Shown here in pieces: positions 1 to 64,000 of a DNA stretch of 64,000 nucleotides. Below the pieces are notes generated by a model. The model was given only the letters and a program-made list of their open reading frames with translations. It was not told where the DNA came from and made no database searches. Origin of the DNA: Kineosporia succinea (GTDB lineage: Bacteria; Actinomycetota; Actinomycetes; Actinomycetales; Kineosporiaceae); assembly GCF_030811555.1 (NCBI RefSeq), contig NZ_JAUSQZ010000001.1, forward strand, positions 5,329,241 through 5,393,240, written 5' to 3'. Both the position numbers and the translations under genes were made by a program. Within the stretch, counting starts at the first letter, position 1. Each line of letters opens with the position of its first letter.

Positions 1-1009
1 CCTGCTCGCCGACACCTCCGAGACCGTCGCCTCCCGCATCACCGGCAGCCTCTACCCCCTGATGGACGTGCTGCTCGTCTTCCTCGTCGCCCGCCTGCTC
101 GTCGCCAGCCCGGGCCGGTCCGCCGTGGCCTACTGGGTCGTGGCCGCGATCAGCTGCTCACTGGTCGCCGACATCTCGATGAACGTCATCCTGCTCACCG
201 GTGGGAGCACCGACTTCCCGCGCTGGATGAACATGGTCTGGGCCTGCTTCTACGCCTTCGTCGGCGCCTCGGCCGTCTGCGCCGGGCGCGGCGGGGAGGT
301 GGTGCGCGCCCCCGCCATCGACGGCAGCGGCCTGACCGTGCCCCGGCTCGCCGTGCTCGCGCTCGCGGCCGGCATGCCCCTGGCCGTGCTCATCACCCGG
401 ATGTCGTTCGGCGAGTACGAGGGCGCCGTGCTGCTCGGCATCGGCTCGCTCCTCCTGCTGATCATGGTGATCGCCCGGATCTACGACCTGCTGCAGGAAC
501 TGCGCCGGCAGTCCGAGCAGATGGCGCTGATGGCCCGCACCGACCCGCTCACCGGCGTGGCCAACCGGCGCTCCTGGGACTTCGAGCTGGCCCGCACCAT
601 GGCCGCCGCCCGCGGGAGCGGCCGGATGCTCCTCGTCGGGCTGCTCGACCTCGACCACTTCAAGCGCTACAACGACACCTTCGGCCACCAGGCCGGTGAC
701 GAGCTGCTGCGGGAGGCCGCCCGGGCCTGGAGCGTGGCCGTCGGCCCGACCGGCCGGATCGCCCGCTGGGGCGGTGAGGAGTTCGCCGTCGCGCTGAGCT
801 GTTCGGGCGTCGAGGAGGGCCTGCACGTGCTCGACGAACTGCGCCGCCTCGTGCCCTACCAGCAGACCTGCTCGATCGGCGTGGCCCGCTGGAACGGCAC
901 CGACGACGCGGCGACCCTGCTCCAGCAGGCCGACACCGCGCTCTACGAGGCCAAGGGGTCCGGCCGTAATCGCACCGTGCTGGCAGCGGTCACGGTCGAG
1001 GTGGCCTGA
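1..1009 (+). CDS. Membrane-associated GGDEF diguanylate cyclase, 5'-truncated
   Basis: The reading frame is open at the left edge, so the N-terminus is outside the window; the first internal ATG is at 62. The visible part has several hydrophobic segments over roughly the first 150 residues, then a C-terminal GGDEF domain with DPLTGVANRR, DLDHFKRYND and the active-site variant GGEEF (around residue 236 counted from 62). GGEEF is a catalytically competent form in this family, which condenses two GTP into cyclic di-GMP. I see no clear RxxD inhibitory site. The membrane part suggests signal sensing at the cell envelope; the signal is unknown. Confidence 0.85.
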   Translation, partial: LLADTSETVASRITGSLYPLMDVLLVFLVARLLVASPGRSAVAYWVVAAISCSLVADISMNVILLTGGSTDFPRWMNMVWACFYAFVGASAVCAGRGGEVVRAPAIDGSGLTVPRLAVLALAAGMPLAVLITRMSFGEYEGAVLLGIGSLLLLIMVIARIYDLLQELRRQSEQMALMARTDPLTGVANRRSWDFELARTMAAARGSGRMLLVGLLDLDHFKRYNDTFGHQAGDELLREAARAWSVAVGPTGRIARWGGEEFAVALSCSGVEEGLHVLDELRRLVPYQQTCSIGVARWNGTDDAATLLQQADTALYEAKGSGRNRTVLAAVTVEVA

Positions 1010-1086
1010 CACTCTGTGCGGGAATCGGGCCGAACGCCGACGGAGTGCAGGCTGCGATCATGGCTCCGGACCGGCACCATGCCCGG

Positions 1087-2601
<1,515 letters not shown>

Positions 2602-2612
2602 GGGGTGCGGCG

Positions 2613-3956
2613 ATGTCCGATCTCGACGGCACCCACGACGCCCGGCGCACCTACGAGCTCGACCGCGCCCACGTGTTCCACTCCTGGTCGGCGCAGGGCG
2701 CGCTCGACCCGATGGTGATCACCAAGGCCGAGGGCCCCTACGTCTGGGACGGTGACGGGCAGAGGCTGCTCGACTTCACCTCGCAGCTGGTCTACACGAA
2801 CCTGGGCCACCAGCACCCGCGCATCGTGGCGGCGATCCAGGAGCAGGCCGCGGCGCTGTGCACGGTCGCCCCGGCCTACGCGAACGGCGCCCGGTCGGAG
2901 GCGGCGCGGCTCATCGCCTCGCACACCCCGGGCGACCTGAACCACGTCTTCTTCACCAACGGCGGGGCGGACGCGAACGAGCACGCGGTGCGGATGGCCC
3001 GGCTGCACACCGGCCGGCACAAGGTGCTCTCGACCTACCGCTCCTACCACGGCGGTACGCACCTGGCCGTGAACCTGACGGGCGACCCGCGCCGGTGGGC
3101 CAACGACAACGCCTCGTCCGGCACGGTGCACTTCTTCGGGCCCTTCCTGTACCGCAGCGCCTTTCACGCGACCACCGAGCAGGAGGAGTCCCAGCGGGCG
3201 CTGGCCCACCTCGAGCAGGTGATCACGCTGGAGGGACCCTCGACCGTGGCCGCGATCATCCTGGAGTCGATCCCGGGCACGGCCGGGATCATGGTGCCGC
3301 CGCCCGGCTACCTGGCCGGGGTGCGTGAGCTGTGCGACCGGTTCGGCATCGTGCTCATCGCCGACGAGGTGATGTCCGGCTTCGGCCGGGCCGGGAAGTG
3401 GTTCGCGATCGAGCATTTCGGGGTGACGCCCGACCTCCTGACCTTCGCCAAGGGCGTCAACTCCGGGTACGTGCCGTTGGGTGGCGTGGCCATCAGTGAC
3501 GCGATCCACGAGACCTTCACCGAGCGCGTCTATCCCGGCGGCCTGACCTACTCCGGGCATCCGCTGGCGTGCGCGGCGGCGGTGGCGACGATCCGCACGA
3601 TGGAGGACGAGGGAACGGTCGCCCGTGCGGCCCGGCTGGGTGAGGACGTGTTCGGCCCCGGCCTGCGGGAGCTGGCGGACCGGCACGAGTGGATCGGCGA
3701 AGTGCGGGGCACCGGGGCGTTCTGGGCGCTGGAGCTGGTGGCCGACCGCACGACCCGGGAACCCCTGGCCCCGTACGGCGGCAGCAGCCCGGCGACGGCG
3801 GCCCTGCTCCGGGCCTGCCGGGCCCAGGGCCTCCTTCCGTTCGCGAACTACAACCGCGTGCACGTCGTCCCTCCGCTCAACCTCACCGACGAGCAGGCCC
3901 ACGAAGGGCTGGCGGCGCTCGACGCGGCGCTGACCTCGGCCCGGGCGGCGGTGTAG
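2613..3956 (+). CDS. Class III (omega) PLP aminotransferase
   Basis: The protein has 447 residues and the fold-type I class III pattern: TNGGADANEHAVRMAR, the LIADEVMSGFGR aspartate that contacts the pyridine nitrogen of PLP, and the Schiff-base lysine (about K279) in FAKGVNSGYVPLGG. Relatives move amino groups from omega-amino acids such as beta-alanine, taurine or GABA to pyruvate or 2-oxoglutarate. An SD-like GGGGTG precedes the ATG. It sits 11 bp behind the semialdehyde dehydrogenase, so a two-step amine to acyl-CoA route (for example beta-alanine to malonate semialdehyde to acetyl-CoA) is likely. The exact amino donor is not readable from sequence. Confidence 0.85.
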   Translation: MSDLDGTHDARRTYELDRAHVFHSWSAQGALDPMVITKAEGPYVWDGDGQRLLDFTSQLVYTNLGHQHPRIVAAIQEQAAALCTVAPAYANGARSEAARLIASHTPGDLNHVFFTNGGADANEHAVRMARLHTGRHKVLSTYRSYHGGTHLAVNLTGDPRRWANDNASSGTVHFFGPFLYRSAFHATTEQEESQRALAHLEQVITLEGPSTVAAIILESIPGTAGIMVPPPGYLAGVRELCDRFGIVLIADEVMSGFGRAGKWFAIEHFGVTPDLLTFAKGVNSGYVPLGGVAISDAIHETFTERVYPGGLTYSGHPLACAAAVATIRTMEDEGTVARAARLGEDVFGPGLRELADRHEWIGEVRGTGAFWALELVADRTTREPLAPYGGSSPATAALLRACRAQGLLPFANYNRVHVVPPLNLTDEQAHEGLAALDAALTSARAAV

Positions 3957-3962
3957 CGGGCC

Positions 3963-3994
3963 GGGCCGATCCGGGAGACCTCCCGGGTCGGCCC
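3963..3994 (+). terminator. GC-rich hairpin after the aminotransferase
   Basis: Two 15-nt arms (3963-3977 and 3980-3994) pair with a single mismatch, starting 7 bp after the aminotransferase stop. There is no T tract, as is usual for actinobacterial hairpins. It probably ends the mmsA-aminotransferase transcript. Confidence 0.55.
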
Positions 3995-4147
3995 CGTCCC
4001 GGTCCGGTCGTATTTATCGGGAGCCTTCCGTACTCTCCAGGGAAGATCACCGGGGTGACGGACCGCCGCGTGGGGGCACGGGCGCGGTCCGCGGCGAATC
4101 CGGTGACGGCGCGTGAAGACGCGCTCACGAGAGCGGATGTGGTGAGG

Positions 4148-4891
4148 ATGCGGGTGGGGAACCTACGGTCGGCGCTGGCGGTGGCGGCGGTCACGGTGTT
4201 GCTGACGAGTGCGTGCACGTCCGAGAGCGGCGGTGAGGCCTCGGCTCGGCCCACGGCTTCGGCTTCGAACTCGGTCACGGTCCCGGCGGAGGCGACGCCG
4301 GTCTCGGTGGGGTCTTCCGGTGAGAAGGTGAGCGCGGCGGTGGCCTCCGACCCGGGCACGGTGGCGCAGCTGCGCGAGATCGTGGCCCGGCAGGTCAGGG
4401 CCGGCCGCAAGCGGTACCAGCTGGAATCGCCGGCTCTGGTCGACATCACGGCCCTGGGCGAGGTCGGCCAGGTGCGGTACGCGGTGGCGGTGTACCCCAC
4501 GCGGCTCGACGGCAGGGGCGAGCCCTTCTGGAACGAGATGTTCCTCCTCGCCCCGGCCGGTGGTGACGCCGGTGACTTCACGCCGATGCACGCCGCGAGC
4601 GAGCAGGTCGCCATCGAAGACTCGATCGTGCGCAACGCGGAGGCGGTGTTCCTGCGCTACCGCGAGCCCACGGACGAGGCGGTCGCGGGGGCGGTCGTCG
4701 TGTACGCGCCCGGGGCCACCGACGTCACGGTGAAGCACGCCACCGGCGAGCTCACCTACGACGGCACCTCCAGCTGGGCCGTCGAGGTCTCGAAGATCGG
4801 GCCGGACGACGACACCGACCTGGACTTCACCACCGAGGGCGGCTCCGGGACCCGGGGCACGACCGTCGGGAGCTGGCCCTTCACGAAGTAG
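4148..4891 (+). CDS. Secreted lipoprotein of unknown function
   Basis: The protein has 247 residues. It begins with a lipoprotein signal peptide: MR, a hydrophobic stretch, then the lipobox LTSAC with the lipidated Cys near residue 23. A Ser/Thr/Ala-rich linker follows, then a globular domain of about 190 residues that I do not recognise. Start codon choice is uncertain: ATG 4148 matches the signal peptide best, while GTG at 4139 or 4142 would add two or three residues. It should be anchored on the outer face of the membrane. No neighbour suggests a function; strong hairpins lie on both sides, so it is probably monocistronic. Confidence 0.7.
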   Translation: MRVGNLRSALAVAAVTVLLTSACTSESGGEASARPTASASNSVTVPAEATPVSVGSSGEKVSAAVASDPGTVAQLREIVARQVRAGRKRYQLESPALVDITALGEVGQVRYAVAVYPTRLDGRGEPFWNEMFLLAPAGGDAGDFTPMHAASEQVAIEDSIVRNAEAVFLRYREPTDEAVAGAVVVYAPGATDVTVKHATGELTYDGTSSWAVEVSKIGPDDDTDLDFTTEGGSGTRGTTVGSWPFTK

Positions 4892-4897
4892 CCGCGG

Positions 4898-4935
4898 GCC
4901 GGCCGGACCGGCACGCGGGGGCCGGTCCGGCCGGC
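4898..4935 (+). terminator. Perfect 15-bp hairpin after the lipoprotein
   Basis: Arms at 4898-4912 and 4921-4935 are exact reverse complements around an 8-nt loop, directly after the lipoprotein stop codon and before the amidohydrolase start. It is a likely intrinsic-type terminator without a U tract. Confidence 0.6.
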
Positions 4936-4953
4936 AGTCCGTATCCTCGGCCC

Positions 4954-6588
4954 ATGACCGACCCGCACGCCGATCTCGTGTTCACCGGTGGCCCTGTTCA
5001 CTGCCTCGACGCCGCCCGCTCGCAGTCCTCGGCGCTGGCGGTGAGGGACGGCCGGATCGTCGCCCTCGGGGTGGGGGCCACCGCCGCGGTGGGCCCCAAG
5101 ACCGAGATCGTCGACCTGGCCGGGCGGGCGCTGCTGCCCGGTTTCCAGGACGCGCACGTCCACGCCGTGTTCGGCGGCCTCGAGCTCGGGCAGTGCGACC
5201 TGTCGGGCACCACCGACCTGGGGGAGTACCGGCGGCTGATCAAGGTTTACGCGGACGCCCATCCGCAGGTGGAGTGGATTCTCGGCGGCGGCTGGTCGAT
5301 GGAGAGCTTCCCGGGCGGCGTGCCCACCGCGGAGCTGCTCGACGACGTCACCGGTGGGCGTCCCGCGTTCTTCTTCAACCGCGACCACCACGGTGCCTGG
5401 GTGAACAGTGCCGCCCTGCGCCGGGCCGGGATCGACCGCGGCACGCCGGATCCGGCGCACGGGGTGATCAACCGGGATGCGGACGGCCACCCGGTCGGTG
5501 CGCTGCAGGAGGGGGCGGTGTCGCTGGTCGCGGACATCGCCCCGAAGGCCACCGCCGCCGACCGCCTCACCGGGCTGCTGCGGGCCCAGGAACTGCTGCA
5601 CTCGCTCGGGATCACGGCCTGGCAGGACGCCATGCTCTCGGCCACCAACGGCTACCCCGACGTGACCGACGCCTACTGCACCGCCGCCGAAAGAGATCTC
5701 CTGACCGCCGATGTCGTCGGCGCGCTGTGGTGGGACCGCGACCGGGGCGCCGAGCAGATCCCCGAACTGACCGCCCGGCGCGACCTTTTGAGGATCGGCC
5801 GCCTCGACGCGTCCACCGTCAAGATCATGCAGGACGGGGTCGCCGAGAACTTCACCGCGGGAATGACCGTGCCTTACCGGGACTCCTGCGGGCACGCGAC
5901 CGCCAACCGTGGACTGAGCTTCGTCGACCCGCTGAAGCTGCGGGAGTACGTCACGGCGCTGGACGCCCTCGACTTCCAGGTGCACTTCCACGCCCTCGGC
6001 GACCGGGCCGTGCGTGAGGCCCTCGACGCGATCGCCGCCGCCCGTGCCGCCAACGGATTCCGCGACACCCGGCCCCATCTCGCCCACCTGCAGGTCGTGC
6101 ACCCCTCGGACGTGGCCCGATTCGCGCAACTCGGCGCGACGGCGAACCTGCAGGCGCTCTGGGCCGCGCACGAACCGCAGATGGACGAGCTGACCATCCC
6201 GTTCCTGGGTGGCGGCCTGGCCGGGCACCAGTACCCGTTCGGCGACCTGCACCGTGCCGGTGCGCGGCTGGCGGCGGGCAGCGACTGGCCGGTCAGCAGC
6301 CCGAACCCGTTGCTGGGCATCCACACCGCGGTCAACCGGCGCACGCTCGGCAGCACCGCGCCGGCGTTCCGGCCCGGCCAGAGCATCGACGCGCACACGG
6401 CTTTCGCGGCCTACACCTCGGGCAGCGCCTACGTGAACCGGCGCGACGACACCGGCACCCTGGCCGTGGGGCACCGCGCCGACCTGGTCGTGCTCGACCG
6501 TGACCCGTTCGCCGTTGCGGTGGACGAGATCGGTCGGTGCACGGTTGATCTCACGTTCGTGGACGGCCGGGTCGTGTTCAGCCGCTAG
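4954..6588 (+). CDS. YtcJ-type metal-dependent amidohydrolase
   Basis: The protein has 544 residues. It begins with the small beta-sandwich of the amidohydrolase superfamily and has the metal-binding DAHVHAVFGG motif near residue 65. Further features are the long YtcJ/exoenzyme-type insert, VHFHALGDRAVREALDA, LAHLQVVHPSD, and a C-terminal GSDWPVSSPNPL segment with the active-site aspartate. YtcJ-like enzymes hydrolyse N-substituted formamides, amides or related C-N bonds; the substrate cannot be assigned here. No signal peptide is seen, so it is cytoplasmic. Its TAG stop overlaps the stop of the convergent lipoprotein gene inside a shared CTAG (6585-6588). Confidence 0.85.
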   Translation: MTDPHADLVFTGGPVHCLDAARSQSSALAVRDGRIVALGVGATAAVGPKTEIVDLAGRALLPGFQDAHVHAVFGGLELGQCDLSGTTDLGEYRRLIKVYADAHPQVEWILGGGWSMESFPGGVPTAELLDDVTGGRPAFFFNRDHHGAWVNSAALRRAGIDRGTPDPAHGVINRDADGHPVGALQEGAVSLVADIAPKATAADRLTGLLRAQELLHSLGITAWQDAMLSATNGYPDVTDAYCTAAERDLLTADVVGALWWDRDRGAEQIPELTARRDLLRIGRLDASTVKIMQDGVAENFTAGMTVPYRDSCGHATANRGLSFVDPLKLREYVTALDALDFQVHFHALGDRAVREALDAIAAARAANGFRDTRPHLAHLQVVHPSDVARFAQLGATANLQALWAAHEPQMDELTIPFLGGGLAGHQYPFGDLHRAGARLAAGSDWPVSSPNPLLGIHTAVNRRTLGSTAPAFRPGQSIDAHTAFAAYTSGSAYVNRRDDTGTLAVGHRADLVVLDRDPFAVAVDEIGRCTVDLTFVDGRVVFSR

Positions 6589-7196
6589 ACCACCTCGGGC
6601 GCCGGGCTCTCCTCGACCGAGTAGTCGTACAGGTCGTCGAGCGAGTCCAGCCCGGTGACGTCGAGGACGTCCTGACGCACGTCGGGGCATTCCTCGTGCA
6701 CCCGGGCGTCGAACTGGGCGTCGGCGAACGTGCCGTCGTCGGCGCCACCGTCGGCGATCGGGGCGGCCCAGAAGATGCCGAGGTTGCGGGCCGCCCTCTC
6801 GGGCGGGTAGTCGGCGGGCAGCGTGAGCAGCTGCACCGGGAACACCTCGCAGCCGATGTGGCCCATGCCCGCGATGCCGGCGGTGGTGGCCATGTCGTAG
6901 AGCACGGCGTTGGTGCGGTCGATCAGGTCGCCGTAGGCCCGCAGGGCGGTGGCGTGGTCGGCCTCCACCGCGGGCTTGATCTTCTTCATCGTCGTCGAGA
7001 TCTCGGCGAGCTCGGCGCTCCAGGCCCGGTCCTGCGCCTTGCCGACGTTCCAGGTGCTCTCGACCGTGGGGTCAGGGCTGGGGGAGCGGTCTTCGAAGGC
7101 CGACGACGGATACGGGATGTCGGGGTCGCCGGTGGTGCAGGCGCCCAGCAGCAGGCCCGTGAGGACGAGACCGAACGCGACGGCGGGACGGGTCAC
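6585..7196 (-). CDS. Lipoprotein, third in transcription order of a paralogous trio
   Basis: The protein has 203 residues. It starts at a GTG (7196) that overlaps the upstream stop as GTGA. A signal peptide with lipobox LLGAC is followed by a Ser/Pro-rich linker. The globular part contains GMGHIGCEVFPVQ and a C-terminal block ECPDVRQDVLDVTGLDSLDD. Both blocks, including both cysteines, recur in the two lipoproteins encoded just upstream, so the three are tandem duplicates. The cysteines could form a disulfide outside the cell. I do not recognise the family. It is translationally coupled to the gene ending at 7193. Confidence 0.75.
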   Translation of the reverse strand: MTRPAVAFGLVLTGLLLGACTTGDPDIPYPSSAFEDRSPSPDPTVESTWNVGKAQDRAWSAELAEISTTMKKIKPAVEADHATALRAYGDLIDRTNAVLYDMATTAGIAGMGHIGCEVFPVQLLTLPADYPPERAARNLGIFWAAPIADGGADDGTFADAQFDARVHEECPDVRQDVLDVTGLDSLDDLYDYSVEESPAPEVV

Positions 7197-7762
7197 GGGC
7201 TGACGTTCTGGGTCTGGTCCCAGAGGTCGTCGATGCTGGCGACGCGGGTGGCGGCGAGCACCTCGCCGCGCACGTCGGGGCACTCGGCCCGCATCTGCGC
7301 GTCGAGCCGGACGTGCCCGAACTCCACGTCGGTGGCCGATCCGCCGCCCGCGGCGGCCACGACCGGCGCCAGCCAGCTCAGGCCCATCAGCTTGGCCTGG
7401 TCGGCGGGGTCGGACTTGCTCACGGCCTGCAGCTGACTCGGCATGACCTCGCAGGCCAGGTGCCCGAGGCCGGTCGGCCCGGTGCCGGCGGCCCACTGCG
7501 TGACCACGCTGCCGAGCTCTTCCTGCAGCTCGGCGATCTCGGTCAGGTCGTCGAGGCTGTCGAGCGAGTCCATCCGGCCGGTCAGCTCCTCGACCTGGCT
7601 CTCGTAGTCACCGGACTCCGGGCTGGCACTGGCCACCGGTGCCGCGGATTCCCCACCGCTGTCGGCACTTTCGCCACTGCAGCCGGACAGCATCAGGCCG
7701 CCTAGTGAAAGTGCCGCCGACACAGCCAGAACCGCGCGTTTGGTCACCACGGCAGACATCAT
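7193..7762 (-). CDS. Lipoprotein, second of the paralogous trio
   Basis: The protein has 189 residues. The ATG at 7762 is chosen because GAGAGGGG sits 5 nt upstream. The signal peptide ends in lipobox LSGC and is followed by a Ser/Glu/Gly-rich linker. A helical-looking stretch rich in Asp, Glu and Leu precedes GLGHLACEVMPSQ and AECPDVRGEVLAATRVASIDD. These match the conserved blocks of its neighbours, though this copy is the most divergent. Surface-anchored; function unknown. Confidence 0.75.
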   Translation of the reverse strand: MMSAVVTKRAVLAVSAALSLGGLMLSGCSGESADSGGESAAPVASASPESGDYESQVEELTGRMDSLDSLDDLTEIAELQEELGSVVTQWAAGTGPTGLGHLACEVMPSQLQAVSKSDPADQAKLMGLSWLAPVVAAAGGGSATDVEFGHVRLDAQMRAECPDVRGEVLAATRVASIDDLWDQTQNVSP

Positions 7763-7789
7763 CTCATCCCCTCTCGGAACGACCACCGC

Positions 7790-7818
7790 AGCGGCCCGGC
7801 GTTGCGCGCCGGGCCGCT
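7790..7818 (-). terminator. Hairpin between the first and second trio genes
   Basis: Arms 7790-7801 and 7807-7818 pair perfectly over 12 bp with a 5-nt loop, immediately downstream of the minus-strand gene ending at 7835. It probably separates transcription of the first lipoprotein from the following pair, or attenuates read-through. Confidence 0.5.
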
Positions 7819-7834
7819 GACGGCGAGTGAAAAG

Positions 7835-8386
7835 TCAGCTCCCCGCAGCCTCGTACAGGTCGTCGAGGCTCGTGACCCCGGTGGCGTCGATCACGTCCTG
7901 GCGCACGTCCGGGCACTCGGCCCGGACCTTGGCGTCGAGCTGGGCGTCGGCGAAGCTGCGCGCCTCACCCGCCGAGGCCTCCACCAGCACGCTGTCGACG
8001 AACGCCCCCAGGTACTGCGCCAGCTGCTCCTGGTCGTCGGCGATGCGGCCGGACAGGGTCTTCATCTGCACCGGCAGGGCCACGCAGACGACGTGACCGA
8101 TGCCGTCGGGCCCACCGGCCGCCCCCATCTCGCGGGCGACGGTGCCGACCTCGGTGCGGAGCTGGATCTGGGCCTCGCCCTTGGCGGTCTCGCTCTGCGT
8201 GCTCAGGTCGGCCAGGGACTGGGTCCAGGCCGCGTCCTGGGTCGCGTCCACGGTCCAGCCCGCGACGCTGCTCGACGCGGACGGCGCCGGCGAGGCGTCG
8301 TCGGAGGAGCCGCCGCTGCATCCGGCCAGCACCAGCCCGATGATCGAGACGGCCATGGCGCACCGGGCCGCCGGTATAACCCGCAC
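7835..8386 (-). CDS. Lipoprotein, first of the paralogous trio
   Basis: The protein has 183 residues. It starts at GTG 8386, preceded by a good SD (AGGAAGGGG). The signal peptide ends in lipobox LAGC; a Ser/Ala-rich linker follows, then a domain with GIGHVVCVALPVQ and AECPDVRQDVIDATGVTSLDD. The two conserved cysteine blocks are shared with the next two genes downstream. Its C-terminus is most like that of the third gene, which hints at a stepwise duplication. No enzyme motif is visible. Confidence 0.75.
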   Translation of the reverse strand: MRVIPAARCAMAVSIIGLVLAGCSGGSSDDASPAPSASSSVAGWTVDATQDAAWTQSLADLSTQSETAKGEAQIQLRTEVGTVAREMGAAGGPDGIGHVVCVALPVQMKTLSGRIADDQEQLAQYLGAFVDSVLVEASAGEARSFADAQLDAKVRAECPDVRQDVIDATGVTSLDDLYEAAGS

Positions 8387-8725
8387 GTTCGTTCCCCTTC
8401 CTCGTCCGGAACCCTGCGTCCGGGTTCGGAAAGCATGGCAGGGACACGGTGCCCCGATTGACCCCGATCGCCCGGAAAGGCGGCAGATCCCCGCGGGCAC
8501 CTGCGCAGCTGCCCGTGCGCGCACCCGGGCTGCCCGGGCGGTGCGCCGGACGCGTCGATCATCGCAGCGTGCCCACCCGCTCCCGGGACGCCTATGAGGG
8601 CCGTCACCCACATTCGCCGCGTATCGGGCCCTCGTGCCCCCGAGTCCACCCAGACCTGCCCGCCCGTGCCCGTACGCCCGTGCCCGAGCGCCGGGCTCGT
8701 CGCGTCCGTCGCCGCACCCGGTCGG

Positions 8726-8875
8726 TCAGGCCTGACTGGCTCAGGCCTGACTGGCTCAGGCCTGACTGGCTCAGGCCTGACTGGCTCAGGCCTGACTGGC
8801 TCAGGCCTGACTGGACCAGACCTGACTGGACCAGACCTGACTGGACCAGACCTGACTGGACCAGACCGGGCCGGG
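8726..8875. repeat. 15-bp tandem repeat with internal 10-bp palindrome
   Basis: Six head-to-tail copies of TCAGGCCTGACTGGC (8726-8815, the last ending in A) are followed by three copies of CCAGACCTGACTGGA (8816-8860) and a degenerate unit. The first type contains the perfect palindrome TCAGGCCTGA, so each unit can form a small cruciform or bind a dimeric protein. The sharp switch between two internally homogeneous unit types indicates two rounds of local expansion. Confidence 0.9.
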
Positions 8876-9085
8876 CCGGGCCTGACCGGACCGGGCCGGA
8901 CCGATGGGGCGCGCCGGACCCGACCGGCGCGTGCCCGCCGGCCCGGACCAACGCGTGGCCCGGCAGGCTGGTTGCGGCCGTGTCCCCGGCCGGGCCGGCC
9001 GACGCGTCCCCCCTTCGAAAGACCCGGATCGGCCGACGGCCATTGACATGACCGAAATGCCCGGGTCAAGCTGACTCGCGCAGTC

Positions 9086-9097
9086 TGAAACGATTCA
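9086..9097. promoter_or_regulatory. Candidate LacI-type operator upstream of rhamnogalacturonan lyase
   Basis: TGAAACGATTCA lies 25 bp before the lyase start and is flanked to give CTGAAACGATTCAG. The same word with a variable centre occurs twice upstream of the rhamnose isomerase gene (27117-27128 and 27287-27298). The shape fits LacI-family operators. A TTGACA at 9043-9048 may be part of the promoter. Confidence 0.6.
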
Positions 9098-9121
9098 GCA
9101 TCTGTCGGAGGAGACCCAACG

Positions 9122-11572
9122 ATGAGTCCCCGCACGAAACGCCTGGTCAGGGCCGCCCTGGCAGCCTCCTGCGCCGCCGGTCTGATGCTCACCGGACCCT
9201 CGGCCCAGGCCACCGACCTCTCGGCCCGGGGCATCGGCCTTCCGGCCCAGGCCACCGGCCTCCCGGCCCAGGCCACCGGCCCCTTCGCCCAGGCCACCGG
9301 CCCCTCCGCCCAGGCCGCCGGCCTCTCGCACCGGGCCGCCGGATCATCGGCGAACGATGTGCGGCAATCCCGGCCTCAGGTGAAGGCCGAGCTCGAGAAG
9401 CTCGACCGCGGCCTGATCGCCGCCAGGACCAGTGAAGGCGTGTTCCTGAGCTGGCGCCTGCTCGGCGACGAGGCCACCGGGTCGTCCGAAACCGGTCTGA
9501 CCGGAACGAACTTCAACGTGTACCGGGGCGGGAAGAAGCTGGCCACGGTCACCGGCAGCACGAACTACCTCGACAAGGACGGCTCGGCGACCGGGACGGC
9601 CACGTACCGGGTCGTGCCCGTGCGGGGCAAGCAGGAGTACGGCCGCTCGGCCAGTGTGAAGGCCTGGGACACCGGCCATGTCGATCTGCCGCTGAAACGC
9701 CCGGCGGGCGGTACGACCCCGGCCGGGGAGGCCTACACCTACTCCGCCAACGACATGAGCGTCGGCGACGTGGACGGCGACGGGCAGTACGAGTACGTGG
9801 TGAAGTGGGACCCGTCGAACTCCAAGGACGTTTCCCAGGTCGGTTACACGGGCAACGTGTTCATCGACACCTATGAGCTCGACGGCACCCTGCTGCACCG
9901 CATCGACCTGGGCGTGAACATCCGCGCGGGGGCTCACTACACGCAGTTCCTGGTCTACGACTTCGACGGTGACGGCCGCTCGGAGATGATGTTCAAGACC
10001 GCCCCGGGCACCAGGATCACCCGCTACGACAAGAGTGGCCGGGTGATAGGTGAGAAGTACGTGACCATCTCGGCGAAGGACAGGAAGGCCGGGGTGAAGA
10101 ACTCCGACGACTACCGGATGAGCGCGGCCGACTATCACGACCATCTCGTCACGCTGTTCAAGGGCTGGAGCCAGAGGCGCGAGGTCACATCAGGTCAGTG
10201 GCCCGCCACCCTCGAACAGGCCTTCGGCATCGAGAAGCAGTACGAATACCCGCTCAGCACAGCCGATGCCGAGAAGCTCGTCGACTATTTCATCGACGTC
10301 TACGCACCGAGCCGCAGTGCCCGCAACCAGCTGCGGAACTTCGAGGGCTTCATCGTCGACGGGCCCGAGTACCTCACGGTCTTCGACGGCCGGACGGGAC
10401 AGGAACTCGAAACCACCGACTACAAGCCGGGACGCACCGACGACGGACTTCTGTGGGGCGACTACGCCATGGCCCGCATCGAACCGGGCAACCGCGTCGA
10501 CCGGTTCCTCGCCGGTGTGGCCTATCTCGACGGCAGGCGCCCGTCGGCCGTTTTCGCGCGGGGCTACTACACCCGCACCACGCTGGTCGCCTACGGCTGG
10601 AACGGTAAGAAGCTCACCGAGAACTGGTACGTAGACAGCGGCTGGACCCCGATGACGAACCCGTTCAACGACTCCCCGCACGGGCGCGACGGCACCAGCA
10701 AGGAGTTCGGCACGCTCACCACGCAGGGCTTCCACAGCCTGAGCGCGGCCGACGTCGACCAGGACGGCAAGCAGGAAATCGTCTACGGCAGCGCCACTGT
10801 CGATCACGACGGCAGCCTGCTCTACTCGTCCTTCGACACCATGCCCGCGGGCAGCGCCACCCCGGGGGTGAGCGCCCGCCTCGGTCACGGAGACGCCATG
10901 CACGTCACCGACATCGATCCCACGCGGCCCGGTCTCGAGATCTTCACCGTGCACGAGGGCGGCGCCTACGCGCCCTACGGGATGGCGATGAGGGACGCGT
11001 CGGACGGCGAGGTGCTCTTCGGCACCTACTCGGGGGCGGACACCGGGCGCGGGATGATCGGCGACGTGCTCCCGGACGTGCCCGGGATCGAGAACTGGGC
11101 CAGCATGCCGGGTGGTTCCGGCGCACTCGGCCTGCACAGTGCCCAGGGCGACCTGGTGACGAACACCAGCCCGGGCACGAACCAGAGCATCCGCTGGGCC
11201 GGTGACGGAACCACGCAGATCCTCAACGGTTCCGGCGAGGTCACCCCGACGATCGACGACGCCTCGCGCGGCACCCGGCTGACCGCCGAGGGCACCCGCA
11301 CGAACAACGGCACCAAGGGCACGGCCTCGCTGGTCGCGGACGTGTTCGGTGACTGGCGCGAGGAACTGCTCGTGCGCACGTCCGACAGCTCGGCGATCCG
11401 GGTCTACACCAGCACCGAGCTGACGAACCACAAGCTCTACACGCTGATGGCCGACCCGCAGTACCGCGTCGAGGTGGCGCGGCAGCAGACCACCTACAAC
11501 CAGCCGTCGTACCCGAGCTTCTACCTGGCCTCGGACACGGACTGGTCGAAGGTGCCCCTGCTGAAGCGGTAG
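9122..11572 (+). CDS. Secreted rhamnogalacturonan lyase, PL11 family
   Basis: The protein has 816 residues. The ATG follows the strong SD GGAGGAG. A Sec signal peptide (about residues 1-30, AQA cleavage region) is followed by an unusual linker of near-identical Ala/Gly/Pro-rich heptads (for example GLPAQAT) encoded by a 21-bp repeat around 9240-9325. The mature enzyme starts near residue 80 with a beta-sandwich, then the PL11 propeller with Asp-rich Ca-binding motifs (VGDVDGDGQYEYVVKWDPS, YDFDGDGRSEMMFKTAPG, AADVDQDGKQEIVYG) and the C-terminal FGDWREELLVRT. PL11 enzymes cut the alpha-1,4 bond between rhamnose and galacturonate in the rhamnogalacturonan I backbone by beta-elimination. It acts outside the cell. 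A 30-bp palindromic terminator follows. Confidence 0.92.
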   Translation: MSPRTKRLVRAALAASCAAGLMLTGPSAQATDLSARGIGLPAQATGLPAQATGPFAQATGPSAQAAGLSHRAAGSSANDVRQSRPQVKAELEKLDRGLIAARTSEGVFLSWRLLGDEATGSSETGLTGTNFNVYRGGKKLATVTGSTNYLDKDGSATGTATYRVVPVRGKQEYGRSASVKAWDTGHVDLPLKRPAGGTTPAGEAYTYSANDMSVGDVDGDGQYEYVVKWDPSNSKDVSQVGYTGNVFIDTYELDGTLLHRIDLGVNIRAGAHYTQFLVYDFDGDGRSEMMFKTAPGTRITRYDKSGRVIGEKYVTISAKDRKAGVKNSDDYRMSAADYHDHLVTLFKGWSQRREVTSGQWPATLEQAFGIEKQYEYPLSTADAEKLVDYFIDVYAPSRSARNQLRNFEGFIVDGPEYLTVFDGRTGQELETTDYKPGRTDDGLLWGDYAMARIEPGNRVDRFLAGVAYLDGRRPSAVFARGYYTRTTLVAYGWNGKKLTENWYVDSGWTPMTNPFNDSPHGRDGTSKEFGTLTTQGFHSLSAADVDQDGKQEIVYGSATVDHDGSLLYSSFDTMPAGSATPGVSARLGHGDAMHVTDIDPTRPGLEIFTVHEGGAYAPYGMAMRDASDGEVLFGTYSGADTGRGMIGDVLPDVPGIENWASMPGGSGALGLHSAQGDLVTNTSPGTNQSIRWAGDGTTQILNGSGEVTPTIDDASRGTRLTAEGTRTNNGTKGTASLVADVFGDWREELLVRTSDSSAIRVYTSTELTNHKLYTLMADPQYRVEVARQQTTYNQPSYPSFYLASDTDWSKVPLLKR

Positions 11573-11578
11573 GTGAGA

Positions 11579-11608
11579 GGGGACGAAGGGCCCGGGCCCT
11601 TCGTCCCC
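11579..11608 (+). terminator. 30-bp perfect palindrome after the lyase
   Basis: Bases 11579-11593 and 11594-11608 are exact reverse complements (arms GGGGACGAAGGGCCC and its complement), beginning 6 bp after the stop. It is a strong hairpin without a U tract and a likely terminator for the lyase transcript. Confidence 0.65.
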
Positions 11609-11710
11609 CGTCGGGTCTCGTCAGCGGGCGACGGGCTGGTCCTGGTCGCGACGGCGTCTTCGGTCTGGTCCGGAGCGTGGTGCTGGTGCTGATGTGCGCG
11701 AGACCCTGAA

Positions 11711-12484
11711 TCAGTTGGCCAGGGTGAGGATCTCGGGCTCACCGTCGGTGATCGCGATGGTGTGCTCGGTGTGCGCGGTGCGGCAGCCGGTGGAGCTGCG
11801 CAGCGTCCAGCCGTCGGCGTCGGTGACGAGCTTGGCGGTGTCGAGCATGACCCAGGGCTCGAGGGCGAGCAGCAGCCCCGGGCGCAGCGTGTAACCCCGC
11901 CCGGCGCGGCCGGTGTTGGGGATGTGCGGGTCCTGGTGCATGGTCGAGCCGATGCCGTGCCCGCCGAACTCGGTGTTGACGGGGTAGCCCGCGCCGGTGA
12001 GCACGCTGCCGATGGCGTGCGAGATGTCGCCGATGCGGTTGCCGGCCCGGGCGACCTCGATGCCCGCGGCCAGGGCCGTGCGCGTGGCCTCGATCAGCGC
12101 CAGACTCTGCGCCGGCTGCGACTCGCCGACCACGAAGCTGATCGCCGCGTCGGCCGCGACCCCGCCCTTGAGCACGGCCAGGTCGAGCGTGAGCAGGTCA
12201 CCGTCTTTGAGGGCGTAGTTCTTCGGCAGGCCGTGCAGCACCGCGTCGTTCACCGCCGTGCAGATGTAGTGGCCGAACGGGCCGCGGCCGAACGAGGTGG
12301 GCTCGTAGTCGACGTAGCACGACGTCGCCCCGGCCTCGAGAATCATCTCCTTGGTCCAGCGGTCGATGTCGAGCAGGTTCGTGCCGACCGTGGCCCGGCC
12401 CTTCAGCGTCTGCAGGATGTGCCCGACCAGGGCGCCGGTGACCCGGGCGGCGGGCAGTTCGGTGGGGGTGAGGATCTCGATCAT
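11711..12484 (-). CDS. map: Type I methionine aminopeptidase
   Basis: The protein has 257 residues with the pita-bread fold. All five metal ligands of MetAP are visible: Asp in LDLAVL, Asp 11 residues later in AADAAISF, His in GGHGIGSTMH, Glu in LALEPW and Glu in AHTEHT. The family removes initiator methionine from nascent proteins. I chose the ATG at 12484; eight extra residues from 12508 do not look native. Actinobacteria often have several map genes, and this one is not beside ribosomal protein genes, so it is probably the accessory copy. It diverges from a small HTH gene across 64 bp. Confidence 0.9.
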   Translation of the reverse strand: MIEILTPTELPAARVTGALVGHILQTLKGRATVGTNLLDIDRWTKEMILEAGATSCYVDYEPTSFGRGPFGHYICTAVNDAVLHGLPKNYALKDGDLLTLDLAVLKGGVAADAAISFVVGESQPAQSLALIEATRTALAAGIEVARAGNRIGDISHAIGSVLTGAGYPVNTEFGGHGIGSTMHQDPHIPNTGRAGRGYTLRPGLLLALEPWVMLDTAKLVTDADGWTLRSSTGCRTAHTEHTIAITDGEPEILTLAN

Positions 12485-12510
12485 CAGCGTCTTTTCTCGC
12501 GCGACCAATA

Positions 12511-12534
12511 ACTATCCCGGTAATACTATCCCAG
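12511..12534. promoter_or_regulatory. Direct-repeat operator/promoter between map and HTH gene
   Basis: ACTATCCCGG (12511-12520) is repeated as ACTATCCCAG (12525-12534) with a 14-bp period; a third partial copy CTATC follows at 12535. This AT-rich 40-bp patch in a GC-rich genome also offers -10-like hexamers on both strands (TACTAT plus; complement of ATAGTT minus). A small XRE-type protein encoded next door may bind here. Confidence 0.45.
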
Positions 12535-12548
12535 CTATCATCGGGGTC

Positions 12549-12815
12549 ATGGTCAGGATGCCGCTCACCGCGAACGAGGTCGAACGGGGACAGCGTCTGG
12601 GCGCCCTGCTGCGGGAGGCCCGGGGTGATCGCCCGATGCTGCAGACGGCGCTCGACGCCGGGGTCTCGCCCGAGACCCTGCGCAAGATCGAGTCCGGCCG
12701 GGTGGCCACGCCCGCCTTCACCACCATCGCGGCGATCGCCGAGGTGCTGGGCCTGTCGCTCGACGTGGTGTGGGCCGAGATCAACCAGACGCGGGGCGCG
12801 CAGCTGGCCTCGTGA
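12549..12815 (+). CDS. Small XRE-family HTH regulator
   Basis: The protein has 88 residues, almost entirely a lambda-repressor-like HTH: GQRLGALLREARGD, then LDAGVSPETLRKIESGRVATPAFTTIAAIAEVLGLSLD. ATG 12549 or ATG 12558 (three residues shorter) are both possible. It should bind DNA as a dimer; the repeated ACTATCCC words directly upstream suggest autoregulation and control of the divergent map gene. Its 3' end overlaps the convergent MmyB-like gene by 35 bp. Confidence 0.75.
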   Translation: MVRMPLTANEVERGQRLGALLREARGDRPMLQTALDAGVSPETLRKIESGRVATPAFTTIAAIAEVLGLSLDVVWAEINQTRGAQLAS

Positions 12816-13641
12816 GCTCCTGCGTACCGAGCACCAGCGCGAGCGCCAGCCTCTCGGCGTCGGGTGTGCCCGGCTCGGCGGTGTAGACGCTGACGCGCAG
12901 GTCGTCGAGGGCGAGCAGAAGGGCGTCGCAGTCCAGCGTGATGCGCCCGACCGCGGGGTGGTCGATCGTCTTGCGCCGTGACGGATCGGGCCGGGGCGGG
13001 GCGGGGGAGTCCCACAGGTCGCCGAAACCCGTCGTCCCGCGACGAAGTTCACCGATGAGCCGGGCCAGGGAACGGTCGGCCGGGTAGCGGGCGGCGGTAC
13101 GGCGCAGGTCGGCCACCAGCCGGGCGACGTGCGTGGCCAGTTCGTCAGGCGTGTGCACGACCCGGTTGCGGTGCCCGTGGAGATGCCGCCAGATCGCGTT
13201 GCGCTCCGGGCCGGTCCAGCCGGTGGTGTCGCCCATCAGCGCGTCGTAGGCGGGGTTGGCCTCGACGAGCGTCCAGGTGGCGTCGTAGACCACGACGGGG
13301 TGCTGGTCGAAGCGGTCGAGCAGGCGCCGCACGCTCGGGGGGATCCGGGTGGGGACGACGTCGGGACCGGGCGCGGTCAGCCCGGCCAGTTCGTACATCA
13401 GGGCGCGGTCGGGGTCGGGCAGGCGCAGCGCCCGCACCAGGGCCTCCACGACCTGGGCCGAGGGGGTCGTGGCCCGGCCCTGCTCGAGGCGGGTGAGGTA
13501 GTCGGCGGAGATCCCGGCCAGCTGGGCGAGTTCCTCCCGGCGCAGCCCGGTCGCGCGCCGCCGCCGGCCCAGCGGTACGCCGACCGCCTCCGGGCTCACC
13601 TGGTCACGCCGCCGGCGCAGGGCCGCCCCGAATTCGCTCAC
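12781..13641 (-). CDS. MmyB-like HTH transcriptional regulator
   Basis: The protein has 286 residues. The N-terminal HTH covers about residues 8-80 and includes RATGLRREELAQLAGISADYL and LEQGRATTPS. It is followed by the MmyB-type ligand domain with its typical PVVVYDATWTLVEANPAYDALMGD segment and a C-terminal DCDALLLALDDLRVSVYTAEPGT. In this widespread actinobacterial family the C-terminal PAS-like domain binds a small hydrophobic ligand, and the regulator often controls a divergent SDR. That is exactly the arrangement here, with an SDR gene starting 102 bp away on the other strand. Confidence 0.85.
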   Translation of the reverse strand: MSEFGAALRRRRDQVSPEAVGVPLGRRRRATGLRREELAQLAGISADYLTRLEQGRATTPSAQVVEALVRALRLPDPDRALMYELAGLTAPGPDVVPTRIPPSVRRLLDRFDQHPVVVYDATWTLVEANPAYDALMGDTTGWTGPERNAIWRHLHGHRNRVVHTPDELATHVARLVADLRRTAARYPADRSLARLIGELRRGTTGFGDLWDSPAPPRPDPSRRKTIDHPAVGRITLDCDALLLALDDLRVSVYTAEPGTPDAERLALALVLGTQELTRPAARPASG

Positions 13642-13743
13642 CCGGCCAGTCTGCCCCTCCCGGCCGCCGGGATCCTGGCCCTGCCAGTCCTACGACAACC
13701 CGGCGACTGCCTGAGCCCGGCCGGGGCGAGCAGGCTGCTGCCC

Positions 13744-14631
13744 ATGACGACCGTGCTCATCACCGGACCCACCCGCAGTCTGGGCCGGGTCACCGCCGAG
13801 GCCCTGGCCCGGCATCCCGAGGTCGAGGACCTGCTCCTGGTCGGGCGCCGCGGCCCCGCCCTGGACGAGGTCGCCGAGCGGGTGCGCCGTCCCGGCGTCC
13901 GGGCTCACCCGATCGGCTGCGACCTGGCCGACCTCTCCGACGTCCGTTCCGCGGCCGCCACCGTGAGGGGGCTCGTGGAAGCCGGGACCGTGCGTCCGTT
14001 GCTCGCCCTGATCGCCAATGCCGGCATCGCCTCGAGCGACGGCATGCGCGCCTCGGCCGACGGCCACGAGCTCACCTTCGCCGTGAACCACCTGGCGCAC
14101 GCGCAGCTCGTCGGCGACCTGGAGCCGGTGCTCGCGCCGACGGCCAGAATCGTTCTGCTGGGCTCGAACACGTACTACGCCAACATCTGGCGCCGGCTGA
14201 TGCACGTACCGCCGGCGAACTGGCGCGACCCGCTGGAGCTGGCGGAGCCGGGCACCGGCAGCTCGGGAATGACGGCGTACTCGGACTCCAAGCTGGCGAT
14301 CCTGTACTACGCGCACGAACTGCAGCGCCGGATCGCGCCGGGCGTGAGTGTCGTGGTGTACGAACCCGGCTGGATGCCCGGCACCGCCCTGGGGCGGGGC
14401 GCCCCGCCGGCGGTGCAGGCCGTCGGCCGGGCCCTGGGGCACATCCCCGGTGTCGCGACCCCGGAACGGTCGGGGCCGCTGCTGGCCGCGGTCGCGGTGG
14501 ACGCGCGCTGGGCCCACCTGCGCGACGGCGCGTTCGTGGTACGTGACCGCGTGGTCGAGGTGCAGCCCCTGGCCCAGGACCGTGATCGCGAGCGCCGGCT
14601 GTGGGAGGCGACGGCCGAGCTCCTCGCCTAG
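13744..14631 (+). CDS. Short-chain dehydrogenase/reductase
   Basis: The protein has 295 residues. It has the Rossmann motif TGPTRSLG (in place of TGxxxGxG), the NAG motif in LIANAGIASSDGM, Ser in LLGSNTYY and the catalytic YSDSK. The relaxed glycine motif and overall layout resemble the protochlorophyllide-reductase-like/retinol-dehydrogenase-like SDRs. The substrate is unknown. The MmyB-like regulator encoded divergently is its probable controller. The TAG stop overlaps the stop of the convergent membrane-protein gene within CTAG (14628-14631). Confidence 0.85.
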   Translation: MTTVLITGPTRSLGRVTAEALARHPEVEDLLLVGRRGPALDEVAERVRRPGVRAHPIGCDLADLSDVRSAAATVRGLVEAGTVRPLLALIANAGIASSDGMRASADGHELTFAVNHLAHAQLVGDLEPVLAPTARIVLLGSNTYYANIWRRLMHVPPANWRDPLELAEPGTGSSGMTAYSDSKLAILYYAHELQRRIAPGVSVVVYEPGWMPGTALGRGAPPAVQAVGRALGHIPGVATPERSGPLLAAVAVDARWAHLRDGAFVVRDRVVEVQPLAQDRDRERRLWEATAELLA

Positions 14632-15023
14632 GCATCCCTCTCGCGCAGTTCGCGCTCCCGCTCGGCCAGGCTCTGCTCCCACCGGCGCAGCGCCTCCTCG
14701 TGCTCCCGGTCGACCTGCTCCTGGTCGCGGCGCAGCTGGTCGTCGATGGCGGCGGCATCCCGGGAGTAGCTGGCCGGGCGCTCGTACTCCGGGAAGCCGG
14801 CCGTCGCGGTCGAGCGCCACGGCACCGCGTTGCCGGCCTGCGACGGCCAGGTCCGGCCCGCGACCAGCCAGCAGATCGGGCCGATCACCGGCAGGACGAT
14901 GATGATGAGGATCCAGAGCGGCTTGGGCAGGTTGCGCACCAGGGCGGAATCGGTCTGGATGCAGTCGATCAGGCAGAAGATCAGCAGGCCGAGCTCGACG
15001 AGGGCGGGCAGGAACCGGATCAC
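14628..15023 (-). CDS. Small PLDc_N-type membrane protein with coiled-coil tail
   Basis: The protein has 131 residues and starts at GTG 15023 with SD GGAGAG. Two transmembrane segments (about residues 5-22 and 38-58, the second with VIGPICWLVAGR) form the PLDc_N domain, a short membrane module first seen at the N-terminus of cardiolipin synthases. The C-terminal 50 residues are highly charged (REHEEALRRWEQ) and likely helical. No phospholipase catalytic HKD motif is present, so it is not an enzyme. Role unknown. Confidence 0.8.
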   Translation of the reverse strand: MIRFLPALVELGLLIFCLIDCIQTDSALVRNLPKPLWILIIIVLPVIGPICWLVAGRTWPSQAGNAVPWRSTATAGFPEYERPASYSRDAAAIDDQLRRDQEQVDREHEEALRRWEQSLAERERELRERDA

Positions 15024-15134
15024 GGGGGCTCTCCTCGAGCTGATGGCACGATCTGTCGTGGGCTGCCGGATCGTAGCGCCCGGGAGCGCCGCGCGTCCCG
15101 GGAATTGATCATGAACCGACGCGGATCGAGCCCT

Positions 15135-15140
15135 TACACT
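15135..15140 (+). promoter_or_regulatory. Candidate -10 element of a leaderless exporter transcript
   Basis: TACACT ends 6 nt before the ATG at 15147, the spacing expected if transcription starts on the start codon. No SD is present before this ATG, which supports a leaderless mRNA, a common arrangement in actinobacteria. Confidence 0.4.
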
Positions 15141-15146
15141 CGAGCA

Positions 15147-16913
15147 ATGTCTGGGCAAGCGCTTTCCCAACCGGCTCTCGTCGACGGCGCGCACCCGGTG
15201 CGCTCCCTCCTCCGGCTCCTCGCGCGCAGACCCGGCCGGATGTCCGTGGCTCTCGGCGCCTTCGTGCTCAAGGAGATCCCGATGTGGATGCTCCCGGTGA
15301 TCACGGCGGGGATCATCGACACCGTCGCGACCGGCGGCGAGATCAGCACCGTGGCCGGCTGGCTCGTGCTCGCCGTGGCCCTGCTGGCCCAGAACTACCC
15401 CAACCACCTCGTCTACACGCGCAATTTCATGATCGTGGTGCGTGACACCGGAGCCGAGCTGCGCAACGTGCTCGCGGCCCGGCTCCAGACCCTGTCCATC
15501 GGCTTCCACAACCGCTCCACCAGCGCCGTCGTGCAGAACAAGGTGGTGCGCGACGTCGAGAACATCGAGCTGATGCTGCAGCAGGTCGCCCACCCGCTGC
15601 TGTCGGCCGTGATGGTCGTGACCGGCGCGGCCGTGATGACCGCGATCCTGGTGCCCCAGTTCCTGCCGGTCTACCTGCTCACCGTGCCGATGGCCCTGCT
15701 CGTGCGCTGGACCGTGGCCCGCCGCAGCCGTGACCGCAACGAGCGCTTCCGCCTCGAGATGGAGGGCCTGGCCGCCCGGGTCGGCGAGATGGCGTCACTC
15801 ATCCCGGTCACCCGCGCCCACGGCCTCGAGCAGACCGCCATGAACCGCGTCGCCACCGGCGTCGACCGGGTGCGCGAGCAGGCCCTCAAGCTCGACATGC
15901 TCAACGGGCACACCGCGTCCATGTCCTGGGTGAGCATGCAGTTCCTCGGGGTCGCCTGCCTGGCCCTCGCCGCGCTGGCCGCGCTCACCGGCACCCTGCC
16001 CATCGGACCCGGCGACGTCGTCCTCCTGTCGACCTACTTCACCCTGCTCACCCAGGGGCTGATCCAGCTGCTCGGCCTGCTGCCCGTCGCCGCCCGCGGC
16101 GTGGAGTCGGTGCGCTCGATCGCCGAGGTGCTGGCCGAGCCCGATCTCGAGCTCAACGCGGGCAAGCACGCCGTGACCCAGGTCGGCGGCGCCCTCCTGC
16201 TGCACAACGTCAGTCACCGCCACCCGGACGCCACCGTCGACTCCCTGCACCGCATCGACCTGTCGATAGAACCCGGCGAGACCGTCGCGTTCGTCGGCCC
16301 CTCCGGTGCCGGCAAGTCCACGATCCTCAACCTGGTGCTGGGTTTCGTGCGTCCCACCCGCGGCCGGATCCTGCTCGACGGCGCCGACATGCAGGACCTC
16401 GACCTGCGCGTGGTGCGGCGTTTCGTGTCGGTGGTGCCCCAGGAACCGCTGCTGTTCGAGGGCAGCATCCGCGACAACGTCACCTACGGGCTCGACGACG
16501 TCCCCGACGAGCGCGTGCGCCGCGCCCTCGCCGACGCCCAGGCCCTCGACATCGTCGACTCCCAGCCCGACGGCTGGGACACCGTGGTGGGGGAGCGCGG
16601 CGCCCGCCTCTCCGGGGGCCAGCGCCAGCGCATCGCGATCGCCCGCGCCCTGATCCGCGAACCCCGCATCCTCCTGCTCGACGAGGCCACCAGTGCCCTC
16701 GACCCGGAGTCCGAGAGCCAGGTCAAGGAAGCCCTGTCCCACCTGATGGGCGGCTGCACCACGCTGGTGGTCGCCCACCGCCTCTCCACGATCCGCCAGG
16801 CCGACCGCATCGTCGTGCTCGAGAAGGGTGGCATCGTCGAGATCGGCGGCCACGACGACCTTCTCGCCCGCGGCGGTCGCTACGCGGCCCTGCACCGGGC
16901 CCAGGCGGGGTGA
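15147..16913 (+). CDS. ABC exporter, fused permease and ATPase
   Basis: The protein has 588 residues. Six transmembrane helices fill about residues 35-310 (type 1 exporter fold). The nucleotide-binding domain follows, with Walker A GPSGAGKST (about 383), Q-loop VVPQEPLLFEG, signature LSGGQRQRIAIARAL (about 488), Walker B ILLLDEATSALD and H-loop VAHRLST. It works as a homodimer or with a partner half-transporter. No partner lies in the window; substrates may be lipids, drugs or peptides. ATG 15111 would add 12 residues, but the shorter start suits a leaderless promoter. Confidence 0.88.
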   Translation: MSGQALSQPALVDGAHPVRSLLRLLARRPGRMSVALGAFVLKEIPMWMLPVITAGIIDTVATGGEISTVAGWLVLAVALLAQNYPNHLVYTRNFMIVVRDTGAELRNVLAARLQTLSIGFHNRSTSAVVQNKVVRDVENIELMLQQVAHPLLSAVMVVTGAAVMTAILVPQFLPVYLLTVPMALLVRWTVARRSRDRNERFRLEMEGLAARVGEMASLIPVTRAHGLEQTAMNRVATGVDRVREQALKLDMLNGHTASMSWVSMQFLGVACLALAALAALTGTLPIGPGDVVLLSTYFTLLTQGLIQLLGLLPVAARGVESVRSIAEVLAEPDLELNAGKHAVTQVGGALLLHNVSHRHPDATVDSLHRIDLSIEPGETVAFVGPSGAGKSTILNLVLGFVRPTRGRILLDGADMQDLDLRVVRRFVSVVPQEPLLFEGSIRDNVTYGLDDVPDERVRRALADAQALDIVDSQPDGWDTVVGERGARLSGGQRQRIAIARALIREPRILLLDEATSALDPESESQVKEALSHLMGGCTTLVVAHRLSTIRQADRIVVLEKGGIVEIGGHDDLLARGGRYAALHRAQAG

Positions 16914-16955
16914 ACGCCGGTCGATGACGGACGCGCCGGGGCACCTCGGCCGGTC

Positions 16956-17636
16956 TCAGGGTGAACGTCGCTGCGAGGGGCTGACCAGGCCCGCCTCGTA
17001 GGCGAACACCACCAGCTGGGCCCGGTCGCGGGCGCCCGTCTTCATCATCGCGCGGTTCACATGGGTTTTCGCCGTCGCCGGGCTGATGAACAGACGATCG
17101 GCGATGTCCTGGTTCGACAGCCCGGCCCCGACCAGCGTGGTGATCTCGCGCTCGCGGTCGGTCAGCTGCACCAGGGCCTGGGTGCTGACCTCGGTCGTGA
17201 TCTGGGGCTGTTCCAGGAATCTCGCGATCAGCGCGGTGGTGGCCGAGGGCGACAGCAGCGACTCGCCGGCCGCGATCGTGCGCACGGCCGCGATCAGCTC
17301 CTCGGGCGAGGCCCCCTTGCCCAGGAAGCCGCTCGCCCCGGCCTGCAGCGCGCGCACCACCAGGTCGTCGGTCTCGAACGTGGTCAGCACCAGGATCCGT
17401 ACCCCGGCCAGGTCTTCGTCGGCGGTGATCCGGCGGGTGGCCTCGATGCCGTCCATGTCCGGCATCCGGATGTCCATGATCACCACGTCGGCCCGCGTCG
17501 AGCGGGCGAGTTCGACGGCCTGGGAACCGGTTCCGCCCTCACCCACCAGCTCGACGCCGGGGGTGGCCCGGAACAGCAGGGCCAGGGTCGAGCGCAGCAG
17601 CGCCTGGTCGTCGACCAGTAGGACCCGGACGGTCAT
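16956..17636 (-). CDS. NarL/LuxR-family response regulator
   Basis: The protein has 226 residues. The receiver domain (residues 1-120) has the acidic pair in LVDDQALLR, phospho-acceptor Asp in VIMDIRMPDMDG and the conserved Lys in LGKGASPEE. The C-terminal LuxR HTH has LTDREREITTLVGAGLSNQD and TAKTHVNRAM. Its start overlaps the kinase stop by 4 bp, so it is translationally coupled to its cognate kinase. It probably controls the MMPL-kinase-regulator operon and other targets. Confidence 0.92.
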   Translation of the reverse strand: MTVRVLLVDDQALLRSTLALLFRATPGVELVGEGGTGSQAVELARSTRADVVIMDIRMPDMDGIEATRRITADEDLAGVRILVLTTFETDDLVVRALQAGASGFLGKGASPEELIAAVRTIAAGESLLSPSATTALIARFLEQPQITTEVSTQALVQLTDREREITTLVGAGLSNQDIADRLFISPATAKTHVNRAMMKTGARDRAQLVVFAYEAGLVSPSQRRSP

Positions 17637-18838
17637 GACGTCTCCTCGGAGTCGGGGTGCACGGGGATGCTTGCACGCACGTCGAACCCTCCCGTGGACG
17701 TGGGGCCGGCGGTGAGGGTTCCGCCGGCGGTGACGGCTCGCTCGCGCATGCCGATCAGGCCGTGGCGGGTGCCCGGCCCCTGGAAGCCCGCGGGCCGTCC
17801 GGCCGGGGCCGGGTTCGTCACCGCGACGCTGAGACTGCGCCGCTGCCAGTGCAGCCCGACCTCGACCGGGGCACCGGGCGCGTGCTTGGTGGCGTTCGTG
17901 ACGGCTTCCTGCACGATCCGGTACACGGCCAGGTCCTTGCCCGCCGGCAGCGGCTGCGGCTCCCCGGTCGTGCCGAACGACACCCGGGCCCCGGCCGAGC
18001 GGAAACCCTCGAGCAGCTCGCCCAGCTGGGCCGTGCCCGGGGTGGGCTTCAACGGCTCGGCGGCCACGTCGTCCTCACGCAACATCCCCACCGTGGCCCG
18101 CAACTCGTCGAGAGCCCGGCGGGTGTTGCCGGCGATGTCCCGCAACGCGTCGGAGGCCGCCGCCGGATCGGAGCGCAGCAGGTAACCCGCGACCCCGGCC
18201 TGCGCGTTGACCAGCGTCAGGTGGTGGGCAAGCACGTCGTGCAGGTCCTGGGCGATCCGGATCCGCTCGGCCACCACCTCACCCCTGATCTCGGCCTGCC
18301 GGTCCCGCTCGTCGCGGGCGATCCGCTCGCGGCGCAGGCTCACCAGGACCCCCGCGCCGACCGCCATGATCATCAGGTCGAACACCACGAAACTGGTCAC
18401 CAGCAGGCTGTGCCCGTGCGACACGATCCCGGTGCCGAGCAGCACCAGCGCCGCGAGCACGCCCGGGCCCCAGCCGGCCCGGCCCGGTCGCTTCGCGGCC
18501 AGGGTGAACGCGGCCGCGATACTGGCCAGCGGCACCGGCTGGAAGGCCCCCATCGCGATGTTCGCCGTCAGGTTCACCCCCGCCGTCTGCACCGTCGTCA
18601 TGTGGACCGCCTCCACGACCACCACCGCGAGCAGCACCGCAGCCGGGTGGCGCCGGCGCACCAGCAGCGGCACCCACGAGACGATCACCAGCGTCGTGAG
18701 CTCCGGACCGGGGTAGTCGCGCCCGCCCATCCGCACCGTCGCCGTCACGAACATCAACGCGAGGTAGACGAGGTCGAACGCGGGCCAGGCCCAGGAGAAG
18801 GATCTCTCCTGGGCCCGAACCGGTGGTGCTGACGTCAT
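17633..18838 (-). CDS. Membrane sensor histidine kinase (HisKA_3)
   Basis: The protein has 401 residues. Four to six transmembrane helices cover about residues 15-165, followed by the dimerisation box with phospho-accepting His in IAQDLHDVLAHHLTLVNAQAG and a HATPase_c domain (VQEAVTNATKHAPG, GLIGMRERA). It has no large extracellular sensor, so it likely senses membrane stress or a membrane-embedded ligand. ATG 18838 overlaps the MMPL stop as ATGA, which fixes the start and links it to the exporter. Partner: the LuxR-type regulator encoded next. Confidence 0.9.
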   Translation of the reverse strand: MTSAPPVRAQERSFSWAWPAFDLVYLALMFVTATVRMGGRDYPGPELTTLVIVSWVPLLVRRRHPAAVLLAVVVVEAVHMTTVQTAGVNLTANIAMGAFQPVPLASIAAAFTLAAKRPGRAGWGPGVLAALVLLGTGIVSHGHSLLVTSFVVFDLMIMAVGAGVLVSLRRERIARDERDRQAEIRGEVVAERIRIAQDLHDVLAHHLTLVNAQAGVAGYLLRSDPAAASDALRDIAGNTRRALDELRATVGMLREDDVAAEPLKPTPGTAQLGELLEGFRSAGARVSFGTTGEPQPLPAGKDLAVYRIVQEAVTNATKHAPGAPVEVGLHWQRRSLSVAVTNPAPAGRPAGFQGPGTRHGLIGMRERAVTAGGTLTAGPTSTGGFDVRASIPVHPDSEETS

Positions 18839-20976
18839 ACGTGGTCCTGGATCCGGGGGACTGTGGTCTGGGAGCTGTATACCGGTTCCGGCGTCTCCGC
18901 GTTCTCCAGCGCCAGTTTCGGGGTGATTCGCTCCAGAATGCGCGGGTACCACCAGTTCACCCGGCCGATCAGCGTCATCAGTGCCGGCACCAGCGTCAGC
19001 CGGACCACGAACGCGTCCACCACCACCGCGATCGCCATGCCCAGGCCGAGGGCCGAGATGATGCGCTCGCCGCTGAACCCGAACGACGCGAACACGGCCA
19101 GCATGATCGTGGCGGCGGTGACGATGACCCCGGCGCTCTCGGTCAGGCCCTGCCGCACGCCGTGGCGGTTGTCGCCGCTCCGGTGGAACTCCTCGTGCAT
19201 CGAGCTGATCAGGAACACCTGGTAGTCCATCGAGAGCCCGAAGATCACGCCGGAGATCAGCACGGGCACCAGGTACAGGATGGGCGCGCCCGATCCGACG
19301 CCGAGAAGCTCACTGCCCCAGCCGAACTGGAACACCGCCGTGACCACGCCGAGGCCCACGCAGATGGTCGCCAGGTTCGTGAGGGCGCCGAGCAGGGGCA
19401 CCAGCAGACTGCGGAAGGCCAGCACCAGCAGCAGGAATCCGAGTGCCGCCACGAGCAGCAGGTAGATCGGCAGCTTGTCCATGATGGCGTCGGACAGATC
19501 GATGTCGGTGGCCGTGGTGCCGCCCACGTAGGTCGTCACGCCGCTCGCCGGGATCACCTCCTCGCGCAGGGTGTGCACCAGGTCCGAGGTCTCCTCGGTC
19601 TGGGCGCTGTGGCTCGGGGTGATCGCGGCGACCGAGATGCCGCCCTGCTGGCTCGTCATCACGGCCGAAGCGATATTCGGCACATTCGGCAGGTCCCGGA
19701 CCATCGAGCTGAAGGACGTGGTGGTCGCCTGGTCGGGCGTCTCACCGACGAGGAGGAGGGTTGCGTCGGTGCCCTCGCCGAAGCCCGCGGACATCAGCTC
19801 GAAGTAGGCGTGCGAGGCCGAGTCGTCCGGGTCGCTGCTGGCGTCGGCGTTGCCCAGGCGCATGCTCAGCGCCGGGTAGGCGAGTACGCCCACGACCACC
19901 ACGGAAGCGAGGGCGGCGATCACCGGGCGGCGCTGCACACCGGTGGCCCAGCGGGCGGCCAGGCCGTTGGCGGAACGAGACGCGTTGCCGTGACGGTCCT
20001 TACGGGCCAGCACCCGGAGCTTGAGGAGGCGCAGCAGGGCCGGCAGCAGGGTGTTCGCGGCGAGCACGGTGCACAGCACGGTGAACGCGGCGGCGAAGGC
20101 CATGCCGGTGAGGATGCCGACGCCGATGACGAACATGCCCACCAGTGCGACGATCACGGTCAGACCGGCGAAGATCACCGCACGGCCGGAGGTGTTCAGG
20201 GCCTGGGCCACGCCCTCGTCGACGCAGGCCCCGCGCAGCAGCGCCTTCCGGTGCCGGTTGACGATGAACAGGGCGTAGTCGATGCCGACGCCCAGCCCGA
20301 TCAGCGCGCCCATGGTCAGCGAGTTCGCGGACAGGTCGACGACGTGCGAGGCGGCCATCACGCCGAGCAGGCTGATACCCACGCCCGCCACGCCGGTGAC
20401 GATGGGCAGGACCGCCGCCGCCACCGAGCGGAAGAAGAAGAGCAGCAGCACGAGCGCCACGAGCACGCCGATGCCCTCGGTGGCGCCACCGGCGCTGGGG
20501 ATCTCGGCGAACGCCTGCCCACCGGTCTCGACGGAGAGTCCGCTCTCGCGCACGGTCTGCACCGCGTCCTCGATCGGCTCGGTGTCGGCGTCGTCGGCCA
20601 GGGTGACCGTGGCGAAGGCGGTGTTGGCCTCCCGGTTCAGTTGTGACGCGCCCGCTTTCGTGTACGGGCTGACGACCGAGATCACACCCTCACTGGCGCT
20701 GACGGTCTCGAGCATCTGGTTGATCTCGGTGCGGACCGGGCCGCCCGTGATCGAGTCGCCGGCGTGCCAGACGATCTTGCCGCTGGTCGTCGACGGGCCG
20801 TCTCCCTGCCCGAGAAGACTGTAGGCGGTGGCTGATTCGCTGTCGGGCATGGTGGTGGAGTCGGTGAAGGCGGTGCCGTTCGCGACGACGAGCCCGGCGA
20901 GGGCGGCGAGGGCGAGCACCCAGCCGGCGAGTACGAGGTACCAGCGGCGGGTGCACCAGTTGGCCAGACGGACCAC
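18835..20976 (-). CDS. MMPL-family RND exporter
   Basis: The protein has 713 residues and starts at GTG 20976 with SD AAGGAAG. It has the MMPL layout: one N-terminal transmembrane helix, a large extracytoplasmic domain, five helices including GIDYALFIVNRHRKALL, a second extracytoplasmic domain and a final helix bundle with the repeated motif GLSMDYQVFLISSMHEEF. These exporters move lipids or antimicrobials using proton-motive force. It leads a three-gene operon with a two-component system, so its expression is probably induced by its own substrate or by envelope stress. Confidence 0.9.
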   Translation of the reverse strand: MVRLANWCTRRWYLVLAGWVLALAALAGLVVANGTAFTDSTTMPDSESATAYSLLGQGDGPSTTSGKIVWHAGDSITGGPVRTEINQMLETVSASEGVISVVSPYTKAGASQLNREANTAFATVTLADDADTEPIEDAVQTVRESGLSVETGGQAFAEIPSAGGATEGIGVLVALVLLLFFFRSVAAAVLPIVTGVAGVGISLLGVMAASHVVDLSANSLTMGALIGLGVGIDYALFIVNRHRKALLRGACVDEGVAQALNTSGRAVIFAGLTVIVALVGMFVIGVGILTGMAFAAAFTVLCTVLAANTLLPALLRLLKLRVLARKDRHGNASRSANGLAARWATGVQRRPVIAALASVVVVGVLAYPALSMRLGNADASSDPDDSASHAYFELMSAGFGEGTDATLLLVGETPDQATTTSFSSMVRDLPNVPNIASAVMTSQQGGISVAAITPSHSAQTEETSDLVHTLREEVIPASGVTTYVGGTTATDIDLSDAIMDKLPIYLLLVAALGFLLLVLAFRSLLVPLLGALTNLATICVGLGVVTAVFQFGWGSELLGVGSGAPILYLVPVLISGVIFGLSMDYQVFLISSMHEEFHRSGDNRHGVRQGLTESAGVIVTAATIMLAVFASFGFSGERIISALGLGMAIAVVVDAFVVRLTLVPALMTLIGRVNWWYPRILERITPKLALENAETPEPVYSSQTTVPRIQDHV

Positions 20977-20995
20977 GGATCTTCCTTAGGTCAGG

Positions 20996-21014
20996 GGGTG
21001 AGGTGGTCTCACCC
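20996..21014. promoter_or_regulatory. Inverted repeat upstream of the MMPL operon
   Basis: GGGTGAG-N5-CTCACCC forms a perfect 7-bp inverted repeat 20-38 bp before the MMPL start codon. It is a candidate operator, for example for the response regulator encoded by the same operon. It is short and could arise by chance. Confidence 0.35.
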
Positions 21015-21083
21015 TCCCGTCCTGGGCCCTCGGTGACGTCAGCCCGGCGTCGTGGTCGGTGTACCGCGATTGCGGTAGAGCAG

Positions 21084-21124
21084 CCACACACCCCCTATGC
21101 CTCGGGGGTATAGGGGGTGTGTGG
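21084..21124. repeat. Dispersed palindrome, copy 1
   Basis: Arms 21084-21098 and 21110-21124 are perfect 15-bp reverse complements (CCACACACCCCCTAT) around an 11-nt loop. It begins 5 bp beyond the 3' end of the minus-strand lldD-like gene and can act as its terminator. The core matches copies at 41352-41400 and 57466-57506; here the left arm has TATGCC where the others have TATACC, and one C fewer in the C run. Confidence 0.85.
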
Positions 21125-21128
21125 GTGG

Positions 21129-22364
21129 TCAGTTGCGGCGGATGGGGCCGAGTCGTTGGAGTTGGGTGACGTGGTGGGGTTGGAGTTCGTCGAGGGTGTG
21201 GGCGCCGAGGAGTTTCATGGTGCGCACGATCTGGTCGGTGAGGATCTCGATGCTCTTGTCCACGCCTTGGCGTCCGCCGGCCATGAGGCCGTAGAGGTAG
21301 GCGCGGCCGATGAGGGTGAAGCGGGCGCCCAGGGCGATGCAGGCGACGATGTCGGCGCCGTTCATGATGCCGGTGTCGACGACGATCTCGACGTCCTTGC
21401 CGACTTCGCGGGCGACGTCGGGCAGGAGGTGGAAGGGGATGGGGGCGCGGTCGAGCTGGCGGCCGCCGTGGTTGGACAGGACGATCCCGTCGACGCCGAG
21501 GGAGGCGAGTTTGCGGGCGTCTTGGAGGTTCTGCACGCCCTTGATCGCGATCTTGCCGGGCCACATCTGGCGGATGATGCTCAGGTCTTCGTAGGAGATG
21601 GTGGGGTCCATCGCGAAGTCCAGCAGTTCGGCGACGGTGCCGCCGGTCGCGGACAGTGACGCGAATTCGAGTTTGGGGGTGGTGAGGAAGTCGTACCACC
21701 ACCAGGGGCGGGGGATCGCGTTCAGGATCGTGCCGGCTGTCAGCTGCGGCGGGATCGAGAATCCGTTGCGCCGGTCGCGTAGGCGGGCTCCGGCCACGGG
21801 GGTGTCGACGGTGAAGAACAGGGTGTCGAAACCGGAGGCGGCGGCGCGTTCGACCAGGGCGTAGGAGATCTCGCGTTGTTTCATCACGTACAGCTGGAAC
21901 CAGTTACGGCCCGCCGGGTTGGCGGCCTTGACGTCCTCGATCGAGGTGGTGCCCAGGGTGGAGAGGCAGAACGGGATGCCCGCGGCGGCCGAGGCCCCGG
22001 CGCCGGCGATCTCGCCCTCGGTCTGCATCAGCCGGGTGAAGCCGGTGGGCGCGATCCCGAACGGCAGCGCGGACGGGCCGCCGAACACGGTCGTGGAGGT
22101 GTCGACACGGGCCACGTCACGTAGCACGCCCGGGTGGAACTCGACATCCTCGAACGCCTGGCGGGCCCGGGACAGCGACAGCTCGGCCTCGGCGGCGCCG
22201 TCGGTGTAGTCGAACGCGGCCCGTGGGGTACGTCTGCGGGCGATCGTCCGCAGGTCGTCGATCGTCAGGGCCTTGTCGAGACGGCGCTTACGGCCGTTGA
22301 ACTCCGGCTTCCTGAACTCCATCAGCTCGAAGATCTCGGCCGGCTTGGGGAATTGGCGCTGCAT
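21129..22364 (-). CDS. lldD: FMN-dependent L-lactate dehydrogenase (alpha-hydroxyacid oxidase family)
   Basis: The protein has 411 residues and is a TIM barrel of the FMN alpha-hydroxyacid family. Catalytic His and flanking residues lie in [13 protein letters not shown]; the FMN phosphate site is [19 protein letters not shown], and [16 protein letters not shown] lies near the N-terminus. It lies directly behind the rhamnose genes in the same direction. The upstream fused enzyme should yield L-lactate from rhamnose, so this protein probably oxidises it to pyruvate. Related family members oxidise other 2-hydroxyacids; the operon context favours lactate. Confidence 0.88.
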
Positions 22365-22372
22365 GATCCCTC

Positions 22373-23848
22373 TCAGGGGCGGGGTTCGTAGCGGAGCGGG
22401 GTGAACGCCCGGGCGACCAGGTCACGCATCTCGGGCAGGCCGCCCGCGACCAGACCGGCGGCGCGGCCCTGCACCAGGATGTTGCCGATGGCGGTGGCCT
22501 CGACCGGTCCGGCCAGCACGGGCAGCCCGCTGCGGTCGGCGGTGGCCTGGCACAACAGCCTGTTCTGGGCACCCCCACCCACGACATGGATGACGGTGAC
22601 CGGTGTCTTGGCGATCCGCGCGGCCCGGAGCACGGTGTCGGCGAAGGCCTGGGCGAGGCTGTCGATGATCGCCCGGGTGAACTCGGCCGGGGTCCGCGGC
22701 GCGGGCAGGCCCCGTTCGGTGTACCAGCCCGCGATCCGGGCCGGCATGTCGCCGGGCGCCATGAACCTCGGGTCGTCCACGTCGAAGACCTCCACCGGGG
22801 AGGGCACCGATCCGGCCTCGGCGAGCAGGAGTTCCAGATTGCTCGACCGTTCGCTGCTGCCCGCGGCCCGGTCCCACGACCGCACCGACTCCGACAGCAG
22901 CCACAGCCCCATCACGTTGTGCAGGAACCGGATCCGCCCGTCGACGCCGCCCTCGTTGGTGAAGTTGGCCTCGCGTGCCTCCTCGGAGAACACCGGCCGT
23001 TCCAGCTCGAGTCCGACGAGACCCCAGGTGCCGCAGGAGACGTAGGCGAAGTCGCGTCCGGTGTTCGGGATCGCGACCACCGCGGAGGCCGTGTCGTGCG
23101 ACCCGACGGCCACCACGTCCACCCTTCGGCCGACCGAGCCGGCCGCGTCCCCGGTGAGCTGCCCGACCACCGTGCCCGCGTCGATCAGACCCGGCAGGAT
23201 CGACGGTGAGATGCCCAGAGCGGTGGCCAGTTCGGTGTCCCACCGGCCGGTGCGCGGGTCGAGCAGGCCGGTGGTGGACGCGTTGGTGCGCTCGGCCACG
23301 ACGGCGCCGGTCAGCCAGTGGGCCAGCAGGTCGGGGATCAGGAGCGCCGTGTCGGCCACGTCCAGCAGGCCGTCGGTGGCCAGCTGGAACACGGTGTTGA
23401 ACGGCAGGTGCTGAAGACCGTTGCGCCGGTACAGCTCACGGGCGTCGAACTGGGCGTGCACCTTCTCCACACCCTCTGCCGTGCGGGCGTCCCGGTAGTG
23501 GAACGGCACGCCGAGCAGCTGCCCGCCCCGCAGCAGGCCGTAGTCGACGGCCCAGGAGTCGATGCCGACGCTGACGATCTCACCCGGGTGCTCCCGCTCG
23601 GCCGTGGTGAGCCCGGACAGCACCTGGCGGTAGAGCTCGACGACGTTCCAGTGCAGTCCGCCGCCGAAACTGACCGGCTCGTTGGGGAACCGGGCCAGGT
23701 GCCGCATCTGCAGCGCACCGTCGGAGAACGTGCCGAGGATGACCCGGCCGCTGGTCGCGCCCAGGTCGACGGCGGCCACGGTGGCCGGGGCGGCTGCCGG
23801 GCTGGTGGCCGGGCCCTGCGAGAGGGCCCGGCCGGTGACGTCACTCAC
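22373..23848 (-). CDS. rhaB: Rhamnulokinase
   Basis: The protein has 491 residues of the FGGY carbohydrate kinase family. The phosphate-1 motif [13 protein letters not shown] follows an Ala/Pro-rich N-terminal extension of about 25 residues. [11 protein letters not shown] includes the catalytic Asp region, and the adenosine-binding [17 protein letters not shown] lies near the C-terminus. It phosphorylates L-rhamnulose at O1 with ATP. GTG 23848 overlaps the stop of the aldolase gene as GTGA, so the two are translationally coupled. Confidence 0.92.
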
Positions 23849-25881
23849 CGCAGGAAGGCAGCCGCGACGCCGCTGTCGACCGGGACGTGCAGGCCGGTGG
23901 TGCGGCTCAGCTCGTCACCGGTCAGCACGAACACCGCGTCGGCGACGTGCTCGGGCAGCACCTCACGCTTGAGAATGGTGCGGTTGGCATAGAACTGGCC
24001 GAGGTCCTCCTCGGCCACGCCGTAGGTCGCGGCGCGGTTGGCGCCCCAGCCGGAGGCGAAGATGCCCGAGCCGCGCACCACCCCGTCGGGGTTGACGCCG
24101 TTGACGCGCACACCGTAGGCGCCGAGCTCGACCGCCAGCAGCCGCACCTGGTGGGCCTGGTCGGCCTTGGTGGCGGAGTAGGCGATGTTGTTCGGCCCCG
24201 CGAAAACGCTGTTCTTGGAGGAGATGTAGATGATGTCGCCGCCCAGACCCTGCTCGATGAGCGCCTTGGCCGCGGCCTTCGACACCAGGAACGAGCCCTT
24301 GGCCATCACGTCGTGCTGCAGGTCCCAGTCGGCCTCGGTGGTCTCCAGCAGCGGCTTGCTCAGTGAGAGCCCGGCGTTGTTGACGACCAGGTCGATGCCG
24401 CCGAAGGCGAGAAGGGCCTCGTCCACGGCCTTCTGGACGTCGCCGGCCTCGCTCACATCGGCGGCCACCCCGATGGCCACGTCGCTGTTCCCGAGCTCCG
24501 CCGCCGCGGCCCGCGCCTTCTCCAGGTCGAGGTCGGCCACGACGACGCAGGCGCCCTCGGCAGCCAGGCGCTGGGCGATGGCCTTGCCGATGCCCGACGC
24601 GGCGCCGGTCACGAACGCCACCCGGCCGGCGTGCGACTTCGGCCTGGGCATGCGCTGCAGCTTCGCTTCCTCCAGGGCCCAGTACTCGATGCGGAACTTC
24701 TCGGCGTCGGAGATGGGGGAGTAGGTGGAAAGGGCCTCGGCGCCGCGCATCACGTTGATCGCGTTGACGTAGAACTCGCCGGCCACCCGCGCGGTCTGCT
24801 TGTTCGCGCCGTAGCTGAACATGCCCACGCCCGGGATCAGCACGATCAGCGGGTCGGCGCCGCGGATCGCCGGGCTGTCGGCGGAGGCGTGCTTGTCGTA
24901 GTAGGCCGTGTAGTCGGCGCGGTACTCCTCGTGGAGCTCCTTGAGCCGGGCGATGCTCTCCTCCACGCTCGCCGAGGCGGGCAGGTCGAGCAGGAGCGGC
25001 TTGACCTTGGTGCGCAGGAAGTGGTCGGGGCAGCTGGTGCCGAGAGCGGCCAGGGCGGGCGCCTTCTCGCTGGCCAGGTAGTCCAGCACCACGGCGGCGT
25101 CGGTGAAGTGGCCGACCATGCGCTTGTCGCGGCTGGCGATACCGCGCACGGTGGCGGCGAGGGCGGCGGCCTTGGCCCGGCGCTCCGTCTCGGGCAGTGC
25201 CCCGAAGCCCTCTCTCGGGGAACCGAAGGGCTTCTCCGAGCCGTTCGCGGCGATGTACGCGGCGGCGGTCTCGATGATCCACAGCGAGTTCTTCTCGCTC
25301 TCGGAACTGGTGTCACCCCACGCCGTGATGCCGTGGCCGCCCAGGATCGTGCCGATGGCCTGCGGGTTGGCCTTCTTGATGGCGGCGATGTCCAGGCCGA
25401 GCTGGAAACCCGGGCGGCGCCAGGGAACCCACACCACCTTGTCGCCGAAGATCTGCCGGGTCAGGGCCTCGCCGTCGGCCGCGGTGGCGATCGCGATGCC
25501 GCTGTCGGGGTGCAGGTGGTCGACGTGCGCGGCGTCGACCAGGCCGTGCATGGCGGTGTCGATCGACGGTGCCGCGCCACCCTTGCCGTGCAGGCAGTAG
25601 TCGAACGCGGCGACCATCTCGTCTTCCCGCTCGATGCCCGGGTAGACGTCGACGAGGGCCTGCATGCGGTCGAGACGCAGTGCGGCCAGACCCTTTTCGG
25701 TGAGCGTGCCCAGGTCGCCCCCGGAGCCCTTGACCCACAGGAGCTCGACCGGCTGCCCGGTGACCGGGTCGGTCCCGGTGCCCTTGGCCGAGGTGTTGCC
25801 CCCGGCGTAGTTGGTGTTCTGCGGGTCGGCGCCGAGGCGGTTGCTCCGGGCGATGAGCGCGGCGACGGTCTCGTTCGTCAT
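23845..25881 (-). CDS. Fused rhamnulose-1-phosphate aldolase / lactaldehyde dehydrogenase
   Basis: The protein has 678 residues and two domains. Residues 1-~410 are a class II aldolase with the metal-binding histidines in VDHLHPDSGIAIA and GGHGITAWGDTSSE. Residues ~425-678 are an SDR with VTGAASGIGKAIA, VVNNAGLSLS and catalytic YSATKADQ. In this known bifunctional family the aldolase splits L-rhamnulose 1-phosphate into DHAP and L-lactaldehyde, and the SDR oxidises lactaldehyde with NAD+ to L-lactate. The fusion explains why no separate aldehyde dehydrogenase is present in the operon. Confidence 0.93.
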   Translation of the reverse strand: MTNETVAALIARSNRLGADPQNTNYAGGNTSAKGTGTDPVTGQPVELLWVKGSGGDLGTLTEKGLAALRLDRMQALVDVYPGIEREDEMVAAFDYCLHGKGGAAPSIDTAMHGLVDAAHVDHLHPDSGIAIATAADGEALTRQIFGDKVVWVPWRRPGFQLGLDIAAIKKANPQAIGTILGGHGITAWGDTSSESEKNSLWIIETAAAYIAANGSEKPFGSPREGFGALPETERRAKAAALAATVRGIASRDKRMVGHFTDAAVVLDYLASEKAPALAALGTSCPDHFLRTKVKPLLLDLPASASVEESIARLKELHEEYRADYTAYYDKHASADSPAIRGADPLIVLIPGVGMFSYGANKQTARVAGEFYVNAINVMRGAEALSTYSPISDAEKFRIEYWALEEAKLQRMPRPKSHAGRVAFVTGAASGIGKAIAQRLAAEGACVVVADLDLEKARAAAAELGNSDVAIGVAADVSEAGDVQKAVDEALLAFGGIDLVVNNAGLSLSKPLLETTEADWDLQHDVMAKGSFLVSKAAAKALIEQGLGGDIIYISSKNSVFAGPNNIAYSATKADQAHQVRLLAVELGAYGVRVNGVNPDGVVRGSGIFASGWGANRAATYGVAEEDLGQFYANRTILKREVLPEHVADAVFVLTGDELSRTTGLHVPVDSGVAAAFLR

Positions 25882-25930
25882 TGCTTCCTCTGGTTCAAAG
25901 GGGTTCGGAAATGATGGACGACGGGGAGAC

Positions 25931-27094
25931 TCAGGCGCCCCAGCTCGCCTGGGCGCCGCCCACGCGGTCGGTCTCGATCTGCTGCTGGTAGCCCGACGCG
26001 GCGTAGGCCTTCATCGGGTCGGCCGGCAGACCCCGGCTCTCGCGCCACTCGGCCAGGCCGGGACGCACGTCGGTGTAGAACGCGTCCATGAAGATCGCGT
26101 TGGCACCCAGCACGTCACCGCTCTCCTGGGCGGCGGTCAGGGCCTCGGTGTCGACGAGCAGGGCCCGGGCCGTCATCTCCTGCACGTTGAGCACGGAGCG
26201 GATCTGGCCGGGGATCTTCTGCTCGATGTTGTGGCACTGGTCGAGCATGAAGGCGACGTCCGGGTTGCCGTAGCCCCCGCCGCGCACCACCTCGAACAGG
26301 ATGCGGAACAGCTGGAACGGGTCGGCCGCGCCCACGATCAGGTCGTCGTCGGCGTAGAAGCGCGAGTTGAAGTCGAAGCTGCCGAGCTTGCCGAGGCGCA
26401 GCAACTGCATGACGATGAACTCGATGTTGGTGCCCGGGGCGTGGTGGCCGGTGTCGAGGCAGACCACGGCCCGCTCGCCGAGCGCGCTGACCTGGGCGTA
26501 ACTCGTTCCCCAGTCGGGGACGTCGGTGTGGTAGAACGCCGGCTCGAAGAACTTGTACTCCAGCACCAGGCGCTGGTTCTCACCGATGCGCTCGTAGATC
26601 GTGGCCAGCGACTCGGCGAGGCGGTCCTGACGGCCGCGCAGGTCGGCCTGGCCCGGGTAGTTGCTGCCCTCGGCCAGCCAGATCTTCAGGTCGCGGCTGC
26701 CGGTCGCGTCCATCACGTCGATGCACTCGAGGTGGTGGTCGATGGCCTTGCGGCGGATCGTCGCGTCGGTGTGGGTCAGGGCGCCGAGCTTGTAGTCGTC
26801 GTCCTGGAAGGTGTTGGAGTTGACCGTGCCCAGCTGCACGCCCAGGTCTTCCGCGTGCTTGCGCAGGTCGGCGAACGATTCCACCGTGTCCCACGGGATG
26901 TGCAGGGCGACGACGGGTGCCAGCCCGGTGTAGCGATGCACCTGCGCGGCGTCGGCGATCTTCTCGAACGGGTCGCGGGCCGTGCCGGCCGATCCGAAGA
27001 CCTTGAAACGCGTGCCCGAATTTCCGAAGGCCCAGGAGGGGAGCTCGATCGCCTGCTGCGCCAGCTGGGGCGCGACGTCCTTCAGGTGTGGCAT
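25931..27094 (-). CDS. rhaI: L-rhamnose isomerase (TIM-barrel, non-enteric type)
   Basis: The protein has 387 residues of the xylose-isomerase-like TIM-barrel type found in Pseudomonas stutzeri and Bacillus relatives. Metal-site segments include LVLEYKFFEPAFYHTD, VVCLDTGHHAPGTNIEF and FDFNSRFYADDDL. It converts L-rhamnose to L-rhamnulose, the first step of the operon. ATG 27094 is chosen from family length; earlier codons overlap the operator region. A LacI-type palindrome lies 23 bp upstream and a second one 193 bp upstream. Confidence 0.92.
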   Translation of the reverse strand: MPHLKDVAPQLAQQAIELPSWAFGNSGTRFKVFGSAGTARDPFEKIADAAQVHRYTGLAPVVALHIPWDTVESFADLRKHAEDLGVQLGTVNSNTFQDDDYKLGALTHTDATIRRKAIDHHLECIDVMDATGSRDLKIWLAEGSNYPGQADLRGRQDRLAESLATIYERIGENQRLVLEYKFFEPAFYHTDVPDWGTSYAQVSALGERAVVCLDTGHHAPGTNIEFIVMQLLRLGKLGSFDFNSRFYADDDLIVGAADPFQLFRILFEVVRGGGYGNPDVAFMLDQCHNIEQKIPGQIRSVLNVQEMTARALLVDTEALTAAQESGDVLGANAIFMDAFYTDVRPGLAEWRESRGLPADPMKAYAASGYQQQIETDRVGGAQASWGA

Positions 27095-27116
27095 GACGGC
27101 GTTGTCCGTTCGTCGC

Positions 27117-27128
27117 TGAAACGTTTCA
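27117..27128. promoter_or_regulatory. LacI-type operator proximal to rhaI
   Basis: TGAAACGTTTCA is a perfect 12-bp palindrome 23 bp upstream of the rhamnose isomerase start. It matches the lyase site (TGAAACGATTCA, 9086) and the distal site (TGAAACGTGTCA, 27287). It is a candidate binding site for a rhamnose-responsive LacI-family repressor encoded outside the window. Confidence 0.65.
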
Positions 27129-27281
27129 AGGGAACGTAGCACGGGCCGGGCCGGGTCATCCAGTGTCGATCGGGGGGAGATTCCCGCCGTCGGCCAGCGG
27201 TCAGCCGGGCGGATTCCAGGGCTCACCAACGGGTCGCCGGCCGTGGTGGGCGGCCGGCGACGGCGTCGTCCCTCGTGAGCA

Positions 27282-27303
27282 CCGGCTGAAACGTGTCAGC
27301 CGG
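27282..27303. promoter_or_regulatory. Distal operator / hairpin between rhamnose operon and MFS gene
   Basis: A 22-bp near-perfect palindrome with 8-bp perfect arms CCGGCTGA/TCAGCCGG holds TGAAACGTGTCA at 27287-27298. It begins 14 bp past the MFS stop codon, so it may terminate that transcript. It may also serve as the distal half of a two-operator arrangement for the rhamnose promoter, 170 bp (about 16 helical turns) from the proximal site. Confidence 0.55.
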
Positions 27304-27316
27304 CCGGACCTCCGGA

Positions 27317-28810
27317 TCAGTGGTTCAGGTCGGCGAGGTCCAGGTCGCGCGGGAGCCACCACCAGACCACCGCGGCGGCGAGCAGCACGGCCAGGGCACC
27401 GGCCAGGCCCACGGTGGCGAAGGCGTCGATGAAGGACGTGGTGGCCGCGTTCTCGACGGAGGTCCCCAGCGCGCCGGCGACCGATTCGGACACCGGATCG
27501 GGCACGCCGTCGGGAAGGCCCGCCCGGTAGACCAGCCCGGCCAGGCTGCCCAGGATCGAGACCCCGAGCACGGCCCCGACCTCGAACGACATCTCCTCGA
27601 TGGCGGCGGCGGAGCCGGACTGGTGGGCCGGGGCGCGTCCCATCATCAGCGCCGAGCCGACCCCCAGGGCGGCACCGCCCAGGCCGATGGCCAGCAGCGC
27701 GACGGCCACGCCGGGGTAGGGGATCGGGCGGGGCAGGACGAAGATCGTGGCCAGACCGGCCGCGGTCAGCAGCAGGCCGGTCACCAGCACCGGGCGGACC
27801 CCGGCGCGGGCCGCGACGGCGGGGGCGAACGGCGAGCCGATCATGCCGCCGAGCGCCATCGGCAGCAGCGCCGCGCCGGCCGCCAGCGGCGACCAGCCCA
27901 GCACCAGCTGCAGCCACTGCGAGCCGACGAGCAGCAGCGCCATGGTGACGCCGCTGTGGGCGACGGCGGTGACCACGCCGGAGCGGAACATCCGGTCGCG
28001 GAACAGGCCGACCGCGAGCATCGGCTCGGGCTGGGTGAGGCAGCGGCGCACGAAGAGGACCATCGCCAGCACGCCGACCACGAGCACGACCAGCCCCTGG
28101 CCGTCCGCCCCGTGCTTGCCCAGATGCTTGACGGCGTAGGTGATCCCGACCATGCCGCCGACCGACAGCAGCACACCGGTGGCGTCGAGACGGCCGGGCC
28201 GTGACGACCGGCTCTCGGGCAGCAGCACCAGCCCGGCGATCACGGCGCCGACCATGAGCGGCACGTTGACGAGGAACGCGGAGTGCCAGCTGAACCGCTC
28301 GAGCAGGGCGCCGCCCACGATCGGGCCGACGGCACTGCCGACCGAGGCCATGGCCGCCCAGATCCCCAGGGCGGTGGCCCGCTCGGCCGGGTCGGGGAAG
28401 AGGGTGCGGATCAGCGAGAGGGTGGTCGGCATGATCATCGCGCCACCGAGGCCGAGCACGGCGCGCAGGGCGATGACCTCGCCCGGCGAGTCGGCCAGGA
28501 GGGCGAGGAGCGAGGCCAGGCCGAAGACCGTGAAACCGGCCAGCAGCATGCGCTTGCGGCCCCAGCGGTCGGCCAGCGACGAGACCGGCACCAGCAGGCC
28601 CGCGAGCACGACCGGGTAGGCGTCGACGATCCACAGCTGCGCGACCGCGCCGGGACGCAGGTCGGCGATCAGGTCGGGCAGCGCCACGTTCAGCACCGTC
28701 ATGTCCATGACGACGACGAGCAGGCTGGCGGCCAGGACGGCGAGGCCGGCCCAGCGGTTGTGGACCGTTGCGGTGGTGGCGGACTCGGGGGCGGGGGTCT
28801 GGGTGCTCAC
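27317..28810 (-). CDS. MFS drug exporter, DHA2 (14-helix) type
   Basis: The protein has 497 residues and about 14 transmembrane helices. DHA2 motifs are visible: motif C-like MDMTVLNVALPDLIADL in helix 1, LADRWGRKRMLLAG between helices 2 and 3, and GGAMIMPTTLSLIRTLFPDPAERATALGIWAA. The family exports drugs or dyes by proton antiport. GTG 28810 overlaps the stop of the TetR gene (GTGA), so regulator and pump are one transcript. The neighbouring rhamnose genes are transcribed separately. Confidence 0.9.
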   Translation of the reverse strand: MSTQTPAPESATTATVHNRWAGLAVLAASLLVVVMDMTVLNVALPDLIADLRPGAVAQLWIVDAYPVVLAGLLVPVSSLADRWGRKRMLLAGFTVFGLASLLALLADSPGEVIALRAVLGLGGAMIMPTTLSLIRTLFPDPAERATALGIWAAMASVGSAVGPIVGGALLERFSWHSAFLVNVPLMVGAVIAGLVLLPESRSSRPGRLDATGVLLSVGGMVGITYAVKHLGKHGADGQGLVVLVVGVLAMVLFVRRCLTQPEPMLAVGLFRDRMFRSGVVTAVAHSGVTMALLLVGSQWLQLVLGWSPLAAGAALLPMALGGMIGSPFAPAVAARAGVRPVLVTGLLLTAAGLATIFVLPRPIPYPGVAVALLAIGLGGAALGVGSALMMGRAPAHQSGSAAAIEEMSFEVGAVLGVSILGSLAGLVYRAGLPDGVPDPVSESVAGALGTSVENAATTSFIDAFATVGLAGALAVLLAAAVVWWWLPRDLDLADLNH

Positions 28811-29367
28811 TGGGCTCTCGTGCCGTTCAGGAAGGTGGAGATGACGATCTCGTCGAGGTCGGCGCGGGCGACCCGGCCGGTGGTGGTGGCGTCGCGCGCG
28901 GCCACGAGCAGGCCGTAGACCGCGGTGGACAGCCAGCGGGCGGGCAGGTCGTCGCGCAGCACACCGGCACGCTGTGCGGCGGCGAGCAGCTCGGTCTCCT
29001 TGTCGGCGAGAACCTCGGTGCGCTCGACCAGTTCGGGGGCCGTGCACATGTAGGGGTCGGTCAGCGCGAACCCGAACTCGTCGTAGTCGGCGAGGTACTG
29101 CCGGAAGAGCCCACGCAGGCACGCGGAGATGCGCGCGGCGTCACCGGAGGCGATGACGTCGTCGACCCCGGCGCGCTCCATGGTGTTCTGCCATCGGTTG
29201 AGATTGCGCGTGCCGAGTTCGTGCAGCAGCTCGTCGCGGGTGGAGAAGTGCCGGTGCAGCGTGGCCCGGCCGACACCGGCCGAGGTGGCGAGGTCGGTCA
29301 TCGACGCTCTCGGGTCGACGTTGAGGCGCCGCTGGGAGGCGGCCAGGATCGCGTCCCGGGAGTTCAC
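28807..29367 (-). CDS. TetR-family repressor of the MFS pump
   Basis: The protein has 186 residues. The N-terminal HTH includes RAILAASQRRLNVDPRASMT-type helix 1 and TSAGVGRATLHRHFSTRDEL, the recognition helix. The C-terminal part is a ligand-binding bundle typical of drug-responsive TetR proteins. It is the first gene of a two-gene operon with the exporter. A 20-bp perfect palindrome with extra half-sites lies 51-70 bp upstream and should be its own operator. Confidence 0.88.
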   Translation of the reverse strand: MNSRDAILAASQRRLNVDPRASMTDLATSAGVGRATLHRHFSTRDELLHELGTRNLNRWQNTMERAGVDDVIASGDAARISACLRGLFRQYLADYDEFGFALTDPYMCTAPELVERTEVLADKETELLAAAQRAGVLRDDLPARWLSTAVYGLLVAARDATTTGRVARADLDEIVISTFLNGTRAQ

Positions 29368-29408
29368 GGTTGACCTGTTTCTGTGGGCTTTTCTGTGGGC
29401 ACAGAGGA

Positions 29409-29446
29409 TGAGACTTCACTGTCTCACGTGAGACAGTAATGTCTCA
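29409..29446. promoter_or_regulatory. Composite TetR operator
   Basis: ACTGTCTCACGTGAGACAGT (29418-29437) is a perfect 20-bp palindrome. Outer half-sites TGAGAC (29409) and GTCTCA (29441) create two further TGAGAC-N6-GTCTCA arrangements on either side. The array can therefore accept two dimers, as in QacR-type cooperative binding. It lies in front of the TetR gene and behind the promoter side of the rightward gene at 29592. Confidence 0.7.
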
Positions 29447-29591
29447 ATGTCGTTCACCCGAAGGGCGGTGTCCCGGGGTCGCTCCATCCGTCGAACGGCA
29501 CCTGTCCGCTCACGGACGGCGGGGGACGAGGCGCAACCCGTCCCGCACCGGCGACAATGGGCTCGTGCCGGACGAGTGTTCAGGAGACCGC

Positions 29592-30818
29592 ATGACCGTC
29601 GTCGGCCCGACGCAGCTCCGTTCCCGGTTCGCGGCGCGGCTGTCCGAGCTGTACGGCCGCGAGGTGCCCGCCTACACCACGCTGGTCGAGGTCTCGCAGG
29701 AGGTCAACGCGCAGGTGCTGGCCCGGCTCGGTGACGCGGCCGGGCGGCTGGGCACGCTGGAGCGGGTGACGGCCGAGCGGCACGGCGCGATCCGGGTCGG
29801 CACCGCGGCCGAGCTGGAGCAGACCGGGCGGATCTTCGGCGCCGCCGGGATGTACCCGGTCGGCTTCTACGACCTGCGCGAGGCCCGGCCGGCCATCCCG
29901 GTGATCTCGACCGCGTTCCGCCCGGTGGCCCCGGAAGAACTGGCCGTGAACCCGTTCCGGGTCTTCACCTCGATGCTCGTGATCGACGACCGGCGCTTCT
30001 TCGACGAGCGCACCGAGTCCGAGCTGCGTGAGTTCCTGGGCGCCCGCACGCTGTTCCCGGCCGAGCTGCTCGAGCTGGCCGACCGGATGGAACTGCAGGG
30101 CTCCCTGCCCCCGGCCGCGGCCGACCGTTTCCTCGACCTGGCCACCGCCTCGTTCGCGCTCTCGGCCGAGCCGGTCGACCGGGCCTGGTACGCCCGGCTG
30201 GAGGAGATCTCGAGTGTGGCGGCCGACATCGGCGGGGTGACGAGCACGCACATCAACCACCTGACGCCGCGGGTGCTCGACATCGACGCGCTGTACGAGC
30301 GGATGGGTCGGCTCGGGATCGAGATGATCGACCGGATCCAGGGGCCGCCCCGCACTCCGGAGGGCGTGCCCGACGTGCTGCTGCGCCAGACGTCGTTCCG
30401 GGCACTGGCCGAGCCCCGTCGATTCCGGGACGCGGACGGCTCGGTCTCGGAGGGAGCGCTGCGGGTGCGCTTCGGTGAGGTGGAGCAGCGCGGCGTCGCG
30501 CTGACCCCGGAAGGCCGCCGCCGGTACGACGAGCTCGGTCTGGACGGGCTGCCCGGCACCGACGAGGCCCTGCACGCCGAGGGGCTGGCCTACTACGTCC
30601 GGAACTCCGCCGGTGATCTGACGCCGATCGTCTACGAGGACTTCCTGCCGAAGTCCGCGGCCGGGATCTTCGCGTCCAATCTGACCGGGGAGGGCCGCTC
30701 CGACAGCCGGTGGCAGGCCGCGGCCCGGGACGCGCACTGGATGCGGTCGGTGCTGGGCCGGGAGCTGCACGATCCCTACGCGCTGTACGCCATCCAGGCC
30801 GAGGGCCCGGAGCGGTAG
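29592..30818 (+). CDS. DUF1338 / HglS-like 2-oxoadipate dioxygenase-decarboxylase
   Basis: The protein has 408 residues and starts at ATG 29592 after CAGGAG. The family (YdcJ/HglS) is a metal-dependent non-haem enzyme; characterised members convert 2-oxoadipate plus O2 to D-2-hydroxyglutarate in lysine catabolism. Expected ligands are present: His in TAERHGAIRVG, His in STHINHLTPRVLD and Glu in RFGEVEQRGVALT. It is somewhat shorter than the better known homologues. No other lysine-pathway gene lies nearby, so the physiological substrate is uncertain. Confidence 0.8.
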   Translation: MTVVGPTQLRSRFAARLSELYGREVPAYTTLVEVSQEVNAQVLARLGDAAGRLGTLERVTAERHGAIRVGTAAELEQTGRIFGAAGMYPVGFYDLREARPAIPVISTAFRPVAPEELAVNPFRVFTSMLVIDDRRFFDERTESELREFLGARTLFPAELLELADRMELQGSLPPAAADRFLDLATASFALSAEPVDRAWYARLEEISSVAADIGGVTSTHINHLTPRVLDIDALYERMGRLGIEMIDRIQGPPRTPEGVPDVLLRQTSFRALAEPRRFRDADGSVSEGALRVRFGEVEQRGVALTPEGRRRYDELGLDGLPGTDEALHAEGLAYYVRNSAGDLTPIVYEDFLPKSAAGIFASNLTGEGRSDSRWQAAARDAHWMRSVLGRELHDPYALYAIQAEGPER

Positions 30819-30844
30819 GCTGGGCCCGGGGACAAGGAGAACGC

Positions 30845-31237
30845 ATGCGGCTGAGGGCATTTCTGGGGATCGGTCTGATCGTCGTGCTGAGCGCGTGCGG
30901 TGGGCGGGGTGACGTGCAGGTCGTCGAGGCGGCGTCGGCGTCGTCCCCCGGCACCGACTGCGGCTCCTTCACCCTGGCGGCGGGCGAGCGCATCAGCGAC
31001 CGGGCGGCCGACTGCTTCCTGGGCGCGGTCACGGCCGGTGACGCGGCCCGCCTCGAGGTCACCTTCCCCACGGTCGAGGGCGACGAGATCGTCCAGACCT
31101 ACCGGCACGAGCAGGCGGGCGAGGTCGTGGTGACCACCGGTCGTGACGGCGAGGCGCAGCAGACCCAGAGCTGCACCGACCCGGTGCGGGCCTCGGTGTC
31201 GTTCACCTTCGGCGCCTGCCGCCAGGCCCTCTCCTAG
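30845..31237 (+). CDS. Small secreted lipoprotein
   Basis: The protein has 130 residues. ATG 30845 follows the SD AAGGAG. The signal peptide ends in lipobox LSAC with Cys near residue 18, and a short linker leads to a domain of about 95 residues with four further cysteines (in TDCGSF, ADCFLG, QSCTDP and GACRQ), which could form two disulfides. The gene follows the HglS-like gene by 26 bp and could be cotranscribed, but no functional link is evident. Confidence 0.75.
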   Translation: MRLRAFLGIGLIVVLSACGGRGDVQVVEAASASSPGTDCGSFTLAAGERISDRAADCFLGAVTAGDAARLEVTFPTVEGDEIVQTYRHEQAGEVVVTTGRDGEAQQTQSCTDPVRASVSFTFGACRQALS

Positions 31238-31254
31238 AGCGGCTCGCGGCCGGG

Positions 31255-31695
31255 TCAGACCACGCAGAACTCGTTGCCCTCGGGATCGGTCATCACGACG
31301 TGGTCGGGCGTCCCGTCGCCCCGCGCGTCCACCCGCACCACCCGGCCACCGGCCGTGGTGAGCCGGTCGACCGTGGCCGTGATGCGCGTCCATCGTTCGC
31401 CCTGGTCGACAGCCCGCCCGCCCCCGGCCTGCACATCCAGATGCACCCGGTTCTTGGCCGTTTTCGGCTCCGGCACCCTCAGGAACGAGATGCCCGGACG
31501 CACCCCCTCCGGATCGGCGATCGAGGCCAGCTCGTCGCGCTCGGCCGCGGGCACGTCGAACCGCTCGTACCACTCCTCCCAGGACGCGAACCCGGCCGGC
31601 GGGGGAGCGGGCACGTACCCGAGCGCCACCGCCCAGAACGCGGCCAGCGCCGGCGCGTCCGACGCGTCGAAGGTCAGCGTCCAGGGTGTCGTCAT
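31255..31695 (-). CDS. VOC-superfamily (glyoxalase-like) protein
   Basis: The protein has 146 residues and two beta-alpha-beta-beta-beta halves. The first contains LTFDASDAPALAAFWAVALGY, the second VMTDPEGNEFCVV, the usual end of actinobacterial glyoxalase-like proteins. NRVHLDVQA supplies a His at the expected metal position. Such small proteins may be lyases, dioxygenases or binding proteins; the function is not assignable. It converges on the small lipoprotein gene with 17 bp between stops. Confidence 0.8.
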   Translation of the reverse strand: MTTPWTLTFDASDAPALAAFWAVALGYVPAPPPAGFASWEEWYERFDVPAAERDELASIADPEGVRPGISFLRVPEPKTAKNRVHLDVQAGGGRAVDQGERWTRITATVDRLTTAGGRVVRVDARGDGTPDHVVMTDPEGNEFCVV

Positions 31696-31891
31696 CGGCG
31701 CGTCCCGGTCCCGTGAAAACCCATGTGTTCAGCCTAGGGCGGGACCTCATGCGGGGGCACCGGCCGGAATGCGGATGAGAATGCCCCGACTGCGCGCTCG
31801 CGGGTAGCACCCGACAGGGATGAGCCGGTTCGTGGCCGGTAGCGGGCCGGTGCGCGTGCGGCTCTTGTCCGGGCCCTTGATCATGTGAGCC

Positions 31892-32338
31892 ATGGACCTC
31901 TATCCCGTCTGCGTGGCCGGGGTCGATCTGGTGGTGGAGATCCCCAGGAAGAAACCGGGGCGCTTCCTGCGCGACGGTGAACCCCTGCCCCGGGATCGTT
32001 GGGACAACTGGATCCTCACCGACGCCGAGGGCACGGTGCACCGCCCGGAGATCGGTTTCAGCCTCTGGCACCGCAGTCCCACGGTGGAACTGCCCGACGA
32101 GGGCAAGCAGGTCGCGGTGCTGCGGCCCCTGCCCACCGCCGCCGGGACCGGGCTGATGGCGGCGCTGGTGCTGGGTTTTCTCAGTGGGGCCGGACTCGTC
32201 TGGGTGATCGCGGCCGAGTTCGTCACCTTCTGGGTGCTGCGCCGGATGCGGCCCGGCCCACTCCGGGTCGTGGTGACCACGCTGGTCTGGGTGCCGGTGG
32301 TGCTCGCCCTGGTGATGCGGTTCCGGTCGTGGTGGTGA
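31892..32338 (+). CDS. Small membrane protein of unknown function
   Basis: The protein has 148 residues: a polar N-terminal half (about residues 1-85) with Trp-rich WDNWILTDAEGT, then two transmembrane helices (about 86-112 and 122-141) and a short basic tail. There is no signal peptide, so the N-terminal domain is probably cytoplasmic. Only weak SD-like sequence precedes the ATG. I do not recognise the family, and it stands alone between two converging neighbours. Confidence 0.6.
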   Translation: MDLYPVCVAGVDLVVEIPRKKPGRFLRDGEPLPRDRWDNWILTDAEGTVHRPEIGFSLWHRSPTVELPDEGKQVAVLRPLPTAAGTGLMAALVLGFLSGAGLVWVIAAEFVTFWVLRRMRPGPLRVVVTTLVWVPVVLALVMRFRSWW

Positions 32339-32344
32339 GCTCGG

Positions 32345-33472
32345 CTAGGAGCGAACCTGCGTGAGGACGTCCACGAGGGTCGCGAACGTCTCGTCACCGG
32401 GGTCGGTGGTCGCGTGCACGCTGATCCGGATGCGCCCGGGGTCGTGGGCCGTGACCGTGATTCCCCTGTCCGCCAGGAGGTCCCGGGTCGCGGCGGCCCG
32501 GTCGTCGGCCACCCGGGCGACCACGAGGCCCGCCCGGCGCGCCTCGTCGCGCGGTGACAGGACCTCGATCCCGGCGGCGTCGAGGCGATCGGCCACGGCG
32601 CCGGCCGACGCCGTGATCCGCCCGGCGACGGCAGCCACCCCGGCCGACTCCAGCAGTTCCAGCGCGGTGCCGAGGGCGGCCGAGGTGAACGGGGAGACGT
32701 TCGTGATCGACAGGCGCTGCGCCCCCGGCGCCGGGGGATGCTCGAGCCCGTCGTAGGCGGTCGGCCGCTCGACGCCGGTCCAGCTGCCCAGGGTCGGGCG
32801 CACCCGTTCCAGCGCCCGGTCGGACAGGGCCACGAAAGCCGTTCCCCAGCCTGCCCTCAGCCACTTCTGCCCACCCACGACCAGGGCGTCGGCGAGGGGC
32901 CAGTCCGCGTCGAGGACGCCGAAACCCTGGATGCCGTCGACGATCAGCAGCCTCTCGCCGATCACGTCGCGGATCCCCCGCAGGTCGGCCCGGTATCCGG
33001 TGCGGAAGTCCACGGCGCTGATCGCGACGGCCGTCGTGGCCGGGGTCAGGGCGGCGTCGATGGTCTCGGGGGTCATCCGCCGGGGGACGCCGTGGTCACC
33101 CCCGGCGATCAGGCTCACCTCGAGGAGCCCCGCCTCCTGGGCGCGCCACCACGGGTAGAGGTTGGAGGGGAACTCGTCGCGGCCCGCGAGCACCCGGGCC
33201 CCGGGCAGCCCGAACGCGATCTGCTGGAGCCCGGCCGAGGTGCTGGTGGTGAGCAGGCAGTTCTCCCGGGCGAACCCGCTCAGCCGGGAGACGGCGGCCA
33301 GGGCCCGGGCGTCGGCCGCGTGCAGGTTCGCGGCGGGTTCGCCCGAGGCCGCGAGCTGCGCCGCGTCGGTCAGCGACCGCACCACGGCGGTCGATGGCGG
33401 GCCGTAGGCCGCGAAGTTCAGATACCCCGCGGGCTCGGTGAACTCGGTCGTGTACGCGTCGAGACCGGGCAC
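32345..33472 (-). CDS. Class V-fold PLP-dependent aminotransferase
   Basis: The protein has 375 residues. I chose GTG 33472 because AGGAG stands 7 nt upstream. Fold-type I features: TTSTSAGLQQIAFGLPG (PLP phosphate loop), ISAVDFRTGYRADL, LLIVDGIQGFGVLD with the pyridine-contacting Asp, and the Schiff-base Lys in VVGGQKWLRAGWG. The C-terminal small domain ends with GRIRISVHATTDPGDE. Relatives include isopenicillin epimerase-like and cysteine-desulfurase-like enzymes. It diverges from the hydroxyproline operon, so shared control is possible, but no known step of that pathway needs it. Confidence 0.82.
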   Translation of the reverse strand: MPGLDAYTTEFTEPAGYLNFAAYGPPSTAVVRSLTDAAQLAASGEPAANLHAADARALAAVSRLSGFARENCLLTTSTSAGLQQIAFGLPGARVLAGRDEFPSNLYPWWRAQEAGLLEVSLIAGGDHGVPRRMTPETIDAALTPATTAVAISAVDFRTGYRADLRGIRDVIGERLLIVDGIQGFGVLDADWPLADALVVGGQKWLRAGWGTAFVALSDRALERVRPTLGSWTGVERPTAYDGLEHPPAPGAQRLSITNVSPFTSAALGTALELLESAGVAAVAGRITASAGAVADRLDAAGIEVLSPRDEARRAGLVVARVADDRAAATRDLLADRGITVTAHDPGRIRISVHATTDPGDETFATLVDVLTQVRS

Positions 33473-33629
33473 GTCGCACTCCTGGCGTCGTCGTTGCGGA
33501 AGCGGCCCGATCATGTCACGGCACATGGGCGGGGCCGGTACGAGGTCCGGGACATCGGCGTCCGCGATCGTCTGAACCGGCCCGGCGGGCCGGAGACCCG
33601 CACCGGCCCGCGCGCGCGTCCGGCAGTGG

Positions 33630-33649
33630 ATCAGTGCAATGCCACTGAT
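33630..33649. promoter_or_regulatory. Palindrome in the aminotransferase/hydroxyproline intergenic region
   Basis: ATCAGTG, a 6-bp spacer and CACTGAT form a perfect inverted repeat about midway between the divergent starts at 33472 and 33806. It is a candidate operator for the GntR-type regulator of the downstream operon. I did not find a second copy upstream of the transporter genes. Confidence 0.4.
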
Positions 33650-33789
33650 GAATCGCCGCCGCTCCCTTAGTGGGACCGCCGGGTGCTGTCAAGACGCCCA
33701 AGTATTGCTACAGGCTTGTTAACTGTTCTCCGACCGGCATATTCGCCCAGCGGTCGGAACAATTCACCCCTTCCGCCCGGCTGGGCGCT

Positions 33790-33803
33790 GTGCAATATTA
33801 CTG
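33790..33803 (+). promoter_or_regulatory. 14-bp AT-rich element before the hydroxyproline operon
   Basis: GTGCAATATTACTG ends 2 bp before the GTG start at 33806. It matches 12 of 14 bases at 41706-41719 (GTGACATATTACTG) upstream of the peptide importer. The AATATT/CAATAT core is at -10 distance for a leaderless transcript starting at 33806, so it is likely a promoter core or overlapping operator. Confidence 0.5.
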
Positions 33804-33805
33804 AC

Positions 33806-34978
33806 GTGACTGAGCGAGGGCGCATCATTGTGATCGGGGCCGGCATCGTCGGCGCCGCGATCGCCCGGTCCCTCGGGCACCACGGCTACGAGGTGGTTGT
33901 GCTCGACCGGGGTCCCACCGCGGGGGGTACCTCCTCGCGCGGGGAAGGCAACCTCCTCGTCTCCGACAAGGGCCCGGGCCCCGAGCTCGAGCTCATGCGG
34001 CGCTCGCTGGAGCTGTGGCGTGAGCTCGACGGGCAGCTCCGCGACGAGCTGCCGGCCGGGTTCCCGGGGCTCGAACTCGATCACAAGGGCGGGCTGGTCG
34101 TCGCCACCACCGGGGCGGGCGCGGTCGCGTTGCGCGGTTTCGCGGCCGAACAGCGAACGGCGGACGTGGTGGCCGACGAGGTCGACGAGTCCCGGGTCCG
34201 CGAGCTGGAACCGGATCTCACCCGGGACTGGACGGCCGCGGTCTTCTATCCCGGCGACGCCCAGGTTCAGCCCGTCGTCGCGACCGAAGCCCTGCTCGCC
34301 TCCGCCCGTTCCCGGGGGGTGCGGGTGCGGCAGGGCGTCGAGGTGGTCGGGCCGCTGCTGATCGGCGACCGGTTGCAGGGGGTCCTGACCACCGACGGCC
34401 CGGTCACCGGTGACGCCGTGGTGCTCGCCGCCGGTCCCTGGTCGGGTGAGCTCTCGCGTCGGCTCCGGGCCCCGCTGCCGGTGCGTCCCCGGCGCGGCAC
34501 CGTGCTCGTCACCACCCGCATGCCGCACCGTGTCCACCGCAAGGTCTACGACGCGGACTACGTCGGCGCCGTCGGGTCCGGTGCGGCCGACCTCCAGGTC
34601 TCCAGCGTGGTCGAGTCCACCGCCGCCGGCACCGTTCTCATCGGCTCGTCACGTGAGCGGCGTGGTTTCGACGACCGCATCGAGGCCCGCGTGGTCGCCA
34701 CCATGGCGGCGAAGGCGCTGCTGCTCTTCCCCTTCCTCAAGGACGTCCCGGTGATGCGGGCCTACGGCGGGTTCCGGCCGTTCATGCCCGACCACCTGCC
34801 GGTGATCGGCCCGGACCCCCGGGTGCAGGGGCTGTTCCACGCCACCGGCCACGAGGGGGCCGGCATCGGGCTGAGTCTGGCCACGGCCGAGATCCTCACC
34901 GGCCTGCTCGCGAAACCCGATCCGGGCAACCCGTTCCGCGTCGACCGGCCCACGCTGACCCTGGAGGACGCCGCGTGA
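33806..34978 (+). CDS. FAD-dependent D-hydroxyproline dehydrogenase, DAO-type subunit
   Basis: The protein has 390 residues of the D-amino acid oxidase/HcnC family. The dinucleotide-binding IIVIGAGIVGAAIARSLG is at the N-terminus, followed by RGEGNLLVSDKGPG. GGFRPFMPDHLPVIG and FHATGHEGAGIGLSLA form the C-terminal FAD contacts. With the next two genes it makes the heteromeric dehydrogenase known from bacterial hydroxyproline pathways, which oxidises cis-4-hydroxy-D-proline to 1-pyrroline-4-hydroxy-2-carboxylate. GTG 33806 is chosen because the glycine motif starts seven residues in. Its stop overlaps the next start (GTGA). Confidence 0.87.
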   Translation: MTERGRIIVIGAGIVGAAIARSLGHHGYEVVVLDRGPTAGGTSSRGEGNLLVSDKGPGPELELMRRSLELWRELDGQLRDELPAGFPGLELDHKGGLVVATTGAGAVALRGFAAEQRTADVVADEVDESRVRELEPDLTRDWTAAVFYPGDAQVQPVVATEALLASARSRGVRVRQGVEVVGPLLIGDRLQGVLTTDGPVTGDAVVLAAGPWSGELSRRLRAPLPVRPRRGTVLVTTRMPHRVHRKVYDADYVGAVGSGAADLQVSSVVESTAAGTVLIGSSRERRGFDDRIEARVVATMAAKALLLFPFLKDVPVMRAYGGFRPFMPDHLPVIGPDPRVQGLFHATGHEGAGIGLSLATAEILTGLLAKPDPGNPFRVDRPTLTLEDAA

Positions 34979-35280
34979 ACCCCCGTCGCGTCCCTGTCGA
35001 GCTCGACCCGGTGCGGCCGCAGGACTCCGGCCCGCTCACCGTCACGCTCGACGGCGAGGAGGTCACCGGCCAGGCCGGGCAGACCGTCGCGGGCATCCTG
35101 CTCGGCGCCGGCCGGGTCTCCTGGCGCACCAGCCGGAACGGCCGTCCGCGGGGCGTGTTCTGCGGTATCGGAGTGTGTTTCGACTGCCTGGTCACGGTCA
35201 ACGACCTGCCCGACGTGCGAGCCTGTCAGCGGCGTGCGCAGGAGGGCGACGTGATCACCACGGGGGTCCAGGATGGCTGA
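34975..35280 (+). CDS. [2Fe-2S] small subunit of the D-hydroxyproline dehydrogenase
   Basis: The protein has 101 residues. GTG 34975 overlaps the preceding stop. It is a plant-type ferredoxin-like domain with cysteines arranged as FCGIGVCFDCLVTV followed by DVRACQR, the four ligands of a [2Fe-2S] cluster. Small subunits of this type bridge electrons between the two flavoproteins of heteromeric amino acid dehydrogenases. It is encoded between them with overlaps of 4 and 8 bp, a strong sign of a stoichiometric complex. Confidence 0.88.
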   Translation: MNPRRVPVELDPVRPQDSGPLTVTLDGEEVTGQAGQTVAGILLGAGRVSWRTSRNGRPRGVFCGIGVCFDCLVTVNDLPDVRACQRRAQEGDVITTGVQDG

Positions 35281-36703
35281 GGTGCTGATCATCGGCGGTG
35301 GCCCGGCCGGGATGGCCGCCGCCGCGGCCGCTCTCGAGGCCGGGGCCCGGGTGACTGTGCTCGAGGCCGGCTACGACCTGGGCGGGCAGTACTGGCGCCA
35401 CCTGGCCGACGGGCGCAGCGGCGCGAACGAGGCCGCGCTGCACCACGGCTGGGACACCTTCCTCGAGCTCAGGCGCACGATCACCGAGGGCTGCGACGTC
35501 GTGCTCGGGGCCCACGTCTGGGCCGTCGACCGCAACGACGACGCGCCGCCCCTCGTGCACGTCATGGTCGGCGCACCCGACGGCACCGACCGCGAACCGC
35601 GCACCTACGCGCCCGACCGGCTCGTCGTCGCGACCGGCGGCCAGGAGCGCACCCTCCCGTTCCCGGGCTGGGACCTGCCCGGCGTCTTCACCGCCGGTGC
35701 CGCCCAGGCCCTGGCCAAGGGCGAGCGGGTGGCGGTCGGGCAGCGGGTGCTGGTGGCCGGGGCCGGGCCGTTCCTGCTCCCCGTCGTCACCAGCCTGATC
35801 CAGACCGGCGCCACGGTCGTCGGCGTCGCCGAGGCCTCCGGCCCGCGGCGCCTGGCGCGAGGCTGGCTCCCGCGCCCCTGGGAACTGCTCGGCACCCGTT
35901 CCAAGGCGACCGAACTCGGTGGCTACGTGCAGGCGATGGCGCGCCACCGCGTCCCCTACTGGACCGGCCGCACCGTCGTCGAGGCCCACGGCACCGACCG
36001 GGTGCGGGCGGTCACACTGGCCGGACTCGATGACGACTGGACGCGCGTACCCGGCTCCGAGAGGGTGATCGAGGTCGACGCCGTCTGTGTCAGTCACGGT
36101 TTCGTCCCACGTACCGAGCTGGCCACCGCGGCCGGGTGCGCGGTTGACGAGAACGGTTTCGTGGTGGTCGATCACGAGCAGAGGACGACCGTTCCCGGCG
36201 TCTTCAGCGCGGGCGAGCTGACCGGGATCGGCGGAGCCGACCTCTCCCTCGCCGAGGGCGAGATCGCCGGGAGCGCCGCGGCCGGGCGACCACCGCGTCC
36301 GCAGGCCCTGGAAAAGCGCCGGCGGTACGCGACCTTCGCCAGCCGCATGCACGCCGCCCACGGCATCCGGCCGGGCTGGCAGACCTGGGCCACGCCGGAG
36401 ACCGTGCTGTGCCGCTGCGAGGACGTCACCGTCGGCGAGGTCCGCGACATCGCCGCGAAAACCGGTGCCCGCGGACTCCGTTCCCTCAAACTCACGACCC
36501 GGGCCGGTCTCGGGCCGTGCCAGGGCCGCACCTGCGGCCGCAACCTCGAGGACATCCTCGTCGTCGAGACGGGCGGCCTGATGCAGGCAGGCCGCACGTC
36601 GCACCGCCCCATCGCCACACCGGTCCGGCTCGGGGAACTGGCCGCGACCCTCACCCCCGCTCCCGCACCCGAACGTGCCCCTGATCGAGAGGACCATCCG
36701 TGA
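35273..36703 (+). CDS. FAD/NAD(P)-binding subunit with BFD-like [2Fe-2S] domain
   Basis: The protein has 476 residues. The Rossmann motif VLIIGGGPAGMAAAAAAL is at residues 3-20, a second nucleotide-binding segment VLVAGAGPFLLPV near residue 160, and a C-terminal BFD-like cluster domain with cysteines in VLCRCEDVT and GPCQGRTCGR. This is the HcnB/large-subunit type of heteromeric D-hydroxyproline or opine dehydrogenases, which passes electrons towards the respiratory chain. The start overlaps the ferredoxin-like gene by 8 bp, and the end overlaps the DapA-family gene by 4 bp. Confidence 0.87.
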   Translation: MAEVLIIGGGPAGMAAAAAALEAGARVTVLEAGYDLGGQYWRHLADGRSGANEAALHHGWDTFLELRRTITEGCDVVLGAHVWAVDRNDDAPPLVHVMVGAPDGTDREPRTYAPDRLVVATGGQERTLPFPGWDLPGVFTAGAAQALAKGERVAVGQRVLVAGAGPFLLPVVTSLIQTGATVVGVAEASGPRRLARGWLPRPWELLGTRSKATELGGYVQAMARHRVPYWTGRTVVEAHGTDRVRAVTLAGLDDDWTRVPGSERVIEVDAVCVSHGFVPRTELATAAGCAVDENGFVVVDHEQRTTVPGVFSAGELTGIGGADLSLAEGEIAGSAAAGRPPRPQALEKRRRYATFASRMHAAHGIRPGWQTWATPETVLCRCEDVTVGEVRDIAAKTGARGLRSLKLTTRAGLGPCQGRTCGRNLEDILVVETGGLMQAGRTSHRPIATPVRLGELAATLTPAPAPERAPDREDHP

Positions 36704-37617
36704 CCACCGACCTCCGTGGCGTCATCGTCGCCACCGCCCTTCCCTACAAAGAGAACCCCTCCGCCCCGGCCGGTCTCGAGGTCGACTACGACAAGTTCGC
36801 CGAGCACTGCGACTGGCTGATCAGCAACGGCTGCCGCGGTGTCGGCCCGAACGGCTCGCTCGGTGAGTACTCCTCGCTCACCGACGCCGAGCGCCGCAAG
36901 GTGATCCAGGTCGCGGTCGAGACCGTCGGCGACCGCGGCGTGGTCGTGGCCGGTGTGCACGGGCCGGGCTGGCACCAGGCGAGGCACTGGGCCGAGCTGG
37001 CCGCCGAAGACGGTGCGCACGGCGTGCTCTCGCTGCCGCCCACCATGTACCGGGCCTCGCCCGCGCAGGTGATCGAGCACTACGAGAAGATCGCCGAGGT
37101 CGGCCTGCCGGTGATGATCTACAACAACCCGATCGACACCAAGGTCGACCTGGTGCCGTCGCTGGTGGCCGAGATCGCCAAGATCCCGAACATCTCGGCG
37201 ATCAAGGAGTTCAGCGGCGACGTGCGCCGCGCGTTCGAGATCTCCGAGCTGTGCGACATCGACATCGTGGCCGGCGCCGACGACGTGCTGTTCGAGCTGA
37301 TGGTCGACGGTGCGGTGGGCTGGTTCGCGGGCTTCCCCAACACCTTCCCGCGCGAGTCGGTCGAGATCTACGACCACATGGTGGCCGGGCGCTACGATCA
37401 GGCCCGCGAGCTGTACCGGCACCTGGTCGCGGTGTTCCGCTGGGACTCGCGCGTGGAGTTCGTGCAGGCGATCAAGCTGGGCATGGAGATGGTCGGGCGT
37501 TACGGCGGCCCGTGCCGCCCGCCGCGGGGCCCGCTCACGCCGGAGCACACCGCGCAGGTGCGGGCCGACATGGAGCGCGCGATCGCGGGTATCGAGTCGT
37601 TGCGGGCCACGGCCTGA
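36700..37617 (+). CDS. DapA-family 1-pyrroline-4-hydroxy-2-carboxylate deaminase
   Basis: The protein has 305 residues of the class I aldolase/DHDPS fold. The Tyr region is MIYNNPIDTK and the Schiff-base Lys (about K169) lies in NISAIKEFSGD. The N-terminal VGPNGSLGEYSSLTDAER resembles the pyruvate-carboxylate-binding loop. In the hydroxyproline operon this family member is the deaminase that converts pyrroline-hydroxy-carboxylate to 2-oxoglutarate semialdehyde and ammonia. The assignment rests on operon position; sequence alone would also allow another DapA-like lyase. Confidence 0.83.
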   Translation: MTTDLRGVIVATALPYKENPSAPAGLEVDYDKFAEHCDWLISNGCRGVGPNGSLGEYSSLTDAERRKVIQVAVETVGDRGVVVAGVHGPGWHQARHWAELAAEDGAHGVLSLPPTMYRASPAQVIEHYEKIAEVGLPVMIYNNPIDTKVDLVPSLVAEIAKIPNISAIKEFSGDVRRAFEISELCDIDIVAGADDVLFELMVDGAVGWFAGFPNTFPRESVEIYDHMVAGRYDQARELYRHLVAVFRWDSRVEFVQAIKLGMEMVGRYGGPCRPPRGPLTPEHTAQVRADMERAIAGIESLRATA

Positions 37618-38618
37618 TGAGGTCGAAACGGCTCTTCACCGCGGTCGACTCGCACACCGAGGGCATGCCCACGCGGGTCGTCACCGGGGGAGTGGGGGTG
37701 ATCCCGGGCGCCACCATGAACGAGCGGCGCCTGCACTTCATCGCGGAGATGGATCACGTGCGCCGGTTCCTGGTGAACGAGCCGCGCGGGCACGCGGCGA
37801 TGAGCGGCGCGATCCTGCAGCCGCCCACCCGCCCGGACGCCGACTTCGGGGTGCTCTACATCGAGGTCTCCGGCTGCCTGCCGATGTGTGGGCACGGAAC
37901 CATCGGGGTGGCAACGGTTCTGGTGGAGACCGGCATGGTCGAGGTGATCGAGCCGGTCACCACGATCCGGCTCGACACCCCGGCCGGGCTGGTCGTCGCG
38001 AAGGTGGCCGTCAGTGACGGCCACGCCGACAGCGTGACCCTCGAGAACGTCCCCTCGTACTGCGAACGGCTCGACGAGACGATCGAGGTGCCCGGTCTCG
38101 GGGCCGTGCCCTACAGCCTGGCCTTCGGCGGGAACTTCTACGCCATGGTCGATCTCGACGCGGTGAACCTGCCGTTCGACCGGTCGCGACAGCAGGAGAT
38201 CCTGGGCGCGGGGCTGGCGATCATGAACGCGATCAACCTTCAGGCGCCGCCGAAGCATCCCCAGATCGAGGGTGTGAACCACTGCCACCACGTGGAATTC
38301 ATCGCCCCGGGCTCCGACGCGGTGCTGTCGCGGCACGCGATGGCCATCCATCCGGGCTGGTTCGACCGTTCGCCCTGTGGCACCGGAACGTCCGCCCGGA
38401 TGGCCGAGCTGCACGCGCGCGGTGAGCTGCCCCTGCACCAGGACTTCGTCAACGAGAGCTTCATCGGCAGCCGCTTCACCGGGCGGCTGATCGGCGAGAC
38501 CACCGTCGGCGGGCTGAAGGCCGTGCTGCCGACCATCACCGGACGGGCCTGGGTCACCGGCATCGGGCAGTACCTGCTCGACCCGAGCGACCCGTACCCG
38601 GAGGGTTTCGAGTTCTGA
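37617..38618 (+). CDS. 4-Hydroxyproline 2-epimerase (proline racemase family)
   Basis: The protein has 333 residues. ATG 37617 shares one base with the preceding stop (TGATG). Both catalytic cysteines are present: Cys91 in LPMCGHGTIGVAT and about Cys253 in DRSPCGTGTSARMAEL. Two cysteines point to a racemase/epimerase rather than a trans-3-hydroxyproline dehydratase, where the second is threonine. It should convert trans-4-hydroxy-L-proline to cis-4-hydroxy-D-proline, the substrate of the flavin complex encoded upstream. Confidence 0.9.
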   Translation: MRSKRLFTAVDSHTEGMPTRVVTGGVGVIPGATMNERRLHFIAEMDHVRRFLVNEPRGHAAMSGAILQPPTRPDADFGVLYIEVSGCLPMCGHGTIGVATVLVETGMVEVIEPVTTIRLDTPAGLVVAKVAVSDGHADSVTLENVPSYCERLDETIEVPGLGAVPYSLAFGGNFYAMVDLDAVNLPFDRSRQQEILGAGLAIMNAINLQAPPKHPQIEGVNHCHHVEFIAPGSDAVLSRHAMAIHPGWFDRSPCGTGTSARMAELHARGELPLHQDFVNESFIGSRFTGRLIGETTVGGLKAVLPTITGRAWVTGIGQYLLDPSDPYPEGFEF

Positions 38619-38630
38619 CATCGTGAGCAC

Positions 38631-40025
38631 ATGAGCAAGGACGACATGACCTCCCTCGACAAGGTACTGAGCGCGGCCGCGGCCGTCCCGCTGACCGGCG
38701 CCCGGGCGGCCACGCCGACCGACCGGGCGGGCTGGCTGGACGCCGCCGCCGACGCGCTCGACGCGGCGGCCGACGAGCTGATCCCGTTGGCGCACAGCGA
38801 GTCCCACCTGCCCACGGCCCGGCTCACCGGTGAGCTGAAGCGCACCACGTTCCAGGCCCGGCTGTTCGCCGACGCCCTGCGCACCGGTGCCCTCACGCCC
38901 AGCCGGGTCGACCCGCCGGAGGCGAACTGGGGCAGCGGTCCCCGGCCCGACCTGCGGCGCGGTGTGGTCCCGCTGGGGCCCGTGCTGGTGTTCGCCGCGA
39001 GCAACTTCCCGTTCGCGTTCAGCGTGTTCGGCGGTGACACGGTGTCGGCGCTGGCGGCCGGCTGCCCGGTCGTGGTGAAGGCGCACCCCGGGCATCCGGA
39101 ACTGTCACGGCGCACGGCCGCGCTGGTCGCGGACGTGCTGCCGGAGGGGATGTTCGCACTCGTCGAGGGCGTCGACCCCTCGCTCGCGGCGCTGCGTGAT
39201 TCCCGGATCAAGGCAGTCGGTTTCACCGGTTCCACCGCCGGTGGGCGGGCTCTGTACGACATCGCGGTCTCGCGTCCGGAGCCGATCCCGTTCTACGGCG
39301 AGCTCGGCAGCGTGAACCCGGTCGTGGTCACGCCCGAGGGCTGGGCCGAGCGCGGACCGGACATCGTCGCCGGCTGGCTCGACTCGCTGCTGCTCGGATC
39401 CGGCCAGTTCTGCACGAATCCGGGCCTGGTCTTCGTGCCCGACGCCGACTCCTTCCTGGCCTCGGTCTCCCTGGCCGAGCCCGGCCGGATGCTGAACTCC
39501 CGCCTGGAAGAGGGTTTCCGGGCGTCGACGGACGTGGTGGCCGGGTTGCTTGGGATCGTCGAGGCGGTCTCGGGGCCGGCGAACGAGCAGGGCGTGGCGG
39601 CGCGGGTCTTCCGCACCACCGTCGCGGAGCTCGACCCGAAGGCTCTGGAGACCGAGATGTTCGGCCCGGCCGGGCTGGTGGTCGAGTACGGGTCGGCGCA
39701 GGAGCTGGCGGACGCCCTGGGCACGGTTCCGGGGCAGCTCACCGGGTCGGTTCACGGCACGGCGACGGGGGACGCGGTGGCCGCCGAGGCGGTCGCGGCG
39801 CTGAGTTCCCGGGTCGGCCGGGTGCTCTACAACCAGTGGCCGACCGGCGTGAGCGTGAGTGCCGCGCAGCAGCACGGAGGCCCGTACCCCGCGTCCACCA
39901 GCCCGCTGACGACCTCGGTGGGGCTCGCCGCGATCGAGCGGTTCCAGCGGCCGGTCGCTTTCCAGGGGTTCCCCGAGAGCCTGCTGCCGGCCGAGCTGCG
40001 TACGGCGGACAGCCGGGGTGAGTAG
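38631..40025 (+). CDS. 2-Oxoglutarate-semialdehyde dehydrogenase
   Basis: The protein has 464 residues of the 2,5-dioxovalerate dehydrogenase class of ALDH, which is shorter and diverged at the N-terminus (SHLPTARLTGELKRTTFQ). FAASNFPFAFSVFGGDTVSALAAG is the class-specific cofactor region; the general base is the Glu in PFYGELGSVNP and the nucleophile is about Cys261 in GSGQFCTNPGL. It oxidises 2-oxoglutarate semialdehyde with NAD(P)+ to 2-oxoglutarate, completing the hydroxyproline pathway and feeding the TCA cycle. Confidence 0.9.
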   Translation: MSKDDMTSLDKVLSAAAAVPLTGARAATPTDRAGWLDAAADALDAAADELIPLAHSESHLPTARLTGELKRTTFQARLFADALRTGALTPSRVDPPEANWGSGPRPDLRRGVVPLGPVLVFAASNFPFAFSVFGGDTVSALAAGCPVVVKAHPGHPELSRRTAALVADVLPEGMFALVEGVDPSLAALRDSRIKAVGFTGSTAGGRALYDIAVSRPEPIPFYGELGSVNPVVVTPEGWAERGPDIVAGWLDSLLLGSGQFCTNPGLVFVPDADSFLASVSLAEPGRMLNSRLEEGFRASTDVVAGLLGIVEAVSGPANEQGVAARVFRTTVAELDPKALETEMFGPAGLVVEYGSAQELADALGTVPGQLTGSVHGTATGDAVAAEAVAALSSRVGRVLYNQWPTGVSVSAAQQHGGPYPASTSPLTTSVGLAAIERFQRPVAFQGFPESLLPAELRTADSRGE

Positions 40026-40059
40026 CATCGCTCGTCGGATGCTCGGGTCGGGAGGGTAA

Positions 40060-40725
40060 GTGACGTCGCACATCGGACCGGTCGCCGCGGGCTCGAGCCT
40101 GCGCGGGACGGTCGAGGAGGCCCTGGCCTCGGCGATCGTGTCCGGTGAGCTGGCCCCGGGCACGCTGCTGACCGCGCCCACGCTCGGGGCCCGCTTCGGG
40201 GTCTCGGCGACCCCGGTGCGCGAGGCGATGCTGAACCTGGCCAAGCGCGGGTTCGTCGAGACCGTGCGCAACAAGGGTTTCCGGGTCACGGACGTCAGCG
40301 AGCAGGACCTCTGGGAGATCGTGCGCATCCGGCAGCTGCTCGAGGTGCCCCCGATGCGCGACATCGCGCGCATCCTGCAGCCGTACGCCGCGGTCGAGCT
40401 GCGCGAGAAGGCCGCGCTGATCGTGAAGTCCGCAGCCTCGGCCGACATCCCGACCTACCTGGCCGCCGACGTCGACTTCCACCTGGCCCTGCTCCGGCTC
40501 ACCGGCAACGACCGCCTGGTCGAGCTGGTGCGCGACCTGCGTCAGCAGACCCGCATGGTGGGGTTGGCCAACCTGATCGGCTCGGACGAACTGGCCCGCT
40601 CGGCCGGCGAGCACCTGCAGCTGATGGACCTGCTCGAGGCCCGCGACGGCCGCGGCGCCGAACAGCTCATGCACTCGCACATCGAGCACGTGCTCGGCTG
40701 GTGGAGCGGACGCGACGAGGCCTGA
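40060..40725 (+). CDS. GntR-family (FCD) regulator of the hydroxyproline operon
   Basis: The protein has 221 residues and starts at GTG 40060 with GGGAGGG close by. The winged HTH includes LRGTVEEALASAIVSGELAPG, LGARFGVSATPVREAMLNLAKRGFVE. The FCD ligand domain follows, with DVDFHLALLRLTGNDRLVEL carrying the usual Asp/His metal-ligand positions and a second His in MHSHIEHVLGWW. Such regulators respond to pathway acids. As the last gene of the hydroxyproline cluster it is the probable local regulator, perhaps also of the importer operon. Confidence 0.87.
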   Translation: MTSHIGPVAAGSSLRGTVEEALASAIVSGELAPGTLLTAPTLGARFGVSATPVREAMLNLAKRGFVETVRNKGFRVTDVSEQDLWEIVRIRQLLEVPPMRDIARILQPYAAVELREKAALIVKSAASADIPTYLAADVDFHLALLRLTGNDRLVELVRDLRQQTRMVGLANLIGSDELARSAGEHLQLMDLLEARDGRGAEQLMHSHIEHVLGWWSGRDEA

Positions 40726-40741
40726 GAGCGCCCGGGTGGCC

Positions 40742-40922
40742 GTGCCGGGGCTGTCGGGACTGCCGGGGTGGGTGTGAGCGTGCCGGGGTTGCCGGGGTGG
40801 GTGTGAGCATGCCGGCGTTGCCGGGGTGGGTGTGAGCGTGCTGGGGCTGCCCGGGTGGGTGTGAGCGCGCCGGGATTGCCGGGGTGGGCGTGACCGCGCC
40901 GGGTCGTCCAGTGGGCCTGACC
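40742..40922. repeat. 29-bp imperfect tandem repeat
   Basis: Units starting at 40780, 40809, 40838 and 40867 share the pattern GTGCCGGGGTTG followed by CCGGGGTGGGTGTGAGC. A longer unit precedes them (40742-40779, with a 9-bp insertion) and a decayed one follows. The purine-rich strand is G-run rich and could form G-quadruplexes. Confidence 0.85.
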
Positions 40923-41016
40923 ACGCCAATTCGCTGGTGGGAATCTCGAATTCGCCATTCGGCTCACCTGGTCGCCCTGGTCGCCCCCGGTCCGCCTGAT
41001 CGATCCCGTTCACCCC

Positions 41017-41095
41017 GTCGACCCCGTCGACCCCGTCGACCCCGTCGACCCCGTCGACCCCGTCGACCCCGTCGACCCCGTCGACCCCGTCGACG
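41017..41095. repeat. 9-bp GTCGACCCC microsatellite-like array
   Basis: Eight perfect head-to-tail copies of GTCGACCCC (41017-41088) are followed by a variant unit. GTCGAC is itself a 6-bp palindrome. Because the unit is a multiple of three, it creates spurious VDP or GVD repeat frames on the two strands. Confidence 0.9.
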
Positions 41096-41116
41096 CCGTT
41101 CACCCCGTCGACCCCC

Positions 41117-41206
41117 GTCGACGCCGTCCACCCGGTCGACGCCGTCCACCCGGTCGACGCCGTCCACCCGGTCGACGCCGTTCACCCGGTCGACGCCGTT
41201 CACTGG
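41117..41206. repeat. 18-bp tandem repeat related to the 9-bp array
   Basis: About five copies of GTCGACGCCGTCCACCCG (starts 41117, 41135, 41153, 41171, 41189), the last two with GTTCACC variants. Each unit looks like two diverged 9-bp units, so the array probably arose from the neighbouring one. Confidence 0.85.
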
Positions 41207-41351
41207 TCGATCCCGGTCGACCCCGTCCACCTGGTCGATCCCGTCCACCCCGTCTGTCCCGATCCATCCCGTCGACCCCGTTGACCCCCGTCGACGCCGT
41301 CCGCCCGGTCGACCCTGGCACGCCCGGTCACTCCGGCTGGCCACGGCCCGA

Positions 41352-41400
41352 GAGCAGAACACCCCCCTATACCCAAGCGGTATAGGGGGGTGCTCTGCTC
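41352..41400. repeat. Dispersed palindrome, copy 2
   Basis: Arms 41352-41373 and 41379-41400 pair over 22 bp with one mismatch around the 5-nt loop CAAGC. The inner core CCCCCCTATACC/GGTATAGGGGGG is identical to copy 3. It lies about 630 bp after the GntR gene and about 550 bp before the transporter genes, so it is not positioned as a simple terminator. Confidence 0.9.
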
Positions 41401-41705
41401 CCGGAGACACGAGCGGCCCGTCGGCACCGGATCAGGTCACACCACCGGGCGGCGTCATCCGGCGCGCATGAAACAGGCGCTGATCCCGAGGGCGTGAGGT
41501 TGCACCACTCGCTCCGAGGCGCCCCACCGCTTGAGCGGGACCGACGCGCCCGGGGTGACCGACGCGTCCTCAAGCCGCCTGGAAAACCAGTGAAACTGCT
41601 GCCGAGTGCTCACTTTCGGTGAGATGACCGCGAAAGCGGGCCGTTCGCCGACGGAAACATTAATGGTTTGTAACTAGACCGCCCTCACCTCTTCACCTGC
41701 AAGGT

Positions 41706-41719
41706 GTGACATATTACTG
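41706..41719 (+). promoter_or_regulatory. 14-bp AT-rich element upstream of the peptide importer
   Basis: GTGACATATTACTG matches the element at 33790-33803 in 12 of 14 bases. If it is the promoter core here too, the importer mRNA has a leader of roughly 225 nt before GTG 41949. Confidence 0.45.
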
Positions 41720-41948
41720 TTCCACCCAGTGACCGGCATTACCCCATAAATCCCGGCACCTGTCGTGACCCGTGGGGCGCGCCTGACGGCCGCCCTCCTG
41801 CCCGGGCCTCACGTCCCGCCTGTCTCCCCACGTATCCCCGGCGTGGATCTTTCGCACCGCGAGAACGACTTTCGCTGATCTCGACGCAACGCGCACCGGC
41901 ACCGCCCCCTCGCGACCCGGTCCGCGTCATCCCGGAAGGCAGAACCCC

Positions 41949-43655
41949 GTGAAGAGAAGCACTCCCCGGACGGCCCTGGGCCTGGTGATGGCCTCGGCCC
42001 TCGCCCTGTCGGCCTGTTCCGGCGGCTCGGCCGGCGGCAGCACCAGCGGTGCGGGCGGCAGCAGCGAGACCCCGCGCAAGGGCGGCACCGTGCAGGTGCT
42101 GCAGAACGCCGACTTCTCGTACCTCGACCCGACCCGGGGCTGGGACGGCGGCGTCAACTCGTTCTACCGCCTCGTCTACCGCACGCTCGTCACCAAGGCC
42201 GCCAACGACGCGTCCGACCCCAACGCGATGGTGCCCGACCTGGCCGAGTCGCTCGGGAAGGTCTCCGACGACGGCAAGACCTGGACCTACACGCTGAAGG
42301 AGGGCGTCAAGTTCGACACCGGCGCCGCGATCACCTCCAAGGACGTGAAGTTCGGCATCAGCCGCAGCTGGGACCCCGAGATCGGCATCGGCTCGCCCTA
42401 TCTCAAGCAGGTCATCGACGCGCCGAAGGACTACGAGGGCCCCTACCGGTCCGGTGATCTCGACACCATCGAGACGCCCGACGACCGCACGATCGTCTTC
42501 CACCTGAAGGAAGCCTTCCCCGAGTTCGACGCCGTGCTGTCGATGCCGAGCGGCACGCCGTTCCCGGAGGGCACCGGCAAGGGCGACGAGTTCATCAACG
42601 ACATCGTCGCCTCCGGCCCCTACGACCTGGAGAAGTTCACGCCCGGCAGCGTGATCCAGCTGAAGCGCAACCCGGAGTGGGACGCCTCCACCGACGAGCA
42701 GCGCAAGGCCTACCCCGACAACTGGACCTTCACCATCGGCATCGACGGCGCCACGATCGACGAGCGCCTCATCGCCCAGCAGGGCAGCGACATCAACTCG
42801 ATGACCAGCGCCCCGAGCATCCAGACGGCGACCATCGCGCGTATCCAGACGCCCGCCCTGCAGCAGAGACTGGTCAAGAACCCGTCGACCTGCCTCACCT
42901 ACATGGGGCTGAACACCACCAAGAAGCCGCTGAACGACGTCAAGGTGCGTCAGGCGATCGAGTACGCGGTGGACAAGAGCAGCGTGCTGAACGCCGCCGG
43001 CGGAACGCAGTTCGCGACCGTGGCGAACACGATCATCCCGAGCACGGTCTCCGGTCACAAGGACTTCGACCTGTACCCGAGCGAGGGTGGCAAGGGCGAC
43101 GTCGAGAAGGCCAAGGCCCTGCTGGCCGAGGCCGGTCAGGACGGCGGGTTCGAGCTGACCCTCGACATCCGCGCGAACCCGGTGATGCAGCGCCAGGGCG
43201 AGGCGATCCAGCAGGCCCTGCAGAAGGTCGGCATCGACGTGAAGCTCAACGTCATCGACGTCTCGACCTACTACGAGACCATCGGCACCCCGTCGCAGCA
43301 GCACGACGCCGCGATCACCGGCTGGTGCCCGGACTGGAACTCCAGTGCCTCGACCTTCCTGCCGCCGCTGTTCGACGGCCGCAACATCTACGACAAGGGC
43401 AACTCGAACCTGGCCCAGCTCGACGACCAGGCCGTGAACGACGCGATCGACGCGGGCAAGAAGCTCACCGACATCGACGCGGCCAACACCGCCTGGGGCG
43501 CCCTCGACGAGCAGATCATGCAGCTCGCGCCGGTCGTGCCGCTGAACGTCGAGAACCGGCTCTACCTCCCGGGTGAGAACCTCGGCGGGTTCATCACCCC
43601 GAGCGGCGACATCGACTACACCATCATCGGGCTCAAGGACCCGTCGCGGGGCTGA
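41949..43655 (+). CDS. Peptide-type ABC transporter substrate-binding lipoprotein
   Basis: The protein has 568 residues and starts at GTG 41949, with SD GGAAGG upstream. The signal peptide ends in lipobox LSAC (Cys near residue 23), followed by a Ser/Gly linker and the SBP family 5 fold: GGTVQVLQNADFSYLDPTRGWD, MVPDLAESLGKVSDDGKTWTYTLKEGVKF, and the C-terminal lobe with VRQAIEYAVDKSSVLNAAGG. The family binds di- and oligopeptides, and sometimes glycans or glycopeptides. It leads a seven-gene overlapping operon with two permeases, two ATPases, a proline-specific peptidase and an arabinofuranosidase, so the cargo may be glycosylated proline-rich peptide. Confidence 0.9.
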   Translation: MKRSTPRTALGLVMASALALSACSGGSAGGSTSGAGGSSETPRKGGTVQVLQNADFSYLDPTRGWDGGVNSFYRLVYRTLVTKAANDASDPNAMVPDLAESLGKVSDDGKTWTYTLKEGVKFDTGAAITSKDVKFGISRSWDPEIGIGSPYLKQVIDAPKDYEGPYRSGDLDTIETPDDRTIVFHLKEAFPEFDAVLSMPSGTPFPEGTGKGDEFINDIVASGPYDLEKFTPGSVIQLKRNPEWDASTDEQRKAYPDNWTFTIGIDGATIDERLIAQQGSDINSMTSAPSIQTATIARIQTPALQQRLVKNPSTCLTYMGLNTTKKPLNDVKVRQAIEYAVDKSSVLNAAGGTQFATVANTIIPSTVSGHKDFDLYPSEGGKGDVEKAKALLAEAGQDGGFELTLDIRANPVMQRQGEAIQQALQKVGIDVKLNVIDVSTYYETIGTPSQQHDAAITGWCPDWNSSASTFLPPLFDGRNIYDKGNSNLAQLDDQAVNDAIDAGKKLTDIDAANTAWGALDEQIMQLAPVVPLNVENRLYLPGENLGGFITPSGDIDYTIIGLKDPSRG

Positions 43656-43656
43656 G

Positions 43657-44604
43657 ATGACCATCCCCTCGACCGGTCTGACGGTGCCGGCGGAATCCGA
43701 GCAGGAGACCGCCGGCACCACCCCGCAGGCACGGGGCCGCGTCCTGAAGACGCTGCTGCGTGACCCGGCCGCCGTCGCGTGCGCGGCCTACATCGGCCTG
43801 ATCGTGCTCATGGCCGTCTTCGCCCCGCTGATCGTGAAGATCAGCGGCTGGAGTCCCTACGAGTTCGACCAGAGCGCCATCGACGCCAACATGGGCGGCA
43901 TCCCGCTCCACGGCTTCTCCCGTGAGCACTGGCTCGGCGTCGAACCCGGCACCGGGCGGGACGTGTTCGCACGCATCGTCTACGGCGCCCGGTCGTCCAT
44001 GCTCATCGCGGTCTCGGCCACGGTCCTCACCAGCGTGCTCGGAGTCGTCTTCGGGCTGCTGGCGGGCTATTTCGGTGGACGCACCGACATGGTGATCTCA
44101 CGGGTGATGGAGTTCCTCATGGCCTTCCCCGCGCTGATCTTCATGATCGCCGTGCTCTCAGCGATGCCCGCCGACAACCGGCAGTACCTGCTCGTCGTGG
44201 TCATCTCGGTGTTCGGCTGGCCCTACCTGGCGCGGATCGTGCGCGGGCAGACCATGTCGCTCAAGGAACGCGAGTTCGTCGAGGCCGCCGTGGCTTCCGG
44301 CGCCTCGCGGGCCACGGTCGTCTTCACCGAGATCCTGCCCAACCTGCGCTCGACCATCCTGGTGATGGTCACGCTCGCGGTGCCCGGCTACATCGGCACC
44401 GAGGCCGGGCTCAGCTTCCTCGGCGTCGGGGTGGTTCCGCCGACCCCGAGCTGGGGGCAGATGATCTCGAGCTCGGTGCTCTGGTACTCGGTCGTGCCCC
44501 TGTACTTCCTGGTGCCCGGCGTGTTCCTGGCGCTGCTCGTGCTGTCGTTCATGGTTCTCGGTGACCGCATCCGCGCCGTGGTGGACCCGGGAGGTCGCTC
44601 GTGA
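43657..44604 (+). CDS. Peptide ABC transporter permease, DppC type
   Basis: The protein has 315 residues. A polar N-terminal tail of about 30 residues and an N-terminal OppC-like helix are followed by five or six transmembrane helices, with the ATPase-coupling EAA loop EREFVEAAVASGASRATVVFTEILPNL. ATG 43657 begins one base after the preceding stop. The usual order in such operons is DppB then DppC; here the DppC-type gene comes first. Confidence 0.88.
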   Translation: MTIPSTGLTVPAESEQETAGTTPQARGRVLKTLLRDPAAVACAAYIGLIVLMAVFAPLIVKISGWSPYEFDQSAIDANMGGIPLHGFSREHWLGVEPGTGRDVFARIVYGARSSMLIAVSATVLTSVLGVVFGLLAGYFGGRTDMVISRVMEFLMAFPALIFMIAVLSAMPADNRQYLLVVVISVFGWPYLARIVRGQTMSLKEREFVEAAVASGASRATVVFTEILPNLRSTILVMVTLAVPGYIGTEAGLSFLGVGVVPPTPSWGQMISSSVLWYSVVPLYFLVPGVFLALLVLSFMVLGDRIRAVVDPGGRS

Positions 44605-45590
44605 CGAAGTACGTCGTGAACCGCGTCGCCGGAATGGTTCTCGTCCTGTTCGGGGTCTGCCTCTTCACCTACATGGTCTTCTTCCTGCTCTCGCCCGACC
44701 CGGCGGTGCAGATCTGCGGCAAGAACTGCACCCCCGAGCGCATCGACCAGATCCGCGAGAACCTGGGCCTGAGCGATCCGTTCGTCACCCAGTTCCTCAA
44801 CTTCCTGCGCGGGCTCTTCGTCGGCCGGGAGTACGACGGCGGGATCAGCTGCCCGGCACCGTGTCTGGGCTACTCGTTCCAGACCTCGCAGGTCGTCACC
44901 GACATGATCGTGCAGCGTCTGCCGGTCACCGCCGTCGTCGCGATCGGCGCGGCCGTGCTCTGGCTGCTCATGGGCGTGATCGGTGGTCTGGTCAGCGCGG
45001 TGCAGGAAGGCAGATTCGCCGACCGCTTCATCGCCGGGCTGACGCTCGGCGGCATGTCGGTGCCCAACTACGTTCTGGCGCTGGCGCTCCAGTACGTCTT
45101 CGTGGTCTGGCTGCAGTGGCTCCCGTTCCCGCAGGCGGTGCCGTTCGCCGACGATCCGGTGCAGTGGTTCCTCAACTTCATCCTGCCCTGGTCGGTGCTG
45201 GCGATCGGCTACGCGGCCTCGTACACGCGGCTCACCCGGGCCAACGTGATCGACACGCTCGACGAGAACTTCGTGCGCACCGCTCGCGCCAAAGGGCTGC
45301 GCCCGGACCTGGTCTGGCGGCGGCACGCCCTGCGCCCGGCCCTCACACCGATCGTCACCATCGCCGGCATGGACTTCGCCGGCCTGCTCGGTGGCGCTCT
45401 GATCACCGAGACCGTCTTCGGCATCAACGGGGTGGGCAAGCTGGCCGCCGACTCGATCACCAAGAACGACCAGCCGGTCATCATGGCCGTCACGCTGCTC
45501 GCCGCGTTCTTCGTGGTGGTCGGCAACATGGTGGTCGACCTGCTCTACTCGGCGATCGACCCGCGCGTCCGGGTGGGGGTGTCGGCATGA
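44601..45590 (+). CDS. Peptide ABC transporter permease, DppB type
   Basis: The protein has 329 residues. It has the typical DppB N-terminus (VVNRVAGMVLVLFGVCLFTYMVFFLL), an extracytoplasmic loop with two cysteines (QICGKNCTPERIDQIRENLGL), and a second Cys pair (ISCPAPCLG) that may form disulfides. The membrane domain has the EAA loop VRTARAKGLRPDLVWRRHALRPAL. GTG 44601 overlaps the preceding stop, and its own stop overlaps the next start. It pairs with the DppC-type subunit. Confidence 0.88.
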   Translation: MTKYVVNRVAGMVLVLFGVCLFTYMVFFLLSPDPAVQICGKNCTPERIDQIRENLGLSDPFVTQFLNFLRGLFVGREYDGGISCPAPCLGYSFQTSQVVTDMIVQRLPVTAVVAIGAAVLWLLMGVIGGLVSAVQEGRFADRFIAGLTLGGMSVPNYVLALALQYVFVVWLQWLPFPQAVPFADDPVQWFLNFILPWSVLAIGYAASYTRLTRANVIDTLDENFVRTARAKGLRPDLVWRRHALRPALTPIVTIAGMDFAGLLGGALITETVFGINGVGKLAADSITKNDQPVIMAVTLLAAFFVVVGNMVVDLLYSAIDPRVRVGVSA

Positions 45591-46402
45591 GTCTGCTGTC
45601 CGCCCAGGGCCTTACGGTCAGTTTCGGAACGACGGACGTGGTGGCCGGCATCGATTTCGAGGTCCCCGCGGGTGGGACGCTGGGAATCGTCGGTGAGAGC
45701 GGCTCGGGCAAGTCGATGACCAGCCTGGCGATCATGGGGCTGCTGCCCGCGTCGGCCCGGCGCTCGGGGCGCATCGACTTCGACGGCACCGACCTGACGT
45801 CACTGCCGGAGCGCCAGATGCGCGCCGTGCGCGGCAACCGGATCGCGATGGTGTTCCAGGACCCGCTCTCGTCGCTCAACCCCTACTACACGGTGGGCAC
45901 GCAGATCGCCGAGGCGTACCGGTCGCACCGGTCGGGCGTCAGCCGTAAAGCCGCCCGGCAGGCGGCGATCGAGGCGATGGAACGGGTGCACATCAAGGAC
46001 GCCGGCCGCCGGGTCGACGACTACCCTCACCAGTTCTCGGGTGGCATGCGCCAGCGCGTGATGATCGCGATGGCCCTGTCGACCGAGCCGGAGCTGATCA
46101 TCGCCGACGAGCCGACCACGGCCCTCGACGTGACCGTGCAGGCCCAGATCCTCGACCTGCTCGCCGAGGTGCGCCGCGACACCGGCGCTGCGCTCATCCT
46201 CATCACGCACGACCTCGCCGTGGTCAGCGAGGTGGCCGACCAGCTGATCGTCATGCGCGACGGCTCGGTGGTCGAGAGAGGTTCCGCCGAGCGGATCTTC
46301 TCCGACCCGCAGCACGCCTACACGCAGGCGCTGCTCGACGCGGTTCCCCGCATCGACGACAGCATCGGCGAACTCCGCACCACCACGGGAGGCCCGGCAT
46401 GA
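45587..46402 (+). CDS. Peptide ABC transporter ATPase, DppD type
   Basis: The protein has 271 residues. Walker A GESGSGKSM, Q-loop MVFQDPLSSLNPYYTVGTQIAE, signature FSGGMRQRVMIAMAL, Walker B LIIADEPTTALDVTVQAQIL and H-loop LITHDLAVV are all intact. The C-terminal extension of the Opp/Dpp type is short, ending soon after DPQHAYTQALLDAVPR, so it probably lacks the iron-sulfur Cys cluster found in longer homologues. ATG 45587 overlaps the permease stop (ATGA). Confidence 0.9.
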   Translation: MSLLSAQGLTVSFGTTDVVAGIDFEVPAGGTLGIVGESGSGKSMTSLAIMGLLPASARRSGRIDFDGTDLTSLPERQMRAVRGNRIAMVFQDPLSSLNPYYTVGTQIAEAYRSHRSGVSRKAARQAAIEAMERVHIKDAGRRVDDYPHQFSGGMRQRVMIAMALSTEPELIIADEPTTALDVTVQAQILDLLAEVRRDTGAALILITHDLAVVSEVADQLIVMRDGSVVERGSAERIFSDPQHAYTQALLDAVPRIDDSIGELRTTTGGPA

Positions 46403-47262
46403 CGCTCCTCGCAGCCCAGGAGCTGGTCAAGGAGTTCGACGTGGCGGGCACGGCCGGGCTGGTCAGACCGGCCCGGCGGTTCACGGCCGTCGACCACGTC
46501 TCGTTCGAGCTGCACGCCGGCCAGACCCTGGCGCTGGTCGGCGAGTCCGGCTCGGGCAAGTCGACCACCGCGCGCCTGGCCGCCCGGCTGATCGACGTCA
46601 CCTCGGGCACGGTGCTCCTCGACGGCCAGGACGTCACCACGCTGTCCGGCGCCGACCTGCTCGAGGTCCGGCGTCAGGTGCAGATGGTGTTCCAGGACCC
46701 GTTCTCGTCGCTCAACCCGCGGCACACCGTGGAGCGCATCGTCACTGCGCCCCTGCGCTACCAGAAGCGGCCGATGCCGGGCGGCTCGCGGGCCGTGGCG
46801 CAGGGCCTGCTCGAACGGGTGGGCCTGGATCCCGGGCACGTCGACCGGTACCCGGCCCAGTTCAGCGGTGGTCAGGCCCAGCGCATCGGCATCGCCCGGG
46901 CCCTCGCCGTCGGCCCCCGCGTGCTGGTCTGCGACGAGGCCGTGTCCGCGCTGGACGTCTCGGTGCAGGCCCAGATCATCAACCTGCTGCGCACGCTGCA
47001 GCGGGAGGAGGGATTCGGCTGCCTCTTCATCGCGCACGACCTGGCCGTGGTGCGCCAGATCGCGACCACGGTGGCGGTGATGACGGCGGGCCGGGTGGTC
47101 GAGACCGGGCCGCGTGACGCGGTGTTCGACGACCCGCAGCACGAGTACACCCGCAAGCTGCTCGCCGCGGTGCCCCGGATCCGCCCCGAGTGGGAGGCGG
47201 CCCGGCGGCACAACGCGGGGGCCCGGCTCGAGACGACCACGTCCACGCCCAGGGGAGAGTGA
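46399..47262 (+). CDS. Peptide ABC transporter ATPase, DppF type
   Basis: The protein has 287 residues. Walker A GESGSGKST, MVFQDPFSSLNPRHTVERI, signature FSGGQAQRIGIARAL, Walker B LVCDEAVSALDVSVQAQII and FIAHDLAVVRQI are complete. It forms the heterodimeric motor with the DppD-type subunit. ATG 46399 overlaps the preceding stop by 4 bp. The C-terminus DPQHEYTRKLLAAVPRI is typical of DppF. Confidence 0.9.
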   Translation: MTLLAAQELVKEFDVAGTAGLVRPARRFTAVDHVSFELHAGQTLALVGESGSGKSTTARLAARLIDVTSGTVLLDGQDVTTLSGADLLEVRRQVQMVFQDPFSSLNPRHTVERIVTAPLRYQKRPMPGGSRAVAQGLLERVGLDPGHVDRYPAQFSGGQAQRIGIARALAVGPRVLVCDEAVSALDVSVQAQIINLLRTLQREEGFGCLFIAHDLAVVRQIATTVAVMTAGRVVETGPRDAVFDDPQHEYTRKLLAAVPRIRPEWEAARRHNAGARLETTTSTPRGE

Positions 47263-47267
47263 CTCCG

Positions 47268-48677
47268 ATGACCAGCACACCCAGCTTCGTGACCACCACG
47301 CCGCCCGGTCCGGCCGGAGAGCGACCGGTCGGGGCGGGCACCCGTCCGCCGCGGCTGTCCGAGCAGAGCACCGGCTTCCAGAGCTGGATCAGCCAGGGCT
47401 GGGAAGACCGCCCGGTGCCCGCCCCGGTGAACGCCGCCGCCGCGCAGGCCGCCGCCGACCACCGGGACCGCCTCAGCGCCGCGCTGCCCGGGCGCACCCT
47501 GGTGCTCGCCTCCGGCGCCGCCCGCAACCGCAACGGGGACGCCGACTACGCCTTCCGGGCCGACAGCGACTTCGTCTGGGCCACGAGCTGCCAGGCCGAG
47601 GGCTCGGTGCTGGTGATGACCCCGCACGGCACCGGTCACGACGCGACGCTCTACCTGCCCCCGCCCGCCCGGCCCGGTGAGAAGGACTTCTACGCCAGCG
47701 CCGCGCACGGCGAGCTCTGGGTCGGGCCCAGCGCCGGGCTCGCCGAGTGGGCCGCGGCTCTCGGGGTGAGGGTCCGTCCGGTCAGCGAGTTCGTCGCCCC
47801 CGACGGCGTCGACGAGGCCGAGACCGCCGAGGTGGCCTCCGACCTGCGCATGATCAAGGACGACTGGGAGATCGCCCAGCTCCGCGAGGCGATCGACGCC
47901 ACCGTGGGCGGTTTCGCGGCGGTGGCCGGCGAGCTGCCGCGGGTGCTGGCCGAGAACCTCGGCGAGCGCTGGCTGCAGGGCACGTTCGACCGGCACGCGC
48001 GGACGTTCGGCAACGGCCCGGGCTACGCGACCATCGTGGGGTCCGGGCCGCACGCGCCGATCCTGCACTGGGTGCGCTGCGACGGCCCGGTCCTCCCCGG
48101 CGAGACGCTGCTGCTCGACATGGGGGTGGAGGCCGACTCGCTCTACACGGCCGACGTCACCCGCACGATCCCGGCGAGCGGGGAGTTCACCGGGATCCAG
48201 CGCGCCGTGCACGATCTGGTCGAGGCGTCGCACCGGGCGGGCATGGCCCAGGTGCGGCCCGGGGCCCAGTACTCGGACTTCCACTTCGCCTCGATGGAGA
48301 TCATCGCCCGGGGTCTGCACGACTGGGGTCTGCTGCCGGTCTCGGTCGACGAGGCCCTGTCGCCGCAGGGGCAGCAGCACCGCCGCTACCTGGCCTGCGG
48401 CGTCGGGCACCACCTGGGTCTGGACGTGCACGACTGCGGGATGTCCGTCTACGACAAGTACCACGGCGCTCCGCTGCAGGCAGGCATGGTGCTGACCGTG
48501 GAACCGGGCCTGTACTTCCACGCCCACGACGAGACCCTCCCGCCCGAGCTGCGGGGTATCGGCGTGCGCATCGAAGACGACCTGCTCGTCACCCCGGGCG
48601 GCCACGAGGTGCTCTCCGGCGCGCTGCCGATCGACGCGGCGGGCCTGGAGAAGTGGACCCGGGAGCAGACGCGGTGA
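47268..48677 (+). CDS. M24B aminopeptidase P (Xaa-Pro aminopeptidase)
   Basis: The protein has 469 residues. An AMP_N domain (about 50-220; YAFRADSDFVWAT) precedes the pita-bread M24 domain. All metal ligands are visible: Asp pair in LLLDMGVEADSLYTADVTRTI, His in GVGHHLGLDVHD, Glu in LTVEPGLYF and Glu in GVRIEDDLLVT. Aminopeptidase P removes N-terminal residues before proline. No signal peptide is seen, so it works on imported peptides. Its place between the peptide importer and a GH127 enzyme, near hydroxyproline genes, suggests Xaa-hydroxyproline or Xaa-Pro peptides as substrates. The stop overlaps the GH127 start (GTGA). Confidence 0.9.
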   Translation: MTSTPSFVTTTPPGPAGERPVGAGTRPPRLSEQSTGFQSWISQGWEDRPVPAPVNAAAAQAAADHRDRLSAALPGRTLVLASGAARNRNGDADYAFRADSDFVWATSCQAEGSVLVMTPHGTGHDATLYLPPPARPGEKDFYASAAHGELWVGPSAGLAEWAAALGVRVRPVSEFVAPDGVDEAETAEVASDLRMIKDDWEIAQLREAIDATVGGFAAVAGELPRVLAENLGERWLQGTFDRHARTFGNGPGYATIVGSGPHAPILHWVRCDGPVLPGETLLLDMGVEADSLYTADVTRTIPASGEFTGIQRAVHDLVEASHRAGMAQVRPGAQYSDFHFASMEIIARGLHDWGLLPVSVDEALSPQGQQHRRYLACGVGHHLGLDVHDCGMSVYDKYHGAPLQAGMVLTVEPGLYFHAHDETLPPELRGIGVRIEDDLLVTPGGHEVLSGALPIDAAGLEKWTREQTR

Positions 48678-51355
48678 CCCTGGCCCGTCCGTTCGCCCTG
48701 TCCGACGTCACCCTGAATCCCGGGGTGCAGTCGCGCGCGCAGGACCAGATGCTGCACCTGGCCCGGGTCTACCCGGTCGACCGGGTGCTGGCGGTGTTCC
48801 GCGCCAACGCCGGCCTCGACACGAAAGGCGCTCAGCCCCCGGGTAACTGGGAGGACTTCGGTCACCCCGACGAGCAGCCCTGGTCCGGGGCCGACTACCC
48901 GGGCGCCGGGGTGGCACCCACGGCGAGCCTGCTGCGCGGGCACTACGCCGGGCACTTCCTGTCGATGCTGGCCCTGGCCCACGCCTCCACCGGTGAGGCG
49001 GTGTTCCGGGAGAAGACCGGGGAGATGGTCGCCGGGCTGGCCGAGGTGCAGCGGGAACTGGCCGCCACCGGGCGGTTCAGTCATCCCGGTTTCCTCGCGG
49101 CCTACGGGGAGTGGCAGTTCGACCGGCTCGAGCACCTCGCGCCCTACGGTGAGATCTGGGCGCCCTGGTACACCACGCACAAGATCATGGCGGGGCTTCT
49201 GGACGCCCACGAGCACGTCGGTTCGCAGCAGGCCGTCGAGGTGGTCACCTCGATGGGGCACTGGGTCGTGCAGCGCATGGCCCGGCTGGAACGGGCCCAG
49301 GTGCAGAGGATGTGGTCGCTGTACATCGCCGGTGAGTACGGCGGCATGAACGAGAGCCTGGTGGCGCTGTACCGCGTCACCGGTGAGAAGTCCTTCCTCG
49401 AGGCGGCTTCGGCGTTCGAGATGGACAGCCTGCTCGACGCCGCCTCGTCCGGTGCGGACGTGCTCGACGGGATGCACGCCAATCAGCACCTGCCGATGCT
49501 GGCCGGGCACCTGGCGCAGTACCAGGCCACCGGCGAGAAGCGTTACCTGGAAGCGGTGGTCAACCTCTGGGAGCAGATCGTCCCGGGGCGCACCTTCGCG
49601 CACGGCGGCACCGGTGAGGGGGAGCTGTGGGGCCCGGCCGGGGTGGTGGCGGGATTCGTCGGGCGCCGCAACGCCGAGAGCTGTGCCGCCTACAACCTGC
49701 TGAAGATCGCGAAGGGCCTGTTCGGGCTGACGCTCGACGTGCGGTACGCGGACTACGCCGAGCGGGCCGGGCTCAACCACCTGGTGGGCGCGCGGGCCGA
49801 CGTCACGTCCGACGTGAGCCCGGAGGTCGTCTACATGTACCCGGTCGACGCCGGGGCCGTGCGCGAGTACGGCAACGTGGGCACCTGCTGCGGCGGCACC
49901 GGCCTGGAAACCCATGTGAAGCACCAGGAATCGGTGTTCTTCGCGGCGCCCGGCGAGCTGTTCGTGCTGCAGTACGTGCCCTCGCGGCTGGAGTGGGCGG
50001 ACGCGGGTGGCTCGGTCACGCTCGACACCCGGTACCCGCGCGAGGGGCAGGTGACGCTGACACTCGAGGTGTCCGGACGGCTCGACCTGCACCTGCGGAT
50101 CCCGGAGTGGGCGCGGGGCCGTGAGCGGGTCGTCGCACCGGGTGCCGTGATCAGCCGGCCCCGGGCCGGGTTCGTCACGGTGTCCCGGGAGTTCAGCCCC
50201 GGCGACACGGTCGGCCTCGAGCTGCCGCTCCCGCTGCGGCTGGTGCCGGCGCCCGACGACCCGTCCCTCGTCAGTCTCGAGCTGGGCCCGACGGTGCTGC
50301 TGGCCCGCGACGACGCGACCACCACGCAGACGGTGGCCCCGGCGGCGCTGCGGCGGCTGGACGGCAGTCTCGACGGCTTCACCCGCGACGGTGATCTGGT
50401 CACGGTGCTCGGGCGCACGTTCGAGCCGGCCTGGTCGGGGGGCGATCATCGCTACCACCTCTACCTGCGGCTGGCCGATGAGCGGATCGCGTTCCTCGGC
50501 AGCGACTCCGGTGTCCCGAACCGGCACGACCAGCACGGGTGGTCGTTCCTCGGGGCGCTGTGGGGCGAGGGCGGCTACGGGTCGGTGGAGGACTTCTTCT
50601 CAGCGGTGCACCGGCACGTGATCACGGCGGCCCGGACCGGTCTGCTGAGTGGTGCCGAGCTGGGCGCGGTGCTCGGGGCGGCGGCGGAGAGCACGCTCGA
50701 CGATCCGGTGGTGCGGCGGCGGGGCACGACCGACCCGCATCGTCCCGGCGGCACTCCCTTCGAGGGCGGCCGGGTGCGGCGGTCGGAGGAGCCGACGGAG
50801 GACGTGGTGGTCTGGGAGGTTCCGGACGACCTGCTGAGCGGTGAGGCGGCCCCGGTGATCCGGGTGGACGTCACGGGGGAGCGGGCCCCCTCGGGCTGGT
50901 ACACCAGTGCCCCGGCGTGCGCGGCCACGGTGGTCTCGGCCGGGTCCGGCGTCACGGTGCTCGAGATCGCCGACGGAGACGCGTGGCGGACGGGGATCGG
51001 GCTCCCGGCGCTCGACGACGGGCGTCACCTGGTGCGGGCGCGGGCGAGCGACGGCCTGGGGCGCACGGTGTACGCCGAGCGCGAGGTCGCGGTCGACACC
51101 ACGCCTCCGGTGCCACGCATTCGGGTGCGGTCGCTGGGCAGCAGCAGCGTGGAGGTGACGCTCGACGCGGTGGACGAGGTGTCCGGCGTGGACCGGATCC
51201 AGTGGCGCACGGCGGAGACCTTCTGGGGTGTCTACCAGGAGCCGTTCACCCGGGCCCTGCACGACCGGCCGCAGACGCTCGAGGTGACGGCCACCGACCG
51301 GGCCGGCAACGTGAGCCCGGTGCAGACGGTCGAGCTCCCGGCGATCGGGGCCTGA
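48674..51355 (+). CDS. GH127 beta-L-arabinofuranosidase with C-terminal Ig-like domain
   Basis: The protein has 893 residues. The GH127 (formerly DUF1680) module covers about residues 1-620. Conserved active-site elements: EIWAPWYTTHKIMAGLLDAH, acid/base Glu likely E317 in GEGELWGP, Zn ligands E335 and C337 in NAESCAAYN, and Zn ligand/nucleophile cysteines C405-C406 in VGTCCGGTG. In characterised GH127 enzymes one cysteine of this pair is the nucleophile. The C-terminal 200 residues hold an Ig-like or OmpL47-like fold (DEVSGVDRIQWRTAE; VTATDRAGNVSP). No signal peptide follows GTG 48674, so it should be cytoplasmic. Known GH127 activity includes beta-L-arabinofuranose linked to hydroxyproline; some members act on rhamnogalacturonan II sugars. 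Confidence 0.88.
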   Translation: MTLARPFALSDVTLNPGVQSRAQDQMLHLARVYPVDRVLAVFRANAGLDTKGAQPPGNWEDFGHPDEQPWSGADYPGAGVAPTASLLRGHYAGHFLSMLALAHASTGEAVFREKTGEMVAGLAEVQRELAATGRFSHPGFLAAYGEWQFDRLEHLAPYGEIWAPWYTTHKIMAGLLDAHEHVGSQQAVEVVTSMGHWVVQRMARLERAQVQRMWSLYIAGEYGGMNESLVALYRVTGEKSFLEAASAFEMDSLLDAASSGADVLDGMHANQHLPMLAGHLAQYQATGEKRYLEAVVNLWEQIVPGRTFAHGGTGEGELWGPAGVVAGFVGRRNAESCAAYNLLKIAKGLFGLTLDVRYADYAERAGLNHLVGARADVTSDVSPEVVYMYPVDAGAVREYGNVGTCCGGTGLETHVKHQESVFFAAPGELFVLQYVPSRLEWADAGGSVTLDTRYPREGQVTLTLEVSGRLDLHLRIPEWARGRERVVAPGAVISRPRAGFVTVSREFSPGDTVGLELPLPLRLVPAPDDPSLVSLELGPTVLLARDDATTTQTVAPAALRRLDGSLDGFTRDGDLVTVLGRTFEPAWSGGDHRYHLYLRLADERIAFLGSDSGVPNRHDQHGWSFLGALWGEGGYGSVEDFFSAVHRHVITAARTGLLSGAELGAVLGAAAESTLDDPVVRRRGTTDPHRPGGTPFEGGRVRRSEEPTEDVVVWEVPDDLLSGEAAPVIRVDVTGERAPSGWYTSAPACAATVVSAGSGVTVLEIADGDAWRTGIGLPALDDGRHLVRARASDGLGRTVYAEREVAVDTTPPVPRIRVRSLGSSSVEVTLDAVDEVSGVDRIQWRTAETFWGVYQEPFTRALHDRPQTLEVTATDRAGNVSPVQTVELPAIGA

Positions 51356-51415
51356 GCGCGGGTCCTGAGCGCGCGTCCTGAGCGCGGGTCCTGAGCGCGG
51401 GGCCTGAGCGGGGGC
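51351..51415. repeat. 13-bp tandem repeat spanning the GH127 stop codon
   Basis: Five units of the type CCTGAGCGCGGGT (51351-51415). The TGA of the first unit is the GH127 stop codon, so the repeat extends from the gene end into intergenic DNA. Confidence 0.8.
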
Positions 51416-51777
51416 CCTGGACGCCGAGCCGGACCGCGGGGCGGACCGTGCGTGACCACCGGGGCGGATCCCTCGGTGATCAGGCACGTTCCGCCCTCGG
51501 CGTCGGCCGGTTCCCCTCCGGCACGGGCCGCCGCCGTTCGCGGCAACAGCCAATCGTGCAGGTCAGAGCCCGATCAAGGGCTGCGGACGATCTCGGACAG
51601 TCCCGGACGCCCTCCTGGGTTTGAACCGTGCGGGACGGGTTCGGGGCGGGGTCGGGACGGCTTCGGGACGGCTTCGGGACGGCTTCGGGACGGGTTCGCA
51701 ACCGGCGGGCCGTTCGCCGGGGCACCGGGCCCGCCAAATCGCCCGCCGCGGGCCGTCGTGCTGGTTAGGGTGGACGC
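51356..51777. other. Gene-free 422-bp region between GH127 and the HTH-membrane gene
   Basis: No gene is supported. It contains the 13-bp repeat tail, an 11-bp repeat TCGGGACGGCT (four units, 51652-51695) and, at the right end, a TAGGGT hexamer at 51766-51771 positioned as the -10 of a leaderless transcript beginning at GTG 51778. Confidence 0.6.
51652..51695. repeat. 11-bp tandem repeat
   Basis: Four consecutive units TCGGGACGGCT (51652, 51663, 51674) and TCGGGACGGGT (51685). The 11-bp period places every unit on nearly the same face of the helix, about 80-120 bp upstream of the next gene. Confidence 0.8.
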
Positions 51778-52683
51778 GTGTCCGAAAGTGAGCATTTGCC
51801 GGATTCCACCCGTCCGACGCGCGACCCGGGTGCGGCCACCACCTCGGACGAGTTCGTGCGCGCCCTGGCCTCGCTGCGGGTGGCGGCGGGGGAGAGCTAC
51901 CGGGCCCTGCACCAGCGCACCGGCATCCCGTTGAGCACGCTCAACGACACTCTCAGCGGTCGGCGCAAGCCCCGCAACCCGGTGATCCGCCAGGTCGTGC
52001 AGGCCTACGCCGACGACGACGCGCAGGCCGCGGCGTGGCTGGAGAACTGGGCCGTGCTGATGGTCGACGAGTCACGGCCCGCCGACCCGGCCGGCTCTGC
52101 CGACGCGGCCGACCCCGCCCGGTCGGGGACGTCCGCGCCGTTGACCGGTGCGATGCCGGTGCTCCCCGCGTCCACCATCGCCCCCTCGGACACCCCGAAC
52201 GCTCGGAAGACCCGGTCACGACTGTGGATCGTGGCCGCCGTCGCGGCGGCCGTGGTGGTGCTCGGCGCCGGCCTGGTCTGGCAGATCGGGCTGGCGGGCG
52301 ACGAGCCGGGCGATCCGGGCCCCGACGCCGGGCCCGATGCCGCGGCGGTGCTCGACCGGGGCACCGAGCTGACCGTGTTCAACGTCGAGGAACCCTGCCG
52401 CGACCAGCGGATCGCAGCCTGTGCGCTGGGGCTCTACCGCAGTCCGTGGGAGCCGCGCAGCGCGGACAACCAGACCGGCCGGGTGTTTCACGAAGACGTG
52501 GTGGTGGCCGACTGCGTGATCGCGGACGGGCGGCTCATCACCGACGAGACCGGGGTGTCGACGCACCGCTGGTACCACGTGGCGGTGCCCGGGAGCGACG
52601 TCGTCGGGTGGCTGCCGGCCGTGCGCACCCGCACCGACGTGGAGGTGGCCGCGTGCCGGGCGTCCAGGCCCACGACGTCGTGA
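51778..52683 (+). CDS. HTH domain - transmembrane - extracytoplasmic domain protein
   Basis: The protein has 301 residues. The N-terminal part (about 22-95) is a cytoplasmic XRE-like HTH (LRVAAGESYRALHQRTGIPLSTLNDTLSGRRKP), a form common in actinomycetes. A Pro/Ala/Ser-rich linker leads to one transmembrane helix (about 141-165), then an outside domain of about 120 residues with four cysteines (EEPCRDQRIAACALG, VVADCVIAD, VEVAACRAS) and SH3-like strand patterns. It may couple an envelope signal to DNA binding or simply localise DNA. The start is GTG 51778, probably leaderless. Function not established. Confidence 0.75.
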   Translation: MSESEHLPDSTRPTRDPGAATTSDEFVRALASLRVAAGESYRALHQRTGIPLSTLNDTLSGRRKPRNPVIRQVVQAYADDDAQAAAWLENWAVLMVDESRPADPAGSADAADPARSGTSAPLTGAMPVLPASTIAPSDTPNARKTRSRLWIVAAVAAAVVVLGAGLVWQIGLAGDEPGDPGPDAGPDAAAVLDRGTELTVFNVEEPCRDQRIAACALGLYRSPWEPRSADNQTGRVFHEDVVVADCVIADGRLITDETGVSTHRWYHVAVPGSDVVGWLPAVRTRTDVEVAACRASRPTTS

Positions 52684-52693
52684 GGCGGGAGGG

Positions 52694-53053
52694 TCAGGGG
52701 GCGTTGTCGACGCACTGCTGCGACTTGGCACTGTCGTCGGGGTACATGAGCTGGCACTGCGAGACCATCTCGGACCGGCCCCGGTTGGTGTCGCTGTAGT
52801 TGGCGCGGCTGCCGGCCACCGTGACCGCGACCACCGTGACCGTGAGCATCACGCAGGCGAGCAGCAGCGACAGGATCAGCATCTTGCGGCGGTTGCGGTC
52901 GATGTAACGCGGCAGCGAGCGTGCCGCCTCGACCGGCCGTTTTCGACGTCGTGGGCGCTGCCGGGGCTGCGGCTCGTCGTACGTGCCCCAGCCGTCCAGG
53001 CTCTCGGCCAAGCGCTGCCTCCGTATACCGGGTGGAGAGACCGACGCGCCCAT
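52694..53053 (-). CDS. Small single-pass membrane protein
   Basis: The protein has up to 119 residues: a basic, Arg/Pro-rich cytoplasmic part, a transmembrane helix (MLILSLLLACVMLTVTVVAV, about residues 58-80) and a short outside tail with two cysteines (SQCQLMYP, SQQCVDNAP). ATG 53053 has no SD, while an in-frame TTG at 53011 has GGAGG six bases upstream and may be the true start. The family is not recognised. It converges on the HTH-membrane gene with 10 bp between stops. Confidence 0.6.
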   Translation of the reverse strand: MGASVSPPGIRRQRLAESLDGWGTYDEPQPRQRPRRRKRPVEAARSLPRYIDRNRRKMLILSLLLACVMLTVTVVAVTVAGSRANYSDTNRGRSEMVSQCQLMYPDDSAKSQQCVDNAP

Positions 53054-53353
53054 GGTCGGCCGTACCGCGTGTGAGCTGAGCAGTTGTCCTCCGGGCGGAG
53101 GAGTCGTGCCGCACGAACTGTCAGCCGGTCGGGGCAGAGGGCGACTTCAGTTCGGGTTCACCCCGATCCTCCCACGAACCGCTGGGCGACGCGCCGCAAA
53201 ACGGACCACCCGAAAGCAGGCTTGCCGGTGTGCGCGAATCGTGATGCGCGGTGCGTGACACCTCGGGCACGCGGGGGTGGGCCGGGCCCGGTCGCGATCG
53301 ACGAGGCCCGGCCACCGCCGCTGCCTGCCGCCATCACTGCCACCACCACCGCC
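53054..53353. other. 300-bp gap without a recognised gene
   Basis: The region lies between the start of the small membrane protein and the 3' end of the siderophore permease gene. Both are on the minus strand. I see no hairpin, repeat or convincing coding frame in it; the left end must carry the promoter of the small membrane protein. Confidence 0.5.
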
Positions 53354-55468
53354 TCAGCCGGCGCGGGTGCGGTGCAGCAGCCAGACGAAGTACGGCGCCC
53401 CGATGATCGCGGTGACCAGGCCGGCCGCTATCTCCGACGGGGCGATCAGCCAGCGGCCGATCGTGTCGGCCAGGCAGACCAGGATCGCGCCCAGCGCCAC
53501 GGCCACCGGCACCGACCGCGAGTGCCGGCCCCCGGCCAGGGCCCGGGCGGCGTGCGGGGCGACCAGGCCGACGAAGCCGAGGGCCCCGACGGCGCAGGCC
53601 GCGGCTGCGGTGAGGAGCGCGGCCAGGGCGCAGAACGCGATCCGGGCCGCGGTGAGGCGCACGCCGAGCACGCGCGGCATGTCCTCGTCGAGCACGATCA
53701 GGTCGAGCGTGCGGGAGGCCCAGAGCGTGACCGGCAGGGCGATGGCCAGGCAGATGAGCACCGGCACGGACTGGTCGGTGCCCCGGCCGTAGGTCGAGCC
53801 GGACAGCCAGGTCAGGGCCAGGTTCAGGTCGTAGGGGGAGACCACCACCACGATCAGGGTGGTGACGGCCGTGGCCGCGGAGCTGACGCCGATACCGATG
53901 AGCACGAGCCGTTCCGAGGACAGCCCGCGGCCGGTCGCCCGGGTGCCGGCGGCGAGCCAGAGCACCAGCGCGAACGTGGCCAGGGCGGCGAGGGTGGCCA
54001 GGGCCATCATCGACCAGGTGCCCAGGTCGGGCAGGAGCAGCACGACCGCGACGGCGCCGAGCGAGGCGCCGGGGGTGACGCCGAGCAGGCCGGGTTCGGC
54101 CAGCGGGTTGCGGCACACGGCCTGCACGACGGCACCGGCCAGGGCCAGGGCGGCACCGCCGGCGAGGGCGGCGAGAACCCGCGGCCAGCGCTGGCTCAGG
54201 GCGAAGTCGACCTGGGGCCCGGCCGCGCCGCCGACCCAGTTGATCACGTCGCCGAGCAGGACGATCCGCTGTCCGAGCAGCATGCCGGCGATGAGGACCC
54301 CGACGAGGGCGACGACGAGCACGACCCACAAGCCGGCCACCCAGGTTCCGGAACGCACCGTGCCGTGGGCACCGCGCGTCCCCTGGCCGACCGCGCCCCC
54401 GCGCAACTGACGGGCGAGCCAGACCAGCACGAGGGCGCCCGAGAGCGTGGTGACGACACCGGTCGGGATGATGATCGAGACGTCGGCGGAGACGAACAGG
54501 CGCAGCACGACGTCGGCCGAGACGACCACCAGGGCACCGAGGAGCCCGGCCAGCGGCAGCAGCACGACGTGCTTGCCCAGGCCCGGCAGCTTGCGGGCGG
54601 CGAACCGGGCGGCCACGCCGGCGCTCAGGCCGACGAAGCCGATCGGGCCGGTGACGGTCACGGCGATGGCGGCCAGCAGCACCGACAGCAGCACCGCGAG
54701 CACCTGGGTGCGGCGCACGTCGATGCCGAGGACCCGGGCCGAGTCCTCGCCCAGGGCCAGCACGTCGAGGCGGTGGGCGAGCAGCAGCAGACCGGCGATG
54801 CCGAGCAGGATGACCGGGATCGCCATCTTCACCTGGTGCCCGCCGGACTGCACGGTGGTGCCGCTCTGCCAGGCGAACAGACCGGTCGTCTGGGTCGAGA
54901 ACAGCATCAGCAGCACGTAACTCAGTGAGCTGAGGGCCAGTGCCATGGCGGAACCGGCCAGCACCAGACGGGTCGGGCCGTTGTCGCCGCCGTGTGAGAT
55001 GACCAGAACGGCTGCGGCGGCGGCACATCCACCGACGAAGGCGACCAGGCCGTCGAGGTAGAACGGCAGGCTGACGCCGAACGCGGCGACGGCGACGACG
55101 GTGAGGTAGGCGCCGGCGTTGACCGCGAGGGTGTCGGGCGAGGCCAGCGGGTTGCGGGCGACCGACTGCAGGGTGGTGCCGGCGACGCCCAGGGCCAGGC
55201 CGACGAACACGGCGGCACCCAGGCGGGGCAGACGGCTGGCGACGAGAACGGCGCTGGCGTCGGACTGGTCGTGGCCGAGCACCCCGCGCAGCAGTTCACC
55301 GAGGCCGAGGTCGGCGGTGCCCTGGGTCAGGTGCACCGCGGAGAGCGCGGCGAGCGCGGCCAGGCCGATCACGAAGACGCCGACGGCGGCCGTGATCGGC
55401 ACGGGGGACGCGGGTCGCCCCGGGGACGCGGAGGGCGTCCCCGGGGCGGCGGTGCGGGTCTGGGTCAC
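53354..55468 (-). CDS. Fused double FecCD-type siderophore permease
   Basis: The protein has 704 residues, about twice a normal FecCD permease. Two complete halves of about nine to ten helices each are visible, each with the family hallmarks: GTTLQSVARNPLASPDTLAVNAG and IGFVGLSAGVAARF in the first half, GAVVQAVCRNPLAEPGLLGVTPGA and GALGFVGLVAPHAAR in the second. This is the FhuB-like arrangement, in which one chain forms the whole translocation pore. GTG 55468 lies 10 bp after the binding-protein stop. It should import Fe(III)-siderophore complexes. Confidence 0.9.
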   Translation of the reverse strand: MTQTRTAAPGTPSASPGRPASPVPITAAVGVFVIGLAALAALSAVHLTQGTADLGLGELLRGVLGHDQSDASAVLVASRLPRLGAAVFVGLALGVAGTTLQSVARNPLASPDTLAVNAGAYLTVVAVAAFGVSLPFYLDGLVAFVGGCAAAAAVLVISHGGDNGPTRLVLAGSAMALALSSLSYVLLMLFSTQTTGLFAWQSGTTVQSGGHQVKMAIPVILLGIAGLLLLAHRLDVLALGEDSARVLGIDVRRTQVLAVLLSVLLAAIAVTVTGPIGFVGLSAGVAARFAARKLPGLGKHVVLLPLAGLLGALVVVSADVVLRLFVSADVSIIIPTGVVTTLSGALVLVWLARQLRGGAVGQGTRGAHGTVRSGTWVAGLWVVLVVALVGVLIAGMLLGQRIVLLGDVINWVGGAAGPQVDFALSQRWPRVLAALAGGAALALAGAVVQAVCRNPLAEPGLLGVTPGASLGAVAVVLLLPDLGTWSMMALATLAALATFALVLWLAAGTRATGRGLSSERLVLIGIGVSSAATAVTTLIVVVVSPYDLNLALTWLSGSTYGRGTDQSVPVLICLAIALPVTLWASRTLDLIVLDEDMPRVLGVRLTAARIAFCALAALLTAAAACAVGALGFVGLVAPHAARALAGGRHSRSVPVAVALGAILVCLADTIGRWLIAPSEIAAGLVTAIIGAPYFVWLLHRTRAG

Positions 55469-55478
55469 TGCGGTGTGA

Positions 55479-56489
55479 TCAGCCGGCGGCGGTGACGTTC
55501 TCGACCAGCGTGTCGATGTACGCCGCGCCGGACTTCGGGCCACCGAACATCCAGATGCCGTCGGTGATCGGCTTCACGTTGCCGGCCTTGACGAAGTCGA
55601 GCTTCTTCCAGATGGCGTTGTCCTCGAGGGACTTCACGAACGAGTCGGCCGGGGCGCCGCCCTGCACGTACAGGAAGCTCGTGTCGGCGTTCGAGATCTT
55701 GGTCAGGCCCTCGACGTCGATCGTGGCCAGGCCGTAGTCGGCGTCGCCGCCGGTCGTGTACTGGTTGTCGAGGCCGATCTCCTTGGCGACGGCGCCGAAG
55801 TACGAGGTCGGCGTGTACATGCGGATCGTGACGGTGCCGGACTGCACCCAGCCGTCGGCCTGCACGAACGGGGCGCCGGTCTTGCCCGCGGTCTCCAGGG
55901 CCTTCTTGCCCTCCTCGACCTTGGCGTCGAACTCGCTGAGCAGCGCGGTCGCCTCGGTGGTCCGGCCGGTGGCCTCGGCCAGCGTGTTCACGGTCGTGCG
56001 CATGTAGCCGATCGCGTCGGCGCCGTCGGAACCCTTGAGAACGACCACGGGGGCGATCTTCTCGAGGGATTCGTAGACCTTGTCGGTGAGACCGGTGACG
56101 GCCACGATCAGGTCGGGGTCGAGCGCGGAGATGGCGTCGGTGTTCGGGGTGCCGCGCACGCCGACGTCCGGGGTCTCCTTGTCGAGGGGCATGACCGTGT
56201 CGTAGATGTTGTAGTTCTCGACGTCGGCGGCGCCGACCGGGGTGACGCCCAGGGCGAGCAGGTTCTCGGTGAGGCCCCACTCCAGCGAGACGACCTTGGT
56301 CGCGGGCGCGTCGAGCTCGACGGTGCCGCGCTCGTCGGTGATCGAGACCGGGCCGGAGGCGGCCGCGGAGGTGGTGGACTCGCTGGAGGAGCCGGTCGAC
56401 TCGGTGGTGCCGCAGGCGGTGAGCAGCAGCGCCAGGGCCGCGGTGGTGGTCGCGGCCAGCGTCAGTGCGCGGCGGGGGCGGGTGAACAT
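55479..56489 (-). CDS. Fe(III)-siderophore-binding lipoprotein
   Basis: The protein has 336 residues. ATG 56489 follows SD AAGGA. The signal peptide ends in lipobox LTAC, a Ser/Thr-rich linker follows, then the class III (helical backbone) binding protein: TKVVSLEWGLTENLLALGVTPVG, ISALDPDLIVAVTG, APVVVLKGSDG and a C-terminal lobe ending in GPKSGAAYIDTLVE. It captures ferric siderophore outside the membrane and delivers it to the fused permease. The middle position between ATPase and permease genes is consistent with a single uptake operon. Confidence 0.9.
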   Translation of the reverse strand: MFTRPRRALTLAATTTAALALLLTACGTTESTGSSSESTTSAAASGPVSITDERGTVELDAPATKVVSLEWGLTENLLALGVTPVGAADVENYNIYDTVMPLDKETPDVGVRGTPNTDAISALDPDLIVAVTGLTDKVYESLEKIAPVVVLKGSDGADAIGYMRTTVNTLAEATGRTTEATALLSEFDAKVEEGKKALETAGKTGAPFVQADGWVQSGTVTIRMYTPTSYFGAVAKEIGLDNQYTTGGDADYGLATIDVEGLTKISNADTSFLYVQGGAPADSFVKSLEDNAIWKKLDFVKAGNVKPITDGIWMFGGPKSGAAYIDTLVENVTAAG

Positions 56490-56514
56490 GCTTCGTCCTT
56501 CGTGATGTGGATGA

Positions 56515-57345
56515 TTACAGGCTGGGCAGGCGTGAGAGCCGTTGCGTGTGACGGCCGACCGGCTTGGTGTGCACACCGCCGTATTCGTCGATCTGCACGT
56601 CGATGCGCAGGCCGTAGACCTCGCTGAGCAGGTCGGCGGTGAGGACCTCGGCGGGGGTGCCGGTGGCCCGCACGACCCCCGAGTGCAGCAGGACCACCTC
56701 GTCGGCGACGGCGGCGGCCTGGTTCAGGTCGTGCAGCACCACGCCGATGGCGACGCCGTGCTCGTCCGCGAGATCTCTTGTGATGTCGAGGATCTCGATC
56801 TGGTAGCGCAGGTCGAGGAAGGTGGTCGGCTCGTCGAGCAGGACCACGCCGGTGTCCTGGGCCAGGCAGGTGGCCAGCCAGACGCGCTGCAGCTCACCGC
56901 CGGACAGTTCGTCCACCGGGCGCTCGGCCATGGCGGCGACGCCGGTCAGTTCCAGGGCCCGCTCGACGACGGCGGCGCCGTCCTCATCACCGGAGCCGAA
57001 ACGGCCGCGATAGGGATGACGCCCGTACCCGACGACGTCCTTGACCCGCACCCCACCGGGGGTGGGGCGGGACTGGGTCAGCAGCGTGACGCGGCGGGCG
57101 AAGTCCTTGGGGTGCAGCGTGCGCGCCTCGACGCCGTCGCCCAGGGTGACGGCGCCCGCCTGCGGGGTGTGGAGCCGCGCCAGCGAGCGCAGCAGGGTGG
57201 ACTTGCCCGAGCCGTTCGGGCCGATCAGTGCCGTGACCCGGCCCGTGCGCAGGCTGATGCCGGCCGCCCGCACGACGGTCTTGCCGTCGTAGCCGAGGGT
57301 CAGATCTGCGCCGGTCAGCGCCGGTGCGGGTAAGGGCAGGCTCAC
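56515..57345 (-). CDS. Siderophore ABC transporter ATPase, FecE/FhuC type
   Basis: The protein has 276 residues. Walker A GPNGSGKST (about 42), Q-loop TLLTQSRPTPGGVRVKDVVGYGRHPY, signature LSGGELQRVWLATCL, Walker B GVVLLDEPTTFLDL and VLHDLNQAAAVAD are complete. It is the first gene of the operon; GTG 57345 abuts an IdeR-type iron box, so the transcript should be repressed when iron is plentiful. The mRNA probably has only a few untranslated bases. Confidence 0.92.
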   Translation of the reverse strand: MSLPLPAPALTGADLTLGYDGKTVVRAAGISLRTGRVTALIGPNGSGKSTLLRSLARLHTPQAGAVTLGDGVEARTLHPKDFARRVTLLTQSRPTPGGVRVKDVVGYGRHPYRGRFGSGDEDGAAVVERALELTGVAAMAERPVDELSGGELQRVWLATCLAQDTGVVLLDEPTTFLDLRYQIEILDITRDLADEHGVAIGVVLHDLNQAAAVADEVVLLHSGVVRATGTPAEVLTADLLSEVYGLRIDVQIDEYGGVHTKPVGRHTQRLSRLPSL

Positions 57346-57364
57346 GAAGGTGAGGCTAACCTAT
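57346..57364. promoter_or_regulatory. IdeR/DtxR iron box
   Basis: GAAGGTGAGGCTAACCTAT matches the 19-bp IdeR consensus (TTAGGTTAGGCTAACCTAA) at 15 of 19 positions. It lies directly before the first gene of the siderophore importer and overlaps its likely -10 region, so Fe(II)-bound regulator would block transcription. Confidence 0.75.
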
Positions 57365-57465
57365 GCCGCTGCCGGTGATGTTGGGGGTGGGGCGTTCAGC
57401 CGAATTGTTTTGTGGCCTTACAGCTCCGGCACAGGCATCGTGACCGTCGGGTCGAGCCGGAACGG

Positions 57466-57506
57466 AACACACCCCCCTATACCGATCGGGTATAGGGGGG
57501 TGTGTT
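57466..57506. repeat. Dispersed palindrome, copy 3
   Basis: Arms 57466-57483 and 57489-57506 are perfect 18-bp reverse complements (AACACACCCCCCTATACC) around the loop GATCG. The core is identical to copy 2 and one step from copy 1. It lies about 220 bp beyond the 3' end of the minus-strand chemoreceptor gene and about 120 bp upstream of the siderophore operon start. Confidence 0.9.
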
Positions 57507-57519
57507 GCGCTCAGGCGGA

Positions 57520-57650
57520 AACGGGGTGCGGCTCGGCTGGGAACGGCGCGCAGTGCGGCCGGAACGGGGTGCGGCTCGGGTGGGGGATGAGGTGCAGTGC
57601 GGCCGGAACGAGGTGCGGCTCGGTCGGGGGATGGGTGCGGCTCGGTCCGG
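57520..57650. repeat. Imperfect 43-44-bp tandem repeat
   Basis: Three units sharing AACGGGGTGCGGCTCGG and GCAGTGCGGCCGG-like blocks begin near 57520, 57563 and 57607; the third is partly decayed. They follow immediately after palindrome copy 3, much as tandem repeats adjoin copy 2. Confidence 0.7.
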
Positions 57651-57723
57651 GCACGGGTGCGCCTGGGTCGGGAACACGGGTGCACCGGGGCCGCGAACGG
57701 GTCGCAGCACCGGGCGGGCCGAG

Positions 57724-59334
57724 CTACACCCGGAAGGCCGACATCGCGCTCTGCAGCTCACCGGCGATCGCCGCCAGCTGCGCGGCCGACGCCTGCGTGG
57801 CCTGGGCCCCGTTCAGCGTGGTGTTGGCCGAGGAGTGCACGCTGGTCAGGCCGTGCCCGATCTGGTCGGCTCCGCCGGCGGCCGTGGTCAGGTCGGCGGC
57901 CATCGTGCTGGTGGTCACCGACTGCTCCTCGACAGCCGTGGCGATGGTGGTCTGGTACGAGTTGATGTCGCCGATGACCTGGCTGATCCGGCCGATCGAC
58001 TCGACCGCCACCGAGGTGTCGCTCTGGATCGCCTCGATGCGCTGCGAGATGTCCTCGGTCGCCCGGGCGGTCTCCTGCGCCAGCTGCTTCACCTCGTCGG
58101 CCACCACCGCGAAGCCCTTGCCGGCGTCACCGGCGCGGGCGGCCTCGATGGTCGCGTTGAGGGCCAGTAGGTTGGTCTGCTCGGCGATCGACGTGATCAG
58201 CTTGACCACGTTCCCGACCTCGCTGGAGGAGGCCCCCAGCCGGATCATGATCTCGGACGCGTCCGCCGCCACGGTCACGGCCTGGGCCGCCACGCCCGCG
58301 GCATCCTGGGCGCTGGAGGAGATCTCGCGGATGGACGCGCCCATCTGCTCGGCTCCCGACGCGACCGCCTGGACGTTCGTGGCCACCCCGGTCACCACGT
58401 CCCCCATCCGGTTCACGCTGTCGCTGGTGGTGTGCGCGCTCGTCGACATCGCCGAGCTGGAGCGCTCCAGCTCGCCCGAGTGCTGGGCCAGGGCCTGGCT
58501 GCTCGTGGCCAGGGTGCCGAGCGTTGCGCGCATACGCCGCACCGCCTCGGACAGCGCCTCGCCCATCCGGCCGACCTCGTTGCGCAGACCGAGGTGGATG
58601 TCCTGGGTGAGGTCGCCCGAGGCCACCGCCTCGAGCACGCTCCGCAGGCGGGCCAGCGGAACGGTGATGCTGCGCGCGACCACCGTGGACAGGCCGACCG
58701 CGATCGCGATGGCCAGGGCCAGGGTGAGGATCAGCACCAGGCGGCTGCGGCCGAAGGTGTCCGACGCCGCGTCCACGTTGGTCTTCGCGGCGGCGGTGGA
58801 CATCTCGGTGAGACCGGCCAGGTCGTCGAGGGTCTGCGCCATCTGCGGGTTGATCTCGTTGGTGGAGTAGTCCTGCCACTCCTTGGTGCGGCCCGCGGCA
58901 TTGAGTTCCTCGGCGTGGTCGCGCATCTCGAGGTAGGTCTGCCAGTTGCCCGCGAAGGCCCGCATCTTCTCGCGCTCGGCGGTGGTGACCGGCTGCGCCT
59001 CGAAACTCGTGATCGCGGAGTCGATGACGGTCAGCATCTCGCTGAACTGCTTCAGGTAGTCGTTCGTGGTGGGCGCGTCCAGCGACGTGCTCGCCTTCAG
59101 CGACGCCCAGCGGGCCTTCCACACCATCTCGCGCACCGTCGCGATGTCCTGAGCCGGCTGGTACGAGCTGGTGTAGATGGCCGAGCTGTTCTTCGCCAGG
59201 TTGCTCATCGACAGCAGGCTGATCCCGGCGCTGAGCACGGTCACGGCGAGCGCCACCGTCACCACCAGCAGGATGCTCGTGCGGATGCTCAGCGAACCCA
59301 GCAGGTTCCGTCCGTGGTTCTGCCTCTTGCCCAT
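57724..59334 (-). CDS. Methyl-accepting chemotaxis protein
   Basis: The protein has 536 residues from ATG 59334, chosen for the GGCGGGG SD; a TTG at 59367 would add 11. Transmembrane helices lie at about 20-42 and 195-218, with a four-helix-bundle sensor between them that contains no obvious ligand motif. A HAMP domain follows, then the signalling domain with the nearly invariant hairpin [20 protein letters not shown]. This is the kinase-control tip. Partner CheA/CheW genes are outside the window. Presence of a chemoreceptor implies motility at some stage of life. Confidence 0.92.
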
Positions 59335-59457
59335 CTTCCCCGCCTTCAACGTTTCGTGAGCCTTCAAGCAAGTCTCGTCGAACGCGGTTCTGATCTTGAT
59401 CGTGACAGGGGCGACACCTTGAGGGCGGGGACGGTGAATTTCCCGCCCGGCGGCGAT

Positions 59458-60288
59458 TCAGCGACGAACGGTGAGGTGCCGGCGTACGAACCGGCCCACG
59501 TTCTCCAGGGCGGCGTCGGCGGGACCGCCGTCACCGAACCGGTTCTGGAACACGTGCGGGGCCCGGGCCGTGACCTCGAGCGTCACGTCGACATCGTCGG
59601 CCGCGGCCCGGGCCGCCAGGCGCACCGCGTCGTCGAGCAGCAGTTCGCTCGAGCCGACCTGGATCAGCAGGGGCGGGAGGCCCCTCAGGTCGGCCGTCCA
59701 GACGCTGGCCCGGGGGTCGTGCGGGTCGGAGGTGTAGAGCGCGCCGAGCGTGGCCAGGGCCTCGGGGGTGAAGATCGGGTCGATACCGACCCGGGTGCGC
59801 ATGGACTCGCCGCTGTGGGTGAGGTCGGCGTACGGCGAGAACACGAAAGCCGCCGCGGGAAGCGGGAGTCCGGCGTCGCGAGCCCCGACCAGGGTGGCGA
59901 TGGTGAGCCCGCCGCCGGCCGAGTCGCCGCCGATCACGAGCCGCGAAGGGTGGACGTTCCGCACGAGCTCGCGGTAGGCGGCCAGGGCGTCGTCGGTGGC
60001 CGCGGGGAACGGGTGCTCCGGGGCGAGGCGGTAGTCCGGGGCGACGGCCTCGGTGCCGGTCTGCCGGGCGATGGCGGTGGTGAAACCGGCGTAGGCCGCC
60101 GGACTTCCGAGTCGGTAGCCCCCGCCGTGCAGGAACAGGAGGGTGCCGCCGGTGGCGCCGGTGCGGATCTCGAGGGCGGGGCGGCCACCGAGTGTGGTGG
60201 TCCGGGTGGTGACGCCCGCGGGCAGGTCCCGGTGGATCAGCTGGTCGTAGGAGGTGCGCTGGTCCGCGAGGGTGGGGTCGATGGTCAT
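59458..60288 (-). CDS. HSL-type alpha/beta-hydrolase (esterase)
   Basis: The protein has 276 residues. ATG 60288 follows CCGGAG. The oxyanion motif LFLHGGGYRLGSP, nucleophile motif IGGDSAGGGL, acid segment FTPEALATLGALYTSDPHDPRAS and catalytic His in ARAPHVFQNRFG define the hormone-sensitive-lipase/steryl-acetyl-hydrolase class. It hydrolyses carboxyl esters, with short acyl chains being typical. No signal peptide. It diverges from a MarR-type gene across a region with three TTCCNNGGAA sites, so that regulator probably represses it. Confidence 0.87.
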   Translation of the reverse strand: MTIDPTLADQRTSYDQLIHRDLPAGVTTRTTTLGGRPALEIRTGATGGTLLFLHGGGYRLGSPAAYAGFTTAIARQTGTEAVAPDYRLAPEHPFPAATDDALAAYRELVRNVHPSRLVIGGDSAGGGLTIATLVGARDAGLPLPAAAFVFSPYADLTHSGESMRTRVGIDPIFTPEALATLGALYTSDPHDPRASVWTADLRGLPPLLIQVGSSELLLDDAVRLAARAAADDVDVTLEVTARAPHVFQNRFGDGGPADAALENVGRFVRRHLTVRR

Positions 60289-60332
60289 GCCGGCTCCGGT
60301 CGCTCGTCGCAGTCGACTCCATGGAAAGATGC

Positions 60333-60391
60333 TTCCAGGGAATCTATCGTGACGGGAGCAACCAGCTTCCCGGGAACTAGATTCCCAGGAA
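60333..60391. promoter_or_regulatory. Triple MarR-type operator between esterase and regulator
   Basis: Three 10-bp palindromes of the form TTCCNNGGAA occur: TTCCAGGGAA (60333), TTCCCGGGAA (60367) and TTCCCAGGAA (60382). The outer two sit in longer arms (TTCCAGGGAATCTA and TAGATTCCCAGGAA) that form a 14-bp inverted repeat with one mismatch. The layout fits a dimeric MarR repressor controlling both genes. Confidence 0.6.
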
Positions 60392-60400
60392 TTTAAAGAG

Positions 60401-60841
60401 GTGTGCGTGAGCCAGGCCACAGAGATGTTCTTCGACTTCGTCCGGGTGGAGACGCGGCTCTACAACACCGCCGACGCCCGGCTGCGCGACCGGCACGGGC
60501 TCACGCTCGGGCAGTTCCAGTTGCTGCACATCATCGACTCCACCGAGAACTGCCGGGTGCTCGACGTCGTCCAGGCGATCGGCATCACGGTGGGTGCCGC
60601 GAGCAAGGCGGTCGACCGGGTGGAGGCCGCCGGCCTGTGCGCCCGGGCGGCCAACCCGGGCGATCGTCGCTCGTCGATCCTGACGCTCACCCCCGAGGGG
60701 GCCGAGCAACTGAAGACGGCCCGCCCGGTGCTGGAACGCGAACTGACCGCCCTCACCGCCGACGTCGCCCCGCTCGACGAACTGGCCCGGGCCGCCGGGG
60801 TTCTCGCCGCGCTCCGGGCGTCGCTGGAGAAGCTGGGCTGA
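60401..60841 (+). CDS. MarR-family transcriptional regulator
   Basis: The protein has 146 residues (GTG 60401, or GTG 60407 two residues later with AGAGG upstream). The winged HTH: LTLGQFQLLHIIDSTENCRVLDVVQAIGITVGAASKAVDRVEAAGL, then the wing with NPGDRRSSILTLTPEG. Flanking helices form the dimer interface. It is divergent from the esterase and surrounded by matching palindromes, so local repression relieved by a small ligand is likely. It ends 3 bp before the convergent MDMPI-type gene. Confidence 0.88.
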   Translation: MCVSQATEMFFDFVRVETRLYNTADARLRDRHGLTLGQFQLLHIIDSTENCRVLDVVQAIGITVGAASKAVDRVEAAGLCARAANPGDRRSSILTLTPEGAEQLKTARPVLERELTALTADVAPLDELARAAGVLAALRASLEKLG

Positions 60842-60844
60842 GAC

Positions 60845-61612
60845 TCAGGCGCTCGGGTCCCACGCCACCAGCTGGTCGATGACCGTGACGTCACCCGTCA
60901 CCTGCAGGGCGTCGAGTTCCAGCCGGCCGTAGCAGAAGAGCTGCAGGTCGCTGGCGGTTCCCCGCACGGAGACGTCGGGGGTGGAAGCCGGGAGGTCGAG
61001 CCGGTCGGCCCGGACCCCGTCGGCGCCCAGCGTCACGCGCCAGGAGCTGCCCTCGGTGGCGTGGTAGTCGAGCACCGCGGGCCGGTGGGGCCACGGCGTG
61101 GTGTTGGCACAGATGGTGAACTGGAACTCCTCGACCCCGTCGAGCGCCACCTCCGACGGCAGCGGCTTCCCGGGACCGACGGTGAGCTGCGCGTCGTAGG
61201 CGTGCACCGAGATCTCCTGCAGCTGGTGCCGGGCCACCGCACCGGACGTCCGCGGCGACTGCGAGTCGCCCCACCAGGTCCAGCAGGGCGCCGAGGGCCC
61301 CGCGGCCGCCAGCGCGTCGATCTGCTGCTGCGCGCCCTCGGCCAGCCAGGCCACCAGTTCGGCGCGGTCGGAGGGCATGGGCGGGATGTCGTCGGGGACG
61401 ACCAGGCCGGTCGCGTCCGGGCCCGCGGCCACCGTCGCGGCCCAGCACCGGCGGCGCTCACCGATGTGCCGGGCCAGGTCGGACAGCGTCCAGTCGGGGC
61501 AGGTCGGTACCCGCACCTCGAGATCGGGGGCGGCGGCGATCGCCGCCCGGAAGTCCGCGGAGCGCTCGCCGAACAGGCGCAGGAGTTCCGAGAACGGCAG
61601 AGGTGTGTGCAC
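60845..61612 (-). CDS. Mycothiol-dependent maleylpyruvate-isomerase-type enzyme
   Basis: The protein has 255 residues. The N-terminal MDMPI/DinB-like helical bundle has VRVPTCPDWTLSDLARHIGERRRCW and VARHQLQEISVHAYDAQLTVG, which supply the expected His/Glu/His metal ligands. The C-terminal SCP2-like domain includes SWRVTLGADGV and LQLFCYGRLELDALQVTGD. The family uses mycothiol, the actinobacterial thiol, as cofactor or co-substrate; many members are of unknown reaction. The start at GTG 61612 lacks a clear SD. Confidence 0.85.
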   Translation of the reverse strand: MHTPLPFSELLRLFGERSADFRAAIAAAPDLEVRVPTCPDWTLSDLARHIGERRRCWAATVAAGPDATGLVVPDDIPPMPSDRAELVAWLAEGAQQQIDALAAAGPSAPCWTWWGDSQSPRTSGAVARHQLQEISVHAYDAQLTVGPGKPLPSEVALDGVEEFQFTICANTTPWPHRPAVLDYHATEGSSWRVTLGADGVRADRLDLPASTPDVSVRGTASDLQLFCYGRLELDALQVTGDVTVIDQLVAWDPSA

Positions 61613-61636
61613 CGGAGCTGTTTACCAGCGAGATGC

Positions 61637-62506
61637 TCACGCCGCAACGAATTTGAGCACCGCGGCCAGACGGACCCGGGTCTCGTCGGGCAGGCCCCGG
61701 ATCGGCCGGGGCAGGCTCGGCCGGGTGACCAGCTCCAGGTGCTCGGCGATCGCCGCGATCACCCGGTAGCTGCCGTGCTCGGCGAACAGGTCCCACAGAG
61801 GCTGGAGCCGAGCCGATTCTCTCAGGGCGGCCGGGTGGTCCCCGGCCCGGGCCGGCCGGGCGATCCCCTGGGCGAGAAGGGGCAGGGTTCCCCCGATCGC
61901 CGAGAACCACGCGTCACACCCCTGTGCCAGGCCGGTCGCGGCGGCCGCGTCACCGGAGATTCCCAGTGTGATCCCCGAAGGCAGAAGCCCTTTCAGCTCA
62001 GGCACCCGGGAGGCCGCCGCCGGCGGGATCTTGATCGAGGCCACGTTCGGCAGCGCCGCGATCGCCGCGTAGAGCTCGTCGGTGAACGTGACGTGCGTGG
62101 TGGCCGGGTTGTCGTAGACCGCCAGGGGCACCGACAGCTCGCGCGTGACGTCCTCGAACAGACCGAACACGTCGTCGGGCGTGAGTGGCTGGTAGGACAC
62201 CGGGGCGAGCAGAACACCGGCGGCACCGGCGTTCTGGGCGTCCTCGGCGTGTTCCAGCACGGCCCGGGTGCTGAGGGCGCCGATACCCACGGCGACCGGG
62301 ATCGACCCCGCGTTCTCCACGGTGAGCCGGGCGACCCGGGCCCGCGAGGCCCGGTCGAGGTAGACGTACGACCCCGTCGACCCGAGGGCCGTGATCGAGT
62401 CGACCGACGCGTCCACCAGCCGTGCCGTCAAACCCGCGTGGGCGACCTCGTCGACGCCCTCCCGAGTCAGAGGTGTCAGCGGGAAAGCGCTCAGCCCCGT
62501 GAACAT
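61637..62506 (-). CDS. DapA-family lyase of unassigned substrate
   Basis: The protein has 289 residues with the class I aldolase/DHDPS fold: GLSAFPLTPLTREGVD, ALGSTGSYVYLDRASR, Tyr131 in LAVYDNPATTHV and the Schiff-base Lys159 in VASIKIPPAAA. The EFxG-like context after the lysine found in the hydroxyproline-operon paralogue is absent, so the substrates probably differ. Members act on 2-oxo acids by imine chemistry. It may be cotranscribed with the MDMPI-type gene (24 bp apart), but no pathway is apparent. Confidence 0.83.
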   Translation of the reverse strand: MFTGLSAFPLTPLTREGVDEVAHAGLTARLVDASVDSITALGSTGSYVYLDRASRARVARLTVENAGSIPVAVGIGALSTRAVLEHAEDAQNAGAAGVLLAPVSYQPLTPDDVFGLFEDVTRELSVPLAVYDNPATTHVTFTDELYAAIAALPNVASIKIPPAAASRVPELKGLLPSGITLGISGDAAAATGLAQGCDAWFSAIGGTLPLLAQGIARPARAGDHPAALRESARLQPLWDLFAEHGSYRVIAAIAEHLELVTRPSLPRPIRGLPDETRVRLAAVLKFVAA

Positions 62507-62507
62507 C

Positions 62508-63605
62508 TCACCTCCCCTGGAACATCGTGTAGGCGAGAACGGCCAGCCCCACGACCACGAGCGCCGCGATCACGGCCGAGACGATCTTCGCGACGCTGTA
62601 CGGCCGGTCGCCGATGACCTCACCCGTGCGCGCGTTGATCATCACCTGCCAGGTCTTGTTGTCGAAGCGGTAGGCGGCGAGCCAGACCGGCAGCAGCAGG
62701 AGCTTGAACGTGATGGCGTTCCACTGGGTGTCCATCGAGGTGACCCGCTGTTCGTCACCGCCGATGTCGTCACGGCAGTCCCGCTCGATCTGCCGCTCCG
62801 CGATCTGCTTGAACTGCTCCAGGCCGGCCGGCGGCTCGACCTCGTAGCGCAGCGTCTGGTAGCCCGCCAGGAACTCCGGCTGGTAGGGCACGGCGGCCGG
62901 GATGTCCCACGGCTCAAGGGCTTCCACCCGCTTCGAGGGCAGGCGGGTGACGGCGGGGACCAGGATGTCGTCGAAGATCCGCTCGACCTGCCCGTAGGCC
63001 GGCCACCAGCGGATCTTGCGCACCTGACGCTCCTGCTCCTCGCCGTCGGAGTCGCGGTAGGTCTCGGTCTCGTAGTAGTAGTCGCCGCGCTGACCGTGGT
63101 ACATGGTCATCGTGTCGCTGTCGTAGGTCCAGTACGGCAGGTACGTGCCCTGGATACCCTCGCGGGCGGCCAGCGACTTCAGCGAGTTGGGCGCGAACCA
63201 GCGGCTTCTCACCCAGGCCTGCAGCAGATCCATGGCCTTGTCCGAGGCGATCGCGAACGGCAGCACGCCCTCGGGCGTGATCATGATGTCCGTGTTCGCC
63301 TCGACCACGATCGCGGCGCCGCAGAACGGGCACGCGTCGGAGAGCTTGTCGGTCTCCGTGCGCGCCCCGCAGCCGGTGCAGGTCACCGTGTGCGCGGCGA
63401 TCTGCGACACCGGCATGCTCTGCGCCGTAGCCATCCACAGGTCGTAGTCGTGTTCGCGCACCACCCGGTTCTCGTCGCGCGCGACCTCCTGCTCGAACCC
63501 GCAGTACGGGCACTTGAGCGCGGTGGTGCCGGGCGCGAACGTGAGCCGCGCGCCGCACGAGGCGCACGGGTACTGCTGCTGGGTGTACTGCTGCTGGTCC
63601 GTCAT
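62508..63605 (-). CDS. Zinc-ribbon membrane protein (TFIIB-type zinc finger)
   Basis: The protein has 365 residues. Two zinc ribbons are seen near the N-terminus: PCASCGARL with LKCPYCGFEQ, and VTCTGCGAR with DACPFCGAAI. A central domain of about 200 residues has aromatic-rich LPYWTYDSDTMTMYHGQRGDYYYETETY. One or two hydrophobic segments lie near the C-terminus (ITFKLLLLPVWLAAYRF; IVSAVIAALVVVGLAVLAY). This family is commonly encoded beside SPFH/band-7 proteins, as here. Proposed roles involve membrane microdomain or envelope stress; no reaction is known. Confidence 0.85.
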   Translation of the reverse strand: MTDQQQYTQQQYPCASCGARLTFAPGTTALKCPYCGFEQEVARDENRVVREHDYDLWMATAQSMPVSQIAAHTVTCTGCGARTETDKLSDACPFCGAAIVVEANTDIMITPEGVLPFAIASDKAMDLLQAWVRSRWFAPNSLKSLAAREGIQGTYLPYWTYDSDTMTMYHGQRGDYYYETETYRDSDGEEQERQVRKIRWWPAYGQVERIFDDILVPAVTRLPSKRVEALEPWDIPAAVPYQPEFLAGYQTLRYEVEPPAGLEQFKQIAERQIERDCRDDIGGDEQRVTSMDTQWNAITFKLLLLPVWLAAYRFDNKTWQVMINARTGEVIGDRPYSVAKIVSAVIAALVVVGLAVLAYTMFQGR

Positions 63606-63642
63606 CCCTGACCTGGCTCTAGATCGTCGGTGGCTTGGAAAT

Positions 63643-64000
63643 CTACTGCGGGGGCAGCGGCGGCGGACCCTGGGTGAGGAACCGGGAGACCTCGGGAACC
63701 GAGGCGGCCGGCGTCCATTCGCCCATACCCGCCTTCCAGACCAGGGTGGTGCCCGACAGTGCGCCGGAGGAGGCCTGCGCCTGCAGCCCGGCCTCGTCGA
63801 GCGGCCCCTGCTGGGCACCGTTCACGGCGATGTACCACTGGGCGGCGACGGGCAGCGGGGGAGGACCGGCCGGTTGGTGCTGAGGCTGAGCCTGCGCCTG
63901 GGGCTGCTGATACATCGCGGCGGCGGCCTGCTGACCCAGCCCGACACCCAGCCCGATCCCGAGAGCGTCACCCGCACCACCCGGGTTGTTCGACGCGTTC
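63643..64000 (-). CDS. C-terminal end of an SPFH-type protein with GYF-like domain, truncated by window edge
   Basis: The frame remains open to the right edge, so the N-terminal part is outside. The visible end has a Gly-rich helix-like stretch (GIGLGVGLGQQAAAAMYQQ), a Gln/Pro-rich linker and a GYF_2-type module with AAQWYIAVNGAQQGPLDEAGL and TLVWKAGMGEWTPA. This tail is typical of bacterial SPFH/virion-core-like (YdjI) proteins, which form membrane-bound ring assemblies. The adjacent zinc-ribbon gene supports this; the SPFH domain itself cannot be seen. Confidence 0.65.
   Translation of the reverse strand, partial: NASNNPGGAGDALGIGLGVGLGQQAAAAMYQQPQAQAQPQHQPAGPPPLPVAAQWYIAVNGAQQGPLDEAGLQAQASSGALSGTTLVWKAGMGEWTPAASVPEVSRFLTQGPPPLPPQ

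Follow-up and report, generated by a model that had tools for sequence, protein, structure and literature searches.

A signal-less GH146-like glycosidase with an OmpL47-type tail and a predicted actinomycete pathway for arabinosylated hydroxyproline peptides

The window, a stretch of 64,000 nucleotides from Kineosporia succinea, encodes at 48674–51355 of the + strand an 893-residue protein (GTG start; ORF list and translation) which is nearer to GH146 than to GH127 in both sequence and fold. The best explanation for the locus, and in our opinion a probable one, is that the cell takes up arabinosylated hydroxyproline peptides intact and strips them of their sugar in the cytosol, for the release of hydroxyproline by proline-specific peptidases. 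In the scheme that we infer for enzyme location, substrate, transport cargo, order of reactions and role of the tail, such peptides (fragments of extensin-like plant glycoproteins) would enter via the dipeptide-type ABC transporter, and the GH146-like enzyme would take beta-L-arabinofuranose off hydroxyproline in the cytosol. This deglycosylation would let the M24 Xaa-Pro aminopeptidase and a prolyl aminopeptidase-like alpha/beta hydrolase free hydroxyproline, which would then pass to the epimerase-oxidase-deaminase-dehydrogenase pathway. The C-terminal tail would not be a surface anchor; most likely it would lie against or close to the active site, where it would orient or limit the substrate. 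Features of the gene and its neighbours are collected in Table 1.

Table 1. Glycosidase gene, protein segments and neighbouring genes in the window
Feature	Coordinates	Strand	Basis
GGGAG, candidate ribosome-binding site, 8 nt 5' of GTG	48661..48665	+	read from sequence
Signal-less GH146-like beta-L-arabinofuranosidase with C-terminal OmpL47-type tandem, 893 aa	48674..51355	+	sequence, profiles, fold
PF07944 catalytic (alpha/alpha) barrel, residues 11-419	48704..49930	+	Pfam, E 1.6e-73
E317, E335/C337	49622..49684	+	alignment; invariant in 27 sequences
C405-C406, predicted Zn ligand and cysteine nucleophile pair	49886..49891	+	alignment; invariant in 27
PF20736 middle beta-sandwich, residues 429-519	49958..50230	+	Pfam
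Helical segment, residues 613-675	50510..50698	+	alignment, models
First Ig-like/OmpL47-type module, residues 727-808	50852..51097	+	alignment and models; no profile match in window protein
Second OmpL47-type module, residues 809-889	51098..51340	+	NF047446; 27/81 residues invariant
M24 Xaa-Pro aminopeptidase-like; start GTG 47259 overlapping preceding stop, or ATG 47268	47259..48677	+	profile, sequence
Dipeptide-type ABC transporter ATPase, DppF-like	46399..47262	+	Pfam
Dipeptide-type ABC transporter ATPase, DppD-like	45590..46402	+	Pfam
ABC permease, DppB-like	44601..45590	+	Pfam
ABC permease, DppC-like; start ATG 43657	43657..44604	+	Pfam, ORF list
Family 5 solute-binding protein, lipoprotein-like N-terminus	41949..43655	+	Pfam, ORF list
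GntR/FCD regulator	40060..40725	+	Pfam
Aldehyde dehydrogenase family, probably alpha-ketoglutarate semialdehyde dehydrogenase of hydroxyproline catabolism (from context)	38631..40025	+	profiles
Proline racemase family, putatively hydroxyproline 2-epimerase-like; ORF exceeds gene, domain at residues 132-453	37251..38618	+	profile
DHDPS family, putatively pyrroline-4-hydroxy-2-carboxylate deaminase-like	36700..37617	+	profile
FAD/NAD oxidoreductase with BFD [2Fe-2S] domain	35273..36703	+	profile
DAO-family FAD oxidoreductase, putatively D-hydroxyproline oxidase/dehydrogenase-like	33683..34978	+	profile

The glycosidase is closer to GH146 than to GH127

An earlier note on this DNA had named the enzyme a GH127. 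Membership of clan GH-P (GH127/GH146) holds, as the protein has the PF07944 catalytic domain and a Glu-x-Cys/Cys-Cys predicted zinc site, but the family itself does not. In a phmmer search the window protein matched the GH146 structures 5opj (5.5e-53) and 8k7y (4e-45) and the GH127 structure 4qjy (1.3e-15), and in the fold comparison the VIA Z values were 32.1 and 28.3 for GH146 structures and at most 27.0 for the rest. PF20737, the GH127 C-terminal domain, did not match the window protein at E values of up to 0.1, and it stands at the end of all five GH127s encoded in cassettes of this kind. The GH127 assignment was thus dropped; the placement in GH146 is one of sequence and fold proximity.

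The best match was BT0349 of Bacteroides thetaiotaomicron (PDB 5opj/6yqh/8qf8; profile E 3.9e-87; Z 32.1, 546 aligned, rmsd 2.9), in which, as in the window protein, a helical linker is followed by a C-terminal beta domain; the fold match against 8qf8 spans residues 1–874, a range known by its first and last residues only. However, the available text of PMC10850190 describes this C-terminal domain of BT0349 as a CBM35-like jelly roll which reportedly lies over the active site, not as an OmpL47 pair, and BT0349, unlike the window gene, sits in an RG-I locus.

Five candidate catalytic residues (E317, E335, C337, C405 and C406) are the same in all 27 aligned orthologues. By alignment with a Glu of 5opj, E317 is the putative acid/base, while E335/C337 are predicted to be part of a Zn-Cys3-Glu type site, the residue roles at the GH146 site being those given in the accessible part of PMC10850190. 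The enzyme is therefore predicted to be a retaining beta-L-arabinofuranosidase with a Zn-Cys3-Glu active site. In the full model, stretches of the catalytic part, including 305–336 and 370–408, have a pLDDT below 50.

The N-terminus carries no signal-like segment

The GTGA overlap joins the start of the glycosidase to the stop of the M24 peptidase gene (TGA 48675–48677); start codon, overlap and length are exactly as first noted. One could suppose that the enzyme acts at the surface, as its Ig-like tail would suggest, being exported either with no classical signal or because its true start lies elsewhere. OmpL47-type modules do occur on apparently secreted proteins beside the exported sisters described below, and there is a precedent in Bll3HypBA1, a GH146 enzyme of Bifidobacterium longum (PDB 8k7x/8k7y) which shares with the window protein its catalytic fold (Z 28.3, 537 aligned, rmsd 3.0), Zn-Cys3-Glu type residues and Ig-like C-terminal domains. 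According to excerpts of PMC10850190, Bll3HypBA1 also has a signal peptide, LamG domains and a membrane anchor, is found on the cell surface, is specific for beta-1,3-Araf and was placed by arabinogalactan-protein and GH43 gene clusters. The window protein differs in these respects: surface anchoring of this type, by signal peptide and anchor, was not found in it, and no C-terminal membrane segment could be seen by eye in its translation.

The starts of the orthologues make such export very improbable. In 22 of 25 operon loci a start codon falls within this four-nucleotide NTGA overlap, no later than the aligned start. Of the other three, L039 and L055 have the NTGA some five codons into the aligned region, and L038 lacks it, its GTG following a 9-nt gap. 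In-frame stops stand 5 (L038), 34 (L035) and 36 (L032) codons upstream, so there is little or no space there for a hidden signal. Among the 12-mers that can be reached from upstream starts, the most hydrophobic one scored at most 1.45 (median 0.87; 27 operon loci, window excluded), as against at least 2.07 in 29 solute-binding lipoproteins and 1.38–2.13 in 11 Tat-type relatives. An RRxx-hydrophobic motif was absent from the operon N-termini of the 25 loci tested. A hidden upstream start with a signal was ruled out by the upstream stops, the conserved overlap start and the lack of any signal-like segment, and the earlier claim that there is no signal peptide is thus confirmed. Moreover, in the four genomes searched, this protein alone gave above-cut-off OmpL47 matches (two further places in G000 are sub-threshold), and the idea that the tail is a surface module widespread in the genus was abandoned.

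The operon N-termini and weak Tat signals overlap in hydropathy. In L041 and L042 (overlap start) and L161 (upstream start) about 35–42 extra residues precede the domain; by eye these are not signal-like. Other members of the wider family lack a signal as well: six more distant proteins (L010–L014, L020) among the 17 out-of-clade relatives with a readable N-terminus have no Tat-type signal; this inspection left out the LamG-bearing relatives L061–L079 and L083, whose matches begin near residue 111–160.

The glycosidase gene co-occurs with a peptide importer and peptidases

The bacterial L-hydroxyproline catabolic pathway consists of an epimerase, an oxidase, a deaminase and an alpha-ketoglutarate semialdehyde dehydrogenase. 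The same gene families were found upstream of the importer here and, unlike in the known pathway, they are linked to a peptide importer, peptidases and an arabinofuranosidase; araA was found in the genome. Among the operon loci, the M24 gene adjoins the glycosidase in 25 of 26, the genes for the solute-binding protein and DppCBDF are present in 23 of these 25 (the remaining two are cut by contig ends), and 24/25 have a gene for the prolyl aminopeptidase-like hydrolase (L033 is cut). The latter is present once per genome, in the cassette or elsewhere, in all six same-genus genomes.

A further sample of 24 loci was chosen by the M24 peptidase and not by the glycosidase, with nine M24 homologues at 47–50% identity left out. 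Here, each of the 11 loci with orthologous Dpp encodes one, and no more than one, signal-less beta-L-arabinofuranosidase (six GH146 with tail, five GH127), while 11 of the 13 loci without orthologous Dpp carry neither glycosidase, in a search with two queries only, so that other enzymes would escape notice. The resulting 2x2 test is not phylogenetically independent, because one genus gives five of the six GH146 cassettes and another gives three of the five GH127 cassettes. Less similar Dpp-like genes lie near four of the 13 loci (L148, L165, L166 and L168).

Whether the importer carries peptides or sugars is of importance here, as the HypBA1 system of B. longum (GH127 HypBA1, GH121 HypBA2, GH43 HypAA and a sugar ABC importer) likewise has an intracellular beta-L-arabinofuranosidase for sugars of hydroxyproline-rich glycoproteins. 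There, cleavage takes place outside the cell and the sugar enters as beta-Ara2, on which intracellular HypBA1 acts (PMC7263609, available sections); the bifidobacterial sugar route is also described in the accessible text of PMC5928203. The importer of the window could similarly take free beta-arabino-oligosaccharides, with the enzyme cutting sugars only and the peptidases separately handling unglycosylated peptides. In one relative (L162, genome G685) a sugar-type ABC importer adjoins the GH146-M24 pair in place of Dpp, so sugar uptake fits too. Nevertheless, we regard this as unlikely: Pfam assigns the transporter to the dipeptide/oligopeptide type, nearly all orthologues are encoded in overlap with a proline-type peptidase gene, and the model of HypBA2, the arabinobiosidase freeing beta-Ara2, had no match in 8/8 genomes with the GH146 version (it matches in both sister genomes).

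That the enzyme is cytoplasmic and that glycopeptides are taken up intact, as the earlier note had put forward, is supported on the level of comparison, namely by the signal-less start, the co-occurrence of importer, peptidase and hydroxyproline genes, and the missing GH121 match. In contrast to the HypBA1 system, the cargo would be a glycopeptide whose peptide part is digested too. A GH127 was proposed for extensin, along with separate peptide transporters, in Latescibacteria (PMC4454575, as far as its available text goes). Titles and abstract starts from the PMC literature on hydroxyproline with arabinofuranosidase, extensin, transporters, peptidases and catabolism, a partial coverage, gave no description of such a cassette. 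We would give even chances to a so far undescribed actinomycete intracellular route for hydroxyproline glycoproteins, in which a dedicated importer works with a GH127 or a GH146 recruited in parallel, the GH146 having lost its Tat signal and its fused OmpL47 module being now part of the substrate site. If true, arabinose removal, peptide import and hydroxyproline catabolism would be joined in one pathway, a specific transporter could be named for glycosylated peptides, and the two interchangeable enzyme families would constitute an internal control.

The tail consists of two OmpL47-type modules

A single Ig-like domain at residues 650–893 had been proposed earlier, with structure prediction suggested as a check. 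The Ig-like fold stands but the extent does not: alignment and models give two beta-sandwiches, at about 727–808 and 809–889, and the single domain was dropped. PF19077 (Big_13) reached 22.7 bits, below the Pfam gathering score of 27, whereas the OmpL47-type domain NF047446 (NCBIfam) matched residues 824–887 with 47.3 bits, above its cut-off of 40; the predicted fold is nevertheless Ig/FnIII-like by structure comparison. A tail-only structure search yielded many Ig/FnIII-like PDB matches (e.g., SiiE BIg 2yn5, Z 9.7, and PKD 6aem, Z 9.8), and such matches of a predicted model are informative about fold, not function. The loop 848–856 has low confidence in the full model and high confidence in the tail-only one, and has no firm reading.

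A module usual on secreted proteins is thus fused to an apparently cytosolic enzyme. It may be a functionless leftover of fusion, kept for folding or solubility only. Neither of the two exported sisters has the tail, nor does it figure in the Pfam architecture of the five cassette GH127s; with no OmpL47 match in the one GH127 scanned either, the chemistry can do without it. However, it was matched (E ≤0.01) in 27/27 aligned orthologues, as well as in L161 and L162 (the latter at 30.4 bits, below the cut-off), and its second module (mean pairwise identity 0.68; 27/81 residues invariant) is more conserved than the middle domain (0.47; 11/125). The tail thus appears strongly conserved and under strong constraint, and we consider a mere leftover possible but doubtful. 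A substrate-orienting role, as first suggested, is plausible; that the tail is a lid or a substrate-orienting part is our guess. In the alignment, several Glycomyces orthologues lack the helical segment 613–675, which would position a lid, and this counts against a lid.

Exported sisters suggest an origin by fusion

The orthologues, which come from six actinomycete families, group in a single clade (27 operon sequences, SH-aLRT 100) in which signal-like N-termini are absent. The nearest sisters, L009 and L058, have Tat-type signals, L009 being the closest (support 87) in what is a quick tree search with SH-aLRT only, where long branches meet among the distant rows. In both genomes, the sister loci encode a HypBA2/GH121-like protein, a GH43 and the Tat-GH146, and the gene immediately after the latter encodes an OmpL47 protein that appears to be secreted. 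Since this neighbouring protein has a similar module pair, the tail seems to have arisen by gene fusion. The ancestor was probably, as these loci suggest, a Tat-exported enzyme of an extracellular hydroxyproline-arabinoside locus, which lost its signal and was fused with the adjoining OmpL47-type protein; this direction of fusion is the one we infer. In both sister loci the module pair of the neighbour is 31–50% identical to the operon tails. Compared with the window tail, it has 47% identity over 170 columns in G054 and a modest 31% over 186 columns in G287.

The window protein is a GH146-like enzyme with a two-module tail

The window lies in a genome assembled as a single contig of 8.07 Mb; among named matches, those closest to it are Kineosporia species. 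By sequence, the solved structures nearest to the window protein are GH146 enzymes (5opj, 5.5e-53; 8k7y, 4e-45), whereas the GH127 structure 4qjy matched much more weakly (1.3e-15). The profile search and the structural comparison also favoured GH146 over GH127, the family to which the earlier note had assigned it. In the PDB alignment E317 stands opposite a Glu of 5opj, while E335, C337, C405 and C406 are the counterparts of the Glu-x-Cys and Cys-Cys pattern; all five residues are invariant across 27 aligned sequences (roles of active-site residues as given in an excerpt of PMC10850190).

Gene and domains of the window protein
Feature	Position	Source	Remark
GH146-like ORF	48674-51355		GTG start inside GTGA overlap with M24 peptidase gene stop; 893 residues
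PF07944 catalytic domain	residues 11-419	Pfam	
PF20736 middle domain	residues 429-519	Pfam	
OmpL47-type domain	residues 824-887	NCBIfam	sole above-cut-off match at the C-terminus

The overlapping start claimed earlier was borne out by the GTG and the M24 stop as read from the sequence, and GGGAG lies 8 nt 5' of this GTG. The Ig-like C-terminal domain of that note was right as to the predicted fold but not as to number: the tail-alone model (25 sequences, mean pLDDT 94.4) is all strands and forms a pair of Ig/FnIII-like sandwiches, with PDB matches to SiiE BIg, PKD and numerous FnIII or Ig pairs. The Pfam Big_13 score at the C-terminus fell under the cut-off.

Operon orthologues lack a signal-like N-terminus

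Orthologues (50-77% identical) were found in six families, Kineosporiaceae, Micromonosporaceae, Streptomycetaceae, Pseudonocardiaceae, Microbacteriaceae and Glycomycetaceae. In a quick-search tree of 65 rows, with support as SH-aLRT, the 27 operon sequences form a single clade (100), and nearest to it are L009 (support 87) and L058 (together 100), two relatives with Tat-type signals whose match stops near query residue 673-676. The 26th locus of the orthologue set, L054 from Kineococcus, is likewise a Tat-type relative and falls outside the operon.

The start codon lies in the same 4-nt M24 overlap, at or before the aligned start, at 22 of 25 operon loci; at L039 and L055 the overlap start is about 5 codons inside the aligned region, and L038, without the overlap, starts after a 9-nt gap. 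In-frame stops lie 5 (L038), 34 (L035) and 36 (L032) codons upstream. Worst-case N-terminal hydropathy was at most 1.45 at 27 operon loci, compared with at least 2.07 in 29 solute-binding proteins (SBPs; 31 loci tried) and no more than 1.31 in 32 M24 proteins. The operon range touches the Tat-type one, as 11 relatives outside the clade, in which a hydrophobic stretch accompanies a twin-arginine RRxx-hydrophobic motif, span 1.38-2.13; none of the operon N-termini tested has this motif. These data agree with the earlier reading that there is no export signal. Among relatives further away whose N-terminus could be read, six (L010-L014, L020) showed no Tat-type signal.

The tail may derive from a neighbouring gene

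At the sister loci L009 (G054) and L058 (G287) there are genes for a HypBA2/GH121-like protein (match 1.6e-181 in G287, also found in G054), a GH43, the Tat-GH146 and an OmpL47-module protein; such loci are present in actinomycetes (wider loci L113 and L112). The OmpL47-protein gene is directly 3' of the Tat-GH146 gene, overlapping it by 4 nt (ATGA) in G054 and with its ATG at most a few bases away in G287, and its product, with an N-terminus signal-like by eye, is apparently secreted. Its OmpL47 pair shares 47% (G054) and 31% (G287) identity with the window tail; against the Glycomyces tail (L043) the values are 50% and 34%. For the exported GH146s there is no OmpL47 match. Since the two parts of the operon protein follow each other in this gene order, GH first and OmpL47 second, the simplest reading of the sequences is that the tail was gained by gene fusion on the operon branch, which suggests that the OmpL47 module works together with the enzyme. 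Averaged over sequence pairs, identity is highest in the barrel (0.74) and the second module (0.68) and lower in the middle domain and the first module (0.47 each); this conservation supports the tail being in use.

The importer co-occurs with a signal-less arabinofuranosidase

We sampled loci by M24 homologues of at least about 57% identity in searches of 394 and 356 genomes and inspected the neighbours of the resulting 24 loci (nine homologues at 47-50% identity were left out). Dpp importers were called orthologous at SBP identity of at least 50% and DppB identity of at least 60%. All 11 loci with orthologous Dpp carry exactly one beta-L-arabinofuranosidase, namely six GH146s with the tail (five from one genus) and five GH127s (three from one genus). 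At L144:1116-3152, L145:16042-17982, L142, L169 and L170 a signal-less GH127 takes the place of the tailed GH146, an apparent non-orthologous replacement in the same importer-peptidase cassette; the GH127 gene is upstream of the SBP gene, its product has no signal-like N-terminus, and PF20737 is present in 5/5.

Neither arabinofuranosidase was found at 11 of the 13 loci without orthologous Dpp, four of the 13 having less similar Dpp-like genes. The two exceptions are L033, where the contig ends at M24, and L162 (G685), where an M24-GH146 pair with hydroxyproline genes adjoins a sugar-type ABC importer that is not Dpp-like. Fisher's test on the co-occurrence gives p = 3e-5, a value that ignores kinship. 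Importer and signal-less arabinofuranosidase occur together, and this applies to either enzyme family. The HypBA2 model had no match in any of the eight GH146-version genomes (G000-G005, G504, G685) and matched both sister genomes; among the GH127-cassette genomes its match was strong in G334 and G182, fragmentary in G259 and absent from G263 and G032.

Gene content of the cassette and the proposed route

Importer and arabinofuranosidase adjoin Pro-type peptidases and often hydroxyproline catabolism as well. Genes upstream in the window belong to families of hydroxyproline catabolism (DAO, BFD oxidoreductase, DHDPS family, proline racemase family, aldehyde dehydrogenase). Also encoded there are a GntR regulator, the family 5 SBP and four transporter components of Dpp-like type. 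The best explanation is that arabinosylated hydroxyproline peptides would be imported, then deglycosylated and digested in the cytosol; we infer all four of location, substrate, cargo and role of the tail. Such import of glycosylated peptides would differ from the treatment of the same kind of glycoprotein by B. longum, for which the portion of PMC7263609 consulted describes cleavage outside and sugar import. Bll3HypBA1, a GH146 at the cell surface, bears both a signal and an anchor (excerpt of PMC10850190), whereas the window protein has no signal-like start.

Of 25 operon loci, 24 encode an alpha/beta hydrolase, which from its motifs we take to be prolyl aminopeptidase-like; at those inspected for gene order it sits between DppF and M24. 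It scores over the cut-off for Abhydrolase_1 and under it for S33 Hydrolase_4. This gene is absent beside M24 in the window (47259-47262). Six genomes of the genus have it once each; the copy is part of the cassette in G001 and G004 and lies elsewhere in the other four. In the window genome the hydrolase gene stands beside a second M24 (L141; 76% identity), and this pair has neither importer nor glycosidase.

A gene for 2-oxoadipate dioxygenase/decarboxylase (HGLS, PF07063; 29439-30818) lies upstream of the hydroxyproline genes. Between the GntR and SBP genes, 40726-41948 has low-complexity repeats, one frame of which reads as Asp-Gly-Val runs. On the minus strand, 53354-57345 probably encodes iron-siderophore uptake (binding protein, fused permease, ATPase), judging from the translations.
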